Shown here one piece after another: positions 1 to 64,000 of a stretch of 64,000 nucleotides of DNA (positions within the stretch are counted from its first letter, which is position 1; each line of letters begins with the position of its first letter). The stretch is taken from assembly GCF_001654455.1 (NCBI RefSeq), contig NZ_CP015772.1:4774001-4838000 (forward strand), read 5' to 3'. This DNA comes from Niabella ginsenosidivorans (GTDB lineage Bacteria > Bacteroidota > Bacteroidia > Chitinophagales > Chitinophagaceae). A program made the position numbers and the translations under genes. The notes below the pieces were generated by a model. The model had not been told where the DNA came from. It made no database searches and was given only the letters and a program-made list of their open reading frames with translations.

Positions 1-286
1 AGCCTTTGCCGGCGGCCACTTCCGGCAAAAAAAATGGGGACGTAACAAAATAAAAAAAGCATTGCAGCAAAAACAGGTCAGCTCTTACTGTATAAAAACC
101 GCAATGAAGGAAATTCCTGAAGCGGCTTATCTTCAGGTGTTGCAGGAGCTTTTTCTTCAAAAATGGGAAAGCTTAAACCACGAAAAGAACCGGTTTATAA
201 AGATGCGCAAGGTTAGTGATTTTCTGCTTCAGAAAGGCTTTGAGCCGGAGCTTATTCAACCGTTATTCAGCAAAGCAAAAGAATAA
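1..286 (+). CDS. recX: RecX regulatory protein, C-terminal part (5' end outside window)
   Basis: The frame is open from base 2 to a stop at 284-286, so this is the 3' end of a gene that starts before the window. The visible 94 residues begin AFAGGHFRQKKWGRNKIKKAL and continue with the helical pattern of RecX (KWGRxKIKxxLxxKxVSxxxIxxAL, then a second repeat ending in LxxKGFxxxLI). RecX proteins bind RecA and modulate its filaments in the cytoplasm; that role is family knowledge. A TTG at 62 could mimic a start, but the upstream codons are clearly part of the same domain. The next gene begins 5 bases after the stop. Confidence 0.85.
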   Translation, partial: AFAGGHFRQKKWGRNKIKKALQQKQVSSYCIKTAMKEIPEAAYLQVLQELFLQKWESLNHEKNRFIKMRKVSDFLLQKGFEPELIQPLFSKAKE

Positions 287-291
287 ATCCA

Positions 292-1209
292 GTGTATAGT
301 TACCACGAACAGGTATTACTGCTTTTTTCGACCCCTTTTTATATCATCATCATCGGGGCGGAGGTCTTATTGTCCAGCCTTCACTTTCATAAAAAGACGT
401 ATACGCTTAAAGATACGCTTACCAATATCTATCTTACTATAGCCAACGGCCTGATTGATATGGCCTTTAAGCTAAGCTATCTGTGGGTGCTGGTACAGGT
501 CTTTAATCACAGCCCTTTCCGGAACTGGCATACCGGCGCACTTTACTGGGTACTACTGTTAATAGCAGAAGATTTTACTTATTACTGGCTGCACCGCTTT
601 GATCATGAATTCCGCTTTTTATGGGCAGTGCATGTTACGCACCACAGCTCCCGGCAATTCAATTTCAGCGTAGGATTCCGCTCCTCCGTTTTTGAGCCCC
701 TTTACCGTTTTATTTTCTTTATTCCGCTGGCTTTTGCCGGTTTTAAGCCGCTGGATATTTTATTTATGTATTCAGCCACCCAGATATGGGGTACGCTGGT
801 GCATACAGAACTGGTGGGAAAGCTGGGCTGGCTGGAAAAAGTATTTGTTACGCCATCACACCACCGTGTGCATCATGGCTCTAATCCCAGATACCTTGAT
901 AAAAACATGGGTATGTTCTTAATCATCTGGGATAAATGGTTCGGCACCTTCCAGGAAGAGCTGCCGGAACAGGAATATGCTCCCATTCAATACGGACTTA
1001 CCAAAAACCTGGAAAATCCCAATGCGTTTACCATTATATTTCATGAATGGATACAGATCTATAAAGACGTTACTCAAAAGGGACTAACTTTTAAACAGCG
1101 CTTTAAGTATATTTTTGGCCCCCCGGGCTACAGCCATGACGGCAGCCGCAAAACCAGTAAACAGATGGAGCGGGAAGAAGCCGGGCAGCCGCCTCTTTCT
1201 TCAAAATAA
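292..1209 (+). CDS. Sterol desaturase / fatty acid hydroxylase family membrane protein
   Basis: This 305-residue protein carries the three histidine boxes of the di-iron membrane hydroxylase superfamily: HRFDH, HVTHH and HHRVHH, spaced as in sterol desaturases and alkylglycerol monooxygenase-like proteins. Hydrophobic segments precede and separate the boxes, so it is an inner-membrane enzyme that probably hydroxylates or desaturates a lipid; the substrate cannot be read from sequence. The likely start is GTG at 292, since the first internal ATG in frame lies too far into the protein. It follows recX by 5 bases and precedes the amidase gene by 20, suggesting co-transcription. Confidence 0.85.
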   Translation: MYSYHEQVLLLFSTPFYIIIIGAEVLLSSLHFHKKTYTLKDTLTNIYLTIANGLIDMAFKLSYLWVLVQVFNHSPFRNWHTGALYWVLLLIAEDFTYYWLHRFDHEFRFLWAVHVTHHSSRQFNFSVGFRSSVFEPLYRFIFFIPLAFAGFKPLDILFMYSATQIWGTLVHTELVGKLGWLEKVFVTPSHHRVHHGSNPRYLDKNMGMFLIIWDKWFGTFQEELPEQEYAPIQYGLTKNLENPNAFTIIFHEWIQIYKDVTQKGLTFKQRFKYIFGPPGYSHDGSRKTSKQMEREEAGQPPLSSK

Positions 1210-1229
1210 CCGAACTTCGCCGTTGCAAT

Positions 1230-2036
1230 ATGTCCTTACAGATTTCTATAATACAGACCCCACTTTATTGGGAAGACAAAACAGCCAACCTGGAAATGCT
1301 GCAGCAAAAAATTGAAAGCATCTCCCAGACCCAGGTTGTGATATTGCCCGAAATGTTTTCCACGGGATTTTCCATGAAACCGGAATTATTAGCCGAAACA
1401 ATGGACGGGCCAACCGTTCAGTGGATGAAAGATATTGCTGCAAAAAAGAAGATCATCCTTACCGGCAGCATAATCATAGAAGAAGACGGGCATTATTACA
1501 ACCGGCTCATCTGGATGCTTCCTACCAGGCAATATGGCAGTTATGACAAGCGTCATCTTTTTGCTTTTGCAAAGGAAGATGAACATTATACTGCGGGCAA
1601 TAAACGGTTCATTGCATCTGTAAACGGCTGGAAGATCAACCTGCAGGTATGCTATGACCTCCGTTTCCCGGTTTGGGCAAGGCAGAACGCCCTGTTTCCC
1701 CAGGAGCAAAGTTCCGGGCCAGCTGCCCCGGAATATGATGTGCTGATCAATGTAGCCAACTGGCCCCGGCGCCGCAGTTTAGCCTGGAAAACATTGCTGC
1801 AGGCCCGCGCCATCGAAAATCAATGTTATGTAGCAGGTGTAAACCGTGTGGGTGAAGACGGCAATCATATTGATTACAGCGGAGATAGTATGGTCATTGA
1901 CCCTTTGGGCAGGATCCTTTATCACCAAGCAGATGCGGAAGACCTTTTTACCATTACGCTTTCCAGGGAAAAGCTGCAGGAAGTAAGGGAACAGTTTCCT
2001 TTTTGGAAAGACGGGGACGCATTTACGCTTTATTGA
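1230..2036 (+). CDS. Omega-amidase, nitrilase/carbon-nitrogen hydrolase family (YafV-like)
   Basis: The 268-residue protein has the nitrilase-superfamily catalytic triad: Glu in LPEMFSTGF (about residue 42), Lys in YDKRHLF (about 107) and Cys in QVCYDLRFP (about 141). The FSTGF and YDKRHLF contexts are typical of YafV/Nit2-type omega-amidases, which hydrolyse alpha-ketoglutaramate and alpha-ketosuccinamate, the products of glutamine and asparagine transamination, to the keto acid and ammonia. This metabolite-repair role is known for the family and inferred here. It is cytosolic with no signal peptide. It ends 74 bases before the padR gene, whose operator and promoter fill the gap. Confidence 0.88.
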   Translation: MSLQISIIQTPLYWEDKTANLEMLQQKIESISQTQVVILPEMFSTGFSMKPELLAETMDGPTVQWMKDIAAKKKIILTGSIIIEEDGHYYNRLIWMLPTRQYGSYDKRHLFAFAKEDEHYTAGNKRFIASVNGWKINLQVCYDLRFPVWARQNALFPQEQSSGPAAPEYDVLINVANWPRRRSLAWKTLLQARAIENQCYVAGVNRVGEDGNHIDYSGDSMVIDPLGRILYHQADAEDLFTITLSREKLQEVREQFPFWKDGDAFTLY

Positions 2037-2052
2037 GAGCTGTAAAAAAAAC

Positions 2053-2093
2053 ATACATAAATTACTTATGTATCCATTTCTTATGTATCTTCG
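2053..2093 (+). promoter_or_regulatory. Probable PadR operator overlapping the padR promoter
   Basis: A perfect inverted repeat ATACATAA (2053-2060) and TTATGTAT (2066-2073), 5 bases apart, is followed by a third copy of TTATGTAT at 2081-2088. The third half-site overlaps TATCTTCG (2086-2093), a 7 of 8 match to the Bacteroidetes -7 motif TAnnTTTG. PadR proteins typically bind dyads with ATGT/ACAT half-sites near their own promoters, so autoregulation is a reasonable inference. Confidence 0.6.
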
Positions 2094-2110
2094 TACTGAA
2101 ATTTACAGAG

Positions 2111-2443
2111 ATGAACAAAACCGCCCTGTATAAAGGTTGCCTGGAGCCCATTCTGCTGAAGCTTTTGAAAGAGCAGGGCCGTATGTATGGTTATGAAATC
2201 ACCCAAAAGGTGAAAGAGCTTACAGCCGGAGAGCTAAAGATCACTGAAGGTGCCTTATACCCCCTGCTGCACCGTCTGGAAGCAGAAGGCGTGCTGAATG
2301 TGGAAACCGAGTACATCGGCAGCAGAGTGCGCAAATACTATTCGCTTACTCCTGCCGGTAAAAAAGAACAGGCCCGGTCAATGACGGAGCTGGAGGCTTT
2401 TAAAAATACTTTACAATTGATCTTTAACCCTAAACTGGCATAA
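2111..2443 (+). CDS. PadR family transcriptional regulator
   Basis: The 110-residue protein has the PadR winged helix: a helix rich in ILKLLKEQGRMYGYEI, then ELKITEGALYPLLHRLEAEGVL and a wing ending in RKYYSLTPAGKK. The start is ATG at 2111; the frame is open upstream but the extra residues do not resemble the family. PadR proteins usually repress a neighbouring membrane-protein gene and sometimes sense membrane stress. The stop lies 1 base before the ATG of the downstream membrane-protein gene, so the two form one transcription unit controlled by the dyad at 2053-2093. Confidence 0.9.
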   Translation: MNKTALYKGCLEPILLKLLKEQGRMYGYEITQKVKELTAGELKITEGALYPLLHRLEAEGVLNVETEYIGSRVRKYYSLTPAGKKEQARSMTELEAFKNTLQLIFNPKLA

Positions 2444-2444
2444 A

Positions 2445-3137
2445 ATGCTTACCAATGAACAAATAGCAGCCATTGACCAGTTCTGCCAAAAGAAAGGGAT
2501 CTATTATTATGATCTGAGACAGGAGCTGGTAGATCATTTGGCTGAAAGCATTGAAACTAAAATGCAGAGCCATCCGGAGGTGTCTTTTGAAACAGCGCTT
2601 GCCGGGGTATATCAGTCTTTTGGCATCTTTGGCTTTTCAAAAGTAATTGAAGAAAGGGAGGCAGCTATTCGGAAAGCCACCCGCCGGCAGGAGTTTGAGC
2701 TTTTCAGATCCTATTTTACATTCCCAAAAATTGCTGTTTCCCTGCTTTGCTTCCTGTTGTTAAATGTTCCTGTGTATCTTTTTAAAATAAAAAATACGGA
2801 GCAGGTATATGGCGCCTATTGTATTTTTTTATTTGTATTCAGTCTTTTAGCGATCCTTTTTGTCAGCGTAAAATTTAAACGGCCCATGCAAAAGTTGGTT
2901 TCATTAAAGCATACAGGCAGCTTTGCCGCTTTTATAGGACTCTTCCAGCTGCCCAATCTCTATTATAATTTTGCGGTAAAAGGTTTAGAAATTGACATCA
3001 ACCATGCACAATGGTTTAACCCCGTAATGACCCTGTTTTGCACCCTTGCCATCCTGCTCACCTGTGCAAGGTATCATGCTTATAAATCCATCTATAATAA
3101 CGCCCGTCTTCATTATCCGCTGGCATTTGAACGATAA
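2445..3137 (+). CDS. PadR-associated membrane protein with HAAS-like N-terminal domain
   Basis: The 230-residue protein begins with a soluble helical region of about 80 residues (including YYDLRQELVDHLAESIE and a predicted helix through residue 75) that resembles the HAAS/DUF1700 domain often encoded beside PadR. Four hydrophobic segments follow, at roughly residues 95-115, 122-142, 155-175 and 190-207, so it is an integral membrane protein. In characterised PadR-HAAS pairs the membrane partner sets sensor or stress output. Its function here is unknown; the assignment rests on the linkage and domain order. It converges on the S41 peptidase gene with 32 bases between stops. Confidence 0.6.
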   Translation: MLTNEQIAAIDQFCQKKGIYYYDLRQELVDHLAESIETKMQSHPEVSFETALAGVYQSFGIFGFSKVIEEREAAIRKATRRQEFELFRSYFTFPKIAVSLLCFLLLNVPVYLFKIKNTEQVYGAYCIFLFVFSLLAILFVSVKFKRPMQKLVSLKHTGSFAAFIGLFQLPNLYYNFAVKGLEIDINHAQWFNPVMTLFCTLAILLTCARYHAYKSIYNNARLHYPLAFER

Positions 3138-3169
3138 AGTGCCTGCGGTTATCTAAAAAGCGGTTCCTC

Positions 3170-4645
3170 TTATTGTTTCCGTTTTTTAAGGATCAGGTCT
3201 TCTGCACAATCCATCTTATAATCGCGTCCCCGGCGGATGGCATCAATGCTCGCTCCAACATATACATCCGGCCATACGCCTTTACCATCCATAGGCAGGT
3301 TCCTGTTCATTACGAACCGGTAGATAGGCAACCTGCAGCGGATCTTTGTATGCGGCAGCAGGATATTCGGTATTAAAAAGGCTGAATTGCCATAAGCAGC
3401 CCCCCCTGTAGGCTCTCCGACAATTGTAACATTCTCCTGGCCTTTAAGCGCATTAACCACCATAGTTGTTGCGGAGAAAGACATGCCACCGGTCAGTAAA
3501 TAAATAGCTCCGTTATAATGGAACCTTCTTTTGGGGCCAAACTTATGTCTTTCATAATAGCTGAAATGGTAATAGCCATCCTTCTTTTTATGTATAAAGA
3601 ATTGCAGTACCCATAATGCCATTTTATCTTTCCGGAGGTACCTGCTATAGGCTCCCGTTTTATTGAACAGCAACAGTGAGTCCCCTATTTTATAGGGTTG
3701 TTTTGCCAGATAACGGGTAAAAACCATTGCATTATTTACGGAGCCGCCCCCGTTGGTTCTCAGATCCACGATCAGTTCTTTTATTTTCCTTTTCTGCAAT
3801 TCCTTAAAGGACTGGCGGAAAAAGGATTTCAGTTCCAGGTGCTGTGAAAAACTGCCCAGGTTCATTATTGCGAAATTTCTTACGGTATCTATCTTCAGGG
3901 ACCGGATATCGCCCAGCTTTTCATCCCTTGTTTTTTTCGGTGCGTTTTGCGCACTTCCTGTGGCTTTTGCAGCGGTGTCGGCTGCGGGCGTATATAACCG
4001 GAGAAAGGTATACAGCAGATGCCCCCCGGAGCCTCTGTAACCGACCTTCAATGAATCTTTCCGCCCGTAAATAAACGCATAGAAATCTCCAAATGCACTG
4101 CCAATGCTTAATCGCTGGTCTTTTGCAATACGGTTATTGCCATCCGCCGGCAGGTATTGATAAAAGGTGTCCAGCAGGTGGCGAACCGGAATGTCATCAA
4201 ATGATACCACGAGCGTGCCTCTTGTTAACGCGGTATCTTTTTTGTTCATATTGTATGCTACCACAGCCGTATCATTCCATACTTTCAGATAAACGGGAAA
4301 CAATGGCCTGCCTTTCAGCGAATCCATATATTTCTGATAAGCTTTTGAGCTGTGCACTGATGTATGGCCGCATTCGATCCTGGTACTCACGCGCGACAGG
4401 ATTTTACGGAACTCTGTTTCTGTAAGGCTGTCTTTCAGTTGTTTCCGTTCTTCATTAAATACCGAATCCATAACAGGCCGGGATGTATACCAGTAAAGAC
4501 CGGGATGGCGTTTTTCCAGTATTGTCCGGTACAGGTCAAAGTCGGACCGCAATTGCCGGGGACTGAATTTTTTATTGGGGCTATACGCTTTCCGGTAGCT
4601 GCAGGAAAAACAGCAGATGATCATAAAAAAGAGCAAACCCCGCAT
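3170..4645 (-). CDS. S41 family (tail-specific) peptidase, probable lipoprotein
   Basis: The 491-residue protein starts with a lipoprotein-like signal (hydrophobic segment, then CCFSC with candidate Cys 15). An N-terminal helical region (residues 30-110) is followed by a short PDZ-like section (GTLVVSFDDIPV) and the S41 catalytic core: IVDLRTNGGGS, YLLTGGMSFSATT and VGEPTGG. The Ser in SFSATT corresponds to the family nucleophile. S41 enzymes cut proteins near their C termini; a periplasmic or outer-membrane location is likely. The gene is downstream of thiL on the same strand (65-base gap). The substrate is unknown. Confidence 0.85.
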   Translation of the reverse strand: MRGLLFFMIICCFSCSYRKAYSPNKKFSPRQLRSDFDLYRTILEKRHPGLYWYTSRPVMDSVFNEERKQLKDSLTETEFRKILSRVSTRIECGHTSVHSSKAYQKYMDSLKGRPLFPVYLKVWNDTAVVAYNMNKKDTALTRGTLVVSFDDIPVRHLLDTFYQYLPADGNNRIAKDQRLSIGSAFGDFYAFIYGRKDSLKVGYRGSGGHLLYTFLRLYTPAADTAAKATGSAQNAPKKTRDEKLGDIRSLKIDTVRNFAIMNLGSFSQHLELKSFFRQSFKELQKRKIKELIVDLRTNGGGSVNNAMVFTRYLAKQPYKIGDSLLLFNKTGAYSRYLRKDKMALWVLQFFIHKKKDGYYHFSYYERHKFGPKRRFHYNGAIYLLTGGMSFSATTMVVNALKGQENVTIVGEPTGGAAYGNSAFLIPNILLPHTKIRCRLPIYRFVMNRNLPMDGKGVWPDVYVGASIDAIRRGRDYKMDCAEDLILKKRKQ

Positions 4646-4710
4646 AGCAACTATTAAAATCTTTTAACCTGTAATGTATAAAATAGCTCCAGAAGTGCTT
4701 TTAACATACT

Positions 4711-5751
4711 TTATTTACCAATAGGATTCCAGCCCTGTGCAGTAATTTCATGCCGGCTGCCGCCCTTTGTAATGATATGTGCGCCTTCCCCGGCTTCGGT
4801 CATATACCCTATGATACTTATTGCAGGATTATTGTTGATCTTTTCATAATCCGATTGCGGCATCGTAAACAGCAGTTCATAATCTTCGCCCCCGCTTAAC
4901 GCACAGGCAGTAGGGTCTATTTCAAATTTAAAAGCTGCGGACCGGGTCTCTTCTGCAATGGGTATCTTGTCTTCATAAAGGACGCAACCCACCTCACTGT
5001 CTTTACAGATATGCAGTATTTCCGAGCTCAGCCCGTCGCTGATGTCCATCATCGATGACGGCAGCAACGACTGTTCTGCAAAGAACTCAATAATATCCTT
5101 TCTTGCTTCGGGCTTCAGCAGCCGGCCGATCACATACGCTTCTCCTTCCAGATCCGGCTGAACCTTCGGGCTTTCCAGAAATATTTTCTTTTCCCTTTCA
5201 AGGAACAGCAGTCCCACATATGCCGCGCCAAGATCTCCGCTCACGCAAAGCAGGTCGCCTTTTTTTGCCGTGCTCCTCTTTACAAATTTATCCGGTGTTA
5301 CTTCTCCGATGGCCGTTATGGCAATCACAAATCCTTTTTGTGATGTGGTGGTATCCCCCCCTACCAGGTCTACCCCGTAATGATTACAGGCCGCATAAAC
5401 GCCTTCATAAAATTCATCCAGCGCTTCCAGGCTAAAGCGGTTGCTGATGCCAATGCCTATGGTTATTTGTGTGGGAGTGGCATTCATGGCATAAACATCG
5501 CTCAGGTTCACCACAACAGATTTATAGCCCAGGTGCTTCAGCGGCGTATACATCAGGTCAAAATGCACTCCTTCCAGCAGCAGGTCGGTAGTAACCACTG
5601 TTTGTTTTCCAAAATGGTCAATTACAGCGGCATCATCGCCCACGCCCACCAGCGAGGATACGTTTTGCAGTTCAATATTTTTTGTAAGATGGCCAATAAG
5701 ACCAAACTCACCCAAATCGGATATTTCTGTTCTTTCGTTGTTCATTTTCAT
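4711..5751 (-). CDS. thiL: Thiamine-monophosphate kinase
   Basis: The 346-residue protein matches ThiL along its length. It has GDDAAVI near residue 40, the TTDLLLEGVHFD segment, NLSDVYAMNATP, VGGDTTTS, SGDLGAAYVGL and SGGEDYELLFT, the Mg-ATP and TMP binding signatures of the PurM-like fold. ThiL phosphorylates thiamine monophosphate to thiamine diphosphate, the last step of cofactor synthesis, in the cytosol. Two close starts are possible (5751 and the ATG two codons downstream at 5745). It lies 55 bases after the inositol monophosphatase gene and may share its promoter. No other thi gene is in the window. Confidence 0.95.
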   Translation of the reverse strand: MKMNNERTEISDLGEFGLIGHLTKNIELQNVSSLVGVGDDAAVIDHFGKQTVVTTDLLLEGVHFDLMYTPLKHLGYKSVVVNLSDVYAMNATPTQITIGIGISNRFSLEALDEFYEGVYAACNHYGVDLVGGDTTTSQKGFVIAITAIGEVTPDKFVKRSTAKKGDLLCVSGDLGAAYVGLLFLEREKKIFLESPKVQPDLEGEAYVIGRLLKPEARKDIIEFFAEQSLLPSSMMDISDGLSSEILHICKDSEVGCVLYEDKIPIAEETRSAAFKFEIDPTACALSGGEDYELLFTMPQSDYEKINNNPAISIIGYMTEAGEGAHIITKGGSRHEITAQGWNPIGK

Positions 5752-5806
5752 TATATATAAAGCTAACCACCCGGTATCAACGCTATTCAGTGTTTAGCAG
5801 TAAGCA

Positions 5807-6577
5807 TTATTTATTGTTAATAACCTTCAGCATTTCTTCATGTATCAGCCCGTTTGTTGCCAGGATGCGGTGCTGGTAGGGTGAAAAAGTATCGCCGTTA
5901 AAATCCGTCACTTTTCCACCGGCTTCTTCCACGATCAGGTAACCCGCCGCGCTGTCCCAGGCCTCCAGTTTGTGCTCATAGAACCCGTCGAACCTTCCGG
6001 CAGCCACCCAGCAAAGGTCAAGTGCAGCAGCGCCCAGCCTGCGTACAGGTACCCCTTCCTTTATAAACCGCTCAAATACCTGTAAGGGCCCGTTTTCCGT
6101 ATTGATATAAACATAAGGGAAACCCGTTACCAGGCAGGATTTTAGGGCGTTGGTCTCGGAGCTTACTTTTAGCGGCTGCCCGTTCAATGTGGCCCCCTTT
6201 CCTTTTTCCGCAAAGAACAATTCTTTCATGTGGGGGTTATATACTACGCCCATTATGATCTCTGATTGATATTCAATAGCAATAGAGATACAGTTAATGG
6301 GTATGCCATGCGCGAAATTGATGGTGCCGTCAATCGGGTCAATGATCCACTTATAGTCCGAATTCTGCGGCAGATCACCGCTTTCTTCAGTAAGGATGTG
6401 ATGATCGGGATACGCCTTCCGTATTACTTCAATAATAGCTTTTTCTGAAGCTTCATCTGCTGCAGTAACAAGATTATTCCTGCCTTCTTTATATTTTATT
6501 TCAAAAGCCTGGTTGAAATAGTTCACCACCTGCTCTGCCCCTGCCATAACGGCTTCCTGTAAAACGTTTTTTAACAT
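5807..6577 (-). CDS. Inositol monophosphatase family protein
   Basis: The protein is 256 residues from the ATG at 6577; the frame is open 26 codons further upstream, but that extension is Cys-rich and unlike the family, and a promoter motif lies there. Metal and substrate motifs of the Li-sensitive phosphatase family are present: TEESG (first metal Glu), the DPIDGTINFAHG signature and the C-terminal WDSAAG. Bacterial members (SuhB-type) dephosphorylate inositol-1-phosphate or related sugar phosphates in the cytosol. It is the first gene of a probable minus-strand unit with thiL and the S41 peptidase, divergent from the GT2 gene. Confidence 0.92.
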   Translation of the reverse strand: MLKNVLQEAVMAGAEQVVNYFNQAFEIKYKEGRNNLVTAADEASEKAIIEVIRKAYPDHHILTEESGDLPQNSDYKWIIDPIDGTINFAHGIPINCISIAIEYQSEIIMGVVYNPHMKELFFAEKGKGATLNGQPLKVSSETNALKSCLVTGFPYVYINTENGPLQVFERFIKEGVPVRRLGAAALDLCWVAAGRFDGFYEHKLEAWDSAAGYLIVEEAGGKVTDFNGDTFSPYQHRILATNGLIHEEMLKVINNK

Positions 6578-6581
6578 GGGG

Positions 6582-6589
6582 CAAAGATA
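6582..6589 (-). promoter_or_regulatory. Bacteroidetes -7 promoter element for the inositol monophosphatase gene
   Basis: On the minus strand this reads TATCTTTG followed by C, a perfect TAnnTTTGY motif. It ends only 4 bases before the chosen ATG at 6577, implying a very short or absent 5' leader. No clear -33 TTTG lies at the expected distance. Confidence 0.5.
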
Positions 6590-6682
6590 GCAAAGTCGGG
6601 TGGTCTTTGTTGTTACAGCACAACAGCAGCCAGGGCAAACGCGAATGATCAGCATTCAGAATCCGGTTCTTCTCAATTCATT

Positions 6683-6690
6683 TATTTTTG
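6683..6690 (+). promoter_or_regulatory. Bacteroidetes -7 promoter element for the GT2 gene
   Basis: TATTTTTG followed by C is a perfect match to TAnnTTTGC, 23 bases before the ATG at 6714. It supports choosing the internal ATG over the longer open frame. No good -33 element is visible. Confidence 0.5.
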
Positions 6691-6713
6691 CAGCGGCTTC
6701 TGACAAAATTGAA

Positions 6714-7868
6714 ATGACGCTATCCATTATCATAGTAAACTATAATGTAAAGTATTTTTTAGAGCATTGCCTGCATTCGGTGCGGCGCGCTATAAAGAAC
6801 ATTCCTGCTGAAATTATTATTATTGACAATTGTTCATCCGACGAAAGCTTTGATTATCTTTCACCCCTTTTTCCGGAAGCTATATGGATCTCCAATAAAA
6901 AAAACCGGGGTTTCGGGAGCGCCTGCAATCAGGGCCTGGCTATTGCCAAAGGAACATATATTTTATTCCTGAACCCGGACACGCTGGTACCGGAGCATTG
7001 CTTTGACGGCTGCATCAACCTATTTAAGGAGCACAAAGAGATAGGCGCTCTTGGAATAAGAATGTATGATGGCTGTGGTCGTTTTTTAAAAGAATCAAAA
7101 AGAGGCATCCCCTCAGTAAAGGCCGCTTTTTTTAAGCTCTCAGGTATCAGCCGCTTTTTTGCAGGTTCCCGCTTTTTTGACAGCTATTATATGGGGCATC
7201 TTGATGAAAACAGGGATCATTACGCAGAGATCCTTGCCGGGGCGTTCATGATGATACCGAAATCCGTGCTGGAAGAAACAGGAAGCTTTGATGAAGCGTT
7301 CTTTATGTACGGGGAAGACGTGGATCTTAGTTACAGGATCCATCTTACCGGTTTAAAAAATTATTACCTTGCCAACCCTCCCATCATCCATTTTAAGGGA
7401 GAAAGCACTGCTAAAAACAGCCTGGGCTATGTAAAAAACTTTTACCGGGCCATGAGCATTTTTGTAAACAAGCACTATTCCGGATTATCAAAAAAAATAG
7501 CTGCAGGGCTGATCCATGCAGGCATCTGGAGTCATGCGGGGCTAAAAGCCCTATCAGCAAAACTAAGGTCATCACCTGATACGACCCCTGCAACAACTCC
7601 TGCCACAATCATTATTATCGGAAAGAAAAGCGCCGCCCAATCCCTGCTTGCCCTTCTTTCAGAGCAGGTGCAGGGCCCTATTAAAGACCCTGTGGTTGTA
7701 GCCCCAGAAACTCCCGGCCTGGTATCATTGTTAGAACAAAACCCCACCGCTGCTGTTTACCTTTGTGAACAGGACCTTTCTTTTTCTGAAATGATCTCCA
7801 TTGTTACAGAAAGCAGGCACCGGTTTATACACTTTTACAGCGGGCTGAGTATTATAAAAGGTGGGTAA
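6714..7868 (+). CDS. Family 2 glycosyltransferase (rhamnosyltransferase-like)
   Basis: The 384-residue protein opens with the GT-A nucleotide-sugar fold: MTLSIIIVNYNVKYFLEHCL, then IIIIDNCSSDES, NKKNRGFGSACNQG and LNPDT in the DxD position. FDEAFFMYGEDVDLSYR is the acceptor-side EDxD motif of GT2 enzymes that extend surface or O-antigen-type glycans. No membrane anchor is evident. After the catalytic part (to about residue 270) come about 110 residues including an IIIIGKKSAAQSLL segment that resembles a Rossmann beta-alpha unit; I do not recognise this tail. The start is ATG 6714, behind a perfect -7 element. The gene stands alone. Confidence 0.88.
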   Translation: MTLSIIIVNYNVKYFLEHCLHSVRRAIKNIPAEIIIIDNCSSDESFDYLSPLFPEAIWISNKKNRGFGSACNQGLAIAKGTYILFLNPDTLVPEHCFDGCINLFKEHKEIGALGIRMYDGCGRFLKESKRGIPSVKAAFFKLSGISRFFAGSRFFDSYYMGHLDENRDHYAEILAGAFMMIPKSVLEETGSFDEAFFMYGEDVDLSYRIHLTGLKNYYLANPPIIHFKGESTAKNSLGYVKNFYRAMSIFVNKHYSGLSKKIAAGLIHAGIWSHAGLKALSAKLRSSPDTTPATTPATIIIIGKKSAAQSLLALLSEQVQGPIKDPVVVAPETPGLVSLLEQNPTAAVYLCEQDLSFSEMISIVTESRHRFIHFYSGLSIIKGG

Positions 7869-8053
7869 GATCAATATTTTCTGTTTAAAATCACCAATTG
7901 TACCATTTTTGCGGGTTTTATAGTAACTTGTATACCCTGCAAAGGCGGAAACAGGCTTTTTAAGCCCTGAATTTTCAGAAAAACGCATTTAACCGATTTT
8001 TACCATGGCACAGCTTCTGATTATTATTAACTCCGGCGTCAAGTAAAAAACAA

Positions 8054-8061
8054 TATATTTG
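8054..8061 (+). promoter_or_regulatory. Bacteroidetes -7 promoter element for the GH3-type gene
   Basis: TATATTTG followed by C perfectly matches TAnnTTTGC and lies 22 bases before the ATG at 8084. The -33 element is not obvious. Confidence 0.5.
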
Positions 8062-8083
8062 CCGGCCTGTGTAGTATGAAGAT

Positions 8084-9613
8084 ATGGCATCAATAATAGA
8101 TATTAAAATACCCCGATCGATTGCCAGCGCCTTGCGTCTTCCTAAGCGCAATGCAAAATCACAGCAGCGAAGAGTATTGAAAAAGCTGTTAAATAAGGCC
8201 AGGTTTACAGAATTTGGCCAACATTATCATTTCGATAAGATCTTACTCTCCAGGAACATAGAAAAAAGCTTTCAGAAAGATGTGCCCATTTTTGATTATA
8301 ATAAAATTTATAATGAATGGTGGGTGAAAACCCTGGAAGGAAAGCCGGACATTACCTGGCCTGGTAAAATAAAATATTATGCATTAAGCTCCGGTACCTC
8401 AGAGGCATCCAGTAAATACATTCCCGTAACAGAAGACCTCTTAAAAAGCAATACGATCAATTATATAAAGCAGCTTATCAGCGTATTTGGTTATAAACAG
8501 GCTAATAAAAAGTCGCTAACAAAGGATTTCCTGATCATTGGCGGGGCCACCAACCTGCAAAAAGGTGAGGCCGGCTGGTTTGCCGGGGATCTTAGCGGCA
8601 TCCTGGCAAAAAAACGCCCCTTCTGGTTCCAGACCTTTTATAAGCCCGGGGGCAGAATTGCAGCAATAGCAGACTGGAACCAAAAGCTGAATGAAATTGT
8701 GGACAATGCCCATAAATGGGACATCGGGTACATTGTTGGCGTGCCGGCATGGTGCCAGATGTGTATGGAAATGGTAATAGAACGCTATAAATTGGCAAAT
8801 ATTCATGAAATATGGCCAAATTTTGGCGTTTTTGTGCATGGCGGCGTTGCCTTTGAACCTTACAAAAAGTCTTTTGACAAATTATTGGGCAAGCCCATTG
8901 TATATGTAGAGAACTATCTGTCCAGCGAAGGATTCATCGGTTATAAAATGAAGGAAGACCGCGGGATGCAGTTGGTTACCAATAATAATATCTTTTTTGA
9001 ATTTGTGCCTTTTGACAATTGCAATTTTGATTCAGACGGTTCCATTGTTGCCAACCCCGAAGCAAAGCTGATCGATGAGGTTGAGGAAGGAAAAGAATAT
9101 GCCTTGCTGATGAGCACTAATGCCGGCAGCTGGCGTTATCTAATTGGAGATACAATAAAATTTCTGGACAAGGAAAAGGCTGAAGTGATCATCACCGGCC
9201 GCACCCGGCATTTTCTAAGCCTTGTTGGTGAGCATCTGAGCGTGGAGAATATGAATCGTGCCATACAGGATGCCAATGATCATTTTAACATAAGCATACA
9301 GGAATATACGGTAGTGGGCTTTCCCTATGAAGGGTATTTTGCACACAGATGGTATGTAGCCACCGCTGACCCGGTAAACAAAGATGCGCTGATAACGTTT
9401 ATTGATAACAAGCTAAAGGAAATAAACGACGACTATGCAACGGAAAGAACCAGTGCTTTAAAGGATGTCTTCATTGAAGTGCTGGCTCCGGAAACTTTTA
9501 TGAAGTTCATGGAGCTGAAAGGCAAATTAGGCAGTCAGCATAAATTTCCACGTGTAATGAAGGGCAAAATGCTCCGGGACTGGGAAAATTTTTTAAAAAC
9601 CGGTCAACTTTAA
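8084..9613 (+). CDS. GH3 auxin-responsive promoter family protein (acyl-acid amido synthetase-like)
   Basis: The 509-residue protein belongs to the GH3 branch of the adenylate-forming superfamily. It shows the ATP-binding SSGTSE motif (about residue 104, after KYYALS), a YVENYLSSEGFIGYK segment in the central acyl-binding part, the WRYLIGDT hinge region and TGRTRHFLSLVGEHLS in the C-terminal domain. Plant GH3 enzymes adenylate jasmonate or auxin and couple it to amino acids. Many Bacteroidetes carry a homologue of unknown substrate, so amide-bond formation is inferred and the substrate left open. It is cytosolic and followed 40 bases later by a LysE exporter gene. Confidence 0.85.
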   Translation: MASIIDIKIPRSIASALRLPKRNAKSQQRRVLKKLLNKARFTEFGQHYHFDKILLSRNIEKSFQKDVPIFDYNKIYNEWWVKTLEGKPDITWPGKIKYYALSSGTSEASSKYIPVTEDLLKSNTINYIKQLISVFGYKQANKKSLTKDFLIIGGATNLQKGEAGWFAGDLSGILAKKRPFWFQTFYKPGGRIAAIADWNQKLNEIVDNAHKWDIGYIVGVPAWCQMCMEMVIERYKLANIHEIWPNFGVFVHGGVAFEPYKKSFDKLLGKPIVYVENYLSSEGFIGYKMKEDRGMQLVTNNNIFFEFVPFDNCNFDSDGSIVANPEAKLIDEVEEGKEYALLMSTNAGSWRYLIGDTIKFLDKEKAEVIITGRTRHFLSLVGEHLSVENMNRAIQDANDHFNISIQEYTVVGFPYEGYFAHRWYVATADPVNKDALITFIDNKLKEINDDYATERTSALKDVFIEVLAPETFMKFMELKGKLGSQHKFPRVMKGKMLRDWENFLKTGQL

Positions 9614-9653
9614 TTTTCCGTTTTGAAAACTTCCTTTATATTGTTTTTCAATT

Positions 9654-10274
9654 ATGATTGAAGCCTTTATTAAAGGATTGACCATGGGAGTGCTGCTCAG
9701 CCTTTCGGTAGGGCCGGTGCTTTTTTCAGTCATTAAACACAGCATCAATGTGGGTCATAGGGGCGGACTGGCTTTTGTGCTGGGAGTTTCCGCCAGCGAT
9801 GCTTCTCTTGCGTTTATCAGCAATTTTTTTTCACAGTTTTTTACGCTCCTCAGCTCGCACAAAGTGGTCATCAGTATTGCCGGCAGCACTTTTCTGATTA
9901 TACTGGGCGTTTACTATGCCTTCTTTAAGAAGATAAGAATTAAGGACCGTATCAAAAAATCGCCGCCTCTTTTTCGCAAGCGCGATTATCTGCAGCTTTT
10001 TTTATCCGGCTTTTTTTTAAATACCTTAAACCCCGGCGTTTTTATTTTCTGGCTAACTGCTTCCACAACATTTATTACTCACACAGTTAATGAACGCATT
10101 GTAATTTTTGTAACCTGCTTATTATTTGTTTTGGGCACTGATATTACCAAGGTGATGCTGGCCAATAACATTCGTAACCGCCTTACTCCCAGAAACATTC
10201 ATTTACTGAACCGTATAAATGGTTTTGTGCTGATGTGCTTTGGACTGGCGCTTATTATAAGGCTCCTCGTTTAA
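9654..10274 (+). CDS. LysE/RhtB family amino-acid exporter
   Basis: The 206-residue hydrophobic protein has six predicted membrane segments and the LysE N-terminal signature GVLLSLSVGPVLFSVIKHSINVGHRGGLAFVLGVSASD. LysE-type carriers export amino acids and related small molecules across the inner membrane. The short gap after the GH3-type gene on the same strand hints that it could export that enzyme's product, which is speculation. The start is ATG 9654. mtgA follows after 65 bases. Confidence 0.85.
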   Translation: MIEAFIKGLTMGVLLSLSVGPVLFSVIKHSINVGHRGGLAFVLGVSASDASLAFISNFFSQFFTLLSSHKVVISIAGSTFLIILGVYYAFFKKIRIKDRIKKSPPLFRKRDYLQLFLSGFFLNTLNPGVFIFWLTASTTFITHTVNERIVIFVTCLLFVLGTDITKVMLANNIRNRLTPRNIHLLNRINGFVLMCFGLALIIRLLV

Positions 10275-10339
10275 AAAACGGGAAATAATGGGACAGCTTT
10301 CTTATTTTTATCACAGTACTCGGTATATGATTTAAGAAG

Positions 10340-11035
10340 ATGCGCGTTTTAAAGGGAATATGGAAATGGGGCCTGCGGTTATTCGTAGTACTGTTCATTG
10401 GCCAGTTCATATATATTGTACTATTGAAATGGGTAAACCCTCCGGTCACCTTTACCCAGATCGGCAGTATGCTGGCGGGCAGAGGTTGCCACAGCCGGAA
10501 CAAGTCTTCAGCAGATGTTTCAGAAAATGCCCGCCTGGCAGTAATTGCGTCAGAAGACCAGCTGTTTCCGGATCATAATGGTTTTGACTGGAAAAGTATC
10601 CAGAAAGCAATAGAATACAATCAGAAAAAGCCGGGACGGTTAAGAGGCGCCAGCACCATCAGCCAGCAAACCGCAAAAAATGTATTTTTATGGCAGGGCC
10701 GAAGCTGGTTCCGTAAAGGACTGGAAACTTATTTTACCTTTATGATCGAAAGAATATGGGGTAAAAAAAGGATTCTTGAAGTATATTTAAATGTAGCGGA
10801 AACGGGCAACGGTATTTTTGGAATTGAGCAGGCTGCCCAAACCTATTTCAATAAACCCGCAAAAAATCTTACCCAGTATGAAGCCGCGGCTATTGCAGCC
10901 ATCCTGCCCAACCCTTTAAAGCTGAGTGTCAGACCTATGTCGCCCTATGTTGCTTCAAGGGCAAGAAAAATTGTTCAGCAAATGAATTTTTTAAAGCCGG
11001 ACAGGGATATTCAACGCATTGTTCAGGCCGATTAA
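10340..11035 (+). CDS. mtgA: Monofunctional biosynthetic peptidoglycan transglycosylase
   Basis: The 231-residue protein has one N-terminal membrane anchor (residues 10-30) and a GT51 lysozyme-like domain. The motifs are in family order: ASEDQLFPDHNGFDW with catalytic Glu, RGASTISQQTAKNVFL, and KKRILEVYLNVAETGNGIFGIEQAAQTYF. The length matches MtgA, with no transpeptidase domain. It polymerises lipid II into glycan strands at the periplasmic face of the inner membrane. Its last 4 bases overlap the 3' end of the convergent Hpt gene. Confidence 0.95.
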   Translation: MRVLKGIWKWGLRLFVVLFIGQFIYIVLLKWVNPPVTFTQIGSMLAGRGCHSRNKSSADVSENARLAVIASEDQLFPDHNGFDWKSIQKAIEYNQKKPGRLRGASTISQQTAKNVFLWQGRSWFRKGLETYFTFMIERIWGKKRILEVYLNVAETGNGIFGIEQAAQTYFNKPAKNLTQYEAAAIAAILPNPLKLSVRPMSPYVASRARKIVQQMNFLKPDRDIQRIVQAD

Positions 11036-11436
11036 GCCGTTGCAGCATTGCTATCCTCATCAGTTGCTAACTGATGCACTCCAGTTTCCATGAAGCCGAT
11101 CCAGGGATGCCAGTAAGCCTCATCAACGGGCACCGGTGCCTCATTTGCAAAAAGCGCCTCTTCTTTGTCAATAACGGTTTTGTATAAAATATGGCCCGGC
11201 CCCAGGGGCGAGAATGTTGATTTAATCCGGTGAAGCAATCGTTTTATTTCATCCACATTTTTTACATGCACGGCCTCTTTAAGTTCACGGCAATCATCTG
11301 CCCACTGGCTTTTTATTTCTGCCAGGATATCACTTATTGCATCTTTATCCGCCCCCAACAGGTCTTTCAGGTAGTTGAGATTGTTATAAGAGGACTCTGA
11401 ATTATTGAGAAAGGATTCTGTCATTATAGCTAGCAT
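11032..11436 (-). CDS. Hpt-domain phosphotransfer protein
   Basis: The 134-residue helical protein contains LLHRIKSTFSPLGPG, which matches the Hpt motif (AHxLKGSSxxLG) with the phospho-accepting His followed by Arg-Ile-Lys-Ser. Upstream are helices typical of the four-helix Hpt bundle. Such proteins relay phosphate between hybrid kinases and response regulators. It lies 79 bases downstream of a LytTR response regulator on the same strand, but no sensor kinase is nearby. The start could be 11436 or the Met 4 codons in. The 3' end overlaps mtgA tail to tail. Confidence 0.75.
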   Translation of the reverse strand: MLAIMTESFLNNSESSYNNLNYLKDLLGADKDAISDILAEIKSQWADDCRELKEAVHVKNVDEIKRLLHRIKSTFSPLGPGHILYKTVIDKEEALFANEAPVPVDEAYWHPWIGFMETGVHQLATDEDSNAATA

Positions 11437-11515
11437 TTTAGTTGCTTTATATTAATTAAAGAGGGTTCAATGTACAGGAAGGATGCGTTCCCTCCTCATT
11501 TTTTTGGCTTTCCGC

Positions 11516-12229
11516 TTACAAAAGATGCAGCTTTGCCAGCAGTGCGTCTTTATAACTTTCTGAAACAGGTATTGGTTGATTTTTTATATATACCAGCCGG
11601 TCTTCAATATACTCCACTTTATCTATGGCTATTATATAGCTCCGGTGTACCCTTATGAACTGATCTGAAGAAAATTTATCTTCAATTGCTTTCAGGCTGC
11701 CGTGTACCATATAGGACCTATCCGGTAATTTAAACTGCACATAATCGCCCTTTGCCTCCATCCATAAAATATCGTCCAGGTTCACTTTCCGGATTACCTT
11801 GTTTTCCTTTATAAAGAGCTGCTTTGGAGTGACCGTATTGGTTTGCGGAGATTGCTTGAAACGGATCAGTTCCTGCGCTTTGTCCAGTGCCGTTATTACC
11901 CTTGTCAGCGTAAACGGCTTTACCAGGTAGTCTACCACGTTTAATTCAAATGCTTCAACGGCATAATTCTCTTTTGCCGTAGTCAGAATAGTATGCGGCC
12001 TGTTGGTGAGTAAACGCAACAGTTCCAGCCCGCTCATTTCCGGCATTTCTACATCTAAAAATAAAACATCCACCGGGTTCTCATCCAGGAACGCTTTTGC
12101 TTCCAGTGCATTCCCGCACTCACCAACAACAGTTACGGCATTAATATTCTGAAGGATTTTTCTTAACGTGACGCGTGCCACTTTGTTATCATCAACCAGC
12201 AAACATGTAAGAGGGCCCTTCCTGTTCAT
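11516..12229 (-). CDS. LytTR-family response regulator
   Basis: From the ATG at 12229 the protein has 237 residues: a receiver domain (acidic DD at 13-14, phospho-acceptor Asp59 in LFLDVEMPEMSG, conserved Lys104 in YLVKPF) and a C-terminal LytTR DNA-binding domain (about 135-237: VNLDDILWMEAKGDYVQFKL, then FIRVHRSYIIAIDKV). LytTR regulators bind direct repeats and often control surface or cell-wall functions. The frame is open 22 codons upstream, but those residues do not fit a receiver domain. The partner kinase is not in the window; the adjacent Hpt gene is a candidate relay component. Confidence 0.9.
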   Translation of the reverse strand: MNRKGPLTCLLVDDNKVARVTLRKILQNINAVTVVGECGNALEAKAFLDENPVDVLFLDVEMPEMSGLELLRLLTNRPHTILTTAKENYAVEAFELNVVDYLVKPFTLTRVITALDKAQELIRFKQSPQTNTVTPKQLFIKENKVIRKVNLDDILWMEAKGDYVQFKLPDRSYMVHGSLKAIEDKFSSDQFIRVHRSYIIAIDKVEYIEDRLVYIKNQPIPVSESYKDALLAKLHLL

Positions 12230-12570
12230 TTCCAAAATGTTACCTAAAATTAAGGATTTTTTGCAATATGAAAAAACCAAGCTCTGTAAAAACATACATT
12301 TATTGCGGCGCAGGCCATTACAGCAGGGGAATGAGGCTGCCCCAAAAGACAGAAGTCATCATATCGCCCTGCAGCTTTGGAAAATTTTAATGGAATTTGC
12401 CGGTTCTTCCTGCTATTGCAGGATTCGCCCGAAACGATGACTTTTGATATCGTTTCTTCCGTTTCTAATATTGATCCAATAGTAGAGTTAGTTCCGCACT
12501 ACAACGGCTACCGGCAAATAAAAAGCTGCCCGGAGGCAGCTTAAGATCATATATCCAAAGGATAATGTTA
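12230..12570. other. Intergenic region between the LytTR gene and atpA
   Basis: The region lies upstream of the minus-strand LytTR gene and downstream of minus-strand atpA. It contains the atpA terminator (12514-12542). I see no coding sequence, tRNA or clear promoter motif in the remainder. Confidence 0.5.
12514..12542 (-). terminator. atpA: Rho-independent terminator of atpA
   Basis: An 8-base-pair stem (12523-12530 with 12535-12542, AAGCTGCC/GGCAGCTT) with a 4-base loop is followed on the minus strand by a T-rich run (TTTTTATTT). It lies about 28 bases past the atpA stop, in the right orientation to end the transcript. Confidence 0.8.
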
Positions 12571-14151
12571 TTATTTCTTGTACTGAGGGATGATGCTGTT
12601 GGACAGTTCCACCATTTTTTTCAGCCCTTCTTCGGGGAGGTTCCCTTTTTTGAATTCAGCCAGAACATCGGGGTATTTATTTTCCATTTCCAGCAGGAAA
12701 TGCTCTTCAAACTCCTTTACCTTATTTACAGGAACGTCTTTGATCAGCCCGTTGGTGCCCAGGTAAATAATGGCAACCTGTTTTTCTACGGGATAAGGAG
12801 AGTATTGTGCCTGTTTCAGGATCTCCACGTTACGCGCCCCTTTGTCAATTACGTTCTTGGTTGCAGCATCAAGGTCTCCGCCAAACTTGGAAAAAGCTTC
12901 CAGCTCACGGTAAAGCGCCTGGTCCAGCTTTAAGGTACCGGCCACTTTCTTCATGGATTTGATCTGTGCATTACCTCCTACACGGCTTACGGAAATACCT
13001 ACGTTAATAGCGGGGCGGATGCCGGAAAGGAATAAGGATGATTCCAGGAAGATCTGTCCGTCTGTGATAGAGATTACATTGGTGGGGATATATGCTGATA
13101 CGTCACCGGCCTGGGTTTCAATAATGGGTAAAGCTGTTAAGGAACCGCCACCTTTTACAAGGTGTTTAATGGAATCCGGAAGATCATTCATATTCTTAAC
13201 AATCTCATCATTGCTGATCACTTTGGCGGCTCTTTCCAGCAAACGGCTGTGCAGGTAGAACACATCACCCGGATACGCTTCGCGGCCCGGGGGACGGCGT
13301 AACAGCAGCGAAACTTCACGATACGCTACGGCCTGCTTTGAAAGGTCATCATAAATGATCAGTGCAGGACGGCCTGTATCACGGAAATACTCGCCAATAG
13401 CAGCACCCGCAAACGGAGCGTAGAACTGCAAAGGAGCCGGATCAGAAGCAGAAGCTGCAACAATGGTGGTATAATCCATTGCGCCATTGTCTTCCAGGGT
13501 TTTCATCACTCCTGCAATGGTAGAGGCTTTTTGCCCAATGGCGACATAGATACAATAAACCGGCTGACCGGCTTTAAAAAATTCTTTCTGGTTAATAATG
13601 GTATCAATGGCAATGGCTGTTTTACCGGTCTGGCGGTCGCCAATGATCAGTTCCCGCTGGCCGCGGCCGATCGGGATCATGGCATCAATCGCTTTAATAC
13701 CGGTTTGCAGCGGTTCTTTTACCGGTTCACGGAAAATTACTCCCGGTGCTTTCCGCTCCAGAGGCATTTCATAAAGCTCTCCGGTAATAGGTCCTTTGCC
13801 ATCAATAGGTTGCCCCAGGGTGTTTACCACACGGCCGGTCATACCTTCACCCACTTTAATGGAAGCGATCTGCTTGGTGCGGCGCACCTTTGAGCCTTCT
13901 TTAATATCTTTTCCTTCACCCATCAGTACCACGCCCACATTATCTTCTTCCAGGTTAAGGGCTATGGCACGAACGCCGTCTTCAAACTCAACCAATTCGC
14001 CATATCTTACATTTCCAAGTCCGTATACACGGGCGATACCATCACCCACCTGTAGTACGGTACCCACTTCCTCCAAATCGGCCTGAGCATTAAAATTGCT
14101 CAACTGCTCCCTAAGAATGGCGCTTATTTCGTCTGGTTTTATTTCCGGCAT
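12571..14151 (-). CDS. atpA: F1Fo ATP synthase subunit alpha
   Basis: The 526-residue protein from ATG 14151 has the normal AtpA length. It contains the N-terminal beta-barrel ([24 protein letters not shown]), the Walker A motif [11 protein letters not shown], the [34 protein letters not shown] region and the C-terminal helical domain. The alpha subunit forms the F1 hexamer with beta and carries regulatory nucleotide sites. No atpH, atpG or other atp gene is adjacent: a terminator follows at once and a good promoter precedes. The open frame upstream of 14151 overlaps that promoter and is not part of the protein. Confidence 0.97.
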
Positions 14152-14212
14152 AAATAATGAGATTTTATAATTTAATTCTTTGAATTTTGGCCTAACGCCC
14201 GTTTTCAGGCTG

Positions 14213-14244
14213 CAAAAGTAGTGTATTAGCGCATTCAGAACAAA
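14213..14244 (-). promoter_or_regulatory. atpA: atpA promoter (-33 and -7 elements)
   Basis: On the minus strand TTTG (14241-14244) is followed after 20 bases by TACTTTTG then C (14213-14220). This is a full match to the Bacteroidetes housekeeping promoter (TTTG, 19-20 bases, TAnnTTTG). It lies 61 bases upstream of the atpA ATG, so the gene is transcribed on its own. Confidence 0.75.
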
Positions 14245-14412
14245 AAAATAAACGGGATATTGATTTTTATCCGCCGGCTGAAATCTGTTCCTGTCTGTTG
14301 CCGGAACCCGGCGTTTGAAAGGGCTCATTCGTATCTGCATCTCCGGCATTTACAGTGCTGATGCAGAAAAAATCCAGGTGCTTTTAAACCAGGGATCAGG
14401 GGGCATTTGCCT

Positions 14413-14883
14413 TTACAGCACCAATACCCCTGTGGGCTGGAACCGGATCTCTTTCTGAGGCTCTGTAATGGCGTCAATTTCAGCCTGGGTTTTTTTTGCG
14501 TCCTCTGCGTAATGCTTTAATTCACTAACGGAAGTGGTTTTGTTAAACGCAACGCCTTCTAAAACAACTGTTTTTCCTTTTAAGGCAACAGGCACGAAGA
14601 TGTTATAATTCCGGGATTTTACAAACATCCCTGATTTGTCCGGCAGTTCTAACGTCAGCCAGCAGCCTTTTTTGGGACATACATCCAGCACTTTGCCTGT
14701 TACCCTGGTCTGCAAAGTATCAGTCTGATGCATTTTATCTACCAGTTCCATTACCGAGATGGCGCCCCGGGCACTAATTTTTTCGCCATATGTATCTCCC
14801 TTTTTTGCTTCACCGGCCGGCGGCTGTGCATATACAGAAGCGGTGATCATCACAGCAGCAAGCAATAAGAACCCTTTTCCCAT
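14413..14883 (-). CDS. DUF4920 domain protein, secreted
   Basis: The 156-residue protein has a signal peptide (MGKGFLLLAAVMITASVYAQ) and the DUF4920 core with VTGKVLDVCPKKGCWLTLEL, in which two Cys residues flank KKG. It ends in ATGVLVL-like hydrophobic sequence. DUF4920 is a Bacteroidetes-rich family resembling OB-fold-like periplasmic proteins; no function is established. The two Cys could bind metal or form a disulfide. It follows the pterin dehydratase gene by 37 bases on the same strand. Confidence 0.8.
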   Translation of the reverse strand: MGKGFLLLAAVMITASVYAQPPAGEAKKGDTYGEKISARGAISVMELVDKMHQTDTLQTRVTGKVLDVCPKKGCWLTLELPDKSGMFVKSRNYNIFVPVALKGKTVVLEGVAFNKTTSVSELKHYAEDAKKTQAEIDAITEPQKEIRFQPTGVLVL

Positions 14884-14920
14884 AAAATATAATTATTTAA
14901 AATGCAGAGTTACTTACAAA

Positions 14921-15151
14921 TTAAAGGCAATTATTGATGCTGTTTGCCATTTTTTTGTCTTTTTCTGTAACAATATCCCCCGCATCATGAGTATTTAGCC
15001 AGATCTCTACCTTATTATAGGTATTTGTCCACGTAGGGTGATGATCCATCTTTTCAGCGATCAGGGCCACACGCGTCATAAAACCAAAGGCTTCATTAAA
15101 ATCTTTGAATTCAAATTTCCGGTATAATGTATTGTTTTTTTCTTCCCACAT
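14921..15151 (-). CDS. 4a-hydroxytetrahydrobiopterin dehydratase (PCD/DCoH)
   Basis: The 76-residue protein has the family hallmark [20 protein letters not shown] followed by [12 protein letters not shown], which includes the catalytic His pair. It is a little shorter than the usual 95-110 residues at the N terminus but the fold core is intact. The enzyme dehydrates 4a-hydroxytetrahydropterin, recycling the cofactor of aromatic amino-acid hydroxylases. No hydroxylase gene is in the window. It sits 11 bases after the IPExxxVDY gene stop. Confidence 0.88.
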
Positions 15152-15162
15152 AACAAACCGTT

Positions 15163-15606
15163 TTAAAAAATGAGGTAATCCTTGTTCTTTATTTTTTCAT
15201 TAGTGAGCTCTGTGATCAGTTGCACCCCCGGAATTTCCCGGAGCCAGGCTTTTACCTGTTCCAGGTATTCATCCGTTACCGTATCATTTTTCATCAGCCA
15301 TAAAAAATCCAGGTGCTTGAATTCCGGCAGCAGGAACTCCCCGTCATGCAAATTATTGTATAAATAATGGCAAAGGGAGCTGTTCGGGTCCCGGTATTCA
15401 TAAACGGAGAAAAAATATAATCTCCGTTTTCTTTTCAGCTTTATCTCAATATCATGATTGATCCTGAAATCCAGTTCCAGCAGGTTATTCAGGTTCCAGC
15501 AAAATTTATAATCCTTTACCGTGGTTACTATGCCCAGGAGCTTTGTATCTTCAAAAAACTCCTCGGTGATCTGCTCGGTATTTAATGATAATTTTACGGT
15601 GGCCAT
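15163..15606 (-). CDS. IPExxxVDY family protein
   Basis: The 147-residue acidic/basic soluble protein has the layout of the Bacteroidetes IPExxxVDY family: an N-terminal strand, [30 protein letters not shown], a central [10 protein letters not shown] strand and a C-terminal [14 protein letters not shown]... KDYLIF ending. Function is unknown; family members are often near core genes such as pyruvate kinase. No signal peptide or membrane segment is seen. It is the upstream gene of a small unit with the pterin dehydratase and DUF4920. Confidence 0.75.
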
Positions 15607-15685
15607 GAATTACATAGTTACTACTGCTGTATAATCCAGCATTTTTGTAAAGGTAATAACTATTGACAGTTGGCCAAAGATCCGG

Positions 15686-16063
15686 TCAGGCAATTATGGG
15701 CCGGTACTTTTTATAATTATCAACAAGCATCCAGCTATTTATGATCAGCAATACGATTGCTATCGGCAACCCGGGTATTGAGGGATCCAGGGTCGTGTGA
15801 TGCAAAACAATGCCCACCATAACAGGAAAAATCACAAGAGCACCTAAAGCTCTTGTTTTGGGAAAAATAACCAGCAGGCCTCCTGTTGTTTCCATGATGC
15901 CTAAAAGCGGAAACAGCCATTTCAACTTTAAAATGGCGCCGGCTATTTCCATCTGTTCCGGCGTCATCTGCTGCGCAGGCATATACATAAAGAACTTATT
16001 AAGCCCGGCATTAATAAACATTAATGCAAAAAGGGTGAAGACGATCTGTTTTACTATTTTCAT
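15686..16063 (-). CDS. DoxX family membrane protein
   Basis: The 125-residue protein has four hydrophobic segments and the DoxX pattern FINAGLNKFFMYMP near the N terminus, then PLLGIMETTGGLLVIFPKTRALGALVIFPVMVGIVLHH. Family members are small quinone-related inner-membrane proteins of mostly unknown role. It is separated from its neighbours by about 75-80 bases on each side and may be transcribed alone. Confidence 0.75.
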   Translation of the reverse strand: MKIVKQIVFTLFALMFINAGLNKFFMYMPAQQMTPEQMEIAGAILKLKWLFPLLGIMETTGGLLVIFPKTRALGALVIFPVMVGIVLHHTTLDPSIPGLPIAIVLLIINSWMLVDNYKKYRPIIA

Positions 16064-16137
16064 TTTTGTTTGATTTAAGCTGTTAAAGTCAGCTCCTTTA
16101 CAATCCCATTACCTTCCGCCACCTGTTATAGTGTTGC

Positions 16138-16911
16138 TTACACACAGAGGCGCTTTTTTTCAAAATAATTATAGCTGGCAGCTACCCGCTCCAAACCATT
16201 TTGGGCTGCAGAAGGCGTTTCTATAATGCTGTACAGCATCCCGGCCTGTTCTTTTTGCCGGAACACAGCAGGAAAGTCTACTATCCCGTCACCGGCATTT
16301 ACAGGTTGTCCGCCGGCATCCACATCTCTTAAATGCCATAAAGGAAAACGTCCCGGGTATCTTTGGATAAAGGCATCCGGATCATGACCGGCCTGCACGA
16401 CCCATCCCAGATCCAGTTCAAAAACGACCAGCTCCGGGTCTGTATGGCTTAACAATGTATCAAAAGGCAAGGTGCCGTTGACTGCCTCAAATTCAAAATG
16501 GTGATTATGGTATCCTAACTGTATCCCCGCTTTTTTTGCAATACGGCCCAGTTTATTATATGTTTCCGCTATTTCTTTATAGGAATCTACCGTTCGCCGT
16601 TCGTCGGGGAACATAGAGCAGATGATGTATTTTATCCGGAGAGCGGCACCGTCTTCCAGTAATAGCTCAATAGTATCAGAAGCAGCGTTAGCATGTAAAC
16701 TGATGAGGTCCAAGCCAAGCGCATCGGCTCTCCTCTTCAGGAGCCCGGGCTTTACACCCAGCACCGTACGGGCCTCCGGGCTATAACCGGCAGCTTCCGC
16801 ATAGCTAAAGCCTTTACAGGCGAGGGCCTGCAATGTACCTTCAAAATCGGTTGCCAGGTCATTCTTTACGGACCAGAGCTGAACGCCTATTGCTTCTTTT
16901 TTATACGTCAT
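16138..16911 (-). CDS. Sugar phosphate isomerase/epimerase (xylose isomerase-like TIM barrel)
   Basis: The protein is 257 residues from ATG 16911; an alternative ATG at 16965 would overlap the upstream gene by 22 bases. Features of the AP endonuclease 2/xylose isomerase-like barrel are visible: GVQLWSVKNDL, the metal-ligand region GYHNHHFEF, VFELDLGWVVQAG, and WHLRDVDAGGQ near the C terminus. Such enzymes isomerise or epimerise sugars and ketosugars. It follows the Gfo/Idh gene closely, a common pairing in sugar catabolism through keto intermediates. Confidence 0.82.
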   Translation of the reverse strand: MTYKKEAIGVQLWSVKNDLATDFEGTLQALACKGFSYAEAAGYSPEARTVLGVKPGLLKRRADALGLDLISLHANAASDTIELLLEDGAALRIKYIICSMFPDERRTVDSYKEIAETYNKLGRIAKKAGIQLGYHNHHFEFEAVNGTLPFDTLLSHTDPELVVFELDLGWVVQAGHDPDAFIQRYPGRFPLWHLRDVDAGGQPVNAGDGIVDFPAVFRQKEQAGMLYSIIETPSAAQNGLERVAASYNYFEKKRLCV

Positions 16912-16943
16912 ATTTTGCAGGATAAAATGAATGCTCACGGGTT

Positions 16944-18221
16944 TCAGAACTTCCTGAAATCCCATTCACCACGATAGGGCCGGCTGCGCATCTGGTTGGC
17001 AGATTCATTGTCAAAAGCTTCTTTAACAGGATCCCATTTCAGCTTCTTTTGCAGCTCGTAAGCAATGTTCACCGCGTTGCAAACAGTAGCGGTGCGGTGC
17101 CCGGTTTCCACATCACAAATCGGCCTGGAACGTTTTTTTATAGCGTCCACCCAATCCTGGTAATGGTTATCACTGAAGTATAACCGCCTGTCGCTTGTTT
17201 TAAATTTCAGTTGCGCCAGGTTTTCGGGTTGTGTCCTTAAAAAGCTGCGGCTTACTTCTATTTTCCCTTTATCGCCAATAAACTGAATGGAGTTGCCCTC
17301 ACCCCAGTTCTTATGATTTACCTTAATGCCGTTGGCATACATAAAGGACAGTCCTTCTTTTGCACCGGGCCCTTCAGGCGGAATAAATGTTACGGGGCCG
17401 GAATTGTCCATGCCCAGCGCCCATTGCACAATATCAAACATATGGGCACCCCAGTCGGTAATATACCCGCCGCCAAATCCCGCATAACCGCGCCACCAGG
17501 CCCATTCTTTTGCATCAACAGGCGGTGCCAGTATAGCGTTATATCCCCTGTAAAAGGAAGGCCCGATCCAAAGATCCCAGTCAATATAATCCGGGGTAGG
17601 CTCTGTAGGCAGGTCACATTGCTTTACCGGCTCACCAACGGAAACATTGATCTCTGTGATCTTACCGATATATCCATTTGTTACCAGTTCAGCCGCCTGC
17701 CGGAAATTATAGGAAGAGCGCTGCATGCTCCCGGTCTGGAAAACACGTTTGTACTTACGCGTGGCATTTACCATAGCACGGCCTTCGGCAATGGTCAACG
17801 CCAATGGTTTTTCGCAATAAATATCCTTACCGGCTTTTGCAGCATCAATAGCTATCTGCGCATGCCAGTGATCCGGAGTAGCAATAACCACGGCATCAAT
17901 ATCTTTCCGTTCCAGCAGTTCCCGGTAATGTTTGTAGCCTTTTATTTCCGTTTTTACTTTTTTTTCATTTGCCTTTTGGGCAAGGCCGGTAAAGTAATCC
18001 AGCTTTTTTGCATCCACATCGCAGGCGGCAAGCACTAATGTTTCCTTAGGACCGTTAATAGCATTAACAAGATGATGGGATTGTTTTCCCAAACCAATAT
18101 AACCGAGCTGGACACGATCACTTGGGGCCAGGTGCCCCTTGCCACCCAGAACAGAACGGGGCACAATGGTAAACGCCAGGGCGCCCATGGCAGTTTGCTG
18201 AATAAATCTTTTTCTTTTCAT
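16944..18221 (-). CDS. Gfo/Idh/MocA family oxidoreductase, exported
   Basis: The 425-residue protein begins with MKRKRFIQQTAMGALAFTIVPRSVLG, a Tat/Sec-like export signal. The Rossmann motif GYIGLGKQSHH follows at about residue 38, then DVDAKK, VIATPDHWHAQ and the signature CEKPLALTIAEG. A C-terminal domain of the GFO_IDH type includes WGAHMFDIVQWALG. The enzyme is an NAD(P)-dependent sugar dehydrogenase, probably periplasmic; such proteins oxidise glycosides to 3-keto forms. It is divergent from the first susC gene with operator-bearing DNA between. Confidence 0.88.
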   Translation of the reverse strand: MKRKRFIQQTAMGALAFTIVPRSVLGGKGHLAPSDRVQLGYIGLGKQSHHLVNAINGPKETLVLAACDVDAKKLDYFTGLAQKANEKKVKTEIKGYKHYRELLERKDIDAVVIATPDHWHAQIAIDAAKAGKDIYCEKPLALTIAEGRAMVNATRKYKRVFQTGSMQRSSYNFRQAAELVTNGYIGKITEINVSVGEPVKQCDLPTEPTPDYIDWDLWIGPSFYRGYNAILAPPVDAKEWAWWRGYAGFGGGYITDWGAHMFDIVQWALGMDNSGPVTFIPPEGPGAKEGLSFMYANGIKVNHKNWGEGNSIQFIGDKGKIEVSRSFLRTQPENLAQLKFKTSDRRLYFSDNHYQDWVDAIKKRSRPICDVETGHRTATVCNAVNIAYELQKKLKWDPVKEAFDNESANQMRSRPYRGEWDFRKF

Positions 18222-18476
18222 TTTTACAGATTGAGGGAACAGGGCCTTTTATTGTATCAACCGAAATAAAATTTTACAGCATAAAAATACACAAAGAGAA
18301 CTGAAAAGCTTTACCCAAAGTTTCTGATGGTTCAGATGATGACAATGCACAGAAGGAACAGACCGTTTTATTTTTGTAAACCCCTGCTGAACCTGATACG
18401 ATTTCCGCCTTTTCAACAACAGTCCAAAGCCTCTTAAACAACCCGGAACGATCCAAAACCCGGTTTATAGAAAATA

Positions 18477-18490
18477 GCGTTTTTATGCGT
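18477..18490 (+). promoter_or_regulatory. Putative DeoR operator, distal copy
   Basis: GCGTTTTTATGCGT shares its first 12 bases with the sites at 18615 and 27856. It lies 138 bases upstream of the promoter-proximal copy and could serve as an auxiliary operator. Confidence 0.5.
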
Positions 18491-18612
18491 TTTATATGAT
18501 AAAAAATATAAAATAGGCAAATAATATCAACATTTCGATCATCTGACACTTTTCTGAAATACCTTTAAATATTGGTATTTTTTTACTTTTCAAAAAAAAT
18601 AGAAAATTTTTG

Positions 18613-18644
18613 TTGCGTTTTTATGCATTTTTATTATAACTTTC
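18613..18644 (+). promoter_or_regulatory. susC promoter with embedded putative DeoR operator
   Basis: TTG (18613-18615) lies 21 bases before TAACTTTC (18637-18644), a 7 of 8 match to TAnnTTTG. The operator word GCGTTTTTATGC (18615-18626) sits between them, where a bound repressor would block polymerase. The leader to the ATG at 18808 would be about 155 bases. Confidence 0.5.
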
Positions 18645-18807
18645 TGCTACAAAACAGCAGCCAGTGTAAGCAGGATTACAAAAAGAGAAAGTTCGGGCGC
18701 CGTGTGATTGTGCTTCTCCGTTTGTAAAATGATGATGAAATGATTGAATGAGCCTGGTAATACACCGGGCAGTATGATGCCTTTTTTTTTATTATAATAT
18801 TAATAAT

Positions 18808-21800
18808 ATGCTTCTGAAACATTTCCGCAACATAACACTTGCTGTTATCGGCTTCTGTATGGCTCACCCGCTTTATGCCCAGCATAGAGTATTTACCGGC
18901 AAAGTGCTGGATGCTGCAGACAGTAGCCCCCTGAGTGGTGTATCTGTAACTATTAAAGGCACGGAACAGGGTGTTACAACTAAAAAGGACGGCTCGTTCT
19001 CTATCAAAACGGCGGTTGCGGCTCCTTTGCTGGTTGTTTCTTACGTGGGATATAGTCAAAAGGAAACTGCAGCCACCGATTCCTTTCTTACCATTTACCT
19101 GGAGAAGACCACCAGTGAAATGAACGAAGTAGTGGTAACCGCCCTGGGGGTAAAGCGGCAAAAGGCTTCTCTCGGATATGCGGTCAGTGAAGTGAACGGA
19201 AAAGACCTTACACAGGCGCGGGAAGTAAATGTGCTCAACTCGCTGGAAGGAAAGGTAGCCGGGGTAAATGTAAGCGGTATAGCGGGTGGTCCGGGCGCTT
19301 CATCCAATGTCATTATCCGGGGTATTTCCAGCCTTACCCAAACCAATCAGCCCCTGTATGTTATTAATGGCATTCCGGTTGAAAGTCAGCCTAATTCTTC
19401 AGACGGAAGCCAGTACTCCAACGTTCCGGATCTGGGCGATGCCATGAGCAATATTAATCCGGATGATATTGAAACGATCTCTGTGCTAAAGGGTGCCGCA
19501 GCCTCCGCCTTATATGGCTACCGCGCAAAGGCAGGCGTTATTTTAATCACTACCAAAACAGCCAAATCGAACAGCATAGAGCTGAACTCCAATTACGTGG
19601 CAGAAAAGGTGGTGGACTTGACAGACTGGCAATATGTTTACGGGCAGGGCGCCAATAACCTGAAGCCCACTTCACAACTGGTAGCCTTCCAGTCTGGTCA
19701 GTCCAGCTGGGGCGGCAAGCTGGATGGCAGCCCTGTTGTGCAGTTTGATGGTGGTGTACGGCCTTATGTAGCCCAGAAGAACAATCTCCAGAACTTTTAC
19801 AGGACCGGGGGCACTTTTACCAATACCCTTGCATTGAACCGGACTTTTGAGGGAGGCGCTATACGTTTTTCGGCCAGTGATCTTACCAGCCGGTCTATTG
19901 TTCCCAACAGCGGTATCAACCGCCAGACATTTGACCTGTCTGCCAATTATAATCTGACGCCAAGATTTCTTGCAGATGTGCATGCCAATTACATCCTTGA
20001 GCAGGCAAAGAACCGGCCCCTGCTCAGTGATCCGTCCGGGAACTCCAATTATAATGTCATGTTTTTACCCACCAGCGTAGATGTGCGGACGCTTGAAAAA
20101 GCCACCAATCCTGATGGGTCCGAACTGGCTTATTCCCCGTCTGTAAACGCCACCAACCCCTGGTTTGCCGCCGAAAAGTTTATTAACAATACAGAGCGCA
20201 ACCGGTTCATTTCCTCCGTACGGCTTCGTTATACGTTTGATAACGGGGTTTTCCTACAGGGCCGCGCAGGCATAGATAATTATAACGACCATTATTTATC
20301 CGTTGTTCCCACAGGCACAGCTTACAGGCCCAAAGGCTCTATGTCTGAATATAACACCAGCTACAAGGATCTGAACGCAGATCTTCTTGCCGGAAAAGAT
20401 TTTAAGCTCTCCCCCGACCTGACCATAACGCCTAACCTGGGCGCCAGCTACCGCCGTACAAAATCGGCCGAATATGAAAATCATGGGGAAACGTTCCAGA
20501 TTCCCTTTGTATATAATATCCTGAACACATCTGTAAAAACGGTCTATTACCTTCCCTCTGACCAGGAAGTGCAAAGCGTGTACGGCACCCTGGATCTTGC
20601 CTATAAAAATTACCTGTACCTGACCGGTTCCGGAAGAAACGACTGGTTCTCTACACTGGCTACACCGGGAACCAATAATAAAGTCGGCGTTTTTTACCCT
20701 TCTGTAAGCGGCTCTTTTATATTTTCCGAGCTGCTGAAGCCCAACGAATGGTTCAGCTACGGAAAACTAAGGGCTGGCTATGCAGAAGTAGGACAGGCTA
20801 CCGCTCCTTACCAGACGCAGCTCAGCTACATCTTTGCCGGCACCACCTTTAACGGGCTGCCGCAGGGCCTCATCAATAACTCAGACATTCCCAACTCTTC
20901 CTTAAAACCTTCACTGGCAAAGGAACTGGAGATCGGAACCGAGCTTGGATTTTTTCACAACCGTCTGAACCTGGATCTGAGTTGGTACAACAAAAAATCA
21001 TCCAATGAAATCCTGAGCGCACCGGCTTCCATTGCTTCCGGTTATGGAGGCGCTGTTTTAAATATCGGCCAGTTGCAAAACAAAGGCTGGGAACTTCTAT
21101 TATCCGGTACGCCGGTAAAGGGGAGCAGTTTTACCTGGAAAACAGCCCTGAACGGTTCCGTAAATAATAACAAGGTGCTTGCCCTGGCTAACAATCAGTC
21201 TTCACTGGCCGTTGGTACCTCCAGCACTGCTGTTGGATTCATTCAGCAGATCGTTGGGTTACCCGCCAACCAGATCATGGCATATGATTACAAATATGAC
21301 GATGCCGGCAATATTATAAAGACCGCCAGCGGCGTACCGGCCAGAGGGTTGCTGAAGCCTTATGGATCTGCCTATGCCAAATGGATGGCCGGTTTCAGCA
21401 ATGATCTTTACTATAAACATTTTCACCTGTCCTTTCTTATTGACGGGAAGTTTGGCGGCAAACTGTTTTCAGGAACCGATTACCGCGGATATACATTTGG
21501 CTTGTCCAAGGCAACGCTGGTAAACCGCGAAGGCACTTTTGGCAATAACCTGGATGCCGCTACCTATTACAGTACTCTGGCATCCAATGTTTCAAAATTA
21601 TTTGTAGAAGATGCCGGTTTTATAAAATTCAGATCGGTGGTGCTGGAATACACGTTCCCCTCCGGACTGTTTGGAAAGGGCATTAAAGGCGCTTCTCTCA
21701 GCATTGTGGGCCGAAATCTGTTTTACCTGATGCGCAAAACAGAAAATGTGGACCCCGAATCGAGCTTTTCTCCTACCGCGTATGGGCTTGAGCTGGGCGG

Positions 21801-21849
21801 TGTGCCCTCCACGCGCACATTTGGCGCCAACCTGAATTTAAAATTTTAA
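18808..21849 (+). CDS. SusC-like TonB-dependent outer-membrane transporter (first locus)
   Basis: The 1013-residue protein has a signal peptide ending at YAQ, a carboxypeptidase-regulatory-like beta domain (VFTGKVLDAADSSPLSGVSVTIKG), a connector with EVVVTALGVKRQ, and the plug domain (GVNVSGIAGGPGASSNVIIRG, PLYVINGIPVE, VLKGAAASALYG, GVILITTK). The rest is the 22-strand barrel. SusC proteins import glycan oligomers across the outer membrane using TonB energy and a SusD lid. The susD partner starts 23 bases downstream. Upstream operator copies suggest repression by the DeoR protein encoded at 26823-27596. Confidence 0.93.
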   Translation: MLLKHFRNITLAVIGFCMAHPLYAQHRVFTGKVLDAADSSPLSGVSVTIKGTEQGVTTKKDGSFSIKTAVAAPLLVVSYVGYSQKETAATDSFLTIYLEKTTSEMNEVVVTALGVKRQKASLGYAVSEVNGKDLTQAREVNVLNSLEGKVAGVNVSGIAGGPGASSNVIIRGISSLTQTNQPLYVINGIPVESQPNSSDGSQYSNVPDLGDAMSNINPDDIETISVLKGAAASALYGYRAKAGVILITTKTAKSNSIELNSNYVAEKVVDLTDWQYVYGQGANNLKPTSQLVAFQSGQSSWGGKLDGSPVVQFDGGVRPYVAQKNNLQNFYRTGGTFTNTLALNRTFEGGAIRFSASDLTSRSIVPNSGINRQTFDLSANYNLTPRFLADVHANYILEQAKNRPLLSDPSGNSNYNVMFLPTSVDVRTLEKATNPDGSELAYSPSVNATNPWFAAEKFINNTERNRFISSVRLRYTFDNGVFLQGRAGIDNYNDHYLSVVPTGTAYRPKGSMSEYNTSYKDLNADLLAGKDFKLSPDLTITPNLGASYRRTKSAEYENHGETFQIPFVYNILNTSVKTVYYLPSDQEVQSVYGTLDLAYKNYLYLTGSGRNDWFSTLATPGTNNKVGVFYPSVSGSFIFSELLKPNEWFSYGKLRAGYAEVGQATAPYQTQLSYIFAGTTFNGLPQGLINNSDIPNSSLKPSLAKELEIGTELGFFHNRLNLDLSWYNKKSSNEILSAPASIASGYGGAVLNIGQLQNKGWELLLSGTPVKGSSFTWKTALNGSVNNNKVLALANNQSSLAVGTSSTAVGFIQQIVGLPANQIMAYDYKYDDAGNIIKTASGVPARGLLKPYGSAYAKWMAGFSNDLYYKHFHLSFLIDGKFGGKLFSGTDYRGYTFGLSKATLVNREGTFGNNLDAATYYSTLASNVSKLFVEDAGFIKFRSVVLEYTFPSGLFGKGIKGASLSIVGRNLFYLMRKTENVDPESSFSPTAYGLELGGVPSTRTFGANLNLKF

Positions 21850-21872
21850 ACGCGTTCCAAAAAATTACAGCA

Positions 21873-23462
21873 ATGAAAAAATCAGCTTTATATATTATTT
21901 CTGCTTCCGTGCTTTTTTTACAGGCCGCCTGCACAAAAAATTTCGACAGGATCAATACTAACCCGGCTACTTACAATGAGCAGAATTTTGACCCAAACTA
22001 CCTGCTTACGACCGCTCAGGTAGCTTATACCGGCAGCTACGACTTTGCCTATGACACCTGGCGCGCCAATCTTATTTACTGTTCCGGCATGATACAGGGC
22101 TTTGCAACCGTGCTGTCCTACTGGGGCGGAGATAAGTATACGCTGAACGAAGGATATACGGCTGCCTACTGGGGGTTCAGCGGCGATGGCGCATATTCCG
22201 AACAATTAAAACCTATTGCGGATATTCTGCAAACAACAAAAGACAAGCCCCAATACAAAAATCTTTACCAGATTGCGCACATTATGCGCTCCTTGATTGT
22301 TGAGCGCATTACGGATCTTTACGGCGATTGCCCCTATTCAGAAGCCGGTTTGGGTTATTATGATAAAAATTATTTTCCGAAATACGACAAACAGCAGGAT
22401 ATTTACAAGGGTATGCTGCAGGAAGTAAGTGATGCTGTTGCTGCGCTGGATTCATCGGCAGACAAGCCTTCCGGCGATGTTATTTACAATGGCGATATTG
22501 AAAAATGGAAACGGTTTGGCAATACCCTTATTTTGAGGATGGCAATGCGGCTTACAAAAGCAGACCCTGCAACCGCAAAAACCTGGGTACAGAAAGTTGT
22601 GGGAAAAACAATGACCGATAATACAGATAATGCATTCATCAACGGGGATGAAACCGGTGGTTTGTCTACCATTAACCGCAACAGCCTGGTGCTGCTGGGC
22701 GATGGCGGCCAGGAGCCCTATTATGTAAAATGGTCCAACACCTTCATCAATTTCCTGAAATCCAACAATGATCCGCGCCTTGGTAAAATAGCCGTGATCC
22801 GGTTATATACGGACGCAAACAGTACCACACAAAATCCCGGCTATAGCGCAGACCCTTCCAAACAAAAAGGAATGCCCAACGGAAAAGACCTGAGCGGTAT
22901 TGCCGGAAGAGATATTTCCACAGACCCTTCTTATACGGGTATGCCGGATTATTCTTCCCCACATCCGGGCATGATCAAAAATAACGGCCCTACCTTCCTT
23001 TTAATTTATCCTGAAGCGGAACTGCTTTGGGCAGAAGCAGCACAACGTTTTGGCATTGGAGGCAGTGCCGCAACCCATTACAATAACGGGGTTACCGCGG
23101 CCATGACCTATCTGGCGCAATATGATCCAAAATTAACGATCAGCGTTTCCGATGCCGGCACTTACCTGGCGGCGCATCCGTATAATGCCGGCCAGGGACT
23201 GCAGATGATCAATACGCAATACTGGGCATTAACCAACACTATGCTGGATTTTTATGAATCATGGTCAAACTGGAGAAGAAGCGGCTACCCGCAATTAACA
23301 CCGGTAAATGCGCCCAATAACGCAACAAACGGACAGATACCGAGGCGGTTCCCTTATCCCCTGGCAGAATCCAATGTGAACCCATCCAATTATCAGGCGG
23401 CTTCCGATGCCGTTCCCGGGGGCGACAATTTACTGGGACGCGTATGGTGGGACGCACAATAA
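21873..23462 (+). CDS. SusD/RagB-like outer-membrane lipoprotein (first locus)
   Basis: The 529-residue protein has a lipoprotein signal (LFLQAAC, Cys20) and is alpha-helical with TPR-like features of the SusD-like type 2 group: INTNPATYNEQNFDPNYLL near the N terminus, RSLIVERITDLYGDCPYSEA, and LLIYPEAELLWAEAAQRFG, followed by FYESWSNWRRSGYPQLTP. SusD proteins bind oligosaccharides on the cell surface and cap the SusC barrel. It lies between its susC partner and the GH9-type hydrolase gene (30-base gap), as expected for a polysaccharide-utilisation operon. Confidence 0.93.
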   Translation: MKKSALYIISASVLFLQAACTKNFDRINTNPATYNEQNFDPNYLLTTAQVAYTGSYDFAYDTWRANLIYCSGMIQGFATVLSYWGGDKYTLNEGYTAAYWGFSGDGAYSEQLKPIADILQTTKDKPQYKNLYQIAHIMRSLIVERITDLYGDCPYSEAGLGYYDKNYFPKYDKQQDIYKGMLQEVSDAVAALDSSADKPSGDVIYNGDIEKWKRFGNTLILRMAMRLTKADPATAKTWVQKVVGKTMTDNTDNAFINGDETGGLSTINRNSLVLLGDGGQEPYYVKWSNTFINFLKSNNDPRLGKIAVIRLYTDANSTTQNPGYSADPSKQKGMPNGKDLSGIAGRDISTDPSYTGMPDYSSPHPGMIKNNGPTFLLIYPEAELLWAEAAQRFGIGGSAATHYNNGVTAAMTYLAQYDPKLTISVSDAGTYLAAHPYNAGQGLQMINTQYWALTNTMLDFYESWSNWRRSGYPQLTPVNAPNNATNGQIPRRFPYPLAESNVNPSNYQAASDAVPGGDNLLGRVWWDAQ

Positions 23463-23492
23463 CTCATTTACTAAAAAACAGGAACAGCCATT

Positions 23493-25997
23493 ATGTATTT
23501 TTGGAGATCATTTTTTCTTTTTATTTTATTATTTCCCGGCATGGCAATAAAAACATTTGCCGCCGATGAGTGGATCCGCATCAATCAGCTGGGATATATT
23601 CCCAAAGGTATCAAGGTTGCAGTGTGGGCCTCAAAGAACAATGCTATACCCAAAAACTTTCAATTGGTCAGTACACAAACCGGTTCGGTGATTTTTTCGG
23701 GTGTTACAGGCGCGCCTTTTGGTGCTTACGGCCCTTTTTCCCAAACCCTGCGGTTGAATTTTTCCGCATTCCATACACCCGGCACCTATTATCTTACCTG
23801 CGGAAATGCCCGGTCGCCTGTCTTTACCATTGGCGATGATGTATATGCAGGGATCGCCGATTTCGGGCTGCGCTACTTAAGACAGCAGCGGAGCGGATTC
23901 AATCCCTTTTTAAAAGACAGTTGTCACACGCACGATGGTTATACCATGTATGGCCCGATGCCGGATACCACCCGCATTAATGTATGGGGCGGCTGGCATG
24001 ATGCAACAGATTACCTGCAGTATGTGACCACTTCTGCAAATGCTACTTTTCACCTGCTGTCCGCCTACAGGGATTTTCCCGGGATCTTTACGGATCATTA
24101 CCAGGCAAACGGACTGGAAGGCAGCAACGGCATGGCAGATGTATTAGACGAAGCCAAATGGGGGCTTGACTGGCTGCTGAAAATGCATCCCCGTAAAGAC
24201 TGGATGTTTAATCAACTGGCGGATGACCGCGACCATCATGGTTTCCGCCTGCCTGATGAAGATTCTGTGGACTATGGCGTGGGCCCCGGGCTGGGGCGGC
24301 CTGTTTACTTTGCCACCGGAAAACCCCAGGGTTTGGGAAAATACAAAAACCGGACAACCGGCGTTGCTTCTACCGCCGGTAAGTTCAGCAGCGTCTTTGC
24401 TTTGGCCGCCATCATTTATCAAAACAATCCTTCCCTGGCTTCCCTGTTTAAAGAGCGGTCCCTGTCTGCTTATGAAATGGGGCTTGCAAAACCCGGTGCC
24501 TGCCAGACAGCGCCCAACCGGGAACCTTATTTCTATGAGGAGGATAACTGGACAGACGATATGGAGCTGGCTGCCGCAGAGCTTTACAGCCTCACCGGAG
24601 AAAAAAGCTATTATACACAATCGATCCGGTATAGCAAAGAGGAAAAAGTAACGCCCTGGATGGGGCAGGATACCGCCCGTCATTACCAATGGTACCCTTT
24701 CCACAATTTCGGACATTATGAGCTGGCCAAAGAAGCAGCGGCACCGGAAAACAAAACGATAACCAGCTATTACAAAGAAGGCATTGAGCGGGTATGGAAC
24801 AAAGCCAGGAAAAACGCTTTTTACCGGGGTGTTCCCTTTATCTGGTGCTCCAACAACCTCAACACGTCTTTTGCCATACAATGTTACCTGTATAGGCAAC
24901 TGAGCGGAGATAACCGGTTTGATGAGCTGGCCCAGGCCTGCTTTGACTGGCTCTTTGGATGCAACCCATGGGGAACGGGCATGGTGTATGGATTACCGGC
25001 AGGTGGTGATACGCCCGCCGATCCGCACTCCTCATTTTCCCAGCTGAAGCATTATCCCCTTGATGGGGGCATGGTCGACGGTCCTGTATACGGCAGCATC
25101 TTCAAAAACCTCAGGGGATTAAAATTGATGCATGAGGATCCCTATGCCGCTTTTCAATCGGATTATGTGGTGTATCATGATGATTCCGGCGATTACAGCA
25201 CCAATGAGCCTACAACAGACGGAACCGCCTCGCTGGTGTACCTGATGGCCGCAAAGGAAGCGGAAGCCCGTAACCTTTCAGGGAATAATACCGTTACGGC
25301 TTATGGAGGGATCATAAGAGGAGACACGACTAAAAAAAATATTGCGCTGGTTTTTACCGGGGATGAATTTGGAGACGGCATTTACTCCATTGCCCGAACC
25401 CTGCAAACAAGAAAGATCCATGCCTCTTTTTTCCTCACCGGTAATTTTTACCGGAACCCTTCTTTTAAAAAAGGCATACAACTGCTGCAAAAGGACAGTA
25501 ACTACCTGGGCTCGCATTCAGACCGGCATCCCTTGTATTGCGACTGGACCAACCGGGACAGCCTGCTGATCTCGCGCAGGCAGTTTTTGAACGATTTAAC
25601 AGCAGCTTACCAGGAACTGAAACAATGGAACATTACCCCCAAGGAGGCTCCTTATTTTTTACCGGCCTATGAATGGTACAATGATTCGATTGCCGCATGG
25701 ACAAAAGACTTTGGTTTACAGCTGGTCAACTTTACACCGGGTACGCGGAGCAATGCAGATTATACTTTTCCCAAAATGGGAGAAAAATATGTGCCCGGTG
25801 ACACCATTTATAACAGCATCCTTCATTATGAAAAAAAAAGCCCTTCCGGGTTAAACGGTTTTATACTGCTGCTGCATATTGGTACTGACCCGGACCGTAC
25901 GGATAAATTCTATGACCGCCTGCCCCAACTCATTGACGCACTCAGAGAAAAAGGCTACCGGTTCCTGCGGATCGATCAGCTGTTGAAGGAGCAATGA
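23493..25997 (+). CDS. GH9 glycoside hydrolase fused to NodB-like polysaccharide deacetylase
   Basis: The 834-residue protein has a signal peptide (cut near FAAD, 24), a CelD-type Ig-like domain (25-112), a GH9 (alpha/alpha)6 barrel (about 118-595) and a C-terminal NodB-like domain (about 612-832). GH9 catalytic features are GGWHDATDY (Asp170, Asp173) and YHDDSGDYSTNEPTTDG (acid Glu572). The NodB part has Asp624 in FTGDEFGDG, His675 and His679 in HSDRH, and His795 in LLLHIGTDP, enough for metal binding, although the usual TFDDGP and RxPY motifs are altered. An attractive inference is N-deacetylation coupled to exo-glucosaminidase action on GlcNAc-containing oligomers; GH9 cellulase activity is the alternative. 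Confidence 0.85.
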   Translation: MYFWRSFFLFILLFPGMAIKTFAADEWIRINQLGYIPKGIKVAVWASKNNAIPKNFQLVSTQTGSVIFSGVTGAPFGAYGPFSQTLRLNFSAFHTPGTYYLTCGNARSPVFTIGDDVYAGIADFGLRYLRQQRSGFNPFLKDSCHTHDGYTMYGPMPDTTRINVWGGWHDATDYLQYVTTSANATFHLLSAYRDFPGIFTDHYQANGLEGSNGMADVLDEAKWGLDWLLKMHPRKDWMFNQLADDRDHHGFRLPDEDSVDYGVGPGLGRPVYFATGKPQGLGKYKNRTTGVASTAGKFSSVFALAAIIYQNNPSLASLFKERSLSAYEMGLAKPGACQTAPNREPYFYEEDNWTDDMELAAAELYSLTGEKSYYTQSIRYSKEEKVTPWMGQDTARHYQWYPFHNFGHYELAKEAAAPENKTITSYYKEGIERVWNKARKNAFYRGVPFIWCSNNLNTSFAIQCYLYRQLSGDNRFDELAQACFDWLFGCNPWGTGMVYGLPAGGDTPADPHSSFSQLKHYPLDGGMVDGPVYGSIFKNLRGLKLMHEDPYAAFQSDYVVYHDDSGDYSTNEPTTDGTASLVYLMAAKEAEARNLSGNNTVTAYGGIIRGDTTKKNIALVFTGDEFGDGIYSIARTLQTRKIHASFFLTGNFYRNPSFKKGIQLLQKDSNYLGSHSDRHPLYCDWTNRDSLLISRRQFLNDLTAAYQELKQWNITPKEAPYFLPAYEWYNDSIAAWTKDFGLQLVNFTPGTRSNADYTFPKMGEKYVPGDTIYNSILHYEKKSPSGLNGFILLLHIGTDPDRTDKFYDRLPQLIDALREKGYRFLRIDQLLKEQ

Positions 25998-26060
25998 GCG
26001 TTGAGAAATAGTTATCAGCTTTTAGCAATTAGTACCTCATGGTCATATAAAAACAGACGG

Positions 26061-26828
26061 ATGAAAAAAATATTCCTTTTTATAGCAACCGGTTTTTTAA
26101 TGATGGCCGCCAGCGGGCAGGTAAAGCTGCCGGCGGCTTATCTTAAAGACAGCTTTCCCGTATTGGTCAGTCATTGCAAAGCTGTTCTGGATAAGGCATA
26201 CATGGCGCAGAAGCTGATAGCAACAACGGATACCTTACCCGGCTGGGAGGGTTTTCCGGTAAAGCTGTATCAATATAAAACAGGCAATGACCTGTATACC
26301 GGTCAGCCCAAGACAGGGATGGTCTATTTGCTGAATCCTTCTCCTCAAAAGCTGGCGCTGTGGATCGCCACGGCCTGCTGGATCGCCAAAGGGTCAGTGG
26401 CCGGCCGCTATACAGATTCCCTGCTTGCGTGGATCAACAGGCAATCCAATGCCCAGTTTCCGGTAAAAGGCGTGGTTTATGAAGATCAGTATACAAATGA
26501 CTTCCAGGAGCCTTATGTTTTCAAGGATGGAGTTACGGTGTATGTAAAAGACAGTACGATGTTCCCAAAAGACAAGACCTGTACACCGGAGCAACTGGCA
26601 TTTTACCTGCGGTTAACCAATGATGACCTGAAACCGCAAACGGGGCAATATGCCCGTATTGCAAGCACCCGGCGCGAAGATTATATTGCTAACGGGGGCA
26701 CAGAAGCTGTAGGCGATGCCGGCAACCGGAAAATAAAATGGCTGGATGTAGTACGTGATCTTTATAAAAAAGCCTGGAACTCCGATGAAAATGAACTCAT
26801 CATTTTCTGGGCAAAAGATCACTTATAA
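26061..26828 (+). CDS. Secreted protein of unknown function in the GH9 operon
   Basis: I do not recognise this 255-residue protein. It starts at ATG 26061 with a clear signal peptide (MKKIFLFIATGFLMMAASG, then Q). The frame is open 20 codons further upstream, but those residues lack signal-peptide character. The mature part is of mixed charge, with aromatic-rich segments such as LPGWEGFPVKLYQYKTGNDLY and KLALWIATACWIAKG, and no membrane segment after the signal. It lies 63 bases after the GH9 gene and ends 6 bases inside the convergent DeoR gene. It probably acts in the periplasm on the same substrate; an enzyme or binding role cannot be told apart. Confidence 0.7.
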   Translation: MKKIFLFIATGFLMMAASGQVKLPAAYLKDSFPVLVSHCKAVLDKAYMAQKLIATTDTLPGWEGFPVKLYQYKTGNDLYTGQPKTGMVYLLNPSPQKLALWIATACWIAKGSVAGRYTDSLLAWINRQSNAQFPVKGVVYEDQYTNDFQEPYVFKDGVTVYVKDSTMFPKDKTCTPEQLAFYLRLTNDDLKPQTGQYARIASTRREDYIANGGTEAVGDAGNRKIKWLDVVRDLYKKAWNSDENELIIFWAKDHL

Positions 26829-27596
26829 CACGATCATATTCTTTTTATAGGGGATCAGCTTTTTATCGGAAGGTTTTAACTCGGTGATCAGGTAATCGAT
26901 CTGCTGCGGGCTGCAGATCTTCATATTGAATGTAGAGTTCAGCTTTTCTGAAATAGTGATCACGGCCAGCCTGTCGCAGCACGCGATCATTGCCTTCTTT
27001 ACCTGGGCCACGTTCCATTCCCTTTCCGTAAGACCGGTTTTGGCATTTAAAGCATTGACTCCAAAAATGCACAGGTCTGCCTTTATCTGGTTCAGCTCAT
27101 AAACAGGCTTTTCGCCAAGGGTGATCTGGGAAGACATATCCATCTGGCCACCAATCAGGATCACTTTCAGCAATGAATATTCTGCCAGGTGCAGTGCCAT
27201 TAAAGGGCTTACTGTAAAGAAAGTAGCTTCCAGCTTTTCCGGGAGCAGGCGCACCAGCTCCAGCATCGTAGTGCCCGCCTCAATCAGGATCGTCATGCCC
27301 GGTTTTATTAATTCGACCGTTTTTTTTGCGATGATCTTTTTCTCTTCCTGCGCATAGACCTTTGTTTGCTGCACCGGGTAGTGGTACGACTTGGAAAGCG
27401 CCCCTCCATGCACTTTTATAATGTCACCGGCTTCTGCCAGTTCGGCAAGATCCCTGCGGATGGTATCTTCAGAAACATTCAGCTCCTCGCTCAGCGAAGA
27501 GGACAGCACTTTATTATGCAGGTTGATCTGCCTTAAAATATACGCCTGACGTTCATTTTTAAACATACCGCCGCTGGGTTGTTCCATATCTGTCAT
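26823..27596 (-). CDS. DeoR/GlpR family transcriptional repressor
   Basis: The 257-residue protein has the DeoR winged helix (residues about 13-70: RQAYILRQINLHNKVLSSSLSEELNVSEDTIRRDLAELAEAGDIIKVHGGAL) and a C-terminal sugar-phosphate sensor of the ribose-5-phosphate isomerase-like fold, with IEAGTTMLELVRLLP and FGVNALNAKTGLTEREWNVAQVKKAMI. DeoR repressors of the AgaR/GlpR type release DNA on binding a phosphosugar. The gene sits between the SusCD/GH9 operon and the divergent ROK operon, and both have GCGTTTTTATGC in their promoters. Its 3' end overlaps the convergent gene by 6 bases. Confidence 0.92.
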   Translation of the reverse strand: MTDMEQPSGGMFKNERQAYILRQINLHNKVLSSSLSEELNVSEDTIRRDLAELAEAGDIIKVHGGALSKSYHYPVQQTKVYAQEEKKIIAKKTVELIKPGMTILIEAGTTMLELVRLLPEKLEATFFTVSPLMALHLAEYSLLKVILIGGQMDMSSQITLGEKPVYELNQIKADLCIFGVNALNAKTGLTEREWNVAQVKKAMIACCDRLAVITISEKLNSTFNMKICSPQQIDYLITELKPSDKKLIPYKKNMIVL

Positions 27597-27929
27597 TTAA
27601 AAAAGCTTTTGTTTTGATTGTCTGCAACCGGTGCATAGTAAACAACCGTGCTCAAAGCTAATTAATTCTCCCAACAGGAAGCGCATACCTGCGTGAAAAT
27701 TTTGTCAGCAGGTTTATGCAGTATTATTACACAACAGGAGTTACCCGTTCAGGGAAAAACAACGGCAGGCCCCGGCAATGATCCTGTTCAGGGATCTGGA
27801 AGAGCAGCCTATGCCCTGCAAAAAATTTCAGAAAAAATTTTTTTATTTTTTGTTTGCGTTTTTATGCGAATATATTAAATTAGACAAATAAAATCGGCTT
27901 AAAACCGCACTTCTTAAATAACTCCATTT
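27597..27929. other. Divergent intergenic region between DeoR and ROK genes
   Basis: These 333 bases separate the minus-strand deoR-type gene from the plus-strand ROK gene. The right end is very AT-rich and holds the promoter and operator at 27853-27883. No coding sequence is supported in the left part. Confidence 0.5.
27853..27883 (+). promoter_or_regulatory. ROK operon promoter with embedded putative DeoR operator
   Basis: TTTG (27853-27856) is followed after 19 bases by TAAATTAG (27876-27883), a 7 of 8 match to TAnnTTTG. The word GCGTTTTTATGCG (27856-27868) fills the spacer, the same placement as upstream of susC. The ATG is at 27930. Confidence 0.6.
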
Positions 27930-28895
27930 ATGGCAGTAATCGGATTGGATTTAGGCGGCACCAAATTAGCGGTTGCTTTATTTACTGAAGAAGGCAGCCT
28001 GCTTTACAAAGAGCGTGTGCCTTTAACGCTTTTGCAGGGCGAAGCAACAGGAGCACTGATCGCCGACCGGATCACAGCATTAAAGAACAGGTTTCCGGAA
28101 ACAGCCATTACCGGTGCCGGCATTTGCGTGCCGGGCATTTATTATGCAAAAACAGGTAATGTGTGGTGCCCGAACATCAAGGGCTGGGAGAATTACCCAC
28201 TTGGAAAGCGGCTTTCAGAAGCCTGTGGGGCTATGCCCATTGTCATTGACAGTGATCGCGCCTGTTATATTCTGGGAGAAGCCTGGAAAGGAACAGCAAA
28301 GGGATGCAACAATGCCATTTATTTATCTGTAGGCACCGGTATCGGTGCCGGTATCTTATCCGGAGGAGCTGTTGTAAGAGGCCAGCATGATATTGCCGGG
28401 GCCATTGGCTGGATGGCCTTAGCCCAACCCTTTCAGCTTCCTTTTAAACAATATGGCTGCTTCGAGCATTCCGCCTCCGGGGAAGGCATTGCCCGTTATA
28501 CCCGTGAGCTCCTGGATACGATGAACGATTACAACGGACTGTTGAGAGCCATTGATGCAGAACGTTTAAAAGCACAGCATGTTTTTGAAGCATTTGAACA
28601 GAAGGATGTGCTGGCAACAGCCGTGATCCGCCACTGTGTGCAGTTTTGGGGAATGGCGGCTGCCAACCTTGTAAGTCTTTTTGACCCGGAAAAGATCATT
28701 TTCGGTGGAGGTGTTTTTGGGCCTGCCCAAAAGCTGATCCCTGACATACGGGAAGAAGCAGCAAAATGGGCACAGCCGGTCAGCATGCCATCTGTGTTAT
28801 TCGTACCCGGCAGCCTTGGTGCTGACGCAGGGCTATACGGAGCGGCATCACTGGTATTACAAAAAGCCATTCCGTACCCCAACCATGATCAATAA
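27930..28895 (+). CDS. ROK family sugar kinase lacking the zinc motif
   Basis: The 321-residue protein has the ROK ATP-binding DLGGTKLAVALF (residues 6-17), a catalytic-Asp region IDSDRACYILGEAW and LSVGTGIGAGILSGGAVVRGQHDIAGAIGW. ROK enzymes phosphorylate glucose, GlcNAc, ManNAc or fructose. The usual Cys3-His zinc motif is absent: the His after GEIG is Trp here, and only one Cys (QYGCFEH) is left. It heads an operon with an MFS permease (11-base overlap), a SIS protein and a GNAT enzyme. Given the context, an amino sugar is the likely substrate; it could also serve GlcNAc or ManNAc from the sialic locus. Confidence 0.88.
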   Translation: MAVIGLDLGGTKLAVALFTEEGSLLYKERVPLTLLQGEATGALIADRITALKNRFPETAITGAGICVPGIYYAKTGNVWCPNIKGWENYPLGKRLSEACGAMPIVIDSDRACYILGEAWKGTAKGCNNAIYLSVGTGIGAGILSGGAVVRGQHDIAGAIGWMALAQPFQLPFKQYGCFEHSASGEGIARYTRELLDTMNDYNGLLRAIDAERLKAQHVFEAFEQKDVLATAVIRHCVQFWGMAAANLVSLFDPEKIIFGGGVFGPAQKLIPDIREEAAKWAQPVSMPSVLFVPGSLGADAGLYGAASLVLQKAIPYPNHDQ

Positions 28896-30033
28896 GCAAC
28901 TTCTTTTCAGCGCAGCCTGTGCCGGCATGCTCTTTTTTGGCGTTTGCCTGATAACGCTGGGCTCCGTTGTACCGGATTTAAAAGTTACCTACGGGCTCAA
29001 TGATCTTGAGGCCGGGGCTTTATTTTCAATCTTACCTTTTGGCGTACTGGCCGGTTCACTGATTTTTGGCCCTGTTTGCGACAGGTACGGTTATAAATTT
29101 CTACTAAGCATTGCCTGCATCTGTATGGCCATAGGGCTTGAAGGGATCGCTTTTGCGCCTACGCTGCTTGTTTTAAACAGCTGCGTGTTCCTCTTCGGGG
29201 CCGGAGGCGGGGCTATCAATGGCGCTACAAATGCACTGGTAGCGGATATCAGCCATACCAATAAGGGAGCCAATCTGAGCCTGCTGGGCGTTTTCTTTGG
29301 TATAGGAGCGCTGGGCATGCCTTTTATCCTTGGCCTTTTACAACATCATTTTAATTATACGGTCATCTGCGCGGTTGCAGGAATTACCTGTTTTTTATTA
29401 GGTATCTGTTATGCGCTGCTTACTTTTCCAGAGCCTAAGCAACAACCCAACGGAACCGGTACCAAAAGCAGCTTTCTGCTAAAAGAATCTTTTTTATGGC
29501 TTATATCGTTCTTTCTTTTTTTCCAAAGCAGTTTTGAAGCCATTATCAATAACTGGACCACCTCCTATCTTTCTTCCCGGTTCAAATTTGAAAAAGAAAC
29601 AAGCCTGTTTGCTTTATCCCTTTTTGTAACCGGCATGGCAGTGATGCGTTTACTATTGGGCAGCTTTTTCAGAACAGCCAAAAAAGTACACCTGTTCCCC
29701 CTTCTGTTCGGGTTGGTTGCATCAGGTCTTCTGTTTCTTACATTCGGCAACAGCTTCTTTACCGCTGCATCCGGCCTAATTCTTACAGGAGCAGGACTGG
29801 CAGGCGGGTTTCCTTTTATGCTGGGCTATCTGGGAAGCCGCTATGCAGCTGCATCCGGCACAGCGTTCAGTATTGCACTGACCATTGCCCTTACCGGCAA
29901 TATTCTTATCAACTCCATTACAGGCATCATTATCCAGTACTACGGTATCCGGCATTTAACGACTATTGCCTGTACAGAGCTCGCCTTTATGATCTTCCTT
30001 TATTTTTTTATAATTAAACAACTCAAATCTTAA
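28885..30033 (+). CDS. MFS family permease, probable sugar transporter
   Basis: From ATG 28885, overlapping the ROK stop by 11 bases, the protein has 382 residues and about 12 membrane segments. GPVCDRYGYKF between TM2 and TM3 is the MFS motif A, and FGAGGGAINGATNALVADI resembles the FucP/GlcNAc-permease-like group. It should carry a sugar across the inner membrane by proton symport. The coupling to the ROK gene suggests it delivers that kinase's substrate. The longer open frame to 28816 would lie inside the ROK gene and is rejected. Confidence 0.85.
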   Translation: MINKQLLFSAACAGMLFFGVCLITLGSVVPDLKVTYGLNDLEAGALFSILPFGVLAGSLIFGPVCDRYGYKFLLSIACICMAIGLEGIAFAPTLLVLNSCVFLFGAGGGAINGATNALVADISHTNKGANLSLLGVFFGIGALGMPFILGLLQHHFNYTVICAVAGITCFLLGICYALLTFPEPKQQPNGTGTKSSFLLKESFLWLISFFLFFQSSFEAIINNWTTSYLSSRFKFEKETSLFALSLFVTGMAVMRLLLGSFFRTAKKVHLFPLLFGLVASGLLFLTFGNSFFTAASGLILTGAGLAGGFPFMLGYLGSRYAAASGTAFSIALTIALTGNILINSITGIIIQYYGIRHLTTIACTELAFMIFLYFFIIKQLKS

Positions 30034-30036
30034 GTT

Positions 30037-30798
30037 ATGTTAGCAACACAATGGTTGAATAATGTGCGGTCCATTATGACAAAAATTGAAGAAACACAAA
30101 TGGATTTTATAAAAAAGGCGGCAACCGTAATGGCCGATTCTATTGAGTGTGGCCGGTGGGTGCATACGTTTGGCTGCGGGCATGCAACATTACCTATTGA
30201 AGAAATGTACCCGCGCATTGGCGGCTTTGTAGGGTTTCATCCCATGGTGGAGCTGCCCCTTACCTTTTTTACAAACATAACAGGGCAGATGGGGGTGCAC
30301 CAGTTCATTTTTTTAGAGCGTGTGGAAGGCTATGGTGTTGAAATTATGAAAGGCTATAATTTTGACAAACGGGATACGATGTGGCTGTTCTCTCACTCCG
30401 GTATCAATAATGTAAATATTGATATTGCGCTGGAATCCAAAAAGCGTGGCATGCAGGTAGTGGTATTTGGCTCCGCTGCTGCCGCAAAGGGAAAACAGAC
30501 CCGTCATTCCAGCAGGAAAACGATTTTTGACATCGCTGACATTGTAGTAGATACCTGTGCGCCTATTGAAGACGCTTCTGTGCCTGTAAAAAACCATATT
30601 GACAAAATAGGTCCTGTATCTACTATGGCTTTTGTAACCTGTGTGTGGATGACGGTGACCACCGTTGCCGAGATCCTGGCCGACAGGGGCGTGCAATTGT
30701 TTATTCACCCTTCACATAATGCCCCCGGAGCTCAAGACGCTAAAATACGGCTGGATGCCGCTTTGGATGAGTATAAAAGAAGGATCACCGGTGTTTAA
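30037..30798 (+). CDS. SIS-domain sugar isomerase family protein (UPF0309-like)
   Basis: The 253-residue protein has an N-terminal helix pair (IMTKIEETQMDFIKKAATVMADSI) and a SIS phosphosugar-binding fold: VHTFGCGHATLPIEEMYPRIGG, TMWLFSHSGINNVNIDIALESKKRGMQVVVFGS and the C-terminal VNTTVAEILADRGV-like helix. It resembles the sugar isomerase domain proteins of the UPF0309 group. SIS proteins bind and isomerise phosphosugars, for instance in amino-sugar or N-acetylmuramate-phosphate catabolism. It starts 3 bases after the permease stop, so it belongs to the ROK operon and probably handles the phosphorylated product. Confidence 0.85.
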   Translation: MLATQWLNNVRSIMTKIEETQMDFIKKAATVMADSIECGRWVHTFGCGHATLPIEEMYPRIGGFVGFHPMVELPLTFFTNITGQMGVHQFIFLERVEGYGVEIMKGYNFDKRDTMWLFSHSGINNVNIDIALESKKRGMQVVVFGSAAAAKGKQTRHSSRKTIFDIADIVVDTCAPIEDASVPVKNHIDKIGPVSTMAFVTCVWMTVTTVAEILADRGVQLFIHPSHNAPGAQDAKIRLDAALDEYKRRITGV

Positions 30799-30873
30799 CC
30801 CTGTTCTTTATTGTTTTATCAAAAGGACAGCGAAAGGTTATACAAATGCCGACACAAGGAAATTTTATAGGAT

Positions 30874-31320
30874 ATGGATATAGAAATAAAAAGATTAAAG
30901 GAGGATACAGATACCTTAAAACAATTGATCCGGCTTTATGCCGAAGTATTCGAAACACCGGTTTTTACAATGCCCGATGACACCTATCTTAACGGGCTTT
31001 TACATAACCCCATGCAGCTTTTTATAATCGCCTTAAAGGATAAAACCCTGGCAGGAGGGTTAACAGCATACGTTTTACCTTCTGTTTACAGGCCTTCACC
31101 GGATATCTATTTATATGACATCGCTGTAAAGAAAAATCTGCAAAGAAGCGGTATCGGTACTTTATTAATGCACCGGTTATTTGAAGAAGGTAAAAGGATG
31201 GGGGCTTCTGAAGTTTTTGTTCAGGCGGATAGTGCTGACAGGCATGCGCTTAACTTTTATAAGCAATCAGGCGGCCATGCTGAAACAGATGTAATGCATT
31301 TCAGCTATATTATAAAATAA
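30874..31320 (+). CDS. GNAT acetyltransferase resembling AAC(3)-I
   Basis: The 148-residue protein has the GNAT fold with acetyl-CoA motif A in YLYDIAVKKNLQRSGIGTLLMHRLFEEGKRMGA. Its middle and end (AYVLPSVYRP, IYLYDIAV, VFVQADSADRHALNFYKQSGG, VMHFSYI) closely parallel the AAC(3)-I aminoglycoside acetyltransferases as I recall them. It is the last gene on the strand, 75 bases after the SIS gene. An aminoglycoside-inactivating role is possible, but the operon suggests N-acetylation of an amino sugar. This cannot be decided from sequence alone. Confidence 0.82.
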   Translation: MDIEIKRLKEDTDTLKQLIRLYAEVFETPVFTMPDDTYLNGLLHNPMQLFIIALKDKTLAGGLTAYVLPSVYRPSPDIYLYDIAVKKNLQRSGIGTLLMHRLFEEGKRMGASEVFVQADSADRHALNFYKQSGGHAETDVMHFSYIIK

Positions 31321-31715
31321 TCCGTTATTTGATCGGAGGTAACTAAAAGGTACCCTGATGGTCATCCTGAGACTTCGGAAGCTTCTGACGAAATACAGAC
31401 AATCAAGGGATCAGCTTTCGTCAAGCCCGTACGACCATTCCGGCGGTACCCGGGCTGACATTACTTTCTGGTAATTGCCAGGCTGTTCGTCGGACAGGAG
31501 CCCTGACAAGCGCTGTTATGCTGATTGGAATACTGTGCCTCAAATAAAACAGGGTTTAAGTTCATTGAGGGCAAATTCTTTAATCGCCATCCCGAGTTTT
31601 TTATTTGCTTGGCAAAGTCAATAGGGCCATGACGCTTTTCGGAGATTCCGGATTGAAGTTGCCCCAATAGCAGGAGTACTGCTTCGGCCTAAACATAAAA
31701 ATCCTAAGGCTGAGT

Positions 31716-31733
31716 GTCCGCCAGCTGGCGGAC
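31716..31733. repeat. Perfect 18-base palindrome
   Basis: GTCCGCCAGCTGGCGGAC is its own reverse complement. The GC-rich palindrome stands in an otherwise AT-leaning spacer and resembles repetitive extragenic palindromes; copies elsewhere in the genome cannot be checked from this window. Confidence 0.7.
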
Positions 31734-31834
31734 CTGCCACTATGCACAGAAGCTGATAGCAGCTCTTTCCCGGAAGCGTGCCGTAACCCCTGCCCCTCCG
31801 GTCAGGCAGGCATTCCGGGGGCCTTTGGGGGGAG

Positions 31835-31860
31835 GTACCTTTTGGGAAGCAAAAAGGTAC
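31835..31860. repeat. Imperfect hairpin
   Basis: GTACCTTTTG and CAAAAAGGTAC flank a 5-base loop (GGAAG), with one unpaired A. It could act as a transcription terminator between the convergent genes, although the U-run is part of the stem. Confidence 0.45.
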
Positions 31861-31925
31861 AGAAGAAAAATAAGATTGTGTATCAATTCAACAGAAAAGA
31901 GCATTGCAAGTCAGGTTCTTGGTAA

Positions 31926-32825
31926 TTAGAATCCATGGGGAATATATTGGTTTTCTACTCTTCCGCCGGTAAATAATTTCAGGACCGCATAGCCGGGAGG
32001 CGTTTCCAGATAATAGCCCGGACCGGCAGATTCTTGATCACCCCGGCCCCACCAGAACCCGGACATGGCCCCGTTGCAACAATAATATACATTATTATAC
32101 AAAGTGGTATCTGATAAATGATTGTGCCCGCTTAAACAAACCTTTACCTTATCCCTGTGTTTATAAAACAGATCCTTCAGCTTTTTAAAGTCGCTATGTC
32201 CCCCTCCCACCAGAACCGGTGTAGTGCCCAGTATAGGGTAATGAGACATTATGAGTACAGGCTTATGGTCCGGCAACTGCTCCAGTTCCTTTTGCAGCCA
32301 GTTAAACTGTTCATCGTCCAGTGAAACATTGGCATTATTACCGTCCAGCACTATAAAATGCCAGCCCTGCCGGGAAAAACCGTAATAACGGCCGGGCATT
32401 TTCAATCTTTTTACAACATATTCCTTTCCAAACATTTCATCTTCTTTTGACGGAGCCTTCCACCAGGGGTCATGATTGCCGATGCAGGAGTACATTTCAT
32501 ACTGTTTTATCACCTCCAGACAATTATCCCATATTTGCCATTGGCTCACGACCTGCTCTCTGACAACATCATCATACGAAGCATCCTGTATAGAATCACC
32601 GGTGTTTAAAAAGAAATCGGGCTGATGTTTCCTGATGATCATTTTTAAGCATTCCTTAAACCGTGCGGGAGCATTGTCACCCGGTCTGATATGCACATCT
32701 GTAATATGTGCTACCGTTATAAAATCTTTTTTTGAGATACGCTCTTTTTCAAAATACCCCGAACCTGGCAGGGCAATACCTGCCAGGCCCAGAGCAGATC
32801 CTTTAATAAAATTTTTCCTGTTCAT
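31926..32825 (-). CDS. Exported metallophosphatase (calcineurin-like phosphoesterase)
   Basis: The 299-residue protein starts with MNRKNFIKGSALGLAGIALPGSG, a Tat/Sec-like export signal. All metal-ligand motifs of the calcineurin-like family are present in order: ITDVHIRPG (DxH), NTGDSI, CIGNHDPW (GNHD), LIMSHYP and CLSGHNH (GHxH). It hydrolyses phosphomonoesters or diesters, probably in the periplasm. It lies 67 bases after the second susD gene on the same strand, so the transporter pair may import a phosphate-bearing or organophosphate nutrient; that is inference. Confidence 0.9.
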   Translation of the reverse strand: MNRKNFIKGSALGLAGIALPGSGYFEKERISKKDFITVAHITDVHIRPGDNAPARFKECLKMIIRKHQPDFFLNTGDSIQDASYDDVVREQVVSQWQIWDNCLEVIKQYEMYSCIGNHDPWWKAPSKEDEMFGKEYVVKRLKMPGRYYGFSRQGWHFIVLDGNNANVSLDDEQFNWLQKELEQLPDHKPVLIMSHYPILGTTPVLVGGGHSDFKKLKDLFYKHRDKVKVCLSGHNHLSDTTLYNNVYYCCNGAMSGFWWGRGDQESAGPGYYLETPPGYAVLKLFTGGRVENQYIPHGF

Positions 32826-32892
32826 TACTTCCTGTTAAAATCATTATATATGGTTTCTGACGATTGGGCACCTGCACTGTTCAAAAAGACAA

Positions 32893-34680
32893 CTACCATC
32901 CAAACGGTTGTTTTAACTGTCCGTTTTGTGTTGTTTCCAGAACAGGAATGGGCAAATAATAATACTTCGGCTCTATAAAGGCCCGGGGAGTAACCCCTGT
33001 AACAATAGGTCCGCCGGCTTCTCCGTTCTGAAGAAAAACCGTAACGTTCTGGTCTCCGAAAACACCCACTTTATAGTAGATCAGTGTTACGCCTAATGCA
33101 TTTTTTATCTTGTTTTTCTCATCCGGTATTGAGGCCGTTTTGCTGATCAGGATGATATCCGGAATACCATCTCCTGTAAGGTCATACTGTCCCAGGCCAG
33201 GGAAATAAAGCCCCTGCGCATAAGGCGCAAACCCTGTTGTTCCGGCATGCCAGCGCATCAGGTCATTGTACCGTTGTCCCTCCAATGCAAATTCAACGCG
33301 CTTTTCACGCCGTATCTCAAGAATCAGTCCTTTATTCGCTCCGCCTACATCAGGATATTTGGCGGCCAGGACCGGATCGGGATTTGCATTGGCACTGGTT
33401 ATGAGCAAGGGGGGCATACCAGCACGGGCCCGTAGCAGCCCGATTGTTTTATCAATGTCGTCCTGCGTTACTGCACCCAGTTCAGCGCTGGCCTCGGCAT
33501 ATACCAACAGCACTTCTGCATACCTTATTGCCGGAACATCTGTACTGTTAATAACGGTTGCATCCGTACTGCTGTTCTGATATCCTTTCAACTGATGATA
33601 TCCCGTAAAATTGTTGTTCAGCTTTTGTATATACGGCGTTGTGGCCGGCAGCAGAATAAAGCCGGGGTACATGAGCGTAGCATAGATCCTCGGATCCCGG
33701 TTTTTAAATTCCTCCACAAATTGTTTCTGCTGATAATTGGCAGCATCAGTAAACCTTGTGCCGTCCTTCATCAGATAGGTTTGCACCAGATCACGGGAAG
33801 GAGATTGCTCATAGTCCAGTATATTTGCGTTTCCGGAGCTTGCTATTTCCTTAGCCACATCATACGCAGTATTTAAAATCACCTCTTTATTCTGACTCAA
33901 GTCCTGGCTGTTAAACAGGTCTGCATAATTGGGCGTTAAAGCAAACTGACCGGATGCAATGATATCACCCGCCTGTTGTTTTGCCAGCTGCAAAAAACGG
34001 GCTGCAGTGCCTTGCAGGTTCAGCTCAGGATGATACTTCCGGTATGTTCCTTCAAATAAGGCCATCCGGGCATACATCGCTTTTACGGCCCAAAGCCCGG
34101 GGGTTCCTGCAGGAACCTTTTCCTTAACATTACCGGCCGCAAAATCCAGATCAGCAAATATGCTGTCCACCACCAGCGTTCTGGGATCGCTGGCTTTGTA
34201 TAAGGATAATGAATCTGTAGGATCAATTGTATGGCTGTACCAGGGCACATCAGAAAAAAACTTTACTTTGTCCAGGTAAAATTTTGCCCTGTAATACCGG
34301 GCCAGACCGGCATAATGGTTTTTTATATCCTCTGAAACGGCAGCTTTGGAATAGTTGTCTAAAAAATAATTAATACTTCTTAACCTGCCCCAGTTCCAGT
34401 TGTTGGGTACGTTCTGGGGGCTTATATTCCCACTCAGGAGATTTTTAACGGTCACATTGCCGGTGGTGGCATAGTCGTCCGTAGCCTGTTCATTCCCGTT
34501 TACATACAGGGAGGTTCCGGGGTGGTCCAGCAGGCCGTTAATGTATAACGACAGATCGCTTTCCGTATTAAAATAAAGCTGGGGTGAGATGGACGTTTGC
34601 GGATACCGGTCCAGAAAACTTTTTTTGCAGGAGCTCATGCCGGCAAGCGTAATAAGGATTGCTATATAATACTTTTTCAT
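32893..34680 (-). CDS. SusD/RagB-like outer-membrane lipoprotein (second locus)
   Basis: From ATG 34680 the protein has 595 residues, with a lipoprotein signal (AGMSSC, Cys18; a Met 2 codons upstream at 34686 is equally possible). The RagB/SusD pattern is clear: KSFLDRYPQTSISPQLYFNTESDL, YRAKFYLDKVKFFSDVPWYSH, RYAEVLLVYAEASAELG and IRREKRVEFALEGQRYNDLMRW. It should bind the nutrient brought to the partner SusC encoded 71 bases upstream. No glycoside hydrolase gene accompanies it, only a metallophosphatase. Confidence 0.93.
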   Translation of the reverse strand: MKKYYIAILITLAGMSSCKKSFLDRYPQTSISPQLYFNTESDLSLYINGLLDHPGTSLYVNGNEQATDDYATTGNVTVKNLLSGNISPQNVPNNWNWGRLRSINYFLDNYSKAAVSEDIKNHYAGLARYYRAKFYLDKVKFFSDVPWYSHTIDPTDSLSLYKASDPRTLVVDSIFADLDFAAGNVKEKVPAGTPGLWAVKAMYARMALFEGTYRKYHPELNLQGTAARFLQLAKQQAGDIIASGQFALTPNYADLFNSQDLSQNKEVILNTAYDVAKEIASSGNANILDYEQSPSRDLVQTYLMKDGTRFTDAANYQQKQFVEEFKNRDPRIYATLMYPGFILLPATTPYIQKLNNNFTGYHQLKGYQNSSTDATVINSTDVPAIRYAEVLLVYAEASAELGAVTQDDIDKTIGLLRARAGMPPLLITSANANPDPVLAAKYPDVGGANKGLILEIRREKRVEFALEGQRYNDLMRWHAGTTGFAPYAQGLYFPGLGQYDLTGDGIPDIILISKTASIPDEKNKIKNALGVTLIYYKVGVFGDQNVTVFLQNGEAGGPIVTGVTPRAFIEPKYYYLPIPVLETTQNGQLKQPFGW

Positions 34681-34751
34681 GTGCATATTTTTTATTGATT
34701 TTGGCCACATGGAAGATTTCATTTAAATGCTTTTATAAGACAGCGGGGCTA

Positions 34752-37700
34752 TTAAAGATCAAGGTTAATGCCTACTGAATACTTTCTCTGGTAAGGATAA
34801 GCCCAGCCATAACCATCAATAATAGATTCAGGGTCTACATATTTTTTGATCTGGGAAAATTCAAACAGGTTCTCTCCTGTAAAGAAGATCCTTAACCGGC
34901 TTACTTTTATTCTTTGTGTAAGAGCGCCGGGCAGGGTATAGCCAAACGTAAGATTTTTAATTCTCAAATAGGCGGCGTTCAGCAGGTATTTGGTCTGGGG
35001 TATATCCAGGCCGGACCCATAGTTATTATCTGCCAGCCAGGATTGCAGAACCGGGTAATAGGAGTTAAGGTTCGCATTTGCCAACCCGGCGGCGATGTAG
35101 GACTGGGAGTATGCGGCCTTTTCATCATCCGTAGCCGCTGTTGCCCTGTAAAAGTCCAGGTTCCAGGGATAGATATTGGCATAGGGCTGCTGGTACGGGC
35201 CCCAAAAAAGATAATGATGCGGGTAATAATCCATTTTTGCCACACCCTGTATAAAAAGGGAAAGGTCAATATTATTCCACGCCAGGTCTACGTTAAAGGA
35301 ATAACGGTACCTCGGGCTTGAATTTCCAATAATGCGCAGGTCCGCAGGATTTTTATCACTGGTGCCCACGGTAATCTTATGATCGCCGTCCTGATCAATA
35401 TATTTTGGCCAGCCGGGCACAATATTCAGCGCGCCCCAGGGTATAATGGCGCTTTCATCCAGCCCTGCTATATCATCTGCATCTTTAAAATAGCCGTCGT
35501 TTACCAGCCCCCATATTTCTCCGATCGTTTGTCCCTGTCTGTACGAGGCAGAGAACAGGCCCAATGGGTTATCATATCTGGTAATTTTGCTTTTATCATC
35601 CCATAGCTGCGCTTTTACGGTGAGTGCAAAAGGCTTATGCGCCACATCAAAGACCGTATTGTATGCTGCTGTAAGCTCCCAGCCTTTTGTAGACATGTCT
35701 GCTGCATTTTGTTTCGGAGCCGTTGTTCCCAGCACACCGGGGAGCACTTTTGATGCCACCAGCATGCCGGTGGTGTTCCTTACATAATAATCGAAAGTGA
35801 TGTTCAGGTGGTTTTTAAGCAGGCCGATATCGGTTCCGAAGTTGGAGGAAGCCACGCTTTCCCAGGTATAGTTATTGGGGTCAACATCCAGGCCGGGCAC
35901 TGAAGTAACCGGTTGCCGGCCTGCGCCATTGATGAGATAGCCGGAAGTGCCTAAACCCAGCCCCTGGATATATCCGTAATAGGCTACAGACTGGTTGCCC
36001 TGTTTTGCATAAGAAGCCCTGAGCTTAAAAGTGGAAATGGCAGGATCCAATGCTTCCCAGAACCGTTCCTTATTAATGACCCATGCGCCAGAAACACCTG
36101 GTGTAAATGCCCACCGGTCGTTGGGAGGAAAACGGGAAGAACCATCTCTGCGGGCTGTAAAGGTGGCAATGTATTTATCTTTAAACGAATAGTCCGCCCT
36201 GCCAAAATAACTCCTGATGGCATAGTCATAATAATCATCTCCAAAACCGGTTTGGGTAATGGAGGGATCGGTTCCCAGTGTAAGCCCGATGTACGGAAGG
36301 CTGGTAGAGATCAATTGGTTCCGGTCTACAGACAGCGGGTTCCATTGATAATACTCCTGGTTATATCCTGCGGTAAGTTTGATCCCATGCTCCCCCAGCG
36401 TTTTATTATAGTTTGCAAACAAATCATAGATATCCTGCCTTACCATGCCATTTACATTTGTAATGGAGCCGGGTGCGTTCACTTCGCGCACATCATCAGG
36501 CCCATAGCCCACCTGGATGGGCAGGTAAGAATAATAGCCACTCCAGAGCTCTCTTTTATTACTTGCCGTTCCGGTAATGGTAAGATCTCCGTTTAAAAGG
36601 GTAGCCGTTCCTCTCAGAATATTGGTAAATCCAAAACGGGTTTCTTTATTTCTTCCTCCGTCCACCAGCTCACCGGCTAAAATGCCCGCAGTATTATTTC
36701 CCCAGGAGCCATCGGGGTTCTTAGGTACATTAACCGGCTGTGTATAATAAACATCTGTTACATTATAAGAGGGCATATCTTTTATGAGTTCATAAACGCT
36801 CAGATTATCTTCAACCCGCAGCCAGGATAAGGGGTTAATACCAAGATTGGATCTGAGCCCATACCGGCTCCAGTCATTCTTTGTGATCTTGATCAGCCCG
36901 TTTTCTTTGGTATAATCGGCAGATAACAGATAATTGACGGGCCTTTTTCCTGCCGACGATCCGCTAAATGAAAGCGTATGATACTGAGAGAAGTTGGTGT
37001 TGCTGAAAAAATAATTGTTGAAGTTATAATTGCCCATATAGGCCCATTTTGCAGGATCGTCCGGGTTGACCATTACCTCCGGCGCTGAAGAAGGGTCATC
37101 GGAGCGTTGTTTGGCCCAGGTTTGTTCCCAGGGAGTAAAGCTGGCATAATCCCAGGGAGTATTCTGGGTAGCGATCTTCATTACTTTTTTATAGATATAA
37201 GGATCCGTAATGGGATCCGGCATTACTGTTCTCCTGGATAAAGCAAAATAGTCATTATAGGAAATGGTTTGCCTTCCGCCTGATTTTCCTTTTTTTGTTA
37301 CAATCATGATCACACCAAATGCAGAGCGGGCACCATATATAGCAGCGGAAGCGCCATCCCGTAAAGTGGTGATCGATTCTACATCTGAAGGGTTCAGGCG
37401 CAGCAGGTCGTCTGTTTGCGATGCAACGCCGTCAATCAATATCAGCGGGGAACCTCCGCCACCATTGATGGAGCCCATGCCCCGGATATTTATGTTGGGA
37501 GTGCTTCCCGGGGCACCTCCTGAATAAGAAATATTTAACCCGGCGCTTAAGCCCTGCAGGCCCTGCATAATATTAGCTACCGGCCTTTCGGCAATCTTGG
37601 CGCCCGAAATCTGGTCAACCGCACCTGTTACTTCTATTCTTTTCCGGGTACCATATCCTACATTTACAACAATCTCCTGCAGCTGATCACTGCTGCCGCC

Positions 37701-37985
37701 CGGTTCCAGATAAACATCAAGCACGGTATTCCCGTTCAACGGAAGTTCCTGTCCGGTATAGCCCACCGAGGAAAATTCCAGTATCGCGTCCCTTGGGGAA
37801 ACAATAGCGTAAGCCCCCGAAGCATCTGTAACCGTTCCCCTTGCAGCACCCTTTAAGGTAACAGAAACTCCCTGCAACAGGCTGCTATCCTTAGCAGACC
37901 GCACTACACCACTGATCTTCAGATCCTGCGCCCCTGCACAAATACAAAGCGCAAAACAAAAAAGTGTAAAAGCCAGTTTTTGCAT
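34752..37985 (-). CDS. SusC-like TonB-dependent outer-membrane transporter (second locus)
   Basis: The 1077-residue protein has a signal peptide (cut after CAGAQ), a carboxypeptidase-regulatory-like domain (LKISGVVRSAKDSSLLQGVSVTL), a QEIVVNVGYGTRKR connector, and the plug with LNISYSGGAPGSTPNINIRG, PLILIDGVAS, LRDGASAAIYG and IMIVTKKGKSG, then the barrel ending in a Leu-Asp-Leu terminus. It imports an oligomeric nutrient with the SusD lid. A TetR gene lies divergently upstream across 427 bases that contain a TetR-like palindrome, so TetR control is likely. Confidence 0.93.
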   Translation of the reverse strand: MQKLAFTLFCFALCICAGAQDLKISGVVRSAKDSSLLQGVSVTLKGAARGTVTDASGAYAIVSPRDAILEFSSVGYTGQELPLNGNTVLDVYLEPGGSSDQLQEIVVNVGYGTRKRIEVTGAVDQISGAKIAERPVANIMQGLQGLSAGLNISYSGGAPGSTPNINIRGMGSINGGGGSPLILIDGVASQTDDLLRLNPSDVESITTLRDGASAAIYGARSAFGVIMIVTKKGKSGGRQTISYNDYFALSRRTVMPDPITDPYIYKKVMKIATQNTPWDYASFTPWEQTWAKQRSDDPSSAPEVMVNPDDPAKWAYMGNYNFNNYFFSNTNFSQYHTLSFSGSSAGKRPVNYLLSADYTKENGLIKITKNDWSRYGLRSNLGINPLSWLRVEDNLSVYELIKDMPSYNVTDVYYTQPVNVPKNPDGSWGNNTAGILAGELVDGGRNKETRFGFTNILRGTATLLNGDLTITGTASNKRELWSGYYSYLPIQVGYGPDDVREVNAPGSITNVNGMVRQDIYDLFANYNKTLGEHGIKLTAGYNQEYYQWNPLSVDRNQLISTSLPYIGLTLGTDPSITQTGFGDDYYDYAIRSYFGRADYSFKDKYIATFTARRDGSSRFPPNDRWAFTPGVSGAWVINKERFWEALDPAISTFKLRASYAKQGNQSVAYYGYIQGLGLGTSGYLINGAGRQPVTSVPGLDVDPNNYTWESVASSNFGTDIGLLKNHLNITFDYYVRNTTGMLVASKVLPGVLGTTAPKQNAADMSTKGWELTAAYNTVFDVAHKPFALTVKAQLWDDKSKITRYDNPLGLFSASYRQGQTIGEIWGLVNDGYFKDADDIAGLDESAIIPWGALNIVPGWPKYIDQDGDHKITVGTSDKNPADLRIIGNSSPRYRYSFNVDLAWNNIDLSLFIQGVAKMDYYPHHYLFWGPYQQPYANIYPWNLDFYRATAATDDEKAAYSQSYIAAGLANANLNSYYPVLQSWLADNNYGSGLDIPQTKYLLNAAYLRIKNLTFGYTLPGALTQRIKVSRLRIFFTGENLFEFSQIKKYVDPESIIDGYGWAYPYQRKYSVGINLDL

Positions 37986-38412
37986 CGTTTAAATTTTTGA
38001 TTATTGATTATTGTAAAATTTTGAAAGAACAGTCTGGTTGTTTTGCATTCACTGATTGAATGGGTACAGTCAGTCTCCTTCCGTTTATGTCCTTGTTTCT
38101 AAAACACAAAATTCATTATTCCGGCAGCATTCGTCTTCTTTCCCTCTTTAAATAATTAACACTTTTACCTTATGAAATTATTAATTATTTTGATTGAACG
38201 TTCATTCAATTAAAAATACGGGTAAAAAAATTATATTCGTACCCCTGTGCAACCGGGCTGTACTGTTTTAAATGTCAATTGCCAGCGCGGAAGGTTCGGT
38301 GTACTGCGCGGGAGATACTGTACTGGCCTTCAAAAATGTTCTGTATCATTTTCTTGGGCAGATTCAGTATTTTTCAGCCCTGAATTCGTCATGAACTAAA
38401 CCAAAAGAAAAA
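37986..38412. other. Divergent intergenic region between second susC and tetR-type gene
   Basis: The 427-base AT-rich spacer contains the palindrome at 38193-38210 and TATATTCG (38232-38239), a 7 of 8 match to TAnnTTTG facing the TetR gene. No coding sequence is supported. Confidence 0.5.
38193..38210. promoter_or_regulatory. Putative TetR operator
   Basis: TGAACGTTCA (38195-38204) is a perfect palindrome, flanked so that ATTGAA (38193) and TTCAAT (38205) form a second overlapping dyad. TGAACGTTCA-type cores are common in AcrR/TetR operators. It lies between the second susC gene and the tetR-type gene. Confidence 0.6.
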
Positions 38413-39006
38413 ATGGGCAGAAAAAGTTTGCGGGAGCCAAGGCAAAAAGAAATCGTAAAGGCCTTTTATAAGGTAGCCAAGAAAGAGGGACTGGAAGAAA
38501 CCTCCATTGCCAAGATCGCTGAGGTTATGGACATTAACCCCAGCCTTATTGTTCATTATTTCAAAAACAAACAGGAACTGGTATATGCCCTGATTACCTA
38601 TATTCTTGACAAATACCTTCTCATTTATGAAGTAGAAAATACGGAAAACCCGAAAGTTTCAGATTTAAGGAAAATGATCGACAACCTGTTCTCAAAAAAA
38701 TGGAACCGGCTTTTTGATGACGGACTTTTTTACAGCTGTTATGCGCTTACCTTCAGGGATAAAAGGGTGCAGCAGATGTATCTCAATATTGCGCATACCC
38801 TTCGCAGCAGGCTGGCTGCTTTTATTGCGGCCTGCAACAGGGAAAAGATCTTATCCGTAAAGAATGTTGATGAGATTGCCGACAGGCTTTTTGTTTTGGT
38901 GGATGGCTCCTATTTTTATTTAAGCGTGATCACCGACAAAAAGGAGTATGAGCAGATCGTAGCCCGGCATAAGGCCGGAGCCTATGCATTGCTGGGAATT
39001 TCCTGA
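38413..39006 (+). CDS. TetR/AcrR family transcriptional regulator
   Basis: The 197-residue protein has an N-terminal TetR helix-turn-helix (residues about 10-58: RQKEIVKAFYKVAKKEGLEETSIAKIAEVMDINPSLIVHYFKNKQELVYAL). The C-terminal helical ligand domain resembles the BetI-like group. It is divergent from the SusC/SusD/metallophosphatase operon, with a palindrome between them, and so probably represses that operon and itself. The inducer is unknown. Its last 25 bases overlap the 3' end of the convergent small membrane-protein gene. Confidence 0.9.
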   Translation: MGRKSLREPRQKEIVKAFYKVAKKEGLEETSIAKIAEVMDINPSLIVHYFKNKQELVYALITYILDKYLLIYEVENTENPKVSDLRKMIDNLFSKKWNRLFDDGLFYSCYALTFRDKRVQQMYLNIAHTLRSRLAAFIAACNREKILSVKNVDEIADRLFVLVDGSYFYLSVITDKKEYEQIVARHKAGAYALLGIS

Positions 39007-39254
39007 TCATTGTTTCTAGGTCTGTTCCTGAAATATTTGATCATACCAAAACAGGCAATGACCAGCCACAGGCAGTTGGCCAGAAAGTTGGGCGTATCAT
39101 CAAAATCCAGCGCTTTTATTGCCAGACCGGCACCGCCCAAAAGATTTAATGCCTGGAACAGCCACCCGTCAAAGCGGATGTATTTTAAATTCAATAACAG
39201 GTAGGCCAGTGTACAGCTCCCCAGCCCGATCCAGCCAATGCTATTCAATAACAT
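38982..39254 (-). CDS. Small CBU_0592-type membrane protein
   Basis: The 90-residue protein has three hydrophobic segments (about 5-22, 33-48 and 57-73) and the pattern IGWIGLGSCTLAYLLLNLKYI, LFQALNLLGGAGLAIKALDF, NFLANCLWLVIACFGMIKYF, which matches the CBU_0592 family of unknown function. It ends in a charged tail. It is tail to tail with the TetR gene, sharing 25 bases. Confidence 0.75.
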   Translation of the reverse strand: MLLNSIGWIGLGSCTLAYLLLNLKYIRFDGWLFQALNLLGGAGLAIKALDFDDTPNFLANCLWLVIACFGMIKYFRNRPRNNDQEIPSNA

Positions 39255-39771
39255 AATGTAAATTTTTTCCTAAAAGTAATGGATTAACTACTAAAGCCAT
39301 CCCGTACCGGTAACCTTTCTTTTGAACTGTTGCCGGCATAACAGCTATAATATGGATGTGGAATTTTAATCAGACCGAAAGGGTTTCCGAAAACGCAACG
39401 CTTTTTTTTGTTGGTCTGTAATGAATTTCACTTGCATGTTATGTCCCGCTGTTCCGAACCTTCGGAACGCAGGCTTCTGCCAATGACGGAAGCGCAGATG
39501 GACTGGTTGTCAGCGCTGTTCAGGGAGCATTGAATGGCACCAGCCCTTTCTTTTGGTTCTTCCGGGATGCCGGGAATACCCTATCCTAAAATCCATCTGC
39601 TTTCGGAAACCTTTTAATGCTCTGGCTACTTAGCCGCAATGCTTTGTTCAGATCTATAATAAATTTCACTTGCGTATAAGAAGTCAATTTTCACCAATAA
39701 CAAAAGATGTCCGGATCAACCAGAGAAAGGGCGGCCGGTGAAAAACACCAGCGGAAAACAGGCTGAATTAC
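39255..39771. other. Intergenic region with nested repeats
   Basis: The 517-base spacer lies between the upstream end of the small membrane-protein gene and the 3' end of the alpha/beta-hydrolase gene. Its centre (39378-39673) carries the repeats listed separately. No coding sequence is supported. Confidence 0.5.
39378..39673. repeat. Block of nested inverted and direct repeats
   Basis: AAAGGGTTTCCGAAA (39378-39392) pairs with 39601-39615 in inverted orientation (14 of 15). GCAGATGGA (39494-39502) pairs perfectly with 39592-39600. A 21-base direct repeat occurs at 39415-39435 and 39653-39673 (19 of 21). A small hairpin GTTCCGAA-CC-TTCGGAAC lies at 39451-39468. The right arm is continuous (39592-39615), while the matching left arm is split by 101 bases that include the first direct repeat and the hairpin. 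It could be a small non-autonomous mobile element or a structured RNA. Confidence 0.55.
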
Positions 39772-41043
39772 CTATTGGCATTGGCCTGTCAAAAATCTGA
39801 TGGTTGCCCGGTCATAATCACTATAGATATGATGATCGGCTACAGCAATATGAATTTGCTCCAATACGGCAAGCTTTTGATTCAGCGACAGGCTTTTCAG
39901 TACAGGGAATGCAGCCGGGTCGCTTTGTAAAGCTGCTGTTAACGCGTCAGCAGATGTACTGAAATAGTTTTTATTATCAATAAACCCATTGGCCTTCAAT
40001 TCTGTAAATACAGCAGCTGACTGTTTATCGGAAAGCTGGCCACTTCTTGAAAAACGTTCCGGATAAACCGGACTTCGTTCATTAACCAGGTACTTACTGC
40101 ATACACCTCTTGCATTCAATGAATTTGAAAAAGAAAACGCTGCAGCATTTCCGGCAGCCCCAACCTCCGGATTACTGTCGGACCCTGCCATACAAAACTG
40201 AACGGGAACCGTGGTGTTTTGCAACACATTGGTGCTGCCCTGTGAACAATACTGCACTTCTGCTTTAAAATGGTACAGGAAGGATAACGCCGCCGAGAAA
40301 AAACCGCCGTCGCTCATGCCAACAGCATATCTTGGCACCGAACGATTGGCGATGCCCCGGGTGTAAAGATTGTTGGTTATAATGCGAATGTTGGCATTAT
40401 CTACATTCGACATACTATCATATGGCAACAGGGCCCACCGTATTTTACCATCTCCGTTCTCATCTACGCCGGTAGTAGCTTCTTCGGCTTCCGTAATAAG
40501 CACTGCAAAATGATTATTGACCAGCTCTTTTATCAGTTGCTGCCATTCATAATCATTTGCAATGTTTGCAGCGCTTCCACCAGTACCATGCAACAGGTAA
40601 ACAATGCCCTTGTGTTCCCCGGGAAAGCAATAATATACCGGTTTTAACCGATCCTTTCCCATAATCTGCTCATACCGCAAAGTAAAAGGATCACCGGTTC
40701 TTACGGTGCCGGTCAGGGTTACATTCTTCCCCGGCATAATAAACCATGTGTGCCATTCGCCTGCATCATTCAGCAGGGAGCTATCCCCGCTCCAGATACC
40801 GAAAACCTGGTCTCCTGTATAGGCCCTGGCAAACAGGTGCACTGTATCCCCTGTCCTATACCTGCCGCTTCCGTAACCGTTGTGTATGGTAACCGTAAAA
40901 CTATCTGCTGAAGGTGCAACGCCGGCACCAGCTTCCTTTTTACAGGATGTAATTAACAGGTAAAAAAGGGAGATGGATATCAGATTTTTCACAACCCTGT
41001 TTTTAGCCTTTGATAGCAATTTCGGAAAAAGGTTTAAAGGCAA
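39772..41043 (-). CDS. Secreted alpha/beta-hydrolase lipoprotein
   Basis: The 423-residue protein has a long basic N-terminus before a lipoprotein signal (YLLITSC, Cys34). A GTG at 40992 would give a standard-length signal and may be the true start. A beta-rich domain follows (residues about 45-120), then an alpha/beta hydrolase part with the oxyanion segment YLLHGTGGSA, nucleophile elbow GMSDGGF and a late His pair in VADHHIYSDYD. Such domains occur in feruloyl/poly-hydroxy esterases and prolyl oligopeptidase relatives. Substrate unknown. It stands 155 bases after the M19 dipeptidase on the same strand. Confidence 0.75.
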   Translation of the reverse strand: MPLNLFPKLLSKAKNRVVKNLISISLFYLLITSCKKEAGAGVAPSADSFTVTIHNGYGSGRYRTGDTVHLFARAYTGDQVFGIWSGDSSLLNDAGEWHTWFIMPGKNVTLTGTVRTGDPFTLRYEQIMGKDRLKPVYYCFPGEHKGIVYLLHGTGGSAANIANDYEWQQLIKELVNNHFAVLITEAEEATTGVDENGDGKIRWALLPYDSMSNVDNANIRIITNNLYTRGIANRSVPRYAVGMSDGGFFSAALSFLYHFKAEVQYCSQGSTNVLQNTTVPVQFCMAGSDSNPEVGAAGNAAAFSFSNSLNARGVCSKYLVNERSPVYPERFSRSGQLSDKQSAAVFTELKANGFIDNKNYFSTSADALTAALQSDPAAFPVLKSLSLNQKLAVLEQIHIAVADHHIYSDYDRATIRFLTGQCQ

Positions 41044-41198
41044 AGCATTGATGCAGGGGTTTTACTTCCCCAGGCTGGTCCTGTTGAGGTTCCGGAGACG
41101 GAACAATAGGTGGATCCGCTCTACGCAGGGTTTGTCAGCAATGCAAAAGACCCGGTGGCAGCAAAAAAAAGATTTAAGCGACCCTTATCCGGCAATTT

Positions 41199-42284
41199 CT
41201 ATTTCCCCGGATGATGCCAGGCATTCCGCAAAAACCGCAACCAGTTGCCATGCATGATCTTTTCAATATCGGCATCAGCATATCCCCGTTTTTTAAACAA
41301 GGCCGGAAGCTTTTGCAGATCGGCAATGGTTTCCAGGTCATACGGGCATTGCTCTTTTCCAAAGGCGCCGTCCAGGTCTGACCCCATGCCGATATGATCC
41401 GCATTTCCTGCCAGCTGGCAAATATGATCCAGGTGATCAACCACAACCTCAAGGTTGCAATTCATTGCCCGGGGTTCCGATTGTCCTCTTACCCAACCTG
41501 GAACCATCATCCAGGCATCCAGAGCGCCGCCAATCACCGCACCACGTTCTATCAGCGCTTTTAGCTGGTCATCGCTGTACTGGCGGTTATGATGCACCAG
41601 TGCGCGCACATTGTTATGGCTGGCCCATACCGGGCCGTTAAAATGTTCCAGTGCTTCCCAGAAACTGTCGTCACACAAATGCGTTGCATCCAGGATGATA
41701 TTCAGCCGCTCCATTTCTTTTAATAAAGCATGGCCTTTTACTCCCATAAAGCCGGCAGCATCCGTGCCCTGCGCATAAACGCCCGGGCCGTAGTGCGCCG
41801 GGCCCACCGCCCTTAGTCCGTATTGGTAAGCTTTTTCGAGATGTTGTAAACCAACGATAGAGTCCGCTCCTTCAAGGCTTAAAATATACCCCACTGGTTT
41901 TTTATCAGCTGCTGTATTGCCCATCCAAAGACGCACATGTTGCTCCAGAGCATCCAGATCTGCTATCTGCACCATTTCTCCCTCTTCTTCCATGGCATTA
42001 TACCACGCCAGCTGGCCCTGTGTTTGTGCCCAGGCCTGCTGTTGCGAATGCCAGCCTGGCAAAGGATTTCCCGGCGCCACATAACGCGCTATCTGGGTGG
42101 CGACCACCAGCCCGATATTCCCTTTTCTCAGCTCGGGTAATGCTACGGTTGCCTTTGCCCTGTCCGGCTTATCTGTCAACCCGTTTTCACGCTGGTTTAT
42201 CTGCGCTACCGGCAGCCGCAGATCGCGGTTCCATTCCAGCGCATTCATGCTCAGATCCAGATGGGCGTCTATTGTAAACATCAT
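41199..42284 (-). CDS. Membrane dipeptidase family (M19, renal dipeptidase-like)
   Basis: From ATG 42284 the protein has 361 residues. Its start codon overlaps the preceding stop in an ATGATG context (4-base overlap), proving tight coupling. M19 metal-ligand motifs are visible: TIDAHLDLS (HxD), LSLEGADS (bridging Glu), PAHYGPGVYAQG, DATHLCDDSFW, SHNNVRAL and IGMGSDLDG. M19 enzymes split dipeptides, including ones with a D-residue at the C-terminal side. No signal peptide is evident, so it probably acts in the cytosol on imported peptides, feeding the neighbouring D-amino-acid enzymes. Confidence 0.92.
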   Translation of the reverse strand: MMFTIDAHLDLSMNALEWNRDLRLPVAQINQRENGLTDKPDRAKATVALPELRKGNIGLVVATQIARYVAPGNPLPGWHSQQQAWAQTQGQLAWYNAMEEEGEMVQIADLDALEQHVRLWMGNTAADKKPVGYILSLEGADSIVGLQHLEKAYQYGLRAVGPAHYGPGVYAQGTDAAGFMGVKGHALLKEMERLNIILDATHLCDDSFWEALEHFNGPVWASHNNVRALVHHNRQYSDDQLKALIERGAVIGGALDAWMMVPGWVRGQSEPRAMNCNLEVVVDHLDHICQLAGNADHIGMGSDLDGAFGKEQCPYDLETIADLQKLPALFKKRGYADADIEKIMHGNWLRFLRNAWHHPGK

Positions 42285-43387
42285 ACCGTTATTTTTCTGT
42301 CGCGCGCCGTATTTTCCCATTCACCTGCTGCGATCCCGTTTTCCACAACAATAGCTCTTTCATATAACGCACAGGTAGGACAGATATGCACAGGCATGCC
42401 ATAAAGCGCCTCCCCGATTTTAAAGAGATGCTCTTTATCTGCTCTTAATTTTAAATGCTCCTCGCTCTGCCCTTCAAACAAAACATCCGGAGCATTGAGA
42501 AAATGCACCCGGTCATTTAACGGGTTTTCCGCGGCAACGGATTTATGCCCCAGATCTGTACAAACGATACCTGCTTCCGGCAGGGAAATGACCCGGGTAA
42601 CCACCAGTGCTGCGGGCTGAAACAAATGTTCCTTATACCGGGTGGCATAGCCATAGTCCCAGTAAACAAAAGTACCCGGGCTGCATTCCACGTCTGCTCT
42701 TCTGGCATGAACAGAGAAGGTGGGCGATCCACCAATGATCAGAGCAGGCTTTACAGATCCTGCATTCATTATTGCATCTTTTATTTTTGTTACCTGGTCA
42801 AAAACAGCATCGCTCTGCTGTTTCCGTATCTCATAATCAGGATCCGTAATATGCCCATCGTAGGCATGCAAACCTATAAAGCGGATATTCTTCAATGCAC
42901 AAATCTCTTTAAAAAGAACAAACACTTTTTCCGGAAGAATGCCCGTCCGGTTCATTCCCACGTTTATGTCAATATACACTTTAATAACAGCGGATGCACC
43001 CTGTGCCGCTTCATCGATCTTCACGGCTGCTTCCGTATTATCCACCAGGCATGAAAAACGGGTTTGCGGATATTTGCTGATCAGCTCCAGCAACCGGCTG
43101 ATCTTTGGGCCAACGGGCTGATAAGCCAGTAACACATCCGGGGCATTGACCATTGCCAGCATTTCTGCTTCTGCAATGGTGGCGCATTTGAACCTTGTAA
43201 TACCTGCCTCCAGCATTAACCGGGTTATTTCCTTTGTTTTGTGCGTTTTTACGTGCGGCCGCAGCCGGTCTGCATTCCCCACCATTGAAAGGGCAAGCGC
43301 AATATTTGCCTTTACCCGTTGAGGATATACCACCAACGCCGGTGTATCTACCTCGTTGATATTATTAATCCGGTACCACTCACTCAT
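42281..43387 (-). CDS. D-threonine aldolase / D-serine dehydratase-type PLP enzyme
   Basis: The 368-residue protein is a fold-type III PLP enzyme of the alanine-racemase-N/D-TA family. PLP Lys is in RPHVKTHKTKE (about residue 47), the LVDNTEAA and VYIDINVGMNRTGI barrel segments follow, and the C-terminal domain has HICPTCALYE, the His/Cys metal site of DSD1-type D-serine dehydratases and D-threonine aldolases. It would cleave D-threonine to glycine and acetaldehyde, or dehydrate D-serine to pyruvate and ammonia. It lies 2 bases after the RidA gene. Confidence 0.9.
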   Translation of the reverse strand: MSEWYRINNINEVDTPALVVYPQRVKANIALALSMVGNADRLRPHVKTHKTKEITRLMLEAGITRFKCATIAEAEMLAMVNAPDVLLAYQPVGPKISRLLELISKYPQTRFSCLVDNTEAAVKIDEAAQGASAVIKVYIDINVGMNRTGILPEKVFVLFKEICALKNIRFIGLHAYDGHITDPDYEIRKQQSDAVFDQVTKIKDAIMNAGSVKPALIIGGSPTFSVHARRADVECSPGTFVYWDYGYATRYKEHLFQPAALVVTRVISLPEAGIVCTDLGHKSVAAENPLNDRVHFLNAPDVLFEGQSEEHLKLRADKEHLFKIGEALYGMPVHICPTCALYERAIVVENGIAAGEWENTARDRKITV

Positions 43388-43389
43388 AT

Positions 43390-43857
43390 TTATTGCAATT
43401 CAAACACAGCTTCTATTTCAACCGGAATATTATCGGGCAGCGAACCGAAGCCCACAGCGCTCCTTACGCCGATACCGTTTTCTTCACCCCATACTTTCGC
43501 AAAGAGCTGGCTACATCCGTTGATCACATAAGGGTGTTTTTCAAATTCCGGAACGCAGTTCACCATTCCCAATACCTTTACCACTCTTTTTATCCTGTTC
43601 AGGCTTCCCAGGTTTGTCTGAATGGTTGAAAGGATCGTAAGACCTACCTGTTGTGCCGCCTGTTTTCCCTGCTCTATATCCAGTTCTTTGCCGATCCGTC
43701 CGGTAATTAAGCTTTTATCATCCTGTACGGGCCCATGCCCGGATACATATAATAAATTGCCAATGACCAGGCAGGGCTTGTAAACCCCCAGGGGTGGAGG
43801 TGCAGGAGGCAGTGTAAGCCCCAGTTCCATAAATTTCTGTTCTGCGTTTTGTTCCAT
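43390..43857 (-). CDS. RidA family protein (YjgF/UK114-like)
   Basis: The 155-residue protein belongs to the longer RidA subgroup: FMELGLTLPPAPPPLGVYKPCLVIGNLLYVSGHGP, TILSTIQTNLGSLNRIKRVVKVLGMVN and IGVRSAVGFGSLPDNIPVEIEAVFEL, with Arg in VRSAVG and terminal Glu at the usual sites. RidA proteins hydrolyse reactive enamine/imine intermediates released by PLP enzymes such as serine and threonine dehydratases. Placement directly before the D-TA/D-serine dehydratase-type gene fits that role. Confidence 0.92.
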   Translation of the reverse strand: MEQNAEQKFMELGLTLPPAPPPLGVYKPCLVIGNLLYVSGHGPVQDDKSLITGRIGKELDIEQGKQAAQQVGLTILSTIQTNLGSLNRIKRVVKVLGMVNCVPEFEKHPYVINGCSQLFAKVWGEENGIGVRSAVGFGSLPDNIPVEIEAVFELQ

Positions 43858-43859
43858 AA

Positions 43860-45176
43860 CTAATGAATAAAATTATTTAAAATCAAGACCCCGATCAAGC
43901 CAACCACAGATACAATAATTTCCATTATTGACCATGATCGTAAAGTGTCCTTTATACTTACATTAAAATATTCTTTAAACATCCAGAAACCGCCATCATT
44001 TACATGAGAGAACATCAGGCTTCCTGCGCCAATAGACAATACCATCAGGTTCGGATCGGTATGTGTTTGCCCTATTAAAGGCGCAATAATACCGGCGGCG
44101 GTAAAGCCCGCTACGGTGGCGGACCCTACAGCGGCGCGGATAATTGCAGCAGACAGCCAGCCCAAAAATAAGGGAGATAAATCGGTTTGCTGCAACAACC
44201 CTGCGATCTGATCACTTACACCACTGTCTGTTAACACCTGTTTCAGCCCTCCGGCACCACCAATAATTAACAGGATCATGGCTACTTCTTTTACCGCATC
44301 GCTGTACATCAACATCACCCGCTGCATATTACGCCCCTTTTTTAGCCCCAGTATCCATGTGCCGGCAATCAGGGCAGCCAACATTACAATGGAAGGCTGT
44401 GCTAAAAACGAAATCAGTGAAGCGTATTTGTCATGCAAAACAAAGGGCAGCAATGTCATCAGGGCAAAAAGCCCTACCGGTAAAAGCGCTACAAAAAAAC
44501 TGCTGAATGTGCCGGGCAGGTTTTCTTTTGCGATTGCCTGTGGCCGGAATGCCTCCAGTGGCGCAGCTGGTATTTTTAATAAGGCCCTGGAAAAAACGGG
44601 GCCTGCAAGAACAATCGCCGGAACAGCCACTACAATTCCATATAATAATGTTTTACCAAGATCTGCATGAAACTGGGAGACCAGCGCCGCCGGAGAAGGA
44701 TGCGGCGGTAAAAACCCATGTGCCACGGAAAGCGCTGCCAGCATGGAAATGCCGGTGGCTACTGCCGGCAGCCGGTATTGATATACCATTGAAAAGATAA
44801 GGGGCACCAGCAGCACAAAACCGGTATTATAAAACAACGGAATGCCCACGATAAACCCTACCAATGCCACGCCCCAATGCACTTTTTTTATGCCTGTTTT
44901 ACTGACAATGGAGGTGGCCACCTGTTGTGCAGCGCCCGTATCTGCAATCAGTTTTCCCAACATTGCCCCGGCAATAATGATCACCACATTACTGCCCAAT
45001 ATATCTCCAATTCCTTTTTCCACAGATTGAGTGATCTTGTCCAGCGGCACCCCCAGGCAAAGCCCTGCTGTAACGGATACAAACAGGAAAGAAAGAAAAG
45101 CATTGATCTTAAAAACGCCAATCAGCACTACCAGCAACAGGATCGCACCCAGAACAATAATTAAATCCATGTACAA
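43860..45176 (-). CDS. GntP family permease (gluconate/D-serine transporter-like)
   Basis: The 438-residue protein has about 12 membrane segments and GntP-family signatures: IGDILGSNVVIIIAGAMLGKLIADTGAAQ near the N-terminus, IPLFYNTGFVLLVPLIF, HGFLPPHPSPAALVSQFHADLGKTLLYG and GSATVAGFTAAGIIAPL. The family includes gluconate permeases and the D-serine transporter DsdX. With the D-amino-acid enzyme and RidA immediately downstream (2-base gaps), D-amino-acid or hydroxy-acid uptake is more likely than gluconate. It is the first gene of its unit. Confidence 0.88.
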   Translation of the reverse strand: MYMDLIIVLGAILLLVVLIGVFKINAFLSFLFVSVTAGLCLGVPLDKITQSVEKGIGDILGSNVVIIIAGAMLGKLIADTGAAQQVATSIVSKTGIKKVHWGVALVGFIVGIPLFYNTGFVLLVPLIFSMVYQYRLPAVATGISMLAALSVAHGFLPPHPSPAALVSQFHADLGKTLLYGIVVAVPAIVLAGPVFSRALLKIPAAPLEAFRPQAIAKENLPGTFSSFFVALLPVGLFALMTLLPFVLHDKYASLISFLAQPSIVMLAALIAGTWILGLKKGRNMQRVMLMYSDAVKEVAMILLIIGGAGGLKQVLTDSGVSDQIAGLLQQTDLSPLFLGWLSAAIIRAAVGSATVAGFTAAGIIAPLIGQTHTDPNLMVLSIGAGSLMFSHVNDGGFWMFKEYFNVSIKDTLRSWSIMEIIVSVVGLIGVLILNNFIH

Positions 45177-45470
45177 GCATTAGAGAGTGAACAGATTCGG
45201 GGCTTAAATTTAAGGGCAAATCCTGAGAATATTTAGAATTGTTATACGGAAGGCTTCTTGCGAAGCCGCAAAGAGGGCTGGCCGCAATGTTTTGCCTTAT
45301 CTGTAATACACTTCCTTTGGTATCAGTACAGGTTACAGGATAAATATTTTTAGCTGAAGGATACCCTATAAACAGGTATTGATCATAGCGTCCTTTATGT
45401 AAGGCAGCAAGCCAAGCAGCGTATTCATAACATTTCCGGTAAATATCTGGCTTTACGCCGTTAGAGGAAA
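45177..45470. other. Spacer between sialic-acid operon end and GntP gene
   Basis: These 294 bases lie downstream of the epimerase and upstream of the GntP gene, both on the minus strand. A small stem-loop (45252-45267) is the only structure seen; no clear promoter motif was found. Confidence 0.4.
45252..45267 (-). other. Small stem-loop in spacer
   Basis: GGCTTC and GAAGCC form a 6-base-pair stem around the loop TTGC. On the minus strand it is not followed by a T-run, so a terminator role is uncertain. Confidence 0.35.
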
Positions 45471-46658
45471 CTATACCCTATCCTTATCCAGGTAACTGTT
45501 TAATAAATGATAGCAATACCATTCCTGCCTGGGTAAATGAAAGGGCCCTTTGAATAGATTTCCTTTTGCTGTCTGTGCAATGGTTCCATCCCTGTGGAGA
45601 TAGCCAAACCATTCCCCGTGCTGCGGGTCATGAAAATGCTGATAAGAATACGCATGAACCATTTGATGCCATTGCGCATACTTTTCATTTCCAGTAAGCA
45701 GATATGCTGACAGAGTTGCTATAATGGCTTCATTATGCGGCCACCAGAACTTCATATCCTGCCAGTATTCCTGCACCGGCCTGTGGTATACGTCCCTGAA
45801 ATAGAAAATGCCGCCCTGCTCCTGATCCCATCCGCGCTCCCACATATAATCCAGCATACGGCAGCCTAAATCAATTAAATGCGGATCGTTATTGCGGTGC
45901 ATGGCCTCCTGTAAGATAAACCAGGCGCCCTCAATGGCATGGCCGGGGTTTAACGTTCGCCCGTCAATATGATCAATAATGCTGCCATCGGGAGCTACCT
46001 GCTCCATCACGCATTGTATATCATCCTTTACAAACCCTGTTTCTATTTCTCTGATCCATTTGGAGATGTACTCATCACAACGCGGATCACCAATCGTTTC
46101 GCATAGCTGCCGGGCTGTGTTGATCATGATCATAGGTATGGCAATGCCTTTAGATGGTCGCGTATCTGTGAATTTCGGGGGAAGCTTTTTTTCTCCGTCT
46201 GCATATTGAATACAGGTAGTAAAAAGCGCTCTTGCCTTTCCGGCAGCCTGCTCATCGCCGCTGGCTTTGGCATAAGCGGCATGCGCAATGCAGGCAAAGG
46301 TTTCAGAAAAAAAATATCTTCTTTTTCTTATGGGCCGGCCATCTCTTGTAACATGAAAGAACATTTGCCCATCGGCATCAAAGCAATACTTATTTAAAAA
46401 ATCAATACCGGCTTTTGCAGCGTCCAGCCACTCCTGCCGGGGCTCAATAGTGTTATACAGGGTAGATAGCAGCCAGGCTGTGCGCCCCTGTATCCACACA
46501 GCTTTGTCATCATCAATTAACGAACCGTCCGCATCCCTCATTAAAAGATAACCCCCAAATTCATTGTCAATGCTTCTCGGAAACCAAAAGGGAAGCGTGT
46601 CATTTAATAGCTGATTTTTATAAAACGCCCGGAGTTTTATAAGTTGTTCGCGATTCAT
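45471..46658 (-). CDS. N-acylglucosamine 2-epimerase (AGE family)
   Basis: The 395-residue protein has the (alpha/alpha)6 AGE fold with active-site residues IQGRTAWLLSTLYN (Arg near 59), LNPGHAIEGAW (His240), WWPHNEAI (His308) and GPFHLPRQEWY (His374). AGE enzymes interconvert N-acetylmannosamine and N-acetylglucosamine. This is the route used by Bacteroides after the sialate lyase step and replaces the phosphate-level NanE. It is the last gene of the nine-gene minus-strand operon, 6 bases after the esterase gene. Confidence 0.92.
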   Translation of the reverse strand: MNREQLIKLRAFYKNQLLNDTLPFWFPRSIDNEFGGYLLMRDADGSLIDDDKAVWIQGRTAWLLSTLYNTIEPRQEWLDAAKAGIDFLNKYCFDADGQMFFHVTRDGRPIRKRRYFFSETFACIAHAAYAKASGDEQAAGKARALFTTCIQYADGEKKLPPKFTDTRPSKGIAIPMIMINTARQLCETIGDPRCDEYISKWIREIETGFVKDDIQCVMEQVAPDGSIIDHIDGRTLNPGHAIEGAWFILQEAMHRNNDPHLIDLGCRMLDYMWERGWDQEQGGIFYFRDVYHRPVQEYWQDMKFWWPHNEAIIATLSAYLLTGNEKYAQWHQMVHAYSYQHFHDPQHGEWFGYLHRDGTIAQTAKGNLFKGPFHLPRQEWYCYHLLNSYLDKDRV

Positions 46659-46664
46659 ATTCTG

Positions 46665-48755
46665 TTATTTTACAGGTTCAATAAAAGTACTTGCCGGTAA
46701 TAAATCTCCGTTTACCAGATTCGCCCTGGTAAATGGCTGCCAGGCATAGGCAACTTTTTCCGCATGCACACCTTCAGGTATAGTAATGATTACTTCATCC
46801 GCTTTCACAACAGCAGGCACTTTTATAAATGCTCCTTTACCGGACATAATTTCAAAGCCCTCCAAAGACCTGCCGTTGGCCGCCTTCAGCCCTGTGGCAT
46901 ACTGAAACCTGATCCTGATCTGATTGCCTGTTTTTTTCAGGGATTGAAACAACGGGCCAGATGGTGTAATACTTTTATGATAGGTTTTATTGAGCGCTAA
47001 CCCTGCAAGACGGTTGCCAACGGGTATTTTGTTTTTATAATGCACATCAGCAGTATCCCCCAGATCGCTAGTAACAACCATACCGCAATGATCTACCTGG
47101 TTTATTAAATTCCTTTGCACATCCCGAAAGTAATTCCAGGAAGGCCTGTTAATGCTGGAGAGCTGAACATAATAAAAAGGCAGGTCTTTTTGCCACTGAT
47201 TCCGCCAGTCCTTTACAAAAACAGGGAACAGTTTTTGGTATAGCTCTGCATTTTCAGCATCGCTCTCTCCCTGGTACCAGATAACCCCCTTAACGGGGTA
47301 AGGAATCAGCTTTTCAATAGCGGCCTCAAAGTTAAAGGACGGATCATAAGGGTGGCGTTGAAAAGGTGAGGCGGCATTTTTTAAATTTACATCGGCTCTT
47401 TGCCTGCACCATTGCATCAAATAATCAGACTGGCGCCAGTTATGGAAAGCCGGCTCAAAAAGCGGGGCCGCTTCAAGCGCATAACGGCTTACCCAGGAAA
47501 TAAGCGGCGATCCTCCAACAGCAACTTCAATAAGTCCCACAGGTACATTTACCTCTTTAAGCAACCTTGCGCCAAATATATATCCAACGACAGAAAAATC
47601 CGCAGCGGCCTTTTTATGATTCAATTGCCAACTGCCTGAAAAAAAGTCCAGCTCATTTGCCTTGCGCAATTCATTATTTGTCCACGGGCGGTTATCCGTT
47701 TCAGCATAGGGTTTATATTTAAACAAGCGTAAAGGCTGCAGGGAATCGGTATTTTGAAGGAGACTATCTGCCCCGGTGGTTTGTGATAACGGAAAATACA
47801 TATTTGACTGACCGGAGCAAAGCCATACGTCACCAATTAGCACATTACGAATTGTTACCCGGGTTGACAGGCTGGATATTTCAATAACCTGTGGTGCGCT
47901 AACGGCCTTTGATGCAGGAAAAAGTACCTGCCATTTGCCATCATAACCGGCTATTACGGTTTGTTTATTCGTCATAAATTTTACAGTAATGGCAGCGCCC
48001 GCGTTTGCTTTTCCCCATATCTTAACAGGTTCATCGCGCTGCAATACCATATTATCTGTAAATACAGGCGGTAGCTGCAGCCCGCCGAACTTCCCGGTAA
48101 TGTATTGATAAATGGTTTGAGCTATAATACCGGCTCCCGTTTCATTGGGATGCAGGGTGGCCGCATCTGTAAATACATCGGGACGGTTATGAAGCGCCTG
48201 ATATAAATCGATCAATGGCAGGTTGTTTGCTGCGGCTACCTTTCTGATTTTTTCCTGTACCTTCCAGTACCAGTCAAAAGTGCTCGACATAAACCGGCTA
48301 TGCCCCGTAAACAGGGGAGTTAACCGGCAAATAAATATTTTTACCCCCGGGCTCATACTCCTGATGGTATCTATAAGCCAGTTATAATCCACCATAAAAT
48401 GATCGCGGTAATTGGGAAAATCCCTTGGATCCGTATCATTTAATCCCAGATCGATGACTGCTATAGCGGGTTTGAATTGTAATAATTCCTGAAACTCTTT
48501 TGTTTTAAAATAAGGATTATGACCTTTCCTCAGCAGAGTGGCACCGTTATGTCCGAAGTTCCGTACTTCATATTGGTCGCCCAGTTTTTGCTGCAGGAGC
48601 GCAGGATAGGACATTTGCGCAGGATCCTTCAACCCCCAACCGTATGTAACGGAATTGCCAATACAGGCCACTTTCATAAGCCGCTGCTGTGCATAACAAA
48701 CGGAGGCCCATAAAATCATTACCAGAAAGCAGAAAGGGCGCTTATACATTGTCAC
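46665..48755 (-). CDS. Two-domain sialate O-acetylesterase
   Basis: The 696-residue exported protein (signal cut after CYAQ) joins two SGNH-type esterase domains. The first (about 28-222) has GNSVTYGWG with Ser35, IDLGLND and DAATLHPN; its Asp is two residues earlier than the usual DxxH. The second (about 225-690) is the sialate 9-O-acetylesterase type with WLCSGQSNM, VAVGGSPLISW and GVIWYQGESD, then LGDTADVHYKNK. A fused pair is known from Bacteroidetes sialic-acid loci. It removes O-acetyl groups that block sialidase or lyase. Confidence 0.9.
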   Translation of the reverse strand: MTMYKRPFCFLVMILWASVCYAQQRLMKVACIGNSVTYGWGLKDPAQMSYPALLQQKLGDQYEVRNFGHNGATLLRKGHNPYFKTKEFQELLQFKPAIAVIDLGLNDTDPRDFPNYRDHFMVDYNWLIDTIRSMSPGVKIFICRLTPLFTGHSRFMSSTFDWYWKVQEKIRKVAAANNLPLIDLYQALHNRPDVFTDAATLHPNETGAGIIAQTIYQYITGKFGGLQLPPVFTDNMVLQRDEPVKIWGKANAGAAITVKFMTNKQTVIAGYDGKWQVLFPASKAVSAPQVIEISSLSTRVTIRNVLIGDVWLCSGQSNMYFPLSQTTGADSLLQNTDSLQPLRLFKYKPYAETDNRPWTNNELRKANELDFFSGSWQLNHKKAAADFSVVGYIFGARLLKEVNVPVGLIEVAVGGSPLISWVSRYALEAAPLFEPAFHNWRQSDYLMQWCRQRADVNLKNAASPFQRHPYDPSFNFEAAIEKLIPYPVKGVIWYQGESDAENAELYQKLFPVFVKDWRNQWQKDLPFYYVQLSSINRPSWNYFRDVQRNLINQVDHCGMVVTSDLGDTADVHYKNKIPVGNRLAGLALNKTYHKSITPSGPLFQSLKKTGNQIRIRFQYATGLKAANGRSLEGFEIMSGKGAFIKVPAVVKADEVIITIPEGVHAEKVAYAWQPFTRANLVNGDLLPASTFIEPVK

Positions 48756-48766
48756 TTATTCAATAG

Positions 48767-50329
48767 TCAGTTTATAATATCCGCTACAGGGATTTTTACA
48801 AAATTCAGGTCTCTTATCCCTTCATATAAAACTCCAAGGGTCTCTTCATCCACCTGCACCAATGCAGAGTAGCCATAAGCCTTCCGCTCATCAATCAGTA
48901 GCTGGTGAGCCGGCAGCCAGGTTGCGCCCAAATCAAGGCTCGCTTTAATGGTTAAATGCTTGCGCGCGTCACTATTATTCATGTTACTAAAGAAAACCAC
49001 TTCCCTCAATACACCTTTTATCTTTACGCTTGCCTTAATGATGGATGCCATGCAAACAGGGTCTGGCAGTGCTTCGTAAGAAGTTGGATGCTCCAGCCAT
49101 GTTTTACCCATATCTTTTGTGGTAGCAACGCTGCGAAAACCACCCCGGTTATCCCGCATGTTCAGCATCAGGGTTCCCGGCGTGGTTTCTATTACCTGGC
49201 TTTCTGTGGTATTTGATTTAGCGCCAATGCCGGATTTCCAGGTTTTTCCATGATCCATACTGTAAATGACTGATCCGTGTGGAATGCCGGGCTTCTTTGT
49301 TTCATCCCAGTACTGGGATGCGAAAACAAGCGTTCCGTTTTGCATGGCGATGCCGTTGCCGGGCCCCTGAAAATATAAATGCCAGGCAGGATTTTTTACC
49401 TGCGAAGTAATATTGATCGGCGCAGACCAGGTTTTTCCGTCATCAGCACTGCAGACTAAAACAAACTGCCCCGAAACATCCGGTGACAAACCAGGCTCAG
49501 ATCCGGCAATGGACCGGTTACCTTTGCTCCATAACCCGGCTACCCATATTTTTTTACCGGCCGGATCAAACAAAACGGCGGGATCACCAATGCCGCTGTT
49601 CTCCCCGGGTTTACCCATACTCATAATGATCTTCATGGGTTCCCAGGTTTCGCCGTTATCAGTGCTGCGGCTCATACCTATATCAATATCAGCAGGAAGA
49701 TCCCTGTCATTTTTATACCGTACGTCATAAACAGCGATCAGTGTATTTTTGTCGGTTCTTACAATACCGGGAATCCGGTAGGTATTAACGGAGTCATCAC
49801 CCGGTTTGCGGATCCTGATGCCGGTGTACCACCCCTTCTCTAACTGATTACCGGCCCTGATGGGCAGGCTGCTGCCATTTGATAGAATAATTGTATGTGT
49901 GCTTAGCTGAACCTTCTTATCAACAGGTGCCTGCTCTTTTAAAAGAACACTTACCCACAGGTAATTGAGTCCCGGCGCCAGTGTGTCGTTGATAGGAATA
50001 GCATTTTTTCCTGCAACAGGCTGTATGTTAACCGGTATGCCTTTACCGGAAAACACCGGTTCATTGCGGGTGTTAAAAATACGGATCTTATCGATCAGGG
50101 AGGCACTTGCCGCGTCTGTGTTTATGACCAGTTGCTTTGCTGTTAATGATCCGCCGGGAATAAAAATCCTGACCCGTTGAACGGGGTTTTCATCTACCCT
50201 TTTGAACACAGGGATCCTATAGTTGAGCACTTCAGCATCCGCTTTTGTTCCCTGTGCGTTACTTATTGCCGGTATAAAAAAAAGAACAGCCAGGCGGGCA
50301 GCGGTAAGCAACGATTTTATTTTATTCAT
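48767..50329 (-). CDS. nanH: Exo-alpha-sialidase (GH33)
   Basis: The 520-residue protein has a signal peptide (cut after SNAQ), an N-terminal beta-sandwich (about 30-165) of the Bacteroidetes neuraminidase type, then the six-bladed propeller. The RIP motif is TYRIPGIVRT (Arg185), with an Asp-rich acid/base segment at about 202-216. Asp-boxes are STDNGETW, SADDGKTW, SMDHGKTW, TKDMGKTW and SLDLGATW. SQVIETTPG and RDNRGG give further Glu/Arg triad residues, and KAYGYSALV the nucleophile Tyr. It releases terminal sialic acid from host glycans outside the inner membrane. Confidence 0.95.
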   Translation of the reverse strand: MNKIKSLLTAARLAVLFFIPAISNAQGTKADAEVLNYRIPVFKRVDENPVQRVRIFIPGGSLTAKQLVINTDAASASLIDKIRIFNTRNEPVFSGKGIPVNIQPVAGKNAIPINDTLAPGLNYLWVSVLLKEQAPVDKKVQLSTHTIILSNGSSLPIRAGNQLEKGWYTGIRIRKPGDDSVNTYRIPGIVRTDKNTLIAVYDVRYKNDRDLPADIDIGMSRSTDNGETWEPMKIIMSMGKPGENSGIGDPAVLFDPAGKKIWVAGLWSKGNRSIAGSEPGLSPDVSGQFVLVCSADDGKTWSAPINITSQVKNPAWHLYFQGPGNGIAMQNGTLVFASQYWDETKKPGIPHGSVIYSMDHGKTWKSGIGAKSNTTESQVIETTPGTLMLNMRDNRGGFRSVATTKDMGKTWLEHPTSYEALPDPVCMASIIKASVKIKGVLREVVFFSNMNNSDARKHLTIKASLDLGATWLPAHQLLIDERKAYGYSALVQVDEETLGVLYEGIRDLNFVKIPVADIIN

Positions 50330-50346
50330 AATCTTTTTTTTAAATT

Positions 50347-51633
50347 TTAATCCTTATAATTATTGGTTCGGGGCTTTAATAATGATAATTGCAGCAACAC
50401 GGCTACTGCAACAATTACTGACATCAGGGCAAAATTGCCTCCCAGCTTGCCGGCGTCCGTTGCTTTCCCCAGGAGACCGGTAACAACGGCTCCTGCAAAA
50501 ACCCCGCTCATATTCATTAGCCCGTATGCTGTTGCCCGGTACTTTGCTGAAACAAACTGGCAAAGTATCGGCATATTATTCGCATCAAACATTCCAAACC
50601 CAATACCAAAACAAAATGTTGCCGCTATAACGCTGAGCATGGAGTTGCCAAATCCCAGAAACATCAGCGCAGGAATGGTAAGTCCCAGGCCGATAGCGCT
50701 GGTATAAATACGGCCCCGCAGGTTCTTTTGTACCCATTTATCTGAAAGAGTACCGCCAATAAGTACCCCAATAAACGAGGATACAGCAATCGTAATAGTA
50801 GCGGCAGGCCCGGCCTTTGCCATATTGATCTGCAGGTTCTCCGCAAATAAAGTAGGAAGCCAGTTTTTTGTGGCCCAGCCCGGAAGGCTGGGCATGGCAA
50901 AGCAGAACAGGATTACCCAAAACGCAAGATTGGAGAACAGAACAGCCAATCCTTTTAAAACCGGCAGTTTTCCGGTGATGTTCTCTTGTTGCCGGAGCAA
51001 CGCTGTTGATGGCCGCCTTTTTGATTTCAAAAAAAGGATCAGCACCACCGCGTAAATAATGCCGGTAATGCCAAACCAGTGAAACGTTTGCTGCCATGAA
51101 AAATTACTGGCAACTGTAGCACCCAGCCCTCCCAATGCCTGCCCAGCGTATAAACCGGTCATGTGCAGGCCAATGGCCAGCGATCTTGTTTTTGATTCGT
51201 GATATTCGGTTATTAATGCCAATCCTGCCGGGATATAAAGCGCTTCGCTGACACCCATTACCGCCCTTAATATATATAACTGATCAAACGTAGTCGCATA
51301 CCCCATCAGGTAAGTTACGGCAGACCAAACAAAAAGACTTCCTACGATCAGCCATTTCTTGTTTAGCTTATCTGCTATCATACCGGAAACAGGGCTCATC
51401 AAACCGTAGATCCACAGGAATACAGCCATCAAAATTCCAAAATTCTCTGCGCTCTGCAACTGGTGTATGTCTTGCTGCATGGCGGGCTTCATCGTTGACA
51501 GCATCTGCCGGTCAAGATAATTCAGCAAGGCCACTACCCATAGTAACCCTACAACTATCCATGCATAAGAAGCGCGTCTTTGATCAGACCTTCCGTTACT
51601 GCTATTGAGGTATGTTGTTTCTGTAATTTCCAA
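50347..51633 (-). CDS. MFS transporter, probable sialic acid permease (NanT-like)
   Basis: The 428-residue protein has about 12 membrane segments. It contains NYLDRQMLSTMKPAMQQDI in TM1 and the following loop, GMIADKLNKKWLI (motif A-like) and RAVMGVSEALYIPAGLALITEY in TM4, as in the anion:cation symporter and Bacteroidetes NanT groups. Flanked by sialidase and mutarotase genes with 3-17 base gaps, it almost certainly carries sialic acid across the inner membrane. The exact subfamily cannot be settled here. Confidence 0.87.
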   Translation of the reverse strand: MEITETTYLNSSNGRSDQRRASYAWIVVGLLWVVALLNYLDRQMLSTMKPAMQQDIHQLQSAENFGILMAVFLWIYGLMSPVSGMIADKLNKKWLIVGSLFVWSAVTYLMGYATTFDQLYILRAVMGVSEALYIPAGLALITEYHESKTRSLAIGLHMTGLYAGQALGGLGATVASNFSWQQTFHWFGITGIIYAVVLILFLKSKRRPSTALLRQQENITGKLPVLKGLAVLFSNLAFWVILFCFAMPSLPGWATKNWLPTLFAENLQINMAKAGPAATITIAVSSFIGVLIGGTLSDKWVQKNLRGRIYTSAIGLGLTIPALMFLGFGNSMLSVIAATFCFGIGFGMFDANNMPILCQFVSAKYRATAYGLMNMSGVFAGAVVTGLLGKATDAGKLGGNFALMSVIVAVAVLLQLSLLKPRTNNYKD

Positions 51634-51636
51634 AAT

Positions 51637-52776
51637 CTAATGCTTTATTGCCACTCTTAGTATTTCCGGTGTTCTTACACCTGCTTTTATTTCTCCTGAA
51701 GGAATATAAATAGCCCCCGGAGTTGCAACAGCCGTTGTTGTTACGGGCACTTTAAACGGAATTATTCCTTTAACAGACCATTTATTTTCAGCAATATTCA
51801 ATACCAGCACCTGATTGCTAAACCCCGGATGCGTTTCCTGAAGCCGCATCCTTTCAACATTTAATATATGCTGCTTTTGCGTATCTGGTTCATTATTGAT
51901 CTGCTGAATCTTTAATTCCGTTTCATGAAACCGTTCACCTTTATCACCACCAAAGAGCACAATTTCATTTTCATTAATCATAGCGCCGGTGCCTGCAGCA
52001 AGCGGGTAGGGTAAGGATTGCAAAGACTTCCATTCCTTTTTCACCAGATCAAAGGCATAAACATCTTTGTAAAGGGCGCTGATGCCATCTGCTCCTTTTT
52101 CCCGGCCACCAATGTAGTAAAGCGCCCGGTTGCTGCCTACCATCACTCCATGGGAAGCGGCATAAGGGAGGTGCGGAAGTTGCTGCCAGCCCTTATTCAG
52201 CGCCCTTATATCAAGGCTGTAACATGCATTGGAAACACGATCCTTCATTTCACCGCCTGCTATATAAATGATGTCCTCTACACAGGTAGCTGCAGCATTG
52301 GTAACAGCAGCCGGTAACTCCGGAAGCTTATAAAACATCAGTGAATCCCTATGCTTTTTCAGTAGCATTGCATTCCTGCTGATACCGGTTTCATTTTCTC
52401 CTCCCCCAATAAAAATGCCCTGACTGAACGAGGTGCAGGCGGCATAAGCCAGATTAAAGGGAAGCACAACAGAGCGCTCATCAGCCAGTAAGCTGTCACC
52501 TCTTATTTCAAACGCGAATAAATGGTCATAATATTTTTTCTTTCCTCCTTTCCACGGCATTCCATCCGGAAAATTTGCCCCTCCGCCAACAATCAACTGA
52601 TCTCCAATGATACCAGCAACAGGCCCCGCGTAACCCAACGATTTCTTTTCATTCTTAACTGCAGGCAGCTGCCCGGCTATATTCCATTTCATTTCCATAC
52701 TGTTATAGCTGCAGGAACAAATACCTGCAAAAAGAAGCAAACAGATCACCCGTTTTTTCAATGCTTTAAAAATCAT
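51637..52776 (-). CDS. nanM: Cyclically permuted sialate mutarotase (NanM-like kelch protein)
   Basis: The 379-residue protein has a lipoprotein signal (AGICSC, Cys22) and a kelch-type six-bladed propeller in permuted order, starting PVAGIIGDQLIVGGGANFPDGMPWKGGKKKYYDHLFAFE, with further kelch blades IYIAGGEMKDRV, LYYIGGREKGADG and IVLFGGDKGERF. Members of this family accelerate alpha/beta anomerisation of sialic acid so released sugar can be used quickly. The gene has 3-base gaps to both neighbours (lyase and permease). Confidence 0.92.
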   Translation of the reverse strand: MIFKALKKRVICLLLFAGICSCSYNSMEMKWNIAGQLPAVKNEKKSLGYAGPVAGIIGDQLIVGGGANFPDGMPWKGGKKKYYDHLFAFEIRGDSLLADERSVVLPFNLAYAACTSFSQGIFIGGGENETGISRNAMLLKKHRDSLMFYKLPELPAAVTNAAATCVEDIIYIAGGEMKDRVSNACYSLDIRALNKGWQQLPHLPYAASHGVMVGSNRALYYIGGREKGADGISALYKDVYAFDLVKKEWKSLQSLPYPLAAGTGAMINENEIVLFGGDKGERFHETELKIQQINNEPDTQKQHILNVERMRLQETHPGFSNQVLVLNIAENKWSVKGIIPFKVPVTTTAVATPGAIYIPSGEIKAGVRTPEILRVAIKH

Positions 52777-52779
52777 TGA

Positions 52780-53700
52780 TTATTTTGAGCAAAAATTATA
52801 GAAACCAATCCGCTCTGCATCTTCCATGAATTTTTTAAAAGAAGGATCGTCCATATTTTTAACGGGCAACCGAAATCCTCCGCAGTCAAGGCCTATGAGT
52901 TTCATATATGCTTTCCCCACTGCTATGCCTCCATATTTCCCTAACAGCCTGATCATCTCTATTGCTTGCACCTGCAGGTCCCTGGCCCTGCTAAACTCCT
53001 TATCATTGAATGCCTTAATCAGCTCATGATAAAGCGGTGCGGCGTAATTATAGGTGCTTCCCACGGCTCCCGAGCAGCCCAGGGCCAAGGCGGGCAGCAT
53101 ATTCTCATCTCTGCCCCAAAGCATGTCATAGCGGCCATTTTCCATGTACATGCATGAAAGAAAGTCCATAAAATCCTCATGTGTATACTTAATGCCGGCA
53201 AAGTTAGGAATAGCGCCCCCGATCGCATTCAGTAAATCATACATCGGAATATTGCAACCCGTAAGCGCCGGAATATGATAATAATAAAATGGCGTGTTAG
53301 GCGCAGCAGCAGCTACCCGCCGGCAACAGTCTGCCAGGGTTTGCGCTATTACCGGAGTAAAATAAAAGGGTGAAGTAAAGGATATGGCATACAACTTCAG
53401 CTGTTCTGTATATGCTGCCATTTCCTCACAATCTTCCAGTGAAGCGCCTCCTACTAAATTAATAATCTTAAACTCAGGATCATTTTCAGCTGCCTCAGCC
53501 CATGCTGCTGCTACCTGTTTTTTTTCTTCTATTGTAAGCGAAACACCTTCTCCGGTAGACCCGTTTATAAACGCACCCGCAATCTTATTTCTCTTTAAAA
53601 GCTGATAATACTGTGGAATTACCTCAATGTGCAGCCGTCCATTTTGCAGCAGAGGCGCAAACGGCGCTGCAATGAGGCCTTCTATTTTTTTAAACTTCAT
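52780..53700 (-). CDS. nanA: N-acetylneuraminate lyase (DHDPS/NAL family)
   Basis: The 306-residue TIM-barrel aldolase has GSTGEG (47-52), the catalytic Tyr in YYYHIPALTG (Tyr141) and Schiff-base Lys171 in AGIKYTHED. YxIPALTG is typical of sialate lyases rather than dihydrodipicolinate synthases. It cleaves N-acetylneuraminate to N-acetylmannosamine and pyruvate in the cytosol. It is the central gene of the operon, 40 bases after the GH123-like gene. The product would pass to the AGE epimerase encoded at the operon's end. Confidence 0.94.
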   Translation of the reverse strand: MKFKKIEGLIAAPFAPLLQNGRLHIEVIPQYYQLLKRNKIAGAFINGSTGEGVSLTIEEKKQVAAAWAEAAENDPEFKIINLVGGASLEDCEEMAAYTEQLKLYAISFTSPFYFTPVIAQTLADCCRRVAAAAPNTPFYYYHIPALTGCNIPMYDLLNAIGGAIPNFAGIKYTHEDFMDFLSCMYMENGRYDMLWGRDENMLPALALGCSGAVGSTYNYAAPLYHELIKAFNDKEFSRARDLQVQAIEMIRLLGKYGGIAVGKAYMKLIGLDCGGFRLPVKNMDDPSFKKFMEDAERIGFYNFCSK

Positions 53701-53740
53701 TGTCTGATATATAATTTTTATAAATGTTTTTTCAATGTCA

Positions 53741-55438
53741 TTAAATGGATTCCCGGTTCAGGATGTCTTTTATTTTTTGAACCATAGAAGCTGCCTGTCC
53801 GGATCCTGCCGATTTTATACTAAATTCTTTTAATGCATCGGTCAGATCACTTAACTGTTTACTGGTCTTACCGGATCGATTGCTTTTTATTATCCTGATC
53901 TTTTCATACAATTGTATTCCCTCAATAAGTTTTTCAAAACGGATAGAGCTTGTAGCAAATGGATATACCAAAAAGCAGTCACCGGCCGGCGCCATAGTAA
54001 ACCTGCTGTCCTGAAGCGGTTTGTCGGGCCAGCTGTTATAGGCCCAGCGAAGATAACCGTCAAAATGATTGGCGGCTGCATAAATACCTAACCAGGTACT
54101 TTCGGCAGGTGGAGAAAAGGTAAAGCTATTGGGAAAACGTTCTGCACAGCACGTATAATAAGTGCTTTTGAGCTTTTCAGCTTTCCTCCTGTTCAGAACA
54201 CTATCCGGATAAACAAATTTTGATGCCAGGCAATAATCATAAATATCTTTTTCGATCTCCGGATGATAATTGCCTGCCAGTGCAACTTTCCACTTTTTGT
54301 TCAGTGATTTTAGCAGGCCAATGATATACTTCATATCCTCCAGGCCTCTTTCATCCATTGCTATGGTAGTTATATCAAACCATCCTTTTTGTTGAAGATG
54401 CCTTTCAAAATCAATAAGCATCGGTTTCCACATCCGGGCGTATGCATCGCTGCCTGGTTTGCATTTTGTACTTTTCACCTGTTGGGTTGCTTCATCATAA
54501 TAGCTGAAGGATAACCCCCACGGAAGCATTGAATAACAATTGATCTGTTCGTTGATCCCGCAGCTCATCACAAATGCGACGTACCTGTCAAATAAGGAAT
54601 AATCATATTTCCAACTGCCATCCCGTTTTTTGATCCACCTGATTAAAGCCGGATAGTCGTCATACGTTTGATGCCCCCAAGGTTCATTTACAATACTTGT
54701 TGTAATGACCTTTTGTCCGGCTTTTGCCAGCATGCTGTACAGGGAACGCATTGCTTCAAAATGTTCATTGCTCCAAAGTGGTACATGTTCAGCACGTGCC
54801 ACAGCAGCCGGATGTTGCCATAAGTCGAGGTGGAATTTCCATTGCGCCGGCGGAGGCAACGTTTTGTTGATCACCTCTATATTGATTGGCAGTCTGTATT
54901 TTTTCTTTCCTGTTATTTCAATAGCCCCTTTGTAAATACCTGCCGATATGTCCCGGGGAACCTCAATAGATATCCAAACCGGCTGCAGGTTTTTTGTTGT
55001 GCTGTTGCCAGGGCGTGCTGCAAAAAGCGGATCGGCAACCATTGAGGAATCAAATACAATCCCACGCCTGTCAGAAATACAGCTTCTTTCCCTGTTGCCA
55101 AATCCATCCGTCCAAACATACCCTACATAAGACACAGAGAAGGCGCCTTCCGCAATAAGGTTCCCTTTTGCATCTTTTAGCGCAGTTGCCTTAACTTTAA
55201 TACCCGGCAATTGCTGATCAGAGTAAACAAGCAGCTGCTGGCTTATTTTTTCCCCTTTCCATGCCTTGCCGTTCCAGGATGAAGCAAGCGTGGTATTTTT
55301 AGCCAGCGGGTATGAATAACGCATATTGGTATCCGCAAATCCTATAACCAGGCTATCCTCAGGTATGATCGTATAGCTGCAAACCGTAAGTAAACAGACA
55401 AAATAAATTATGCGCTTATAACTGATTATGTTCTTCAT
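53741..55438 (-). CDS. GH123/DUF4091-type glycoside hydrolase
   Basis: The 565-residue exported protein has an N-terminal beta-sandwich (about 30-195) and a TIM-barrel part starting WKFHLDLWQHP. TIAMDERGLEDM contains the adjacent Asp-Glu pair (362-363) used by GH123 beta-N-acetylgalactosaminidases for substrate-assisted catalysis. VNEPWGHQTYDDYP and FNSFTFSPPAESTWL-type segments also fit. GH123 enzymes remove beta-GalNAc from glycosphingolipids, which would be exposed after sialidase action on gangliosides. A less certain DUF4091 family member is the alternative. It follows susD by 102 bases. Confidence 0.78.
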   Translation of the reverse strand: MKNIISYKRIIYFVCLLTVCSYTIIPEDSLVIGFADTNMRYSYPLAKNTTLASSWNGKAWKGEKISQQLLVYSDQQLPGIKVKATALKDAKGNLIAEGAFSVSYVGYVWTDGFGNRERSCISDRRGIVFDSSMVADPLFAARPGNSTTKNLQPVWISIEVPRDISAGIYKGAIEITGKKKYRLPINIEVINKTLPPPAQWKFHLDLWQHPAAVARAEHVPLWSNEHFEAMRSLYSMLAKAGQKVITTSIVNEPWGHQTYDDYPALIRWIKKRDGSWKYDYSLFDRYVAFVMSCGINEQINCYSMLPWGLSFSYYDEATQQVKSTKCKPGSDAYARMWKPMLIDFERHLQQKGWFDITTIAMDERGLEDMKYIIGLLKSLNKKWKVALAGNYHPEIEKDIYDYCLASKFVYPDSVLNRRKAEKLKSTYYTCCAERFPNSFTFSPPAESTWLGIYAAANHFDGYLRWAYNSWPDKPLQDSRFTMAPAGDCFLVYPFATSSIRFEKLIEGIQLYEKIRIIKSNRSGKTSKQLSDLTDALKEFSIKSAGSGQAASMVQKIKDILNRESI

Positions 55439-55540
55439 TAAAATGCTGCCAAAGTATATTTTTTTTTAATATTTCTATCATAAACAGGAAGACTGCTTAA
55501 AAGTTACTTTGCTATTCTGAAACAACCTTCCTGTTTTTTG

Positions 55541-57070
55541 TCAATAACCCGGAGTTTGTGTTAACAACGGATCATTATTCATCATAGTCTGGGAAATAGG
55601 CAACAGCAATTTAGCAGTTGTAGTTGGTGAAAGATAAGAAGGCCTGATCGCCGCATATACATAATCATCTCCGGCTCTTCTCAATGCCCACCAACGTTTT
55701 CCCTCGCCAATGAATTCCCTAAGATATTCATCTAAAATGGCATTCATATTGCTGCTAACCGATCCGTTTGTAAAAAGCTGCGCAGCATCGCCATGTGCTC
55801 TTTTCCTGATCTGGTTAATTTCTGAAGCAGGATCTTCTCCCAGTTTTGTCTTTGCTTCTGCCATCAGCAACAACACATCCGCATAACGGTAAACCGGGTA
55901 ATCATTATTGTATACTTGCGTAGAGCCGGATGTAGTTCCTATAAATTTGGTTAGCAGAATCCCTCTTGTATCAAATGGAGATTTTGCAGTGTACATAACC
56001 CTGAAAGTCTTTGGAATGCGTTGGTCAGTTGTATCAGCCGTTAGCTTGTTAATAGTTGCCTGCGACATTCCTACGCCATTAGCGCCACTTACATATGGAT
56101 ACACGGATAAGACCTTTGGCGTTGTATCTTTTGCAAATGACAGGCCGGAAGCCTGGATATTATTCACCAGAAAACTTGTAAAGGTTGTCTGGGTTGCCTG
56201 TCCCAATTCATAATTTACCGCAAAAATAATTTCAGGGTTATTGCTCTTTTTTGTCGGATCAAAAATATCCGCATAATTGGCGTTTAACATTAACGAGGTT
56301 CCCTGTAAAGCTTCTACTTCTGCCAATGCAGCTTTAGCTGTGGTAAAGTCAGCTTTTCCTCCTTCAAGATGTGTACCCGACCAGATATATACATCTCCTT
56401 TTAGCACAAGCGATGTTATGCGGTTCCAGAAAACACGGTTCCCGGATGGGAAGGTATTAGCATTACCAAACAATTCGAGCGATTTTTCAATATCACTTTT
56501 TATCTGCAGCATTACAGAATCAGGAGTGCTCCGGGCTTTGTAAGTTTCTGCAGCATTGTTTATAGTAATAACCGGCGTTGTTGTTATGGGCACCCCGCCC
56601 CATGTTTTTAGCATTGTGTAATAAATGTATGCTCTTAAACCATACATTTCTGCAACTTCTCTTTGACTGATGGCTGCATCAACCGGGCTTTTAGGCAACA
56701 CATCAATTACGTTGTTAATATTATATATCAGGTTATAAAAACCAGCCCAGTTGTCGAAAGGCACATTTAACGCGCTAATATTATGCGTATATAATTGTAA
56801 CATTCCGGCATTGGGCGACTCTGTATAAATTCCGTCAACCCATATATCAGACCGCATTTCACCCAGGTTAAAAAACGTGCTCACATTTGAACGGAACAAT
56901 GCGTATGCTCCGGCATATAATGTTTGAGCAGCCCCGGCATCCGTGAGTGCCAGAGACTTGCTGATGCGGTCCTGTGGAATCACTTCTTCCAACTGGCGCT
57001 TACATGAAATTAACGATGTGGTAATAGCCACATATAATAACAGTTTATATATTGATGTATTCTGTCTCAT
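55541..57070 (-). CDS. SusD/RagB-like lipoprotein of the sialic-acid locus
   Basis: The 509-residue protein has a lipoprotein signal (TSLISC, Cys23) and RagB/SusD features: RQLEEVIPQDRISKSLALTDAGAAQTLYAGAYALF, MYGLRAYIYYTMLKTWGGVPITTTPV, VYRYADVLLLMAEAKTKLG, INQIRKRAHGD and EFIGEGKRWWALRRAG. It would bind sialic acid or sialylated oligomers at the cell surface, like NanU in related Bacteroidetes loci. It sits 20 bases after its susC partner. Confidence 0.93.
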   Translation of the reverse strand: MRQNTSIYKLLLYVAITTSLISCKRQLEEVIPQDRISKSLALTDAGAAQTLYAGAYALFRSNVSTFFNLGEMRSDIWVDGIYTESPNAGMLQLYTHNISALNVPFDNWAGFYNLIYNINNVIDVLPKSPVDAAISQREVAEMYGLRAYIYYTMLKTWGGVPITTTPVITINNAAETYKARSTPDSVMLQIKSDIEKSLELFGNANTFPSGNRVFWNRITSLVLKGDVYIWSGTHLEGGKADFTTAKAALAEVEALQGTSLMLNANYADIFDPTKKSNNPEIIFAVNYELGQATQTTFTSFLVNNIQASGLSFAKDTTPKVLSVYPYVSGANGVGMSQATINKLTADTTDQRIPKTFRVMYTAKSPFDTRGILLTKFIGTTSGSTQVYNNDYPVYRYADVLLLMAEAKTKLGEDPASEINQIRKRAHGDAAQLFTNGSVSSNMNAILDEYLREFIGEGKRWWALRRAGDDYVYAAIRPSYLSPTTTAKLLLPISQTMMNNDPLLTQTPGY

Positions 57071-57090
57071 CTTTTCTGATTTTGATTCGA

Positions 57091-60000
57091 TTAAAAAGTG
57101 ATTTGGGCGCCAAAAGTCAATCTTTTGGGTAACGGATAACGGCCATTATCAACACCTCCAACTTCAGGGAAAATGCCACTATACTTAGTTATATACATAA
57201 GGTTTGTTCCTGTTAAAGAAAGGCTTATACCTTTTATTTTATTATTCAGTATGCTACTCAACAATTTATTGGTCAGGCTGTAGCTCAATGTCATTTCCCG
57301 CAACATCAGGTAATCACCTTTTTCCCAAAGATTGGCAGCAACAACATTGCCGGAAGCATCGGTAAAACTCCGTCCCTGATTGGCCCAATAGAACAGCGGT
57401 AAAGTTGCGTTTGGATTATCGGGCGTCCACGTATTCAGTACATCCTTTGTACTGTTTTGCGAGCCCTGGGCCTGTGTTAACCCTCTCACCTTACTATTAT
57501 TTAAGATAACAAACCCATACGCATAGTCAAAGGCCGTATATAAATGTATGCCTTTAAACCCTGCATTGAAAAAGAAGCTGCCCAGTCCTTTTGGCGTGGT
57601 ACGCCCAACAAAGACATATTGCCTTGAATCAATGGTATCATTTTTATATACCTGGTACCATTTCGCATCCCCCAGTTGTTTAAATTTTTTATTATCCCCT
57701 GCGTAAGGCAAAAAAGCATTATAAACACTGGCATCAGCCGTTATCATTTCCTGGCTGGTATAAATACCGGCCCATTTAGGCGCCCATACCTCATCATATC
57801 CAACCCGCTGTCCTTCTATCAGGCCATTCACCTGCAGCAGTTGTCCTGGATTGTTGGGATCCCAAACCTGTATAGTTCCCTGCCGGTTGCCCGGTAAACC
57901 ATTATAAGGGAGCTTTACAGCATAGTTCTTAACAGTAAAGTAAGTTGCTCCAAAATCAAGGTTAAACCCTCCTTCTTTTTGGGGCGACACAATTTTTGCA
58001 TTCAGCGTAAATTCCCATCCTCTGTTTTGCAGCTGAGATAAGTTAGTGGTATAACTTGTGAAACCGGTTTGAGCAGATATGGGCAGACTGGCCAATTTAT
58101 CAAAAACGTTCCTGATAAAATAATCTCCGATCAAGGTAATCCGGTTGTCAAAAAAGCCCAGGTCGGCACCAAAGTTCAGTGAGTTTGTCCTTTCCCACCT
58201 TAAATCCGGATTGATGTAACTGGGGGCATATGTTCCTCCCAGGCCATTGTAAACACCAGCGTTTGTATATACCTGCGCTGTAGGATAATAATTGGGAGCA
58301 GGCGTATCAAAAAACTTTAGATTCCCGTTCTCCCCATAGCTTATCCGTGGTTTAACTGTGCTGACGTATTTAGCAATAGCGCTGTTTTTATAAAAATTCT
58401 CGCTATGCAGGTTCCATCCTGCCGAAGCCCCGGGGTATAATCCGTAAAAGTTCTTACTGTCTAATCTGCTGGATCCGTCATACCTGAGAATACCAGTAAA
58501 AAAATATTTATCGCGGAATGAATAATTCACTCTTCCAATGGCTGATGCCAATCGTTCCCAGCCCGAAAAGTTGGATGAAGCGCCTGAAGGATTTACAATC
58601 ACGCCGCCCTGTACCGAAGGGGTATTTGAAGCTACAAGCCAGGGGATAATATCTGTTGGCGCTCCGGATGCAGACCCGGAAAAGGTGTATCGTTTGTAGT
58701 CCTGAAATTCGCCGCCAACCAAAGCGGTAATATTGTGATCATTTATATTTTTGTCAAACTGTAAAAATCCGTTATATATGTATTGTATATCCCGGTAATT
58801 ACTGAACGAAGCAGATCGTGTTGTGTTGAAAGAACCTCCGTTTCCCTGCTGGAATGCCTTGGTAAAATAATTGTTATTCTGGTAGAGCATATACCCGGAA
58901 CCACTCGCAATAAATTTCAGAAAAGGAAGGAATTTGTACTCTATATTCAGGCTTCCCATAAACCGTTGCTGATTGGTGCTGTTGATGTACAGATTACCCC
59001 AGTAAGCAGGGTTCCCTAAAGTAACATCATTAGGCCCGGGCAAGATGGTGCCGGAGGTATCGTTATAATAACGAACGGTTGGAGCAACACCCAAAAAGCG
59101 TTGCATCAGGCCGCCGGTAGCGCCTGTGGTACCGGCAATGCCGGGCTCAGAATAAGGTACTCCCTGCTCAAGGTTATAGGCAGATGTATTTAACATTACC
59201 TTAAAGTTTTTACCAACGTTCAGCGAACCGTTAAAATTCATATTCATACGTTTCAGCCAGGAGCCAACAATTACACCGTTATCCTTTACTGAATTAAGGC
59301 TTAACGCAAACGCTCCCTGATCATTTGCCCCGGAAAATGACAGGGAATGTTCCGTGGTATTTGTTCGCTGCATAATCATAGCTTCCCGTTCCTGTGCAGT
59401 TATTTCCCTGTATAAGATACTGTCCATAGTACCCGGATAAAACGGATTGGGATCTACCAGCAGTTTCCAGTTCGGGTCCGATAGATACTTGCGGTTGGCG
59501 TCTGTTATAAGTTGGGTTGTGTACAACCCTACGGGGGAACTGTTGGTGCTTCCAAATGCCCATCCCCAGGCACCGCTTAGCTGCCCTTTATCACCCGCTA
59601 TATCTGTATGTGTCAGTGAATCTGCTATATATCTTGCCTTTATACCCAGGCGGTTCATCCGGAGATAATCTTCTGCACTTAAATAATCATTTGCAATACT
59701 CCTTGGATAATTGATGGTTTGCCTGATGCTGTACTGCACCTGCGTTTTACCCTTTTTGCCTCTCTTGGTAGTAATCAGCACAACACCATTGGCGGCCCTT
59801 GCCCCATAAATAGCTGCCGATGCCGCATCTTTTAATACATCCATTGATTCAATATCATTCATATCCAGGCCATATAAAGAGGGTACCACGATACCATCAA
59901 CTACAATTAATGGATCTCCCGTTCCGTCAAAGCCGGTACCACCCCGAAAAACAATCCGGGGGGTAGTACCCGGCTGCCCTGTGGTTTGCTGTACCATTAG

Positions 60001-60453
60001 CCCCGGAACCGTACCCTGTAAAGCCGTAGCAACATTTGAATTGGGATTGTGCTCTAAAGCAAGCGGGTTTACTTTTGATGCGGCCCCTGCGAACTCCCTT
60101 CTTTTCTGTGTTCCATAGCCTATGACTACCACCTCGTCCAGCTTGGAAGTTGCCTCAGCAGATAAGCTGACTGAAAGATTGAGTTGCTGCCCCAGTTGCA
60201 GCTGCTTCGTGGTATAACCGGTAAAACTGATTTCAAGCGTATCTCCCTCTCTGGCCTCTATACTAAAATGACCATTTTCATCTACTATTCTGGCAACGGC
60301 ATTACTTTTATTAACAACCGTTGCCCCTGCCAGCACATTACCAGATCCTTCATCAACCACCTTTCCGCTAAATGTTTTGGCCTGCCCCCACATGGCATGT
60401 GATAAAGAAATACTGATCAATACCAGCACCACTTTTAACAAAGCAAATCGCAT
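57091..60453 (-). CDS. SusC-like TonB-dependent transporter of the sialic-acid locus
   Basis: The 1120-residue protein has a signal peptide (cut near MWGQ), a carboxypeptidase-regulatory-like domain (KTFSGKVVDEGSGNVLAGATVV), a DEVVVIGYGTQKRREFAGA connector and the plug (GLMVQQTTGQPGTTPRIVFRGG, PLIVVDGIVVP, LKDAASAAIYGARAANGVVLITTKRGKKG), then the barrel. It is the first gene of the operon and imports sialic acid or sialylated fragments, as NanO does in related loci. Its predicted promoter and a palindromic operator lie just upstream, shared with the divergent FadR-type gene. Confidence 0.93.
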   Translation of the reverse strand: MRFALLKVVLVLISISLSHAMWGQAKTFSGKVVDEGSGNVLAGATVVNKSNAVARIVDENGHFSIEAREGDTLEISFTGYTTKQLQLGQQLNLSVSLSAEATSKLDEVVVIGYGTQKRREFAGAASKVNPLALEHNPNSNVATALQGTVPGLMVQQTTGQPGTTPRIVFRGGTGFDGTGDPLIVVDGIVVPSLYGLDMNDIESMDVLKDAASAAIYGARAANGVVLITTKRGKKGKTQVQYSIRQTINYPRSIANDYLSAEDYLRMNRLGIKARYIADSLTHTDIAGDKGQLSGAWGWAFGSTNSSPVGLYTTQLITDANRKYLSDPNWKLLVDPNPFYPGTMDSILYREITAQEREAMIMQRTNTTEHSLSFSGANDQGAFALSLNSVKDNGVIVGSWLKRMNMNFNGSLNVGKNFKVMLNTSAYNLEQGVPYSEPGIAGTTGATGGLMQRFLGVAPTVRYYNDTSGTILPGPNDVTLGNPAYWGNLYINSTNQQRFMGSLNIEYKFLPFLKFIASGSGYMLYQNNNYFTKAFQQGNGGSFNTTRSASFSNYRDIQYIYNGFLQFDKNINDHNITALVGGEFQDYKRYTFSGSASGAPTDIIPWLVASNTPSVQGGVIVNPSGASSNFSGWERLASAIGRVNYSFRDKYFFTGILRYDGSSRLDSKNFYGLYPGASAGWNLHSENFYKNSAIAKYVSTVKPRISYGENGNLKFFDTPAPNYYPTAQVYTNAGVYNGLGGTYAPSYINPDLRWERTNSLNFGADLGFFDNRITLIGDYFIRNVFDKLASLPISAQTGFTSYTTNLSQLQNRGWEFTLNAKIVSPQKEGGFNLDFGATYFTVKNYAVKLPYNGLPGNRQGTIQVWDPNNPGQLLQVNGLIEGQRVGYDEVWAPKWAGIYTSQEMITADASVYNAFLPYAGDNKKFKQLGDAKWYQVYKNDTIDSRQYVFVGRTTPKGLGSFFFNAGFKGIHLYTAFDYAYGFVILNNSKVRGLTQAQGSQNSTKDVLNTWTPDNPNATLPLFYWANQGRSFTDASGNVVAANLWEKGDYLMLREMTLSYSLTNKLLSSILNNKIKGISLSLTGTNLMYITKYSGIFPEVGGVDNGRYPLPKRLTFGAQITF

Positions 60454-60476
60454 AATTTAAAAATTAATTTATTAAG

Positions 60477-60524
60477 TATTATGTATGACATAATAAAAAT
60501 AGGTGCTTCTTTTTAATTCCCAAA
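60477..60524 (-). promoter_or_regulatory. Promoter and FadR/GntR-type operator of the sialic-acid operon
   Basis: On the minus strand TTTG (60521-60524) is followed after 19 bases by TATTTTTA (60494-60501), a 7 of 8 match to TAnnTTTG. Just downstream, TATTATGTATGACATAATA (60477-60495) is a perfect inverted repeat of 8-base arms around ATG, with the GT-N3-AC core of FadR-family operators. The predicted transcript start falls inside it. Confidence 0.7.
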
Positions 60525-60589
60525 ATTTTTTTTATTTTTTCTTTGCGGTAGTTTTATTTTTATTTGTTGAATTTTTAAACGGCAGTGAT

Positions 60590-61282
60590 GTGAAGCATCT
60601 TTTTAAATCGATCGATAATCATAGCCTGGTAGACCGGGTAGAGGCAAGCCTTATTGACTTGCTGCATCAGCGGAAATTAAAAGTGGGCGACAGCATTCCC
60701 AAAGAGCTGGAATTGGCCACCACGCTGGGCGTAAGCCGTACGGTGATCCGGGAAGCGTTAATGCGGCTGCGGATCATGGGACTGATTGACACCAAAAAGA
60801 AAAAAGGAACAGTAATCACCAGCCCGGATATATTCGGCAACCTGTCTAAAAGCATGAACCCCTATATCTTAAGCGATGATACATTAAAGGAGATCTTTGA
60901 GATCCGCCTGGTGCTTGAAATAGGAATGGCAGACCTGTTATTTAAGCATGTAACCAAAGAAGATATAAAGGAACTGAAGCAAATTATCAAAAATGAGCCT
61001 CTGTCGACAAAAAACCAAATGTTCGAGGCATCGTATGAAATTGCATTTCATGGAAAATTATACCAGATCAGCCACAATGAAACATTAATGAAATTTCAAA
61101 GCCTGTTATTGCCTGTATTTGATTATGTTGAAAAAAGCTCTCTTTTTAAACCCATTGTAAATCCTAAAAAATTCACCTCCCACAAACAGTTGGTCAATAT
61201 CCTTGAAAATGGCACCCCGGAAGAGTTCCGGAACGGCATGCGCAATCATTTGGAAAATCATTTTCTCCGTATGAAAGACTGA
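60590..61282 (+). CDS. FadR-subfamily GntR regulator of the sialic-acid locus
   Basis: The likely start is GTG at 60590, giving 230 residues; the frame is open to 60503 but the upstream residues are hydrophobic and low-complexity, unlike the family. The GntR winged helix spans residues about 10-75 (LVDRVEASLIDLLHQRKLKVGDSIPKELELATTLGVSRTVIREALMRLRIMGLI) and the FCD ligand domain follows (EIFEIRLVLEIGMADLLFKHV, IAFHGKLYQISHN, H near the end in NHLENHFLRM). It is divergent from the operon across a perfect dyad and probably represses it until sialic acid or ManNAc binds. Confidence 0.88.
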   Translation: MKHLFKSIDNHSLVDRVEASLIDLLHQRKLKVGDSIPKELELATTLGVSRTVIREALMRLRIMGLIDTKKKKGTVITSPDIFGNLSKSMNPYILSDDTLKEIFEIRLVLEIGMADLLFKHVTKEDIKELKQIIKNEPLSTKNQMFEASYEIAFHGKLYQISHNETLMKFQSLLLPVFDYVEKSSLFKPIVNPKKFTSHKQLVNILENGTPEEFRNGMRNHLENHFLRMKD

Positions 61283-61332
61283 TCCGCGAAAGCAGCAAAC
61301 TCACTTATAAACAAGTTGCTGTTATGCCCTTT

Positions 61333-62082
61333 TTACGGGTGAAAATACTTTTCAAAACAATCGGCCCAAAAAGCACCCAGCTTCTGAGCTCCTAAAGCAT
61401 TCGGGTGCAGGTAAAAAATACCGGAGGGATTCTTTTCCGGGGTAAAATACTTTTCCGGGTTTTTCTTAAAGAAAGCAAATACCTTTCTGTCTCCTTTTAA
61501 AACAAATTCCGGGTTTTCTTTTATCAATAATTCTAATTGAGGGGTATAGGTTTGCAGCCGCTTTAACCCTTCTTCCAGGTATACTGAACGGTTCTGTGTG
61601 TTCGGACTATACCATATGGGCTGGTGCAACATAAAATGACTGCGGGGGTACCGCTGGTGCAGGCTGTCAATAATTAACTGCAGGTTTCTCTTGTATTGTT
61701 CCGGGGCTACAGGTGCACCCGCAGGGCCTTCTGCAGCGCTGTCGTTGGTGCCCAGCATTATTGAAAAAAGCAGTTCAACCCCGGCATCATAAAGGCTATC
61801 TGCCGCCTGCATCACTTTTGGAAAAAGTCTGTTGGAGGCCGGTAAAAAGTCCGCCGTTGTACTACCGCTGTGTCCACAATTGGCATAACGGATAGGATAC
61901 CCTTTTCGTTCCAGGATCTTTACCATTTGTACGGGCGGCGCTTCTTTTTGAGGCGATCGCAACGTGGCTCCGTAGGTAATGCTGTTGCCGATAAAAACAA
62001 GGGCATAGCGGGTTGGCGACTGTTGCGCCCATGCCTGCATAACAAGCGTACCCAGTAAACACACTATAAATACACGTTTCAT
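61333..62082 (-). CDS. SGNH/GDSL hydrolase family protein
   Basis: The 249-residue exported protein (signal cut after WAQ) has SGNH blocks I (FIGNSITYG, Ser), II (NCGHSGSTT, Gly), III (MLGTND, Asn) and V (FYLHPN, His). The Asp usually three residues before the block V His is Phe here, so the standard triad is incomplete. Family members deacetylate or de-esterify glycans. It is the last gene of a minus-strand unit with the DUF4380 and unknown genes (7-base gap) and convergent with the FadR-type gene. Confidence 0.85.
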   Translation of the reverse strand: MKRVFIVCLLGTLVMQAWAQQSPTRYALVFIGNSITYGATLRSPQKEAPPVQMVKILERKGYPIRYANCGHSGSTTADFLPASNRLFPKVMQAADSLYDAGVELLFSIMLGTNDSAAEGPAGAPVAPEQYKRNLQLIIDSLHQRYPRSHFMLHQPIWYSPNTQNRSVYLEEGLKRLQTYTPQLELLIKENPEFVLKGDRKVFAFFKKNPEKYFTPEKNPSGIFYLHPNALGAQKLGAFWADCFEKYFHP

Positions 62083-62089
62083 ATGCCGG

Positions 62090-63001
62090 TTACTTTATTT
62101 TTTTATTCAATGCTGCCACAATTGACAATAGTGTTTCTTTTGTCTGGTGACCGACATTCCTCAGCAACCATTTCTCGTGGTATTGCAGATATTGACCCGG
62201 TTGTACGTTACTATACTTTCCATGGTTTTCCAGTTCCCGGTACCGGCCCATGGGCGCTACATAAATTTCCGCTGCGCCCTGACCAGGCGGCAGGTCCTTT
62301 TGGGGAACCTCGGGAAAACATTTTACCAACAGCAGCCCGTTGTAATAATGTGCGATCCATCCCTCCTTAATACCTGAAAATAATTTCTGTCCTTTTTTAT
62401 TCCCCGCTCCAGTAGGCGGCAGCCAGAGGATCCCGTTTTCTGTCACGGTGCCGGAAATATCCGATTGAGCGCTGACACCGGGCGCCCCAACCGGGAAGAA
62501 ACTGCATCCGCCCAGGACCCGGGTAACCTCCCAGGGAGCGAGCTTTTTTGACGGGCCGGATGCGTTCCGGATGGTATAACAAATGGCAATTGACGTATCT
62601 GCCTTTGATACTGAAAATTCCTTGATCACCTGTATGCCCTGATCCACCGGGCTGGTCAACCGGATGGATTTTGAAGTGCTTTCCAATTGATACGGCAGCA
62701 GATCCATAACAGAATATTGCGGCCAGTAGGCTGATTGCGGCGAAAGCCAGAGCGTGGCACCATAATAAAGGGGATGCACGGTATCAGATGCCAGCACCTC
62801 TTTACCCGCTTTTTTAAAAGACAGGATCCGCCCGCCTTTTTGAGGCGCCACCGTAAATACCAGGTCGCCAAAGCACAAAGAGATGCAGGAATCAATAGTA
62901 GGCCGTTTTTCTTTATACTGCCGGATGGTTTGCGTTTTTGCTACCGGTAAACTGCCTGATAAAAACGGAATGACCATCAGCAACCATATGCTTTTTTTCA
63001 T
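62090..63001 (-). CDS. DUF4380 protein (aldose epimerase-like fold)
   Basis: From ATG 63001 the protein has 303 residues with a signal peptide (MKKSIWLLMVIPFLSGSLPVAKTQ); the frame upstream of this lies within the preceding gene. The beta-rich body begins FTVAPQKGGRILSFKKAGKEVLA, and has LYYGATLWLSPQ and APWEVTRVLGGCSFFPVG, matching DUF4380, a galactose-mutarotase-like beta-supersandwich. Function is unknown, with sugar binding likely. The 7-base spacing on both sides indicates co-transcription. Confidence 0.75.
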   Translation of the reverse strand: MKKSIWLLMVIPFLSGSLPVAKTQTIRQYKEKRPTIDSCISLCFGDLVFTVAPQKGGRILSFKKAGKEVLASDTVHPLYYGATLWLSPQSAYWPQYSVMDLLPYQLESTSKSIRLTSPVDQGIQVIKEFSVSKADTSIAICYTIRNASGPSKKLAPWEVTRVLGGCSFFPVGAPGVSAQSDISGTVTENGILWLPPTGAGNKKGQKLFSGIKEGWIAHYYNGLLLVKCFPEVPQKDLPPGQGAAEIYVAPMGRYRELENHGKYSNVQPGQYLQYHEKWLLRNVGHQTKETLLSIVAALNKKIK

Positions 63002-63008
63002 AGCTGTG

Positions 63009-64000
63009 CTATTTTTCCACCCCAAATTCCACTTCATTAGCCCAGTGCTCTTTCCAATCGGGATGAAAGGCCCTGGAATTGATCTTCGATACACTACGTT
63101 CCCTGGCCAGTTCCATACAGGCGCCGCCGGCACCATCATCGTTGATCCGTGCAGAGAACTTGATGGGTGCGCCCCGGTCGATCGCTTTTTTTACATCGGG
63201 CAGCTCGCTCCAGGGAAGGGCGCATTCCGTGTACAGCGTTTTGCCTTTACGCACGGTTATCAACTTTCCGTTCTTTACAGCACCATCAAAAGGCGATTTG
63301 GGCTGGCGCGGGTAAAAATGCTTACGCGGCATACCCGGAACCAGCATTCTCCAGATCTCAAAGCCACCGCCATATTCCGGGGCCACGGTATTTAACGCAT
63401 ACTCATAATCGGTGCATTTATAACCGATATAACGGGGCATTGTGCCCTTTGCAGCAGCTTCCATACCATCTTCCCCGATGGGGATCACGTTAAATGCGAT
63501 CAGTATATTATCAAACTTTTCGCCGGAAACGCCATCCGGTAATGTAGGTGTTTTACGATAAGTAAATCTCCTTACTCCTTTTGGCCATACCAGCGGCACC
63601 AGATCATCCTGTGCAACCATCGTACAGCGAATGCCTGGCGGTAACGAAGCAGCTGCCCCTGCAAGAGAATAACCCGTTTTACCATAAACACCGATCCAGT
63701 TGCCCTGTGTGTCAAAGTCTTTTGTTATGAGCGCAGCAGCAGCATTGCTGCCAGCAGCGCGGATCCTGTTATCGGACGCATCAAAAAAGATCCCCGCCAG
63801 CTTGGTGGTATTTCTCCAGCTGTCCCAGCTATAAGCTGAACAGCGGATGCGAACGCTTCCCTTTAGATCAAGGCTCAGATAAGCTCCGTTCCACAGGTTT
63901 GCTATTGCAGTTGCCAGTAATTCTTTGCCGCTTTTCCGGTCATATACCGTTACCGAAACATTCCGCTGGTTTGTTGCCGGAAAATAAAGCGTTGTACGGG
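63009..64000 (-). CDS. Unknown protein, C-terminal part (5' end outside window)
   Basis: The minus-strand frame is open from 64000 down to the stop at 63009, so only the last 330 or so residues are visible. It reads through FPATNQRNVSVTVYDRKSGKELLATAIANLWNGA, SWRNTTKLAGIFFDASDNRIR, DFDTQGNWIGVYGKTGYSL and ends in FSARINDDGAGGACMELARERSVSKINSRAFHPDW. The N-terminal visible part looks like a beta-sandwich with substrate-like repeats; the last 150 residues resemble the CBM9-like sandwich in many secreted Bacteroidetes glycan proteins. I cannot name a function. It is the upstream gene of the DUF4380/SGNH unit. Confidence 0.7.
   Translation of the reverse strand, partial: RTTLYFPATNQRNVSVTVYDRKSGKELLATAIANLWNGAYLSLDLKGSVRIRCSAYSWDSWRNTTKLAGIFFDASDNRIRAAGSNAAAALITKDFDTQGNWIGVYGKTGYSLAGAAASLPPGIRCTMVAQDDLVPLVWPKGVRRFTYRKTPTLPDGVSGEKFDNILIAFNVIPIGEDGMEAAAKGTMPRYIGYKCTDYEYALNTVAPEYGGGFEIWRMLVPGMPRKHFYPRQPKSPFDGAVKNGKLITVRKGKTLYTECALPWSELPDVKKAIDRGAPIKFSARINDDGAGGACMELARERSVSKINSRAFHPDWKEHWANEVEFGVEK

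Follow-up and report, generated by a model that had tools for sequence, protein, structure and literature searches.

A GH9 hydrolase fused to a NodB-like domain in Niabella ginsenosidivorans: a candidate enzyme of peptidoglycan salvage

The GH9-NodB locus and its fusion protein

The stretch of N. ginsenosidivorans DNA analysed here (64,000 nucleotides of contig NZ_CP015772.1, in the following the window) contains a PUL in which a SusC/SusD pair lies directly upstream of a CAZyme gene encoding a GH9 hydrolase fused to a NodB-like domain. The operon continues with the gene of a small secreted protein and is followed by an oppositely oriented regulator gene and a ROK-MFS-SIS gene group (Table 1).

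Table 1. Genes of the GH9-NodB locus in the window
Feature	Position	Strand	Remarks
SusC-like TonB-dependent transporter	18808..21849	+	Plug, CarboxypepD_reg
SusD-like lipoprotein	21873..23462	+	SusD-like_2, PF12771; upstream of the GH9-NodB gene
GH9-NodB fusion protein	23493..25997	+	ATG start, 834 aa; signal-peptide-like N-terminus ~1-24, CelD_N Ig 25-107, GH9 118-584, NodB-like ~605-834
Small secreted protein	26061..26828	+	255 aa, no family
DeoR-family regulator	26823..27596	-	
ROK-family sugar kinase	27930..28895	+	
MFS transporter	28885..30033	+	
SIS_2 sugar-phosphate isomerase/etherase-like protein	30037..30798	+	NF002805 above cut-off

The initial annotation described a single secreted protein combining a CelD Ig-like, a GH9 and a NodB-like domain, and Pfam bears out all three, with matches to CelD_N (E 5e-22), Glyco_hydro_9 (E 1e-70; 239.8 bits against a cut-off of 27.7) and, at residues 610-744, Polysacc_deac_1 (E 8e-9; 35.9 bits against a cut-off of 23.1). 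The N-terminus is hydrophobic and signal-peptide-like. The active-site residues named in that annotation are present and invariant in 52 aligned homologues, namely D170, D173 and E572 in the GH9 domain and H675, H679 (the MT2 HxxxH motif) and H795 (the MT5 His) in the NodB-like domain, and D756 (the MT4 Asp) is invariant as well. An AlphaFold2 model of the full-length protein based on the 52 homologues (pLDDT 87, pTM 0.78) contains confident blocks in both domains, with low confidence in the loop 171-175 around the two catalytic Asp residues.

Much of the window gene set recurs in the loci of relatives (numbered with an L), namely in L125 from the same genus and in L126, L115 and L038. Relatives of the window DeoR protein (53-65% identical) are found both in AnmK-MurQ-symporter and in GH9-ROK-MFS-SIS clusters. 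The NCBIfam matches of the ROK protein are to GlcNAc/ManNAc kinases and all fall below cut-off. The SIS_2 protein is about 20% identical to MurQ, and its E72 aligns with the Glu of the DASE motif in MurQ; with this low identity and a single aligned Glu we do not treat it as a MurQ orthologue. MurQ, AnmK, NamZ and GHL10 are absent from the vicinity of the window GH9-NodB gene and are all encoded elsewhere in the genome, MurQ at 1.26 Mb; the window locus itself has only the SIS_2 protein. For a 279-aa protein encoded before MurQ in the same genome (L128) no identity was found. Among the loci examined, the 255-aa secreted protein occurs only beside GH9-NodB genes (window, L125, L126, L038). Examples of conserved stretches in it are QFPVKGVVYEDQY and FKDGVTVY; it matches no family, and its structure model was uninformative (pLDDT 46).

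Three further gene groups of the window, all on the reverse strand, may be mentioned. Divergent from the SusC gene lie genes for a Gfo/Idh/MocA oxidoreductase (BT_2158-like, below cut-off) and a xylose-isomerase-like TIM barrel protein (16138-18221). Positions 41199-45176 encode an M19 dipeptidase, a D-hydroxyaspartate/threonine aldolase-like protein, RidA and a GntP permease. In L125 the M19 dipeptidase and aldolase-like genes come straight after the SIS gene, and this group could be part of the same salvage region, perhaps for D-amino acids. Finally, a sialic-acid-type cluster (45471-53700) comprises genes for a GlcNAc 2-epimerase, a GDSL/SASA esterase, a BNR sialidase, an MFS transporter, a kelch protein and a DHDPS-family lyase.

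Distribution and genomic neighbours of the relatives

A scan of species-level genomes yielded at least 348 relatives, the best 80 of which were fetched as loci. The fusion architecture is kept in these 80 independent loci, which rules out chance or an assembly artefact as its origin. These best 80 come mainly from Bacteroidota and in addition from Ignavibacteria, Marinimicrobia and one Latescibacterota record. Close relatives also include split forms, in which the NodB gene either adjoins that of GH9 or lies at another place in the genome. In L137, L140 and L143 the frame holding GH9 is extended to 1213-1223 aa and also encodes a phosphoesterase-PQQ propeller protein (profiled for L137), and in L140 and L143 a separate NodB gene lies next to this long frame. 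L120 has a fusion of NodB with a Beta-lactamase2 domain, and in L116 a free NodB gene adjoins a Beta-lactamase2 gene. The same Beta-lactamase2 type is present in 13 of the best 80 loci (two clusters of 7 and 6 loci) and is encoded directly upstream of the fused gene wherever neighbours were listed. In L113 a PIG-L type de-N-acetylase of 817 aa (10401-12851) follows straight after a split GH9/NodB pair.

The family is genomically linked to MurNAc and murein genes. Neighbours were counted in 111 genomes of one related family, which is not that of the window, and 36 of these genomes carry GH9(-NodB). In 19 of the 36, MurQ (TIGR00274, above cut-off) is encoded on the same strand no more than 12 kb away, as compared to 0.25 expected under random placement; since the genomes are related, its presence in 6 of 10 genera is the safer figure. 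GHL10, the family to which we take E. coli DigH to belong, is a neighbour in 7 of the 36 (0.32 expected).

The most complete of these loci, L134, has the order SusC-SusD-GHL10-GH9-NodB-phosphoesterase/PQQ-NlpC/P60-epimerase-GH3/PBP4B-Beta-lactamase2-MurQ-SSS, and L133 has the same gene set, with SusC past the fetched end; in both the epimerase is of the L-Ala-D/L-Glu type and the GH3-PBP4B protein is NagZ-like. L131 and L132 read SusC-SusD-DUF4623-GHL10-phosphoesterase/PQQ-GH9-NodB-MurQ-SSS. NamZ, by its Pfam name an exo-muramidase, is present in L135, L143 and L145. In Chitinophaga-type loci the strand that does not carry the fusion gene encodes AnmK and MurQ (both above NCBIfam cut-offs), an SSF symporter and a DeoR regulator that shares about 54% identity with the window protein. 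An NlpC/P60 protein with SH3 is encoded in L041 and L101 along with a protein resembling L-Ala-D/L-Glu epimerases; L041 additionally has a NagZ-like GH3-PBP4B protein. L123 (SusC-SusD-DUF4623-GHL10-GH9-ROK-MFS-DeoR) bridges the two kinds of loci, as GHL10 is here joined to ROK, MFS and DeoR genes of the window type. D-lactate is a by-product of MurQ, and the gene for a D-2-hydroxyacid dehydrogenase near GH9 in L115 may be a hint at it, though a hint only. Many loci, from Pedobacter, Dyadobacter and Emticicia, show no murein neighbours. GH9-NodB is the constant member of all loci by construction, as it was the query, and NamZ, GHL10 and GH3 vary. The DUF4623 proteins encoded after SusD in GHL10-bearing murein loci (L111:1690-3120, L123:4488-5903, L131, L132) are candidate surface glycan-binding proteins.

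A proposed role in peptidoglycan salvage

We consider it likely that GH9-NodB is an exported enzyme of peptidoglycan (murein) salvage, because its relatives adjoin genes for MurQ, AnmK, NamZ, GHL10/DigH-family and NlpC/P60 proteins, L-Ala-D/L-Glu epimerase and NagZ-like proteins. By this context in relatives, peptidoglycan rather than chitin or cellulose is well supported as the substrate class. The amino-sugar context proposed initially is supported, and so is the idea of a hydrolase and a NodB domain acting in cis on one glycan, whereas GlcNAc oligomers of the chitin type are not supported as the substrate, the relatives being found with peptidoglycan genes instead. The Beta-lactamase2 partners of NodB in L120 and L116 and the closeness of this domain to PdaA-type proteins speak for the murein reading as well.

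Beyond the substrate class we infer which bond is cut, in which order the two steps occur, that the deacetylase is active, and what the ROK, MFS and SIS proteins of the window do. The SusC/SusD pair would take up peptide-free or short -GlcNAc-MurNAc- glycan fragments. By the inverting chemistry of GH9, with D170/D173 as the base and E572 as the acid, the GH9 domain would cut either the backbone at its beta-1,4 bonds or the GlcNAc-MurNAc disaccharide. The NodB-like domain would act on an amino group of this same glycan, most likely by removing the N-acetyl group of a GlcNAc or MurNAc residue, be it ahead of the cut or following it. Released amino sugars would be imported by the MFS transporter in the window, or by a Na+ symporter in relatives, phosphorylated by a kinase (ROK in the window) and converted to GlcNAc-6-P by the SIS-domain enzyme, which is MurQ in relatives. 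Where a locus is devoid of GH3, GH9-NodB would be an obvious candidate to free MurNAc from GlcNAc-MurNAc. Then again, in loci that also contain a NagZ-like GH3 together with NamZ or GHL10 no bond is obviously left for GH9, and the substrates associated with GH9 in other settings are glucans and glucosamine; both points count against the murein reading, as do the many loci devoid of murein neighbours and the absence of MurQ, AnmK, NamZ and GHL10 near the window gene.

Salvage by a symporter and MurQ has a precedent in Bacteroidota, since the T. forsythia operon MurT (sodium symporter)-MurK-MurQ serves MurNAc salvage and shares a Na+ symporter and MurQ with the loci of our relatives (PMC5790795). 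The passages of that report consulted here mention no GH9 or NodB, and the window differs in having MFS, ROK and SIS genes instead.

The two domains and the alternative readings

The NodB fold is indicated by the Polysacc_deac_1 match and a Z of 25.1 to 4m1b. The closest folds are BA0150 (4m1b), the peptidoglycan GlcNAc deacetylase BC1960, BA3943 and PdaA, by sequence PdaA-type proteins are the nearest relatives of solved structure, and the best NCBIfam match, below cut-off, is PdaB. That MT1 and MT3 are altered while His675, His679 and His795 are kept had been noticed initially, and the alignment to PdaA-type structures and the 52 homologues agree. V620-F621-T622-G623 aligns with T-F-D-N of these structures, so that the catalytic base Asp of MT1 (TFDD) is replaced (T622-G623; T/S/A and G/A across the 52 sequences), and the MT3 Arg is L723 (L/I/M). 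The MT1 pattern of the family is T-G/A-D/H-E..D/E. Position 624 is Asp in 29 sequences and His in 22 (51 of 52), as would be expected of a candidate metal ligand; position 625 is mostly Glu, 628 is Asp/Glu and 727 is Glu in all 52. Judged from this alignment, the site appears to be rewired in a conserved way rather than decayed.

B. subtilis SwsB, a muramic-lactam cyclase and not a deacetylase, is without Thr, Asp and Arg at the same three positions, and putting back all three residues yielded deacetylase activity (PMC12444981). Since SwsB has lost these same positions, classical deacetylation by the NodB-like domain cannot be assumed, which counts against a murein-active deacetylase. The deacetylation suggested initially has thus become uncertain: the MT2, MT4 and MT5 residues stand, but the base Asp has been replaced together with its Thr and Arg. 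We regard it as possible, if doubtful, that the substrate class is the same but that the NodB-like domain is a binding module, a pseudoenzyme or a catalyst of SwsB-like amide chemistry on muramic acid. The residues V620, T622 and L723 at the SwsB positions (PMC12444981), the PdaB match and the presence of the pseudoenzyme BA3943 among the close folds would fit such a domain, whereas the invariant MT2, MT4 and MT5 residues and the conservation at 624, 628 and 727 would not. Compared with PdaA, SwsB (PdaB) and BC1960, the closest murein-acting proteins by structure and profile, the window protein keeps the MT2, MT4 and MT5 residues but differs in its T-G-[D/H]-E MT1, its Leu for the MT3 Arg, its fusion to GH9 and its Gram-negative salvage context. 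That it combines the first peptidoglycan-cleaving GH9 with a NodB domain of rewired MT1 (T-G-[D/H]-E) whose chemistry is not classical deacetylation but, say, the opening or closing of muramic lactams in the manner of SwsB, priming muramic residues for GH9, is a long shot.

A hydrolase and a deacetylase acting on denuded glycans are also known from E. coli. DigH cleaves denuded glycans (PMC12288456), and SddA deacetylates GlcNAc in denuded strands, which provides a precedent for the NodB step (PMC12440217). The GHL10 family of DigH is moreover a recurrent neighbour of GH9-NodB; DigH and SddA are, however, separate proteins of other families (GHL10, PF04748) with a septal role. Their action at the septum, and the many orthologues of GH9-NodB in ordinary chromosomal contexts without SusCD, would be consistent with septal or turnover remodelling of the cell's own murein. 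We think this rather unlikely, as many relatives have SusC/SusD, importers and MurQ together in the operon, and in the window, too, the gene comes after SusC/SusD.

The GH9 assignment derives from the Pfam match and from the GH9 fold, and D170/D173 and E572 are predicted to be the catalytic Asp/Asp base pair and the Glu acid. Nearest by sequence are 3x17 (26% identity) and other endoglucanase-type enzymes; Vibrio proteins score close to threshold, and the Vibrio/Photobacterium exo-glucosaminidases are 17-20% identical. Fold comparison gives the same picture, with Z 38.4 to 3x17 as compared to Z 29-30 to the exo-beta-D-glucosaminidases 5dgq (PBPRA0520) and 6gdt (VC0615) and to 3h7l, and in a Foldseek search these three were again among the matches but ranked below endoglucanases. 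By sequence and modelled fold the domain is therefore nearer to the endoglucanase type, an exo-glucosaminidase by kinship is not favoured, and the analogy to such enzymes drawn initially is weak.

These exo-glucosaminidases, which we take to belong to the chitin pathway, share the common GH9 fold over model residues 26-600, the N-terminal Ig domain included, and their amino-sugar substrate resembles the one proposed here. A chitin-type route, in which NodB would remove acetyl groups from GlcNAc oligomers and GH9 would be an exo-glucosaminidase as in the Vibrio chitin-disaccharide pathway, could also accommodate the NagA-like genes near GH9 in L115 and L117. It is nevertheless improbable: the domain is closer to endoglucanases, and among the neighbours examined, in the window and in the loci of relatives, no chitinase (GH18/19), GH20 or hexosaminidase partner was recognised, whereas murein-specific genes recur, and we set a chitin locus aside. 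Least probable of all is an ordinary cellulase or hemicellulase with an acetyl-esterase-like partner domain for plant glycans, for although the closest solved enzymes are endoglucanases and the xyloglucanase BoGH9A (3x17, AaCel9A, BoGH9A) and their catalytic Asp/Asp/Glu is kept, the cellulase signature P-H-x-R (PHHR in 3x17) is changed to DPHS[AS][FL] with the Arg missing in 52 of 52 sequences, a NodB domain is added, and the relatives have murein and amino-sugar genes as neighbours.

When GH9 occurs in a PUL of Bacteroidota, it is usually taken for a cellulase. In the open-access literature, to which our search was confined with subscription papers outside its scope, we found no paper on GH9 in peptidoglycan loci or with NamZ or a deacetylase, and according to a large PUL survey, which treats GH9 as cellulase, families that target murein are underrepresented in PULs (PMC6499787). 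Provisionally, we see here families that are each known already but are combined in a new way and probably act on a new substrate. If peptidoglycan salvage is indeed its role, the "cellulase" family GH9 would extend to the bacterial cell wall, widespread GH9-NodB murein loci would explain part of necromass consumption by soil and aquatic Bacteroidota, and many annotations would be corrected. It would also supply a candidate enzyme set for denuded glycan, including the recurrent phosphoesterase-PQQ propeller partner. The latter, a protein of about 615 aa with a calcineurin-type phosphoesterase and a PQQ/BamB-like propeller, is encoded in L131-L138, L140 and L142-L145, is among the most constant GH9 neighbours in murein loci, and is in some fused to GH9 (L137:8514-12179).
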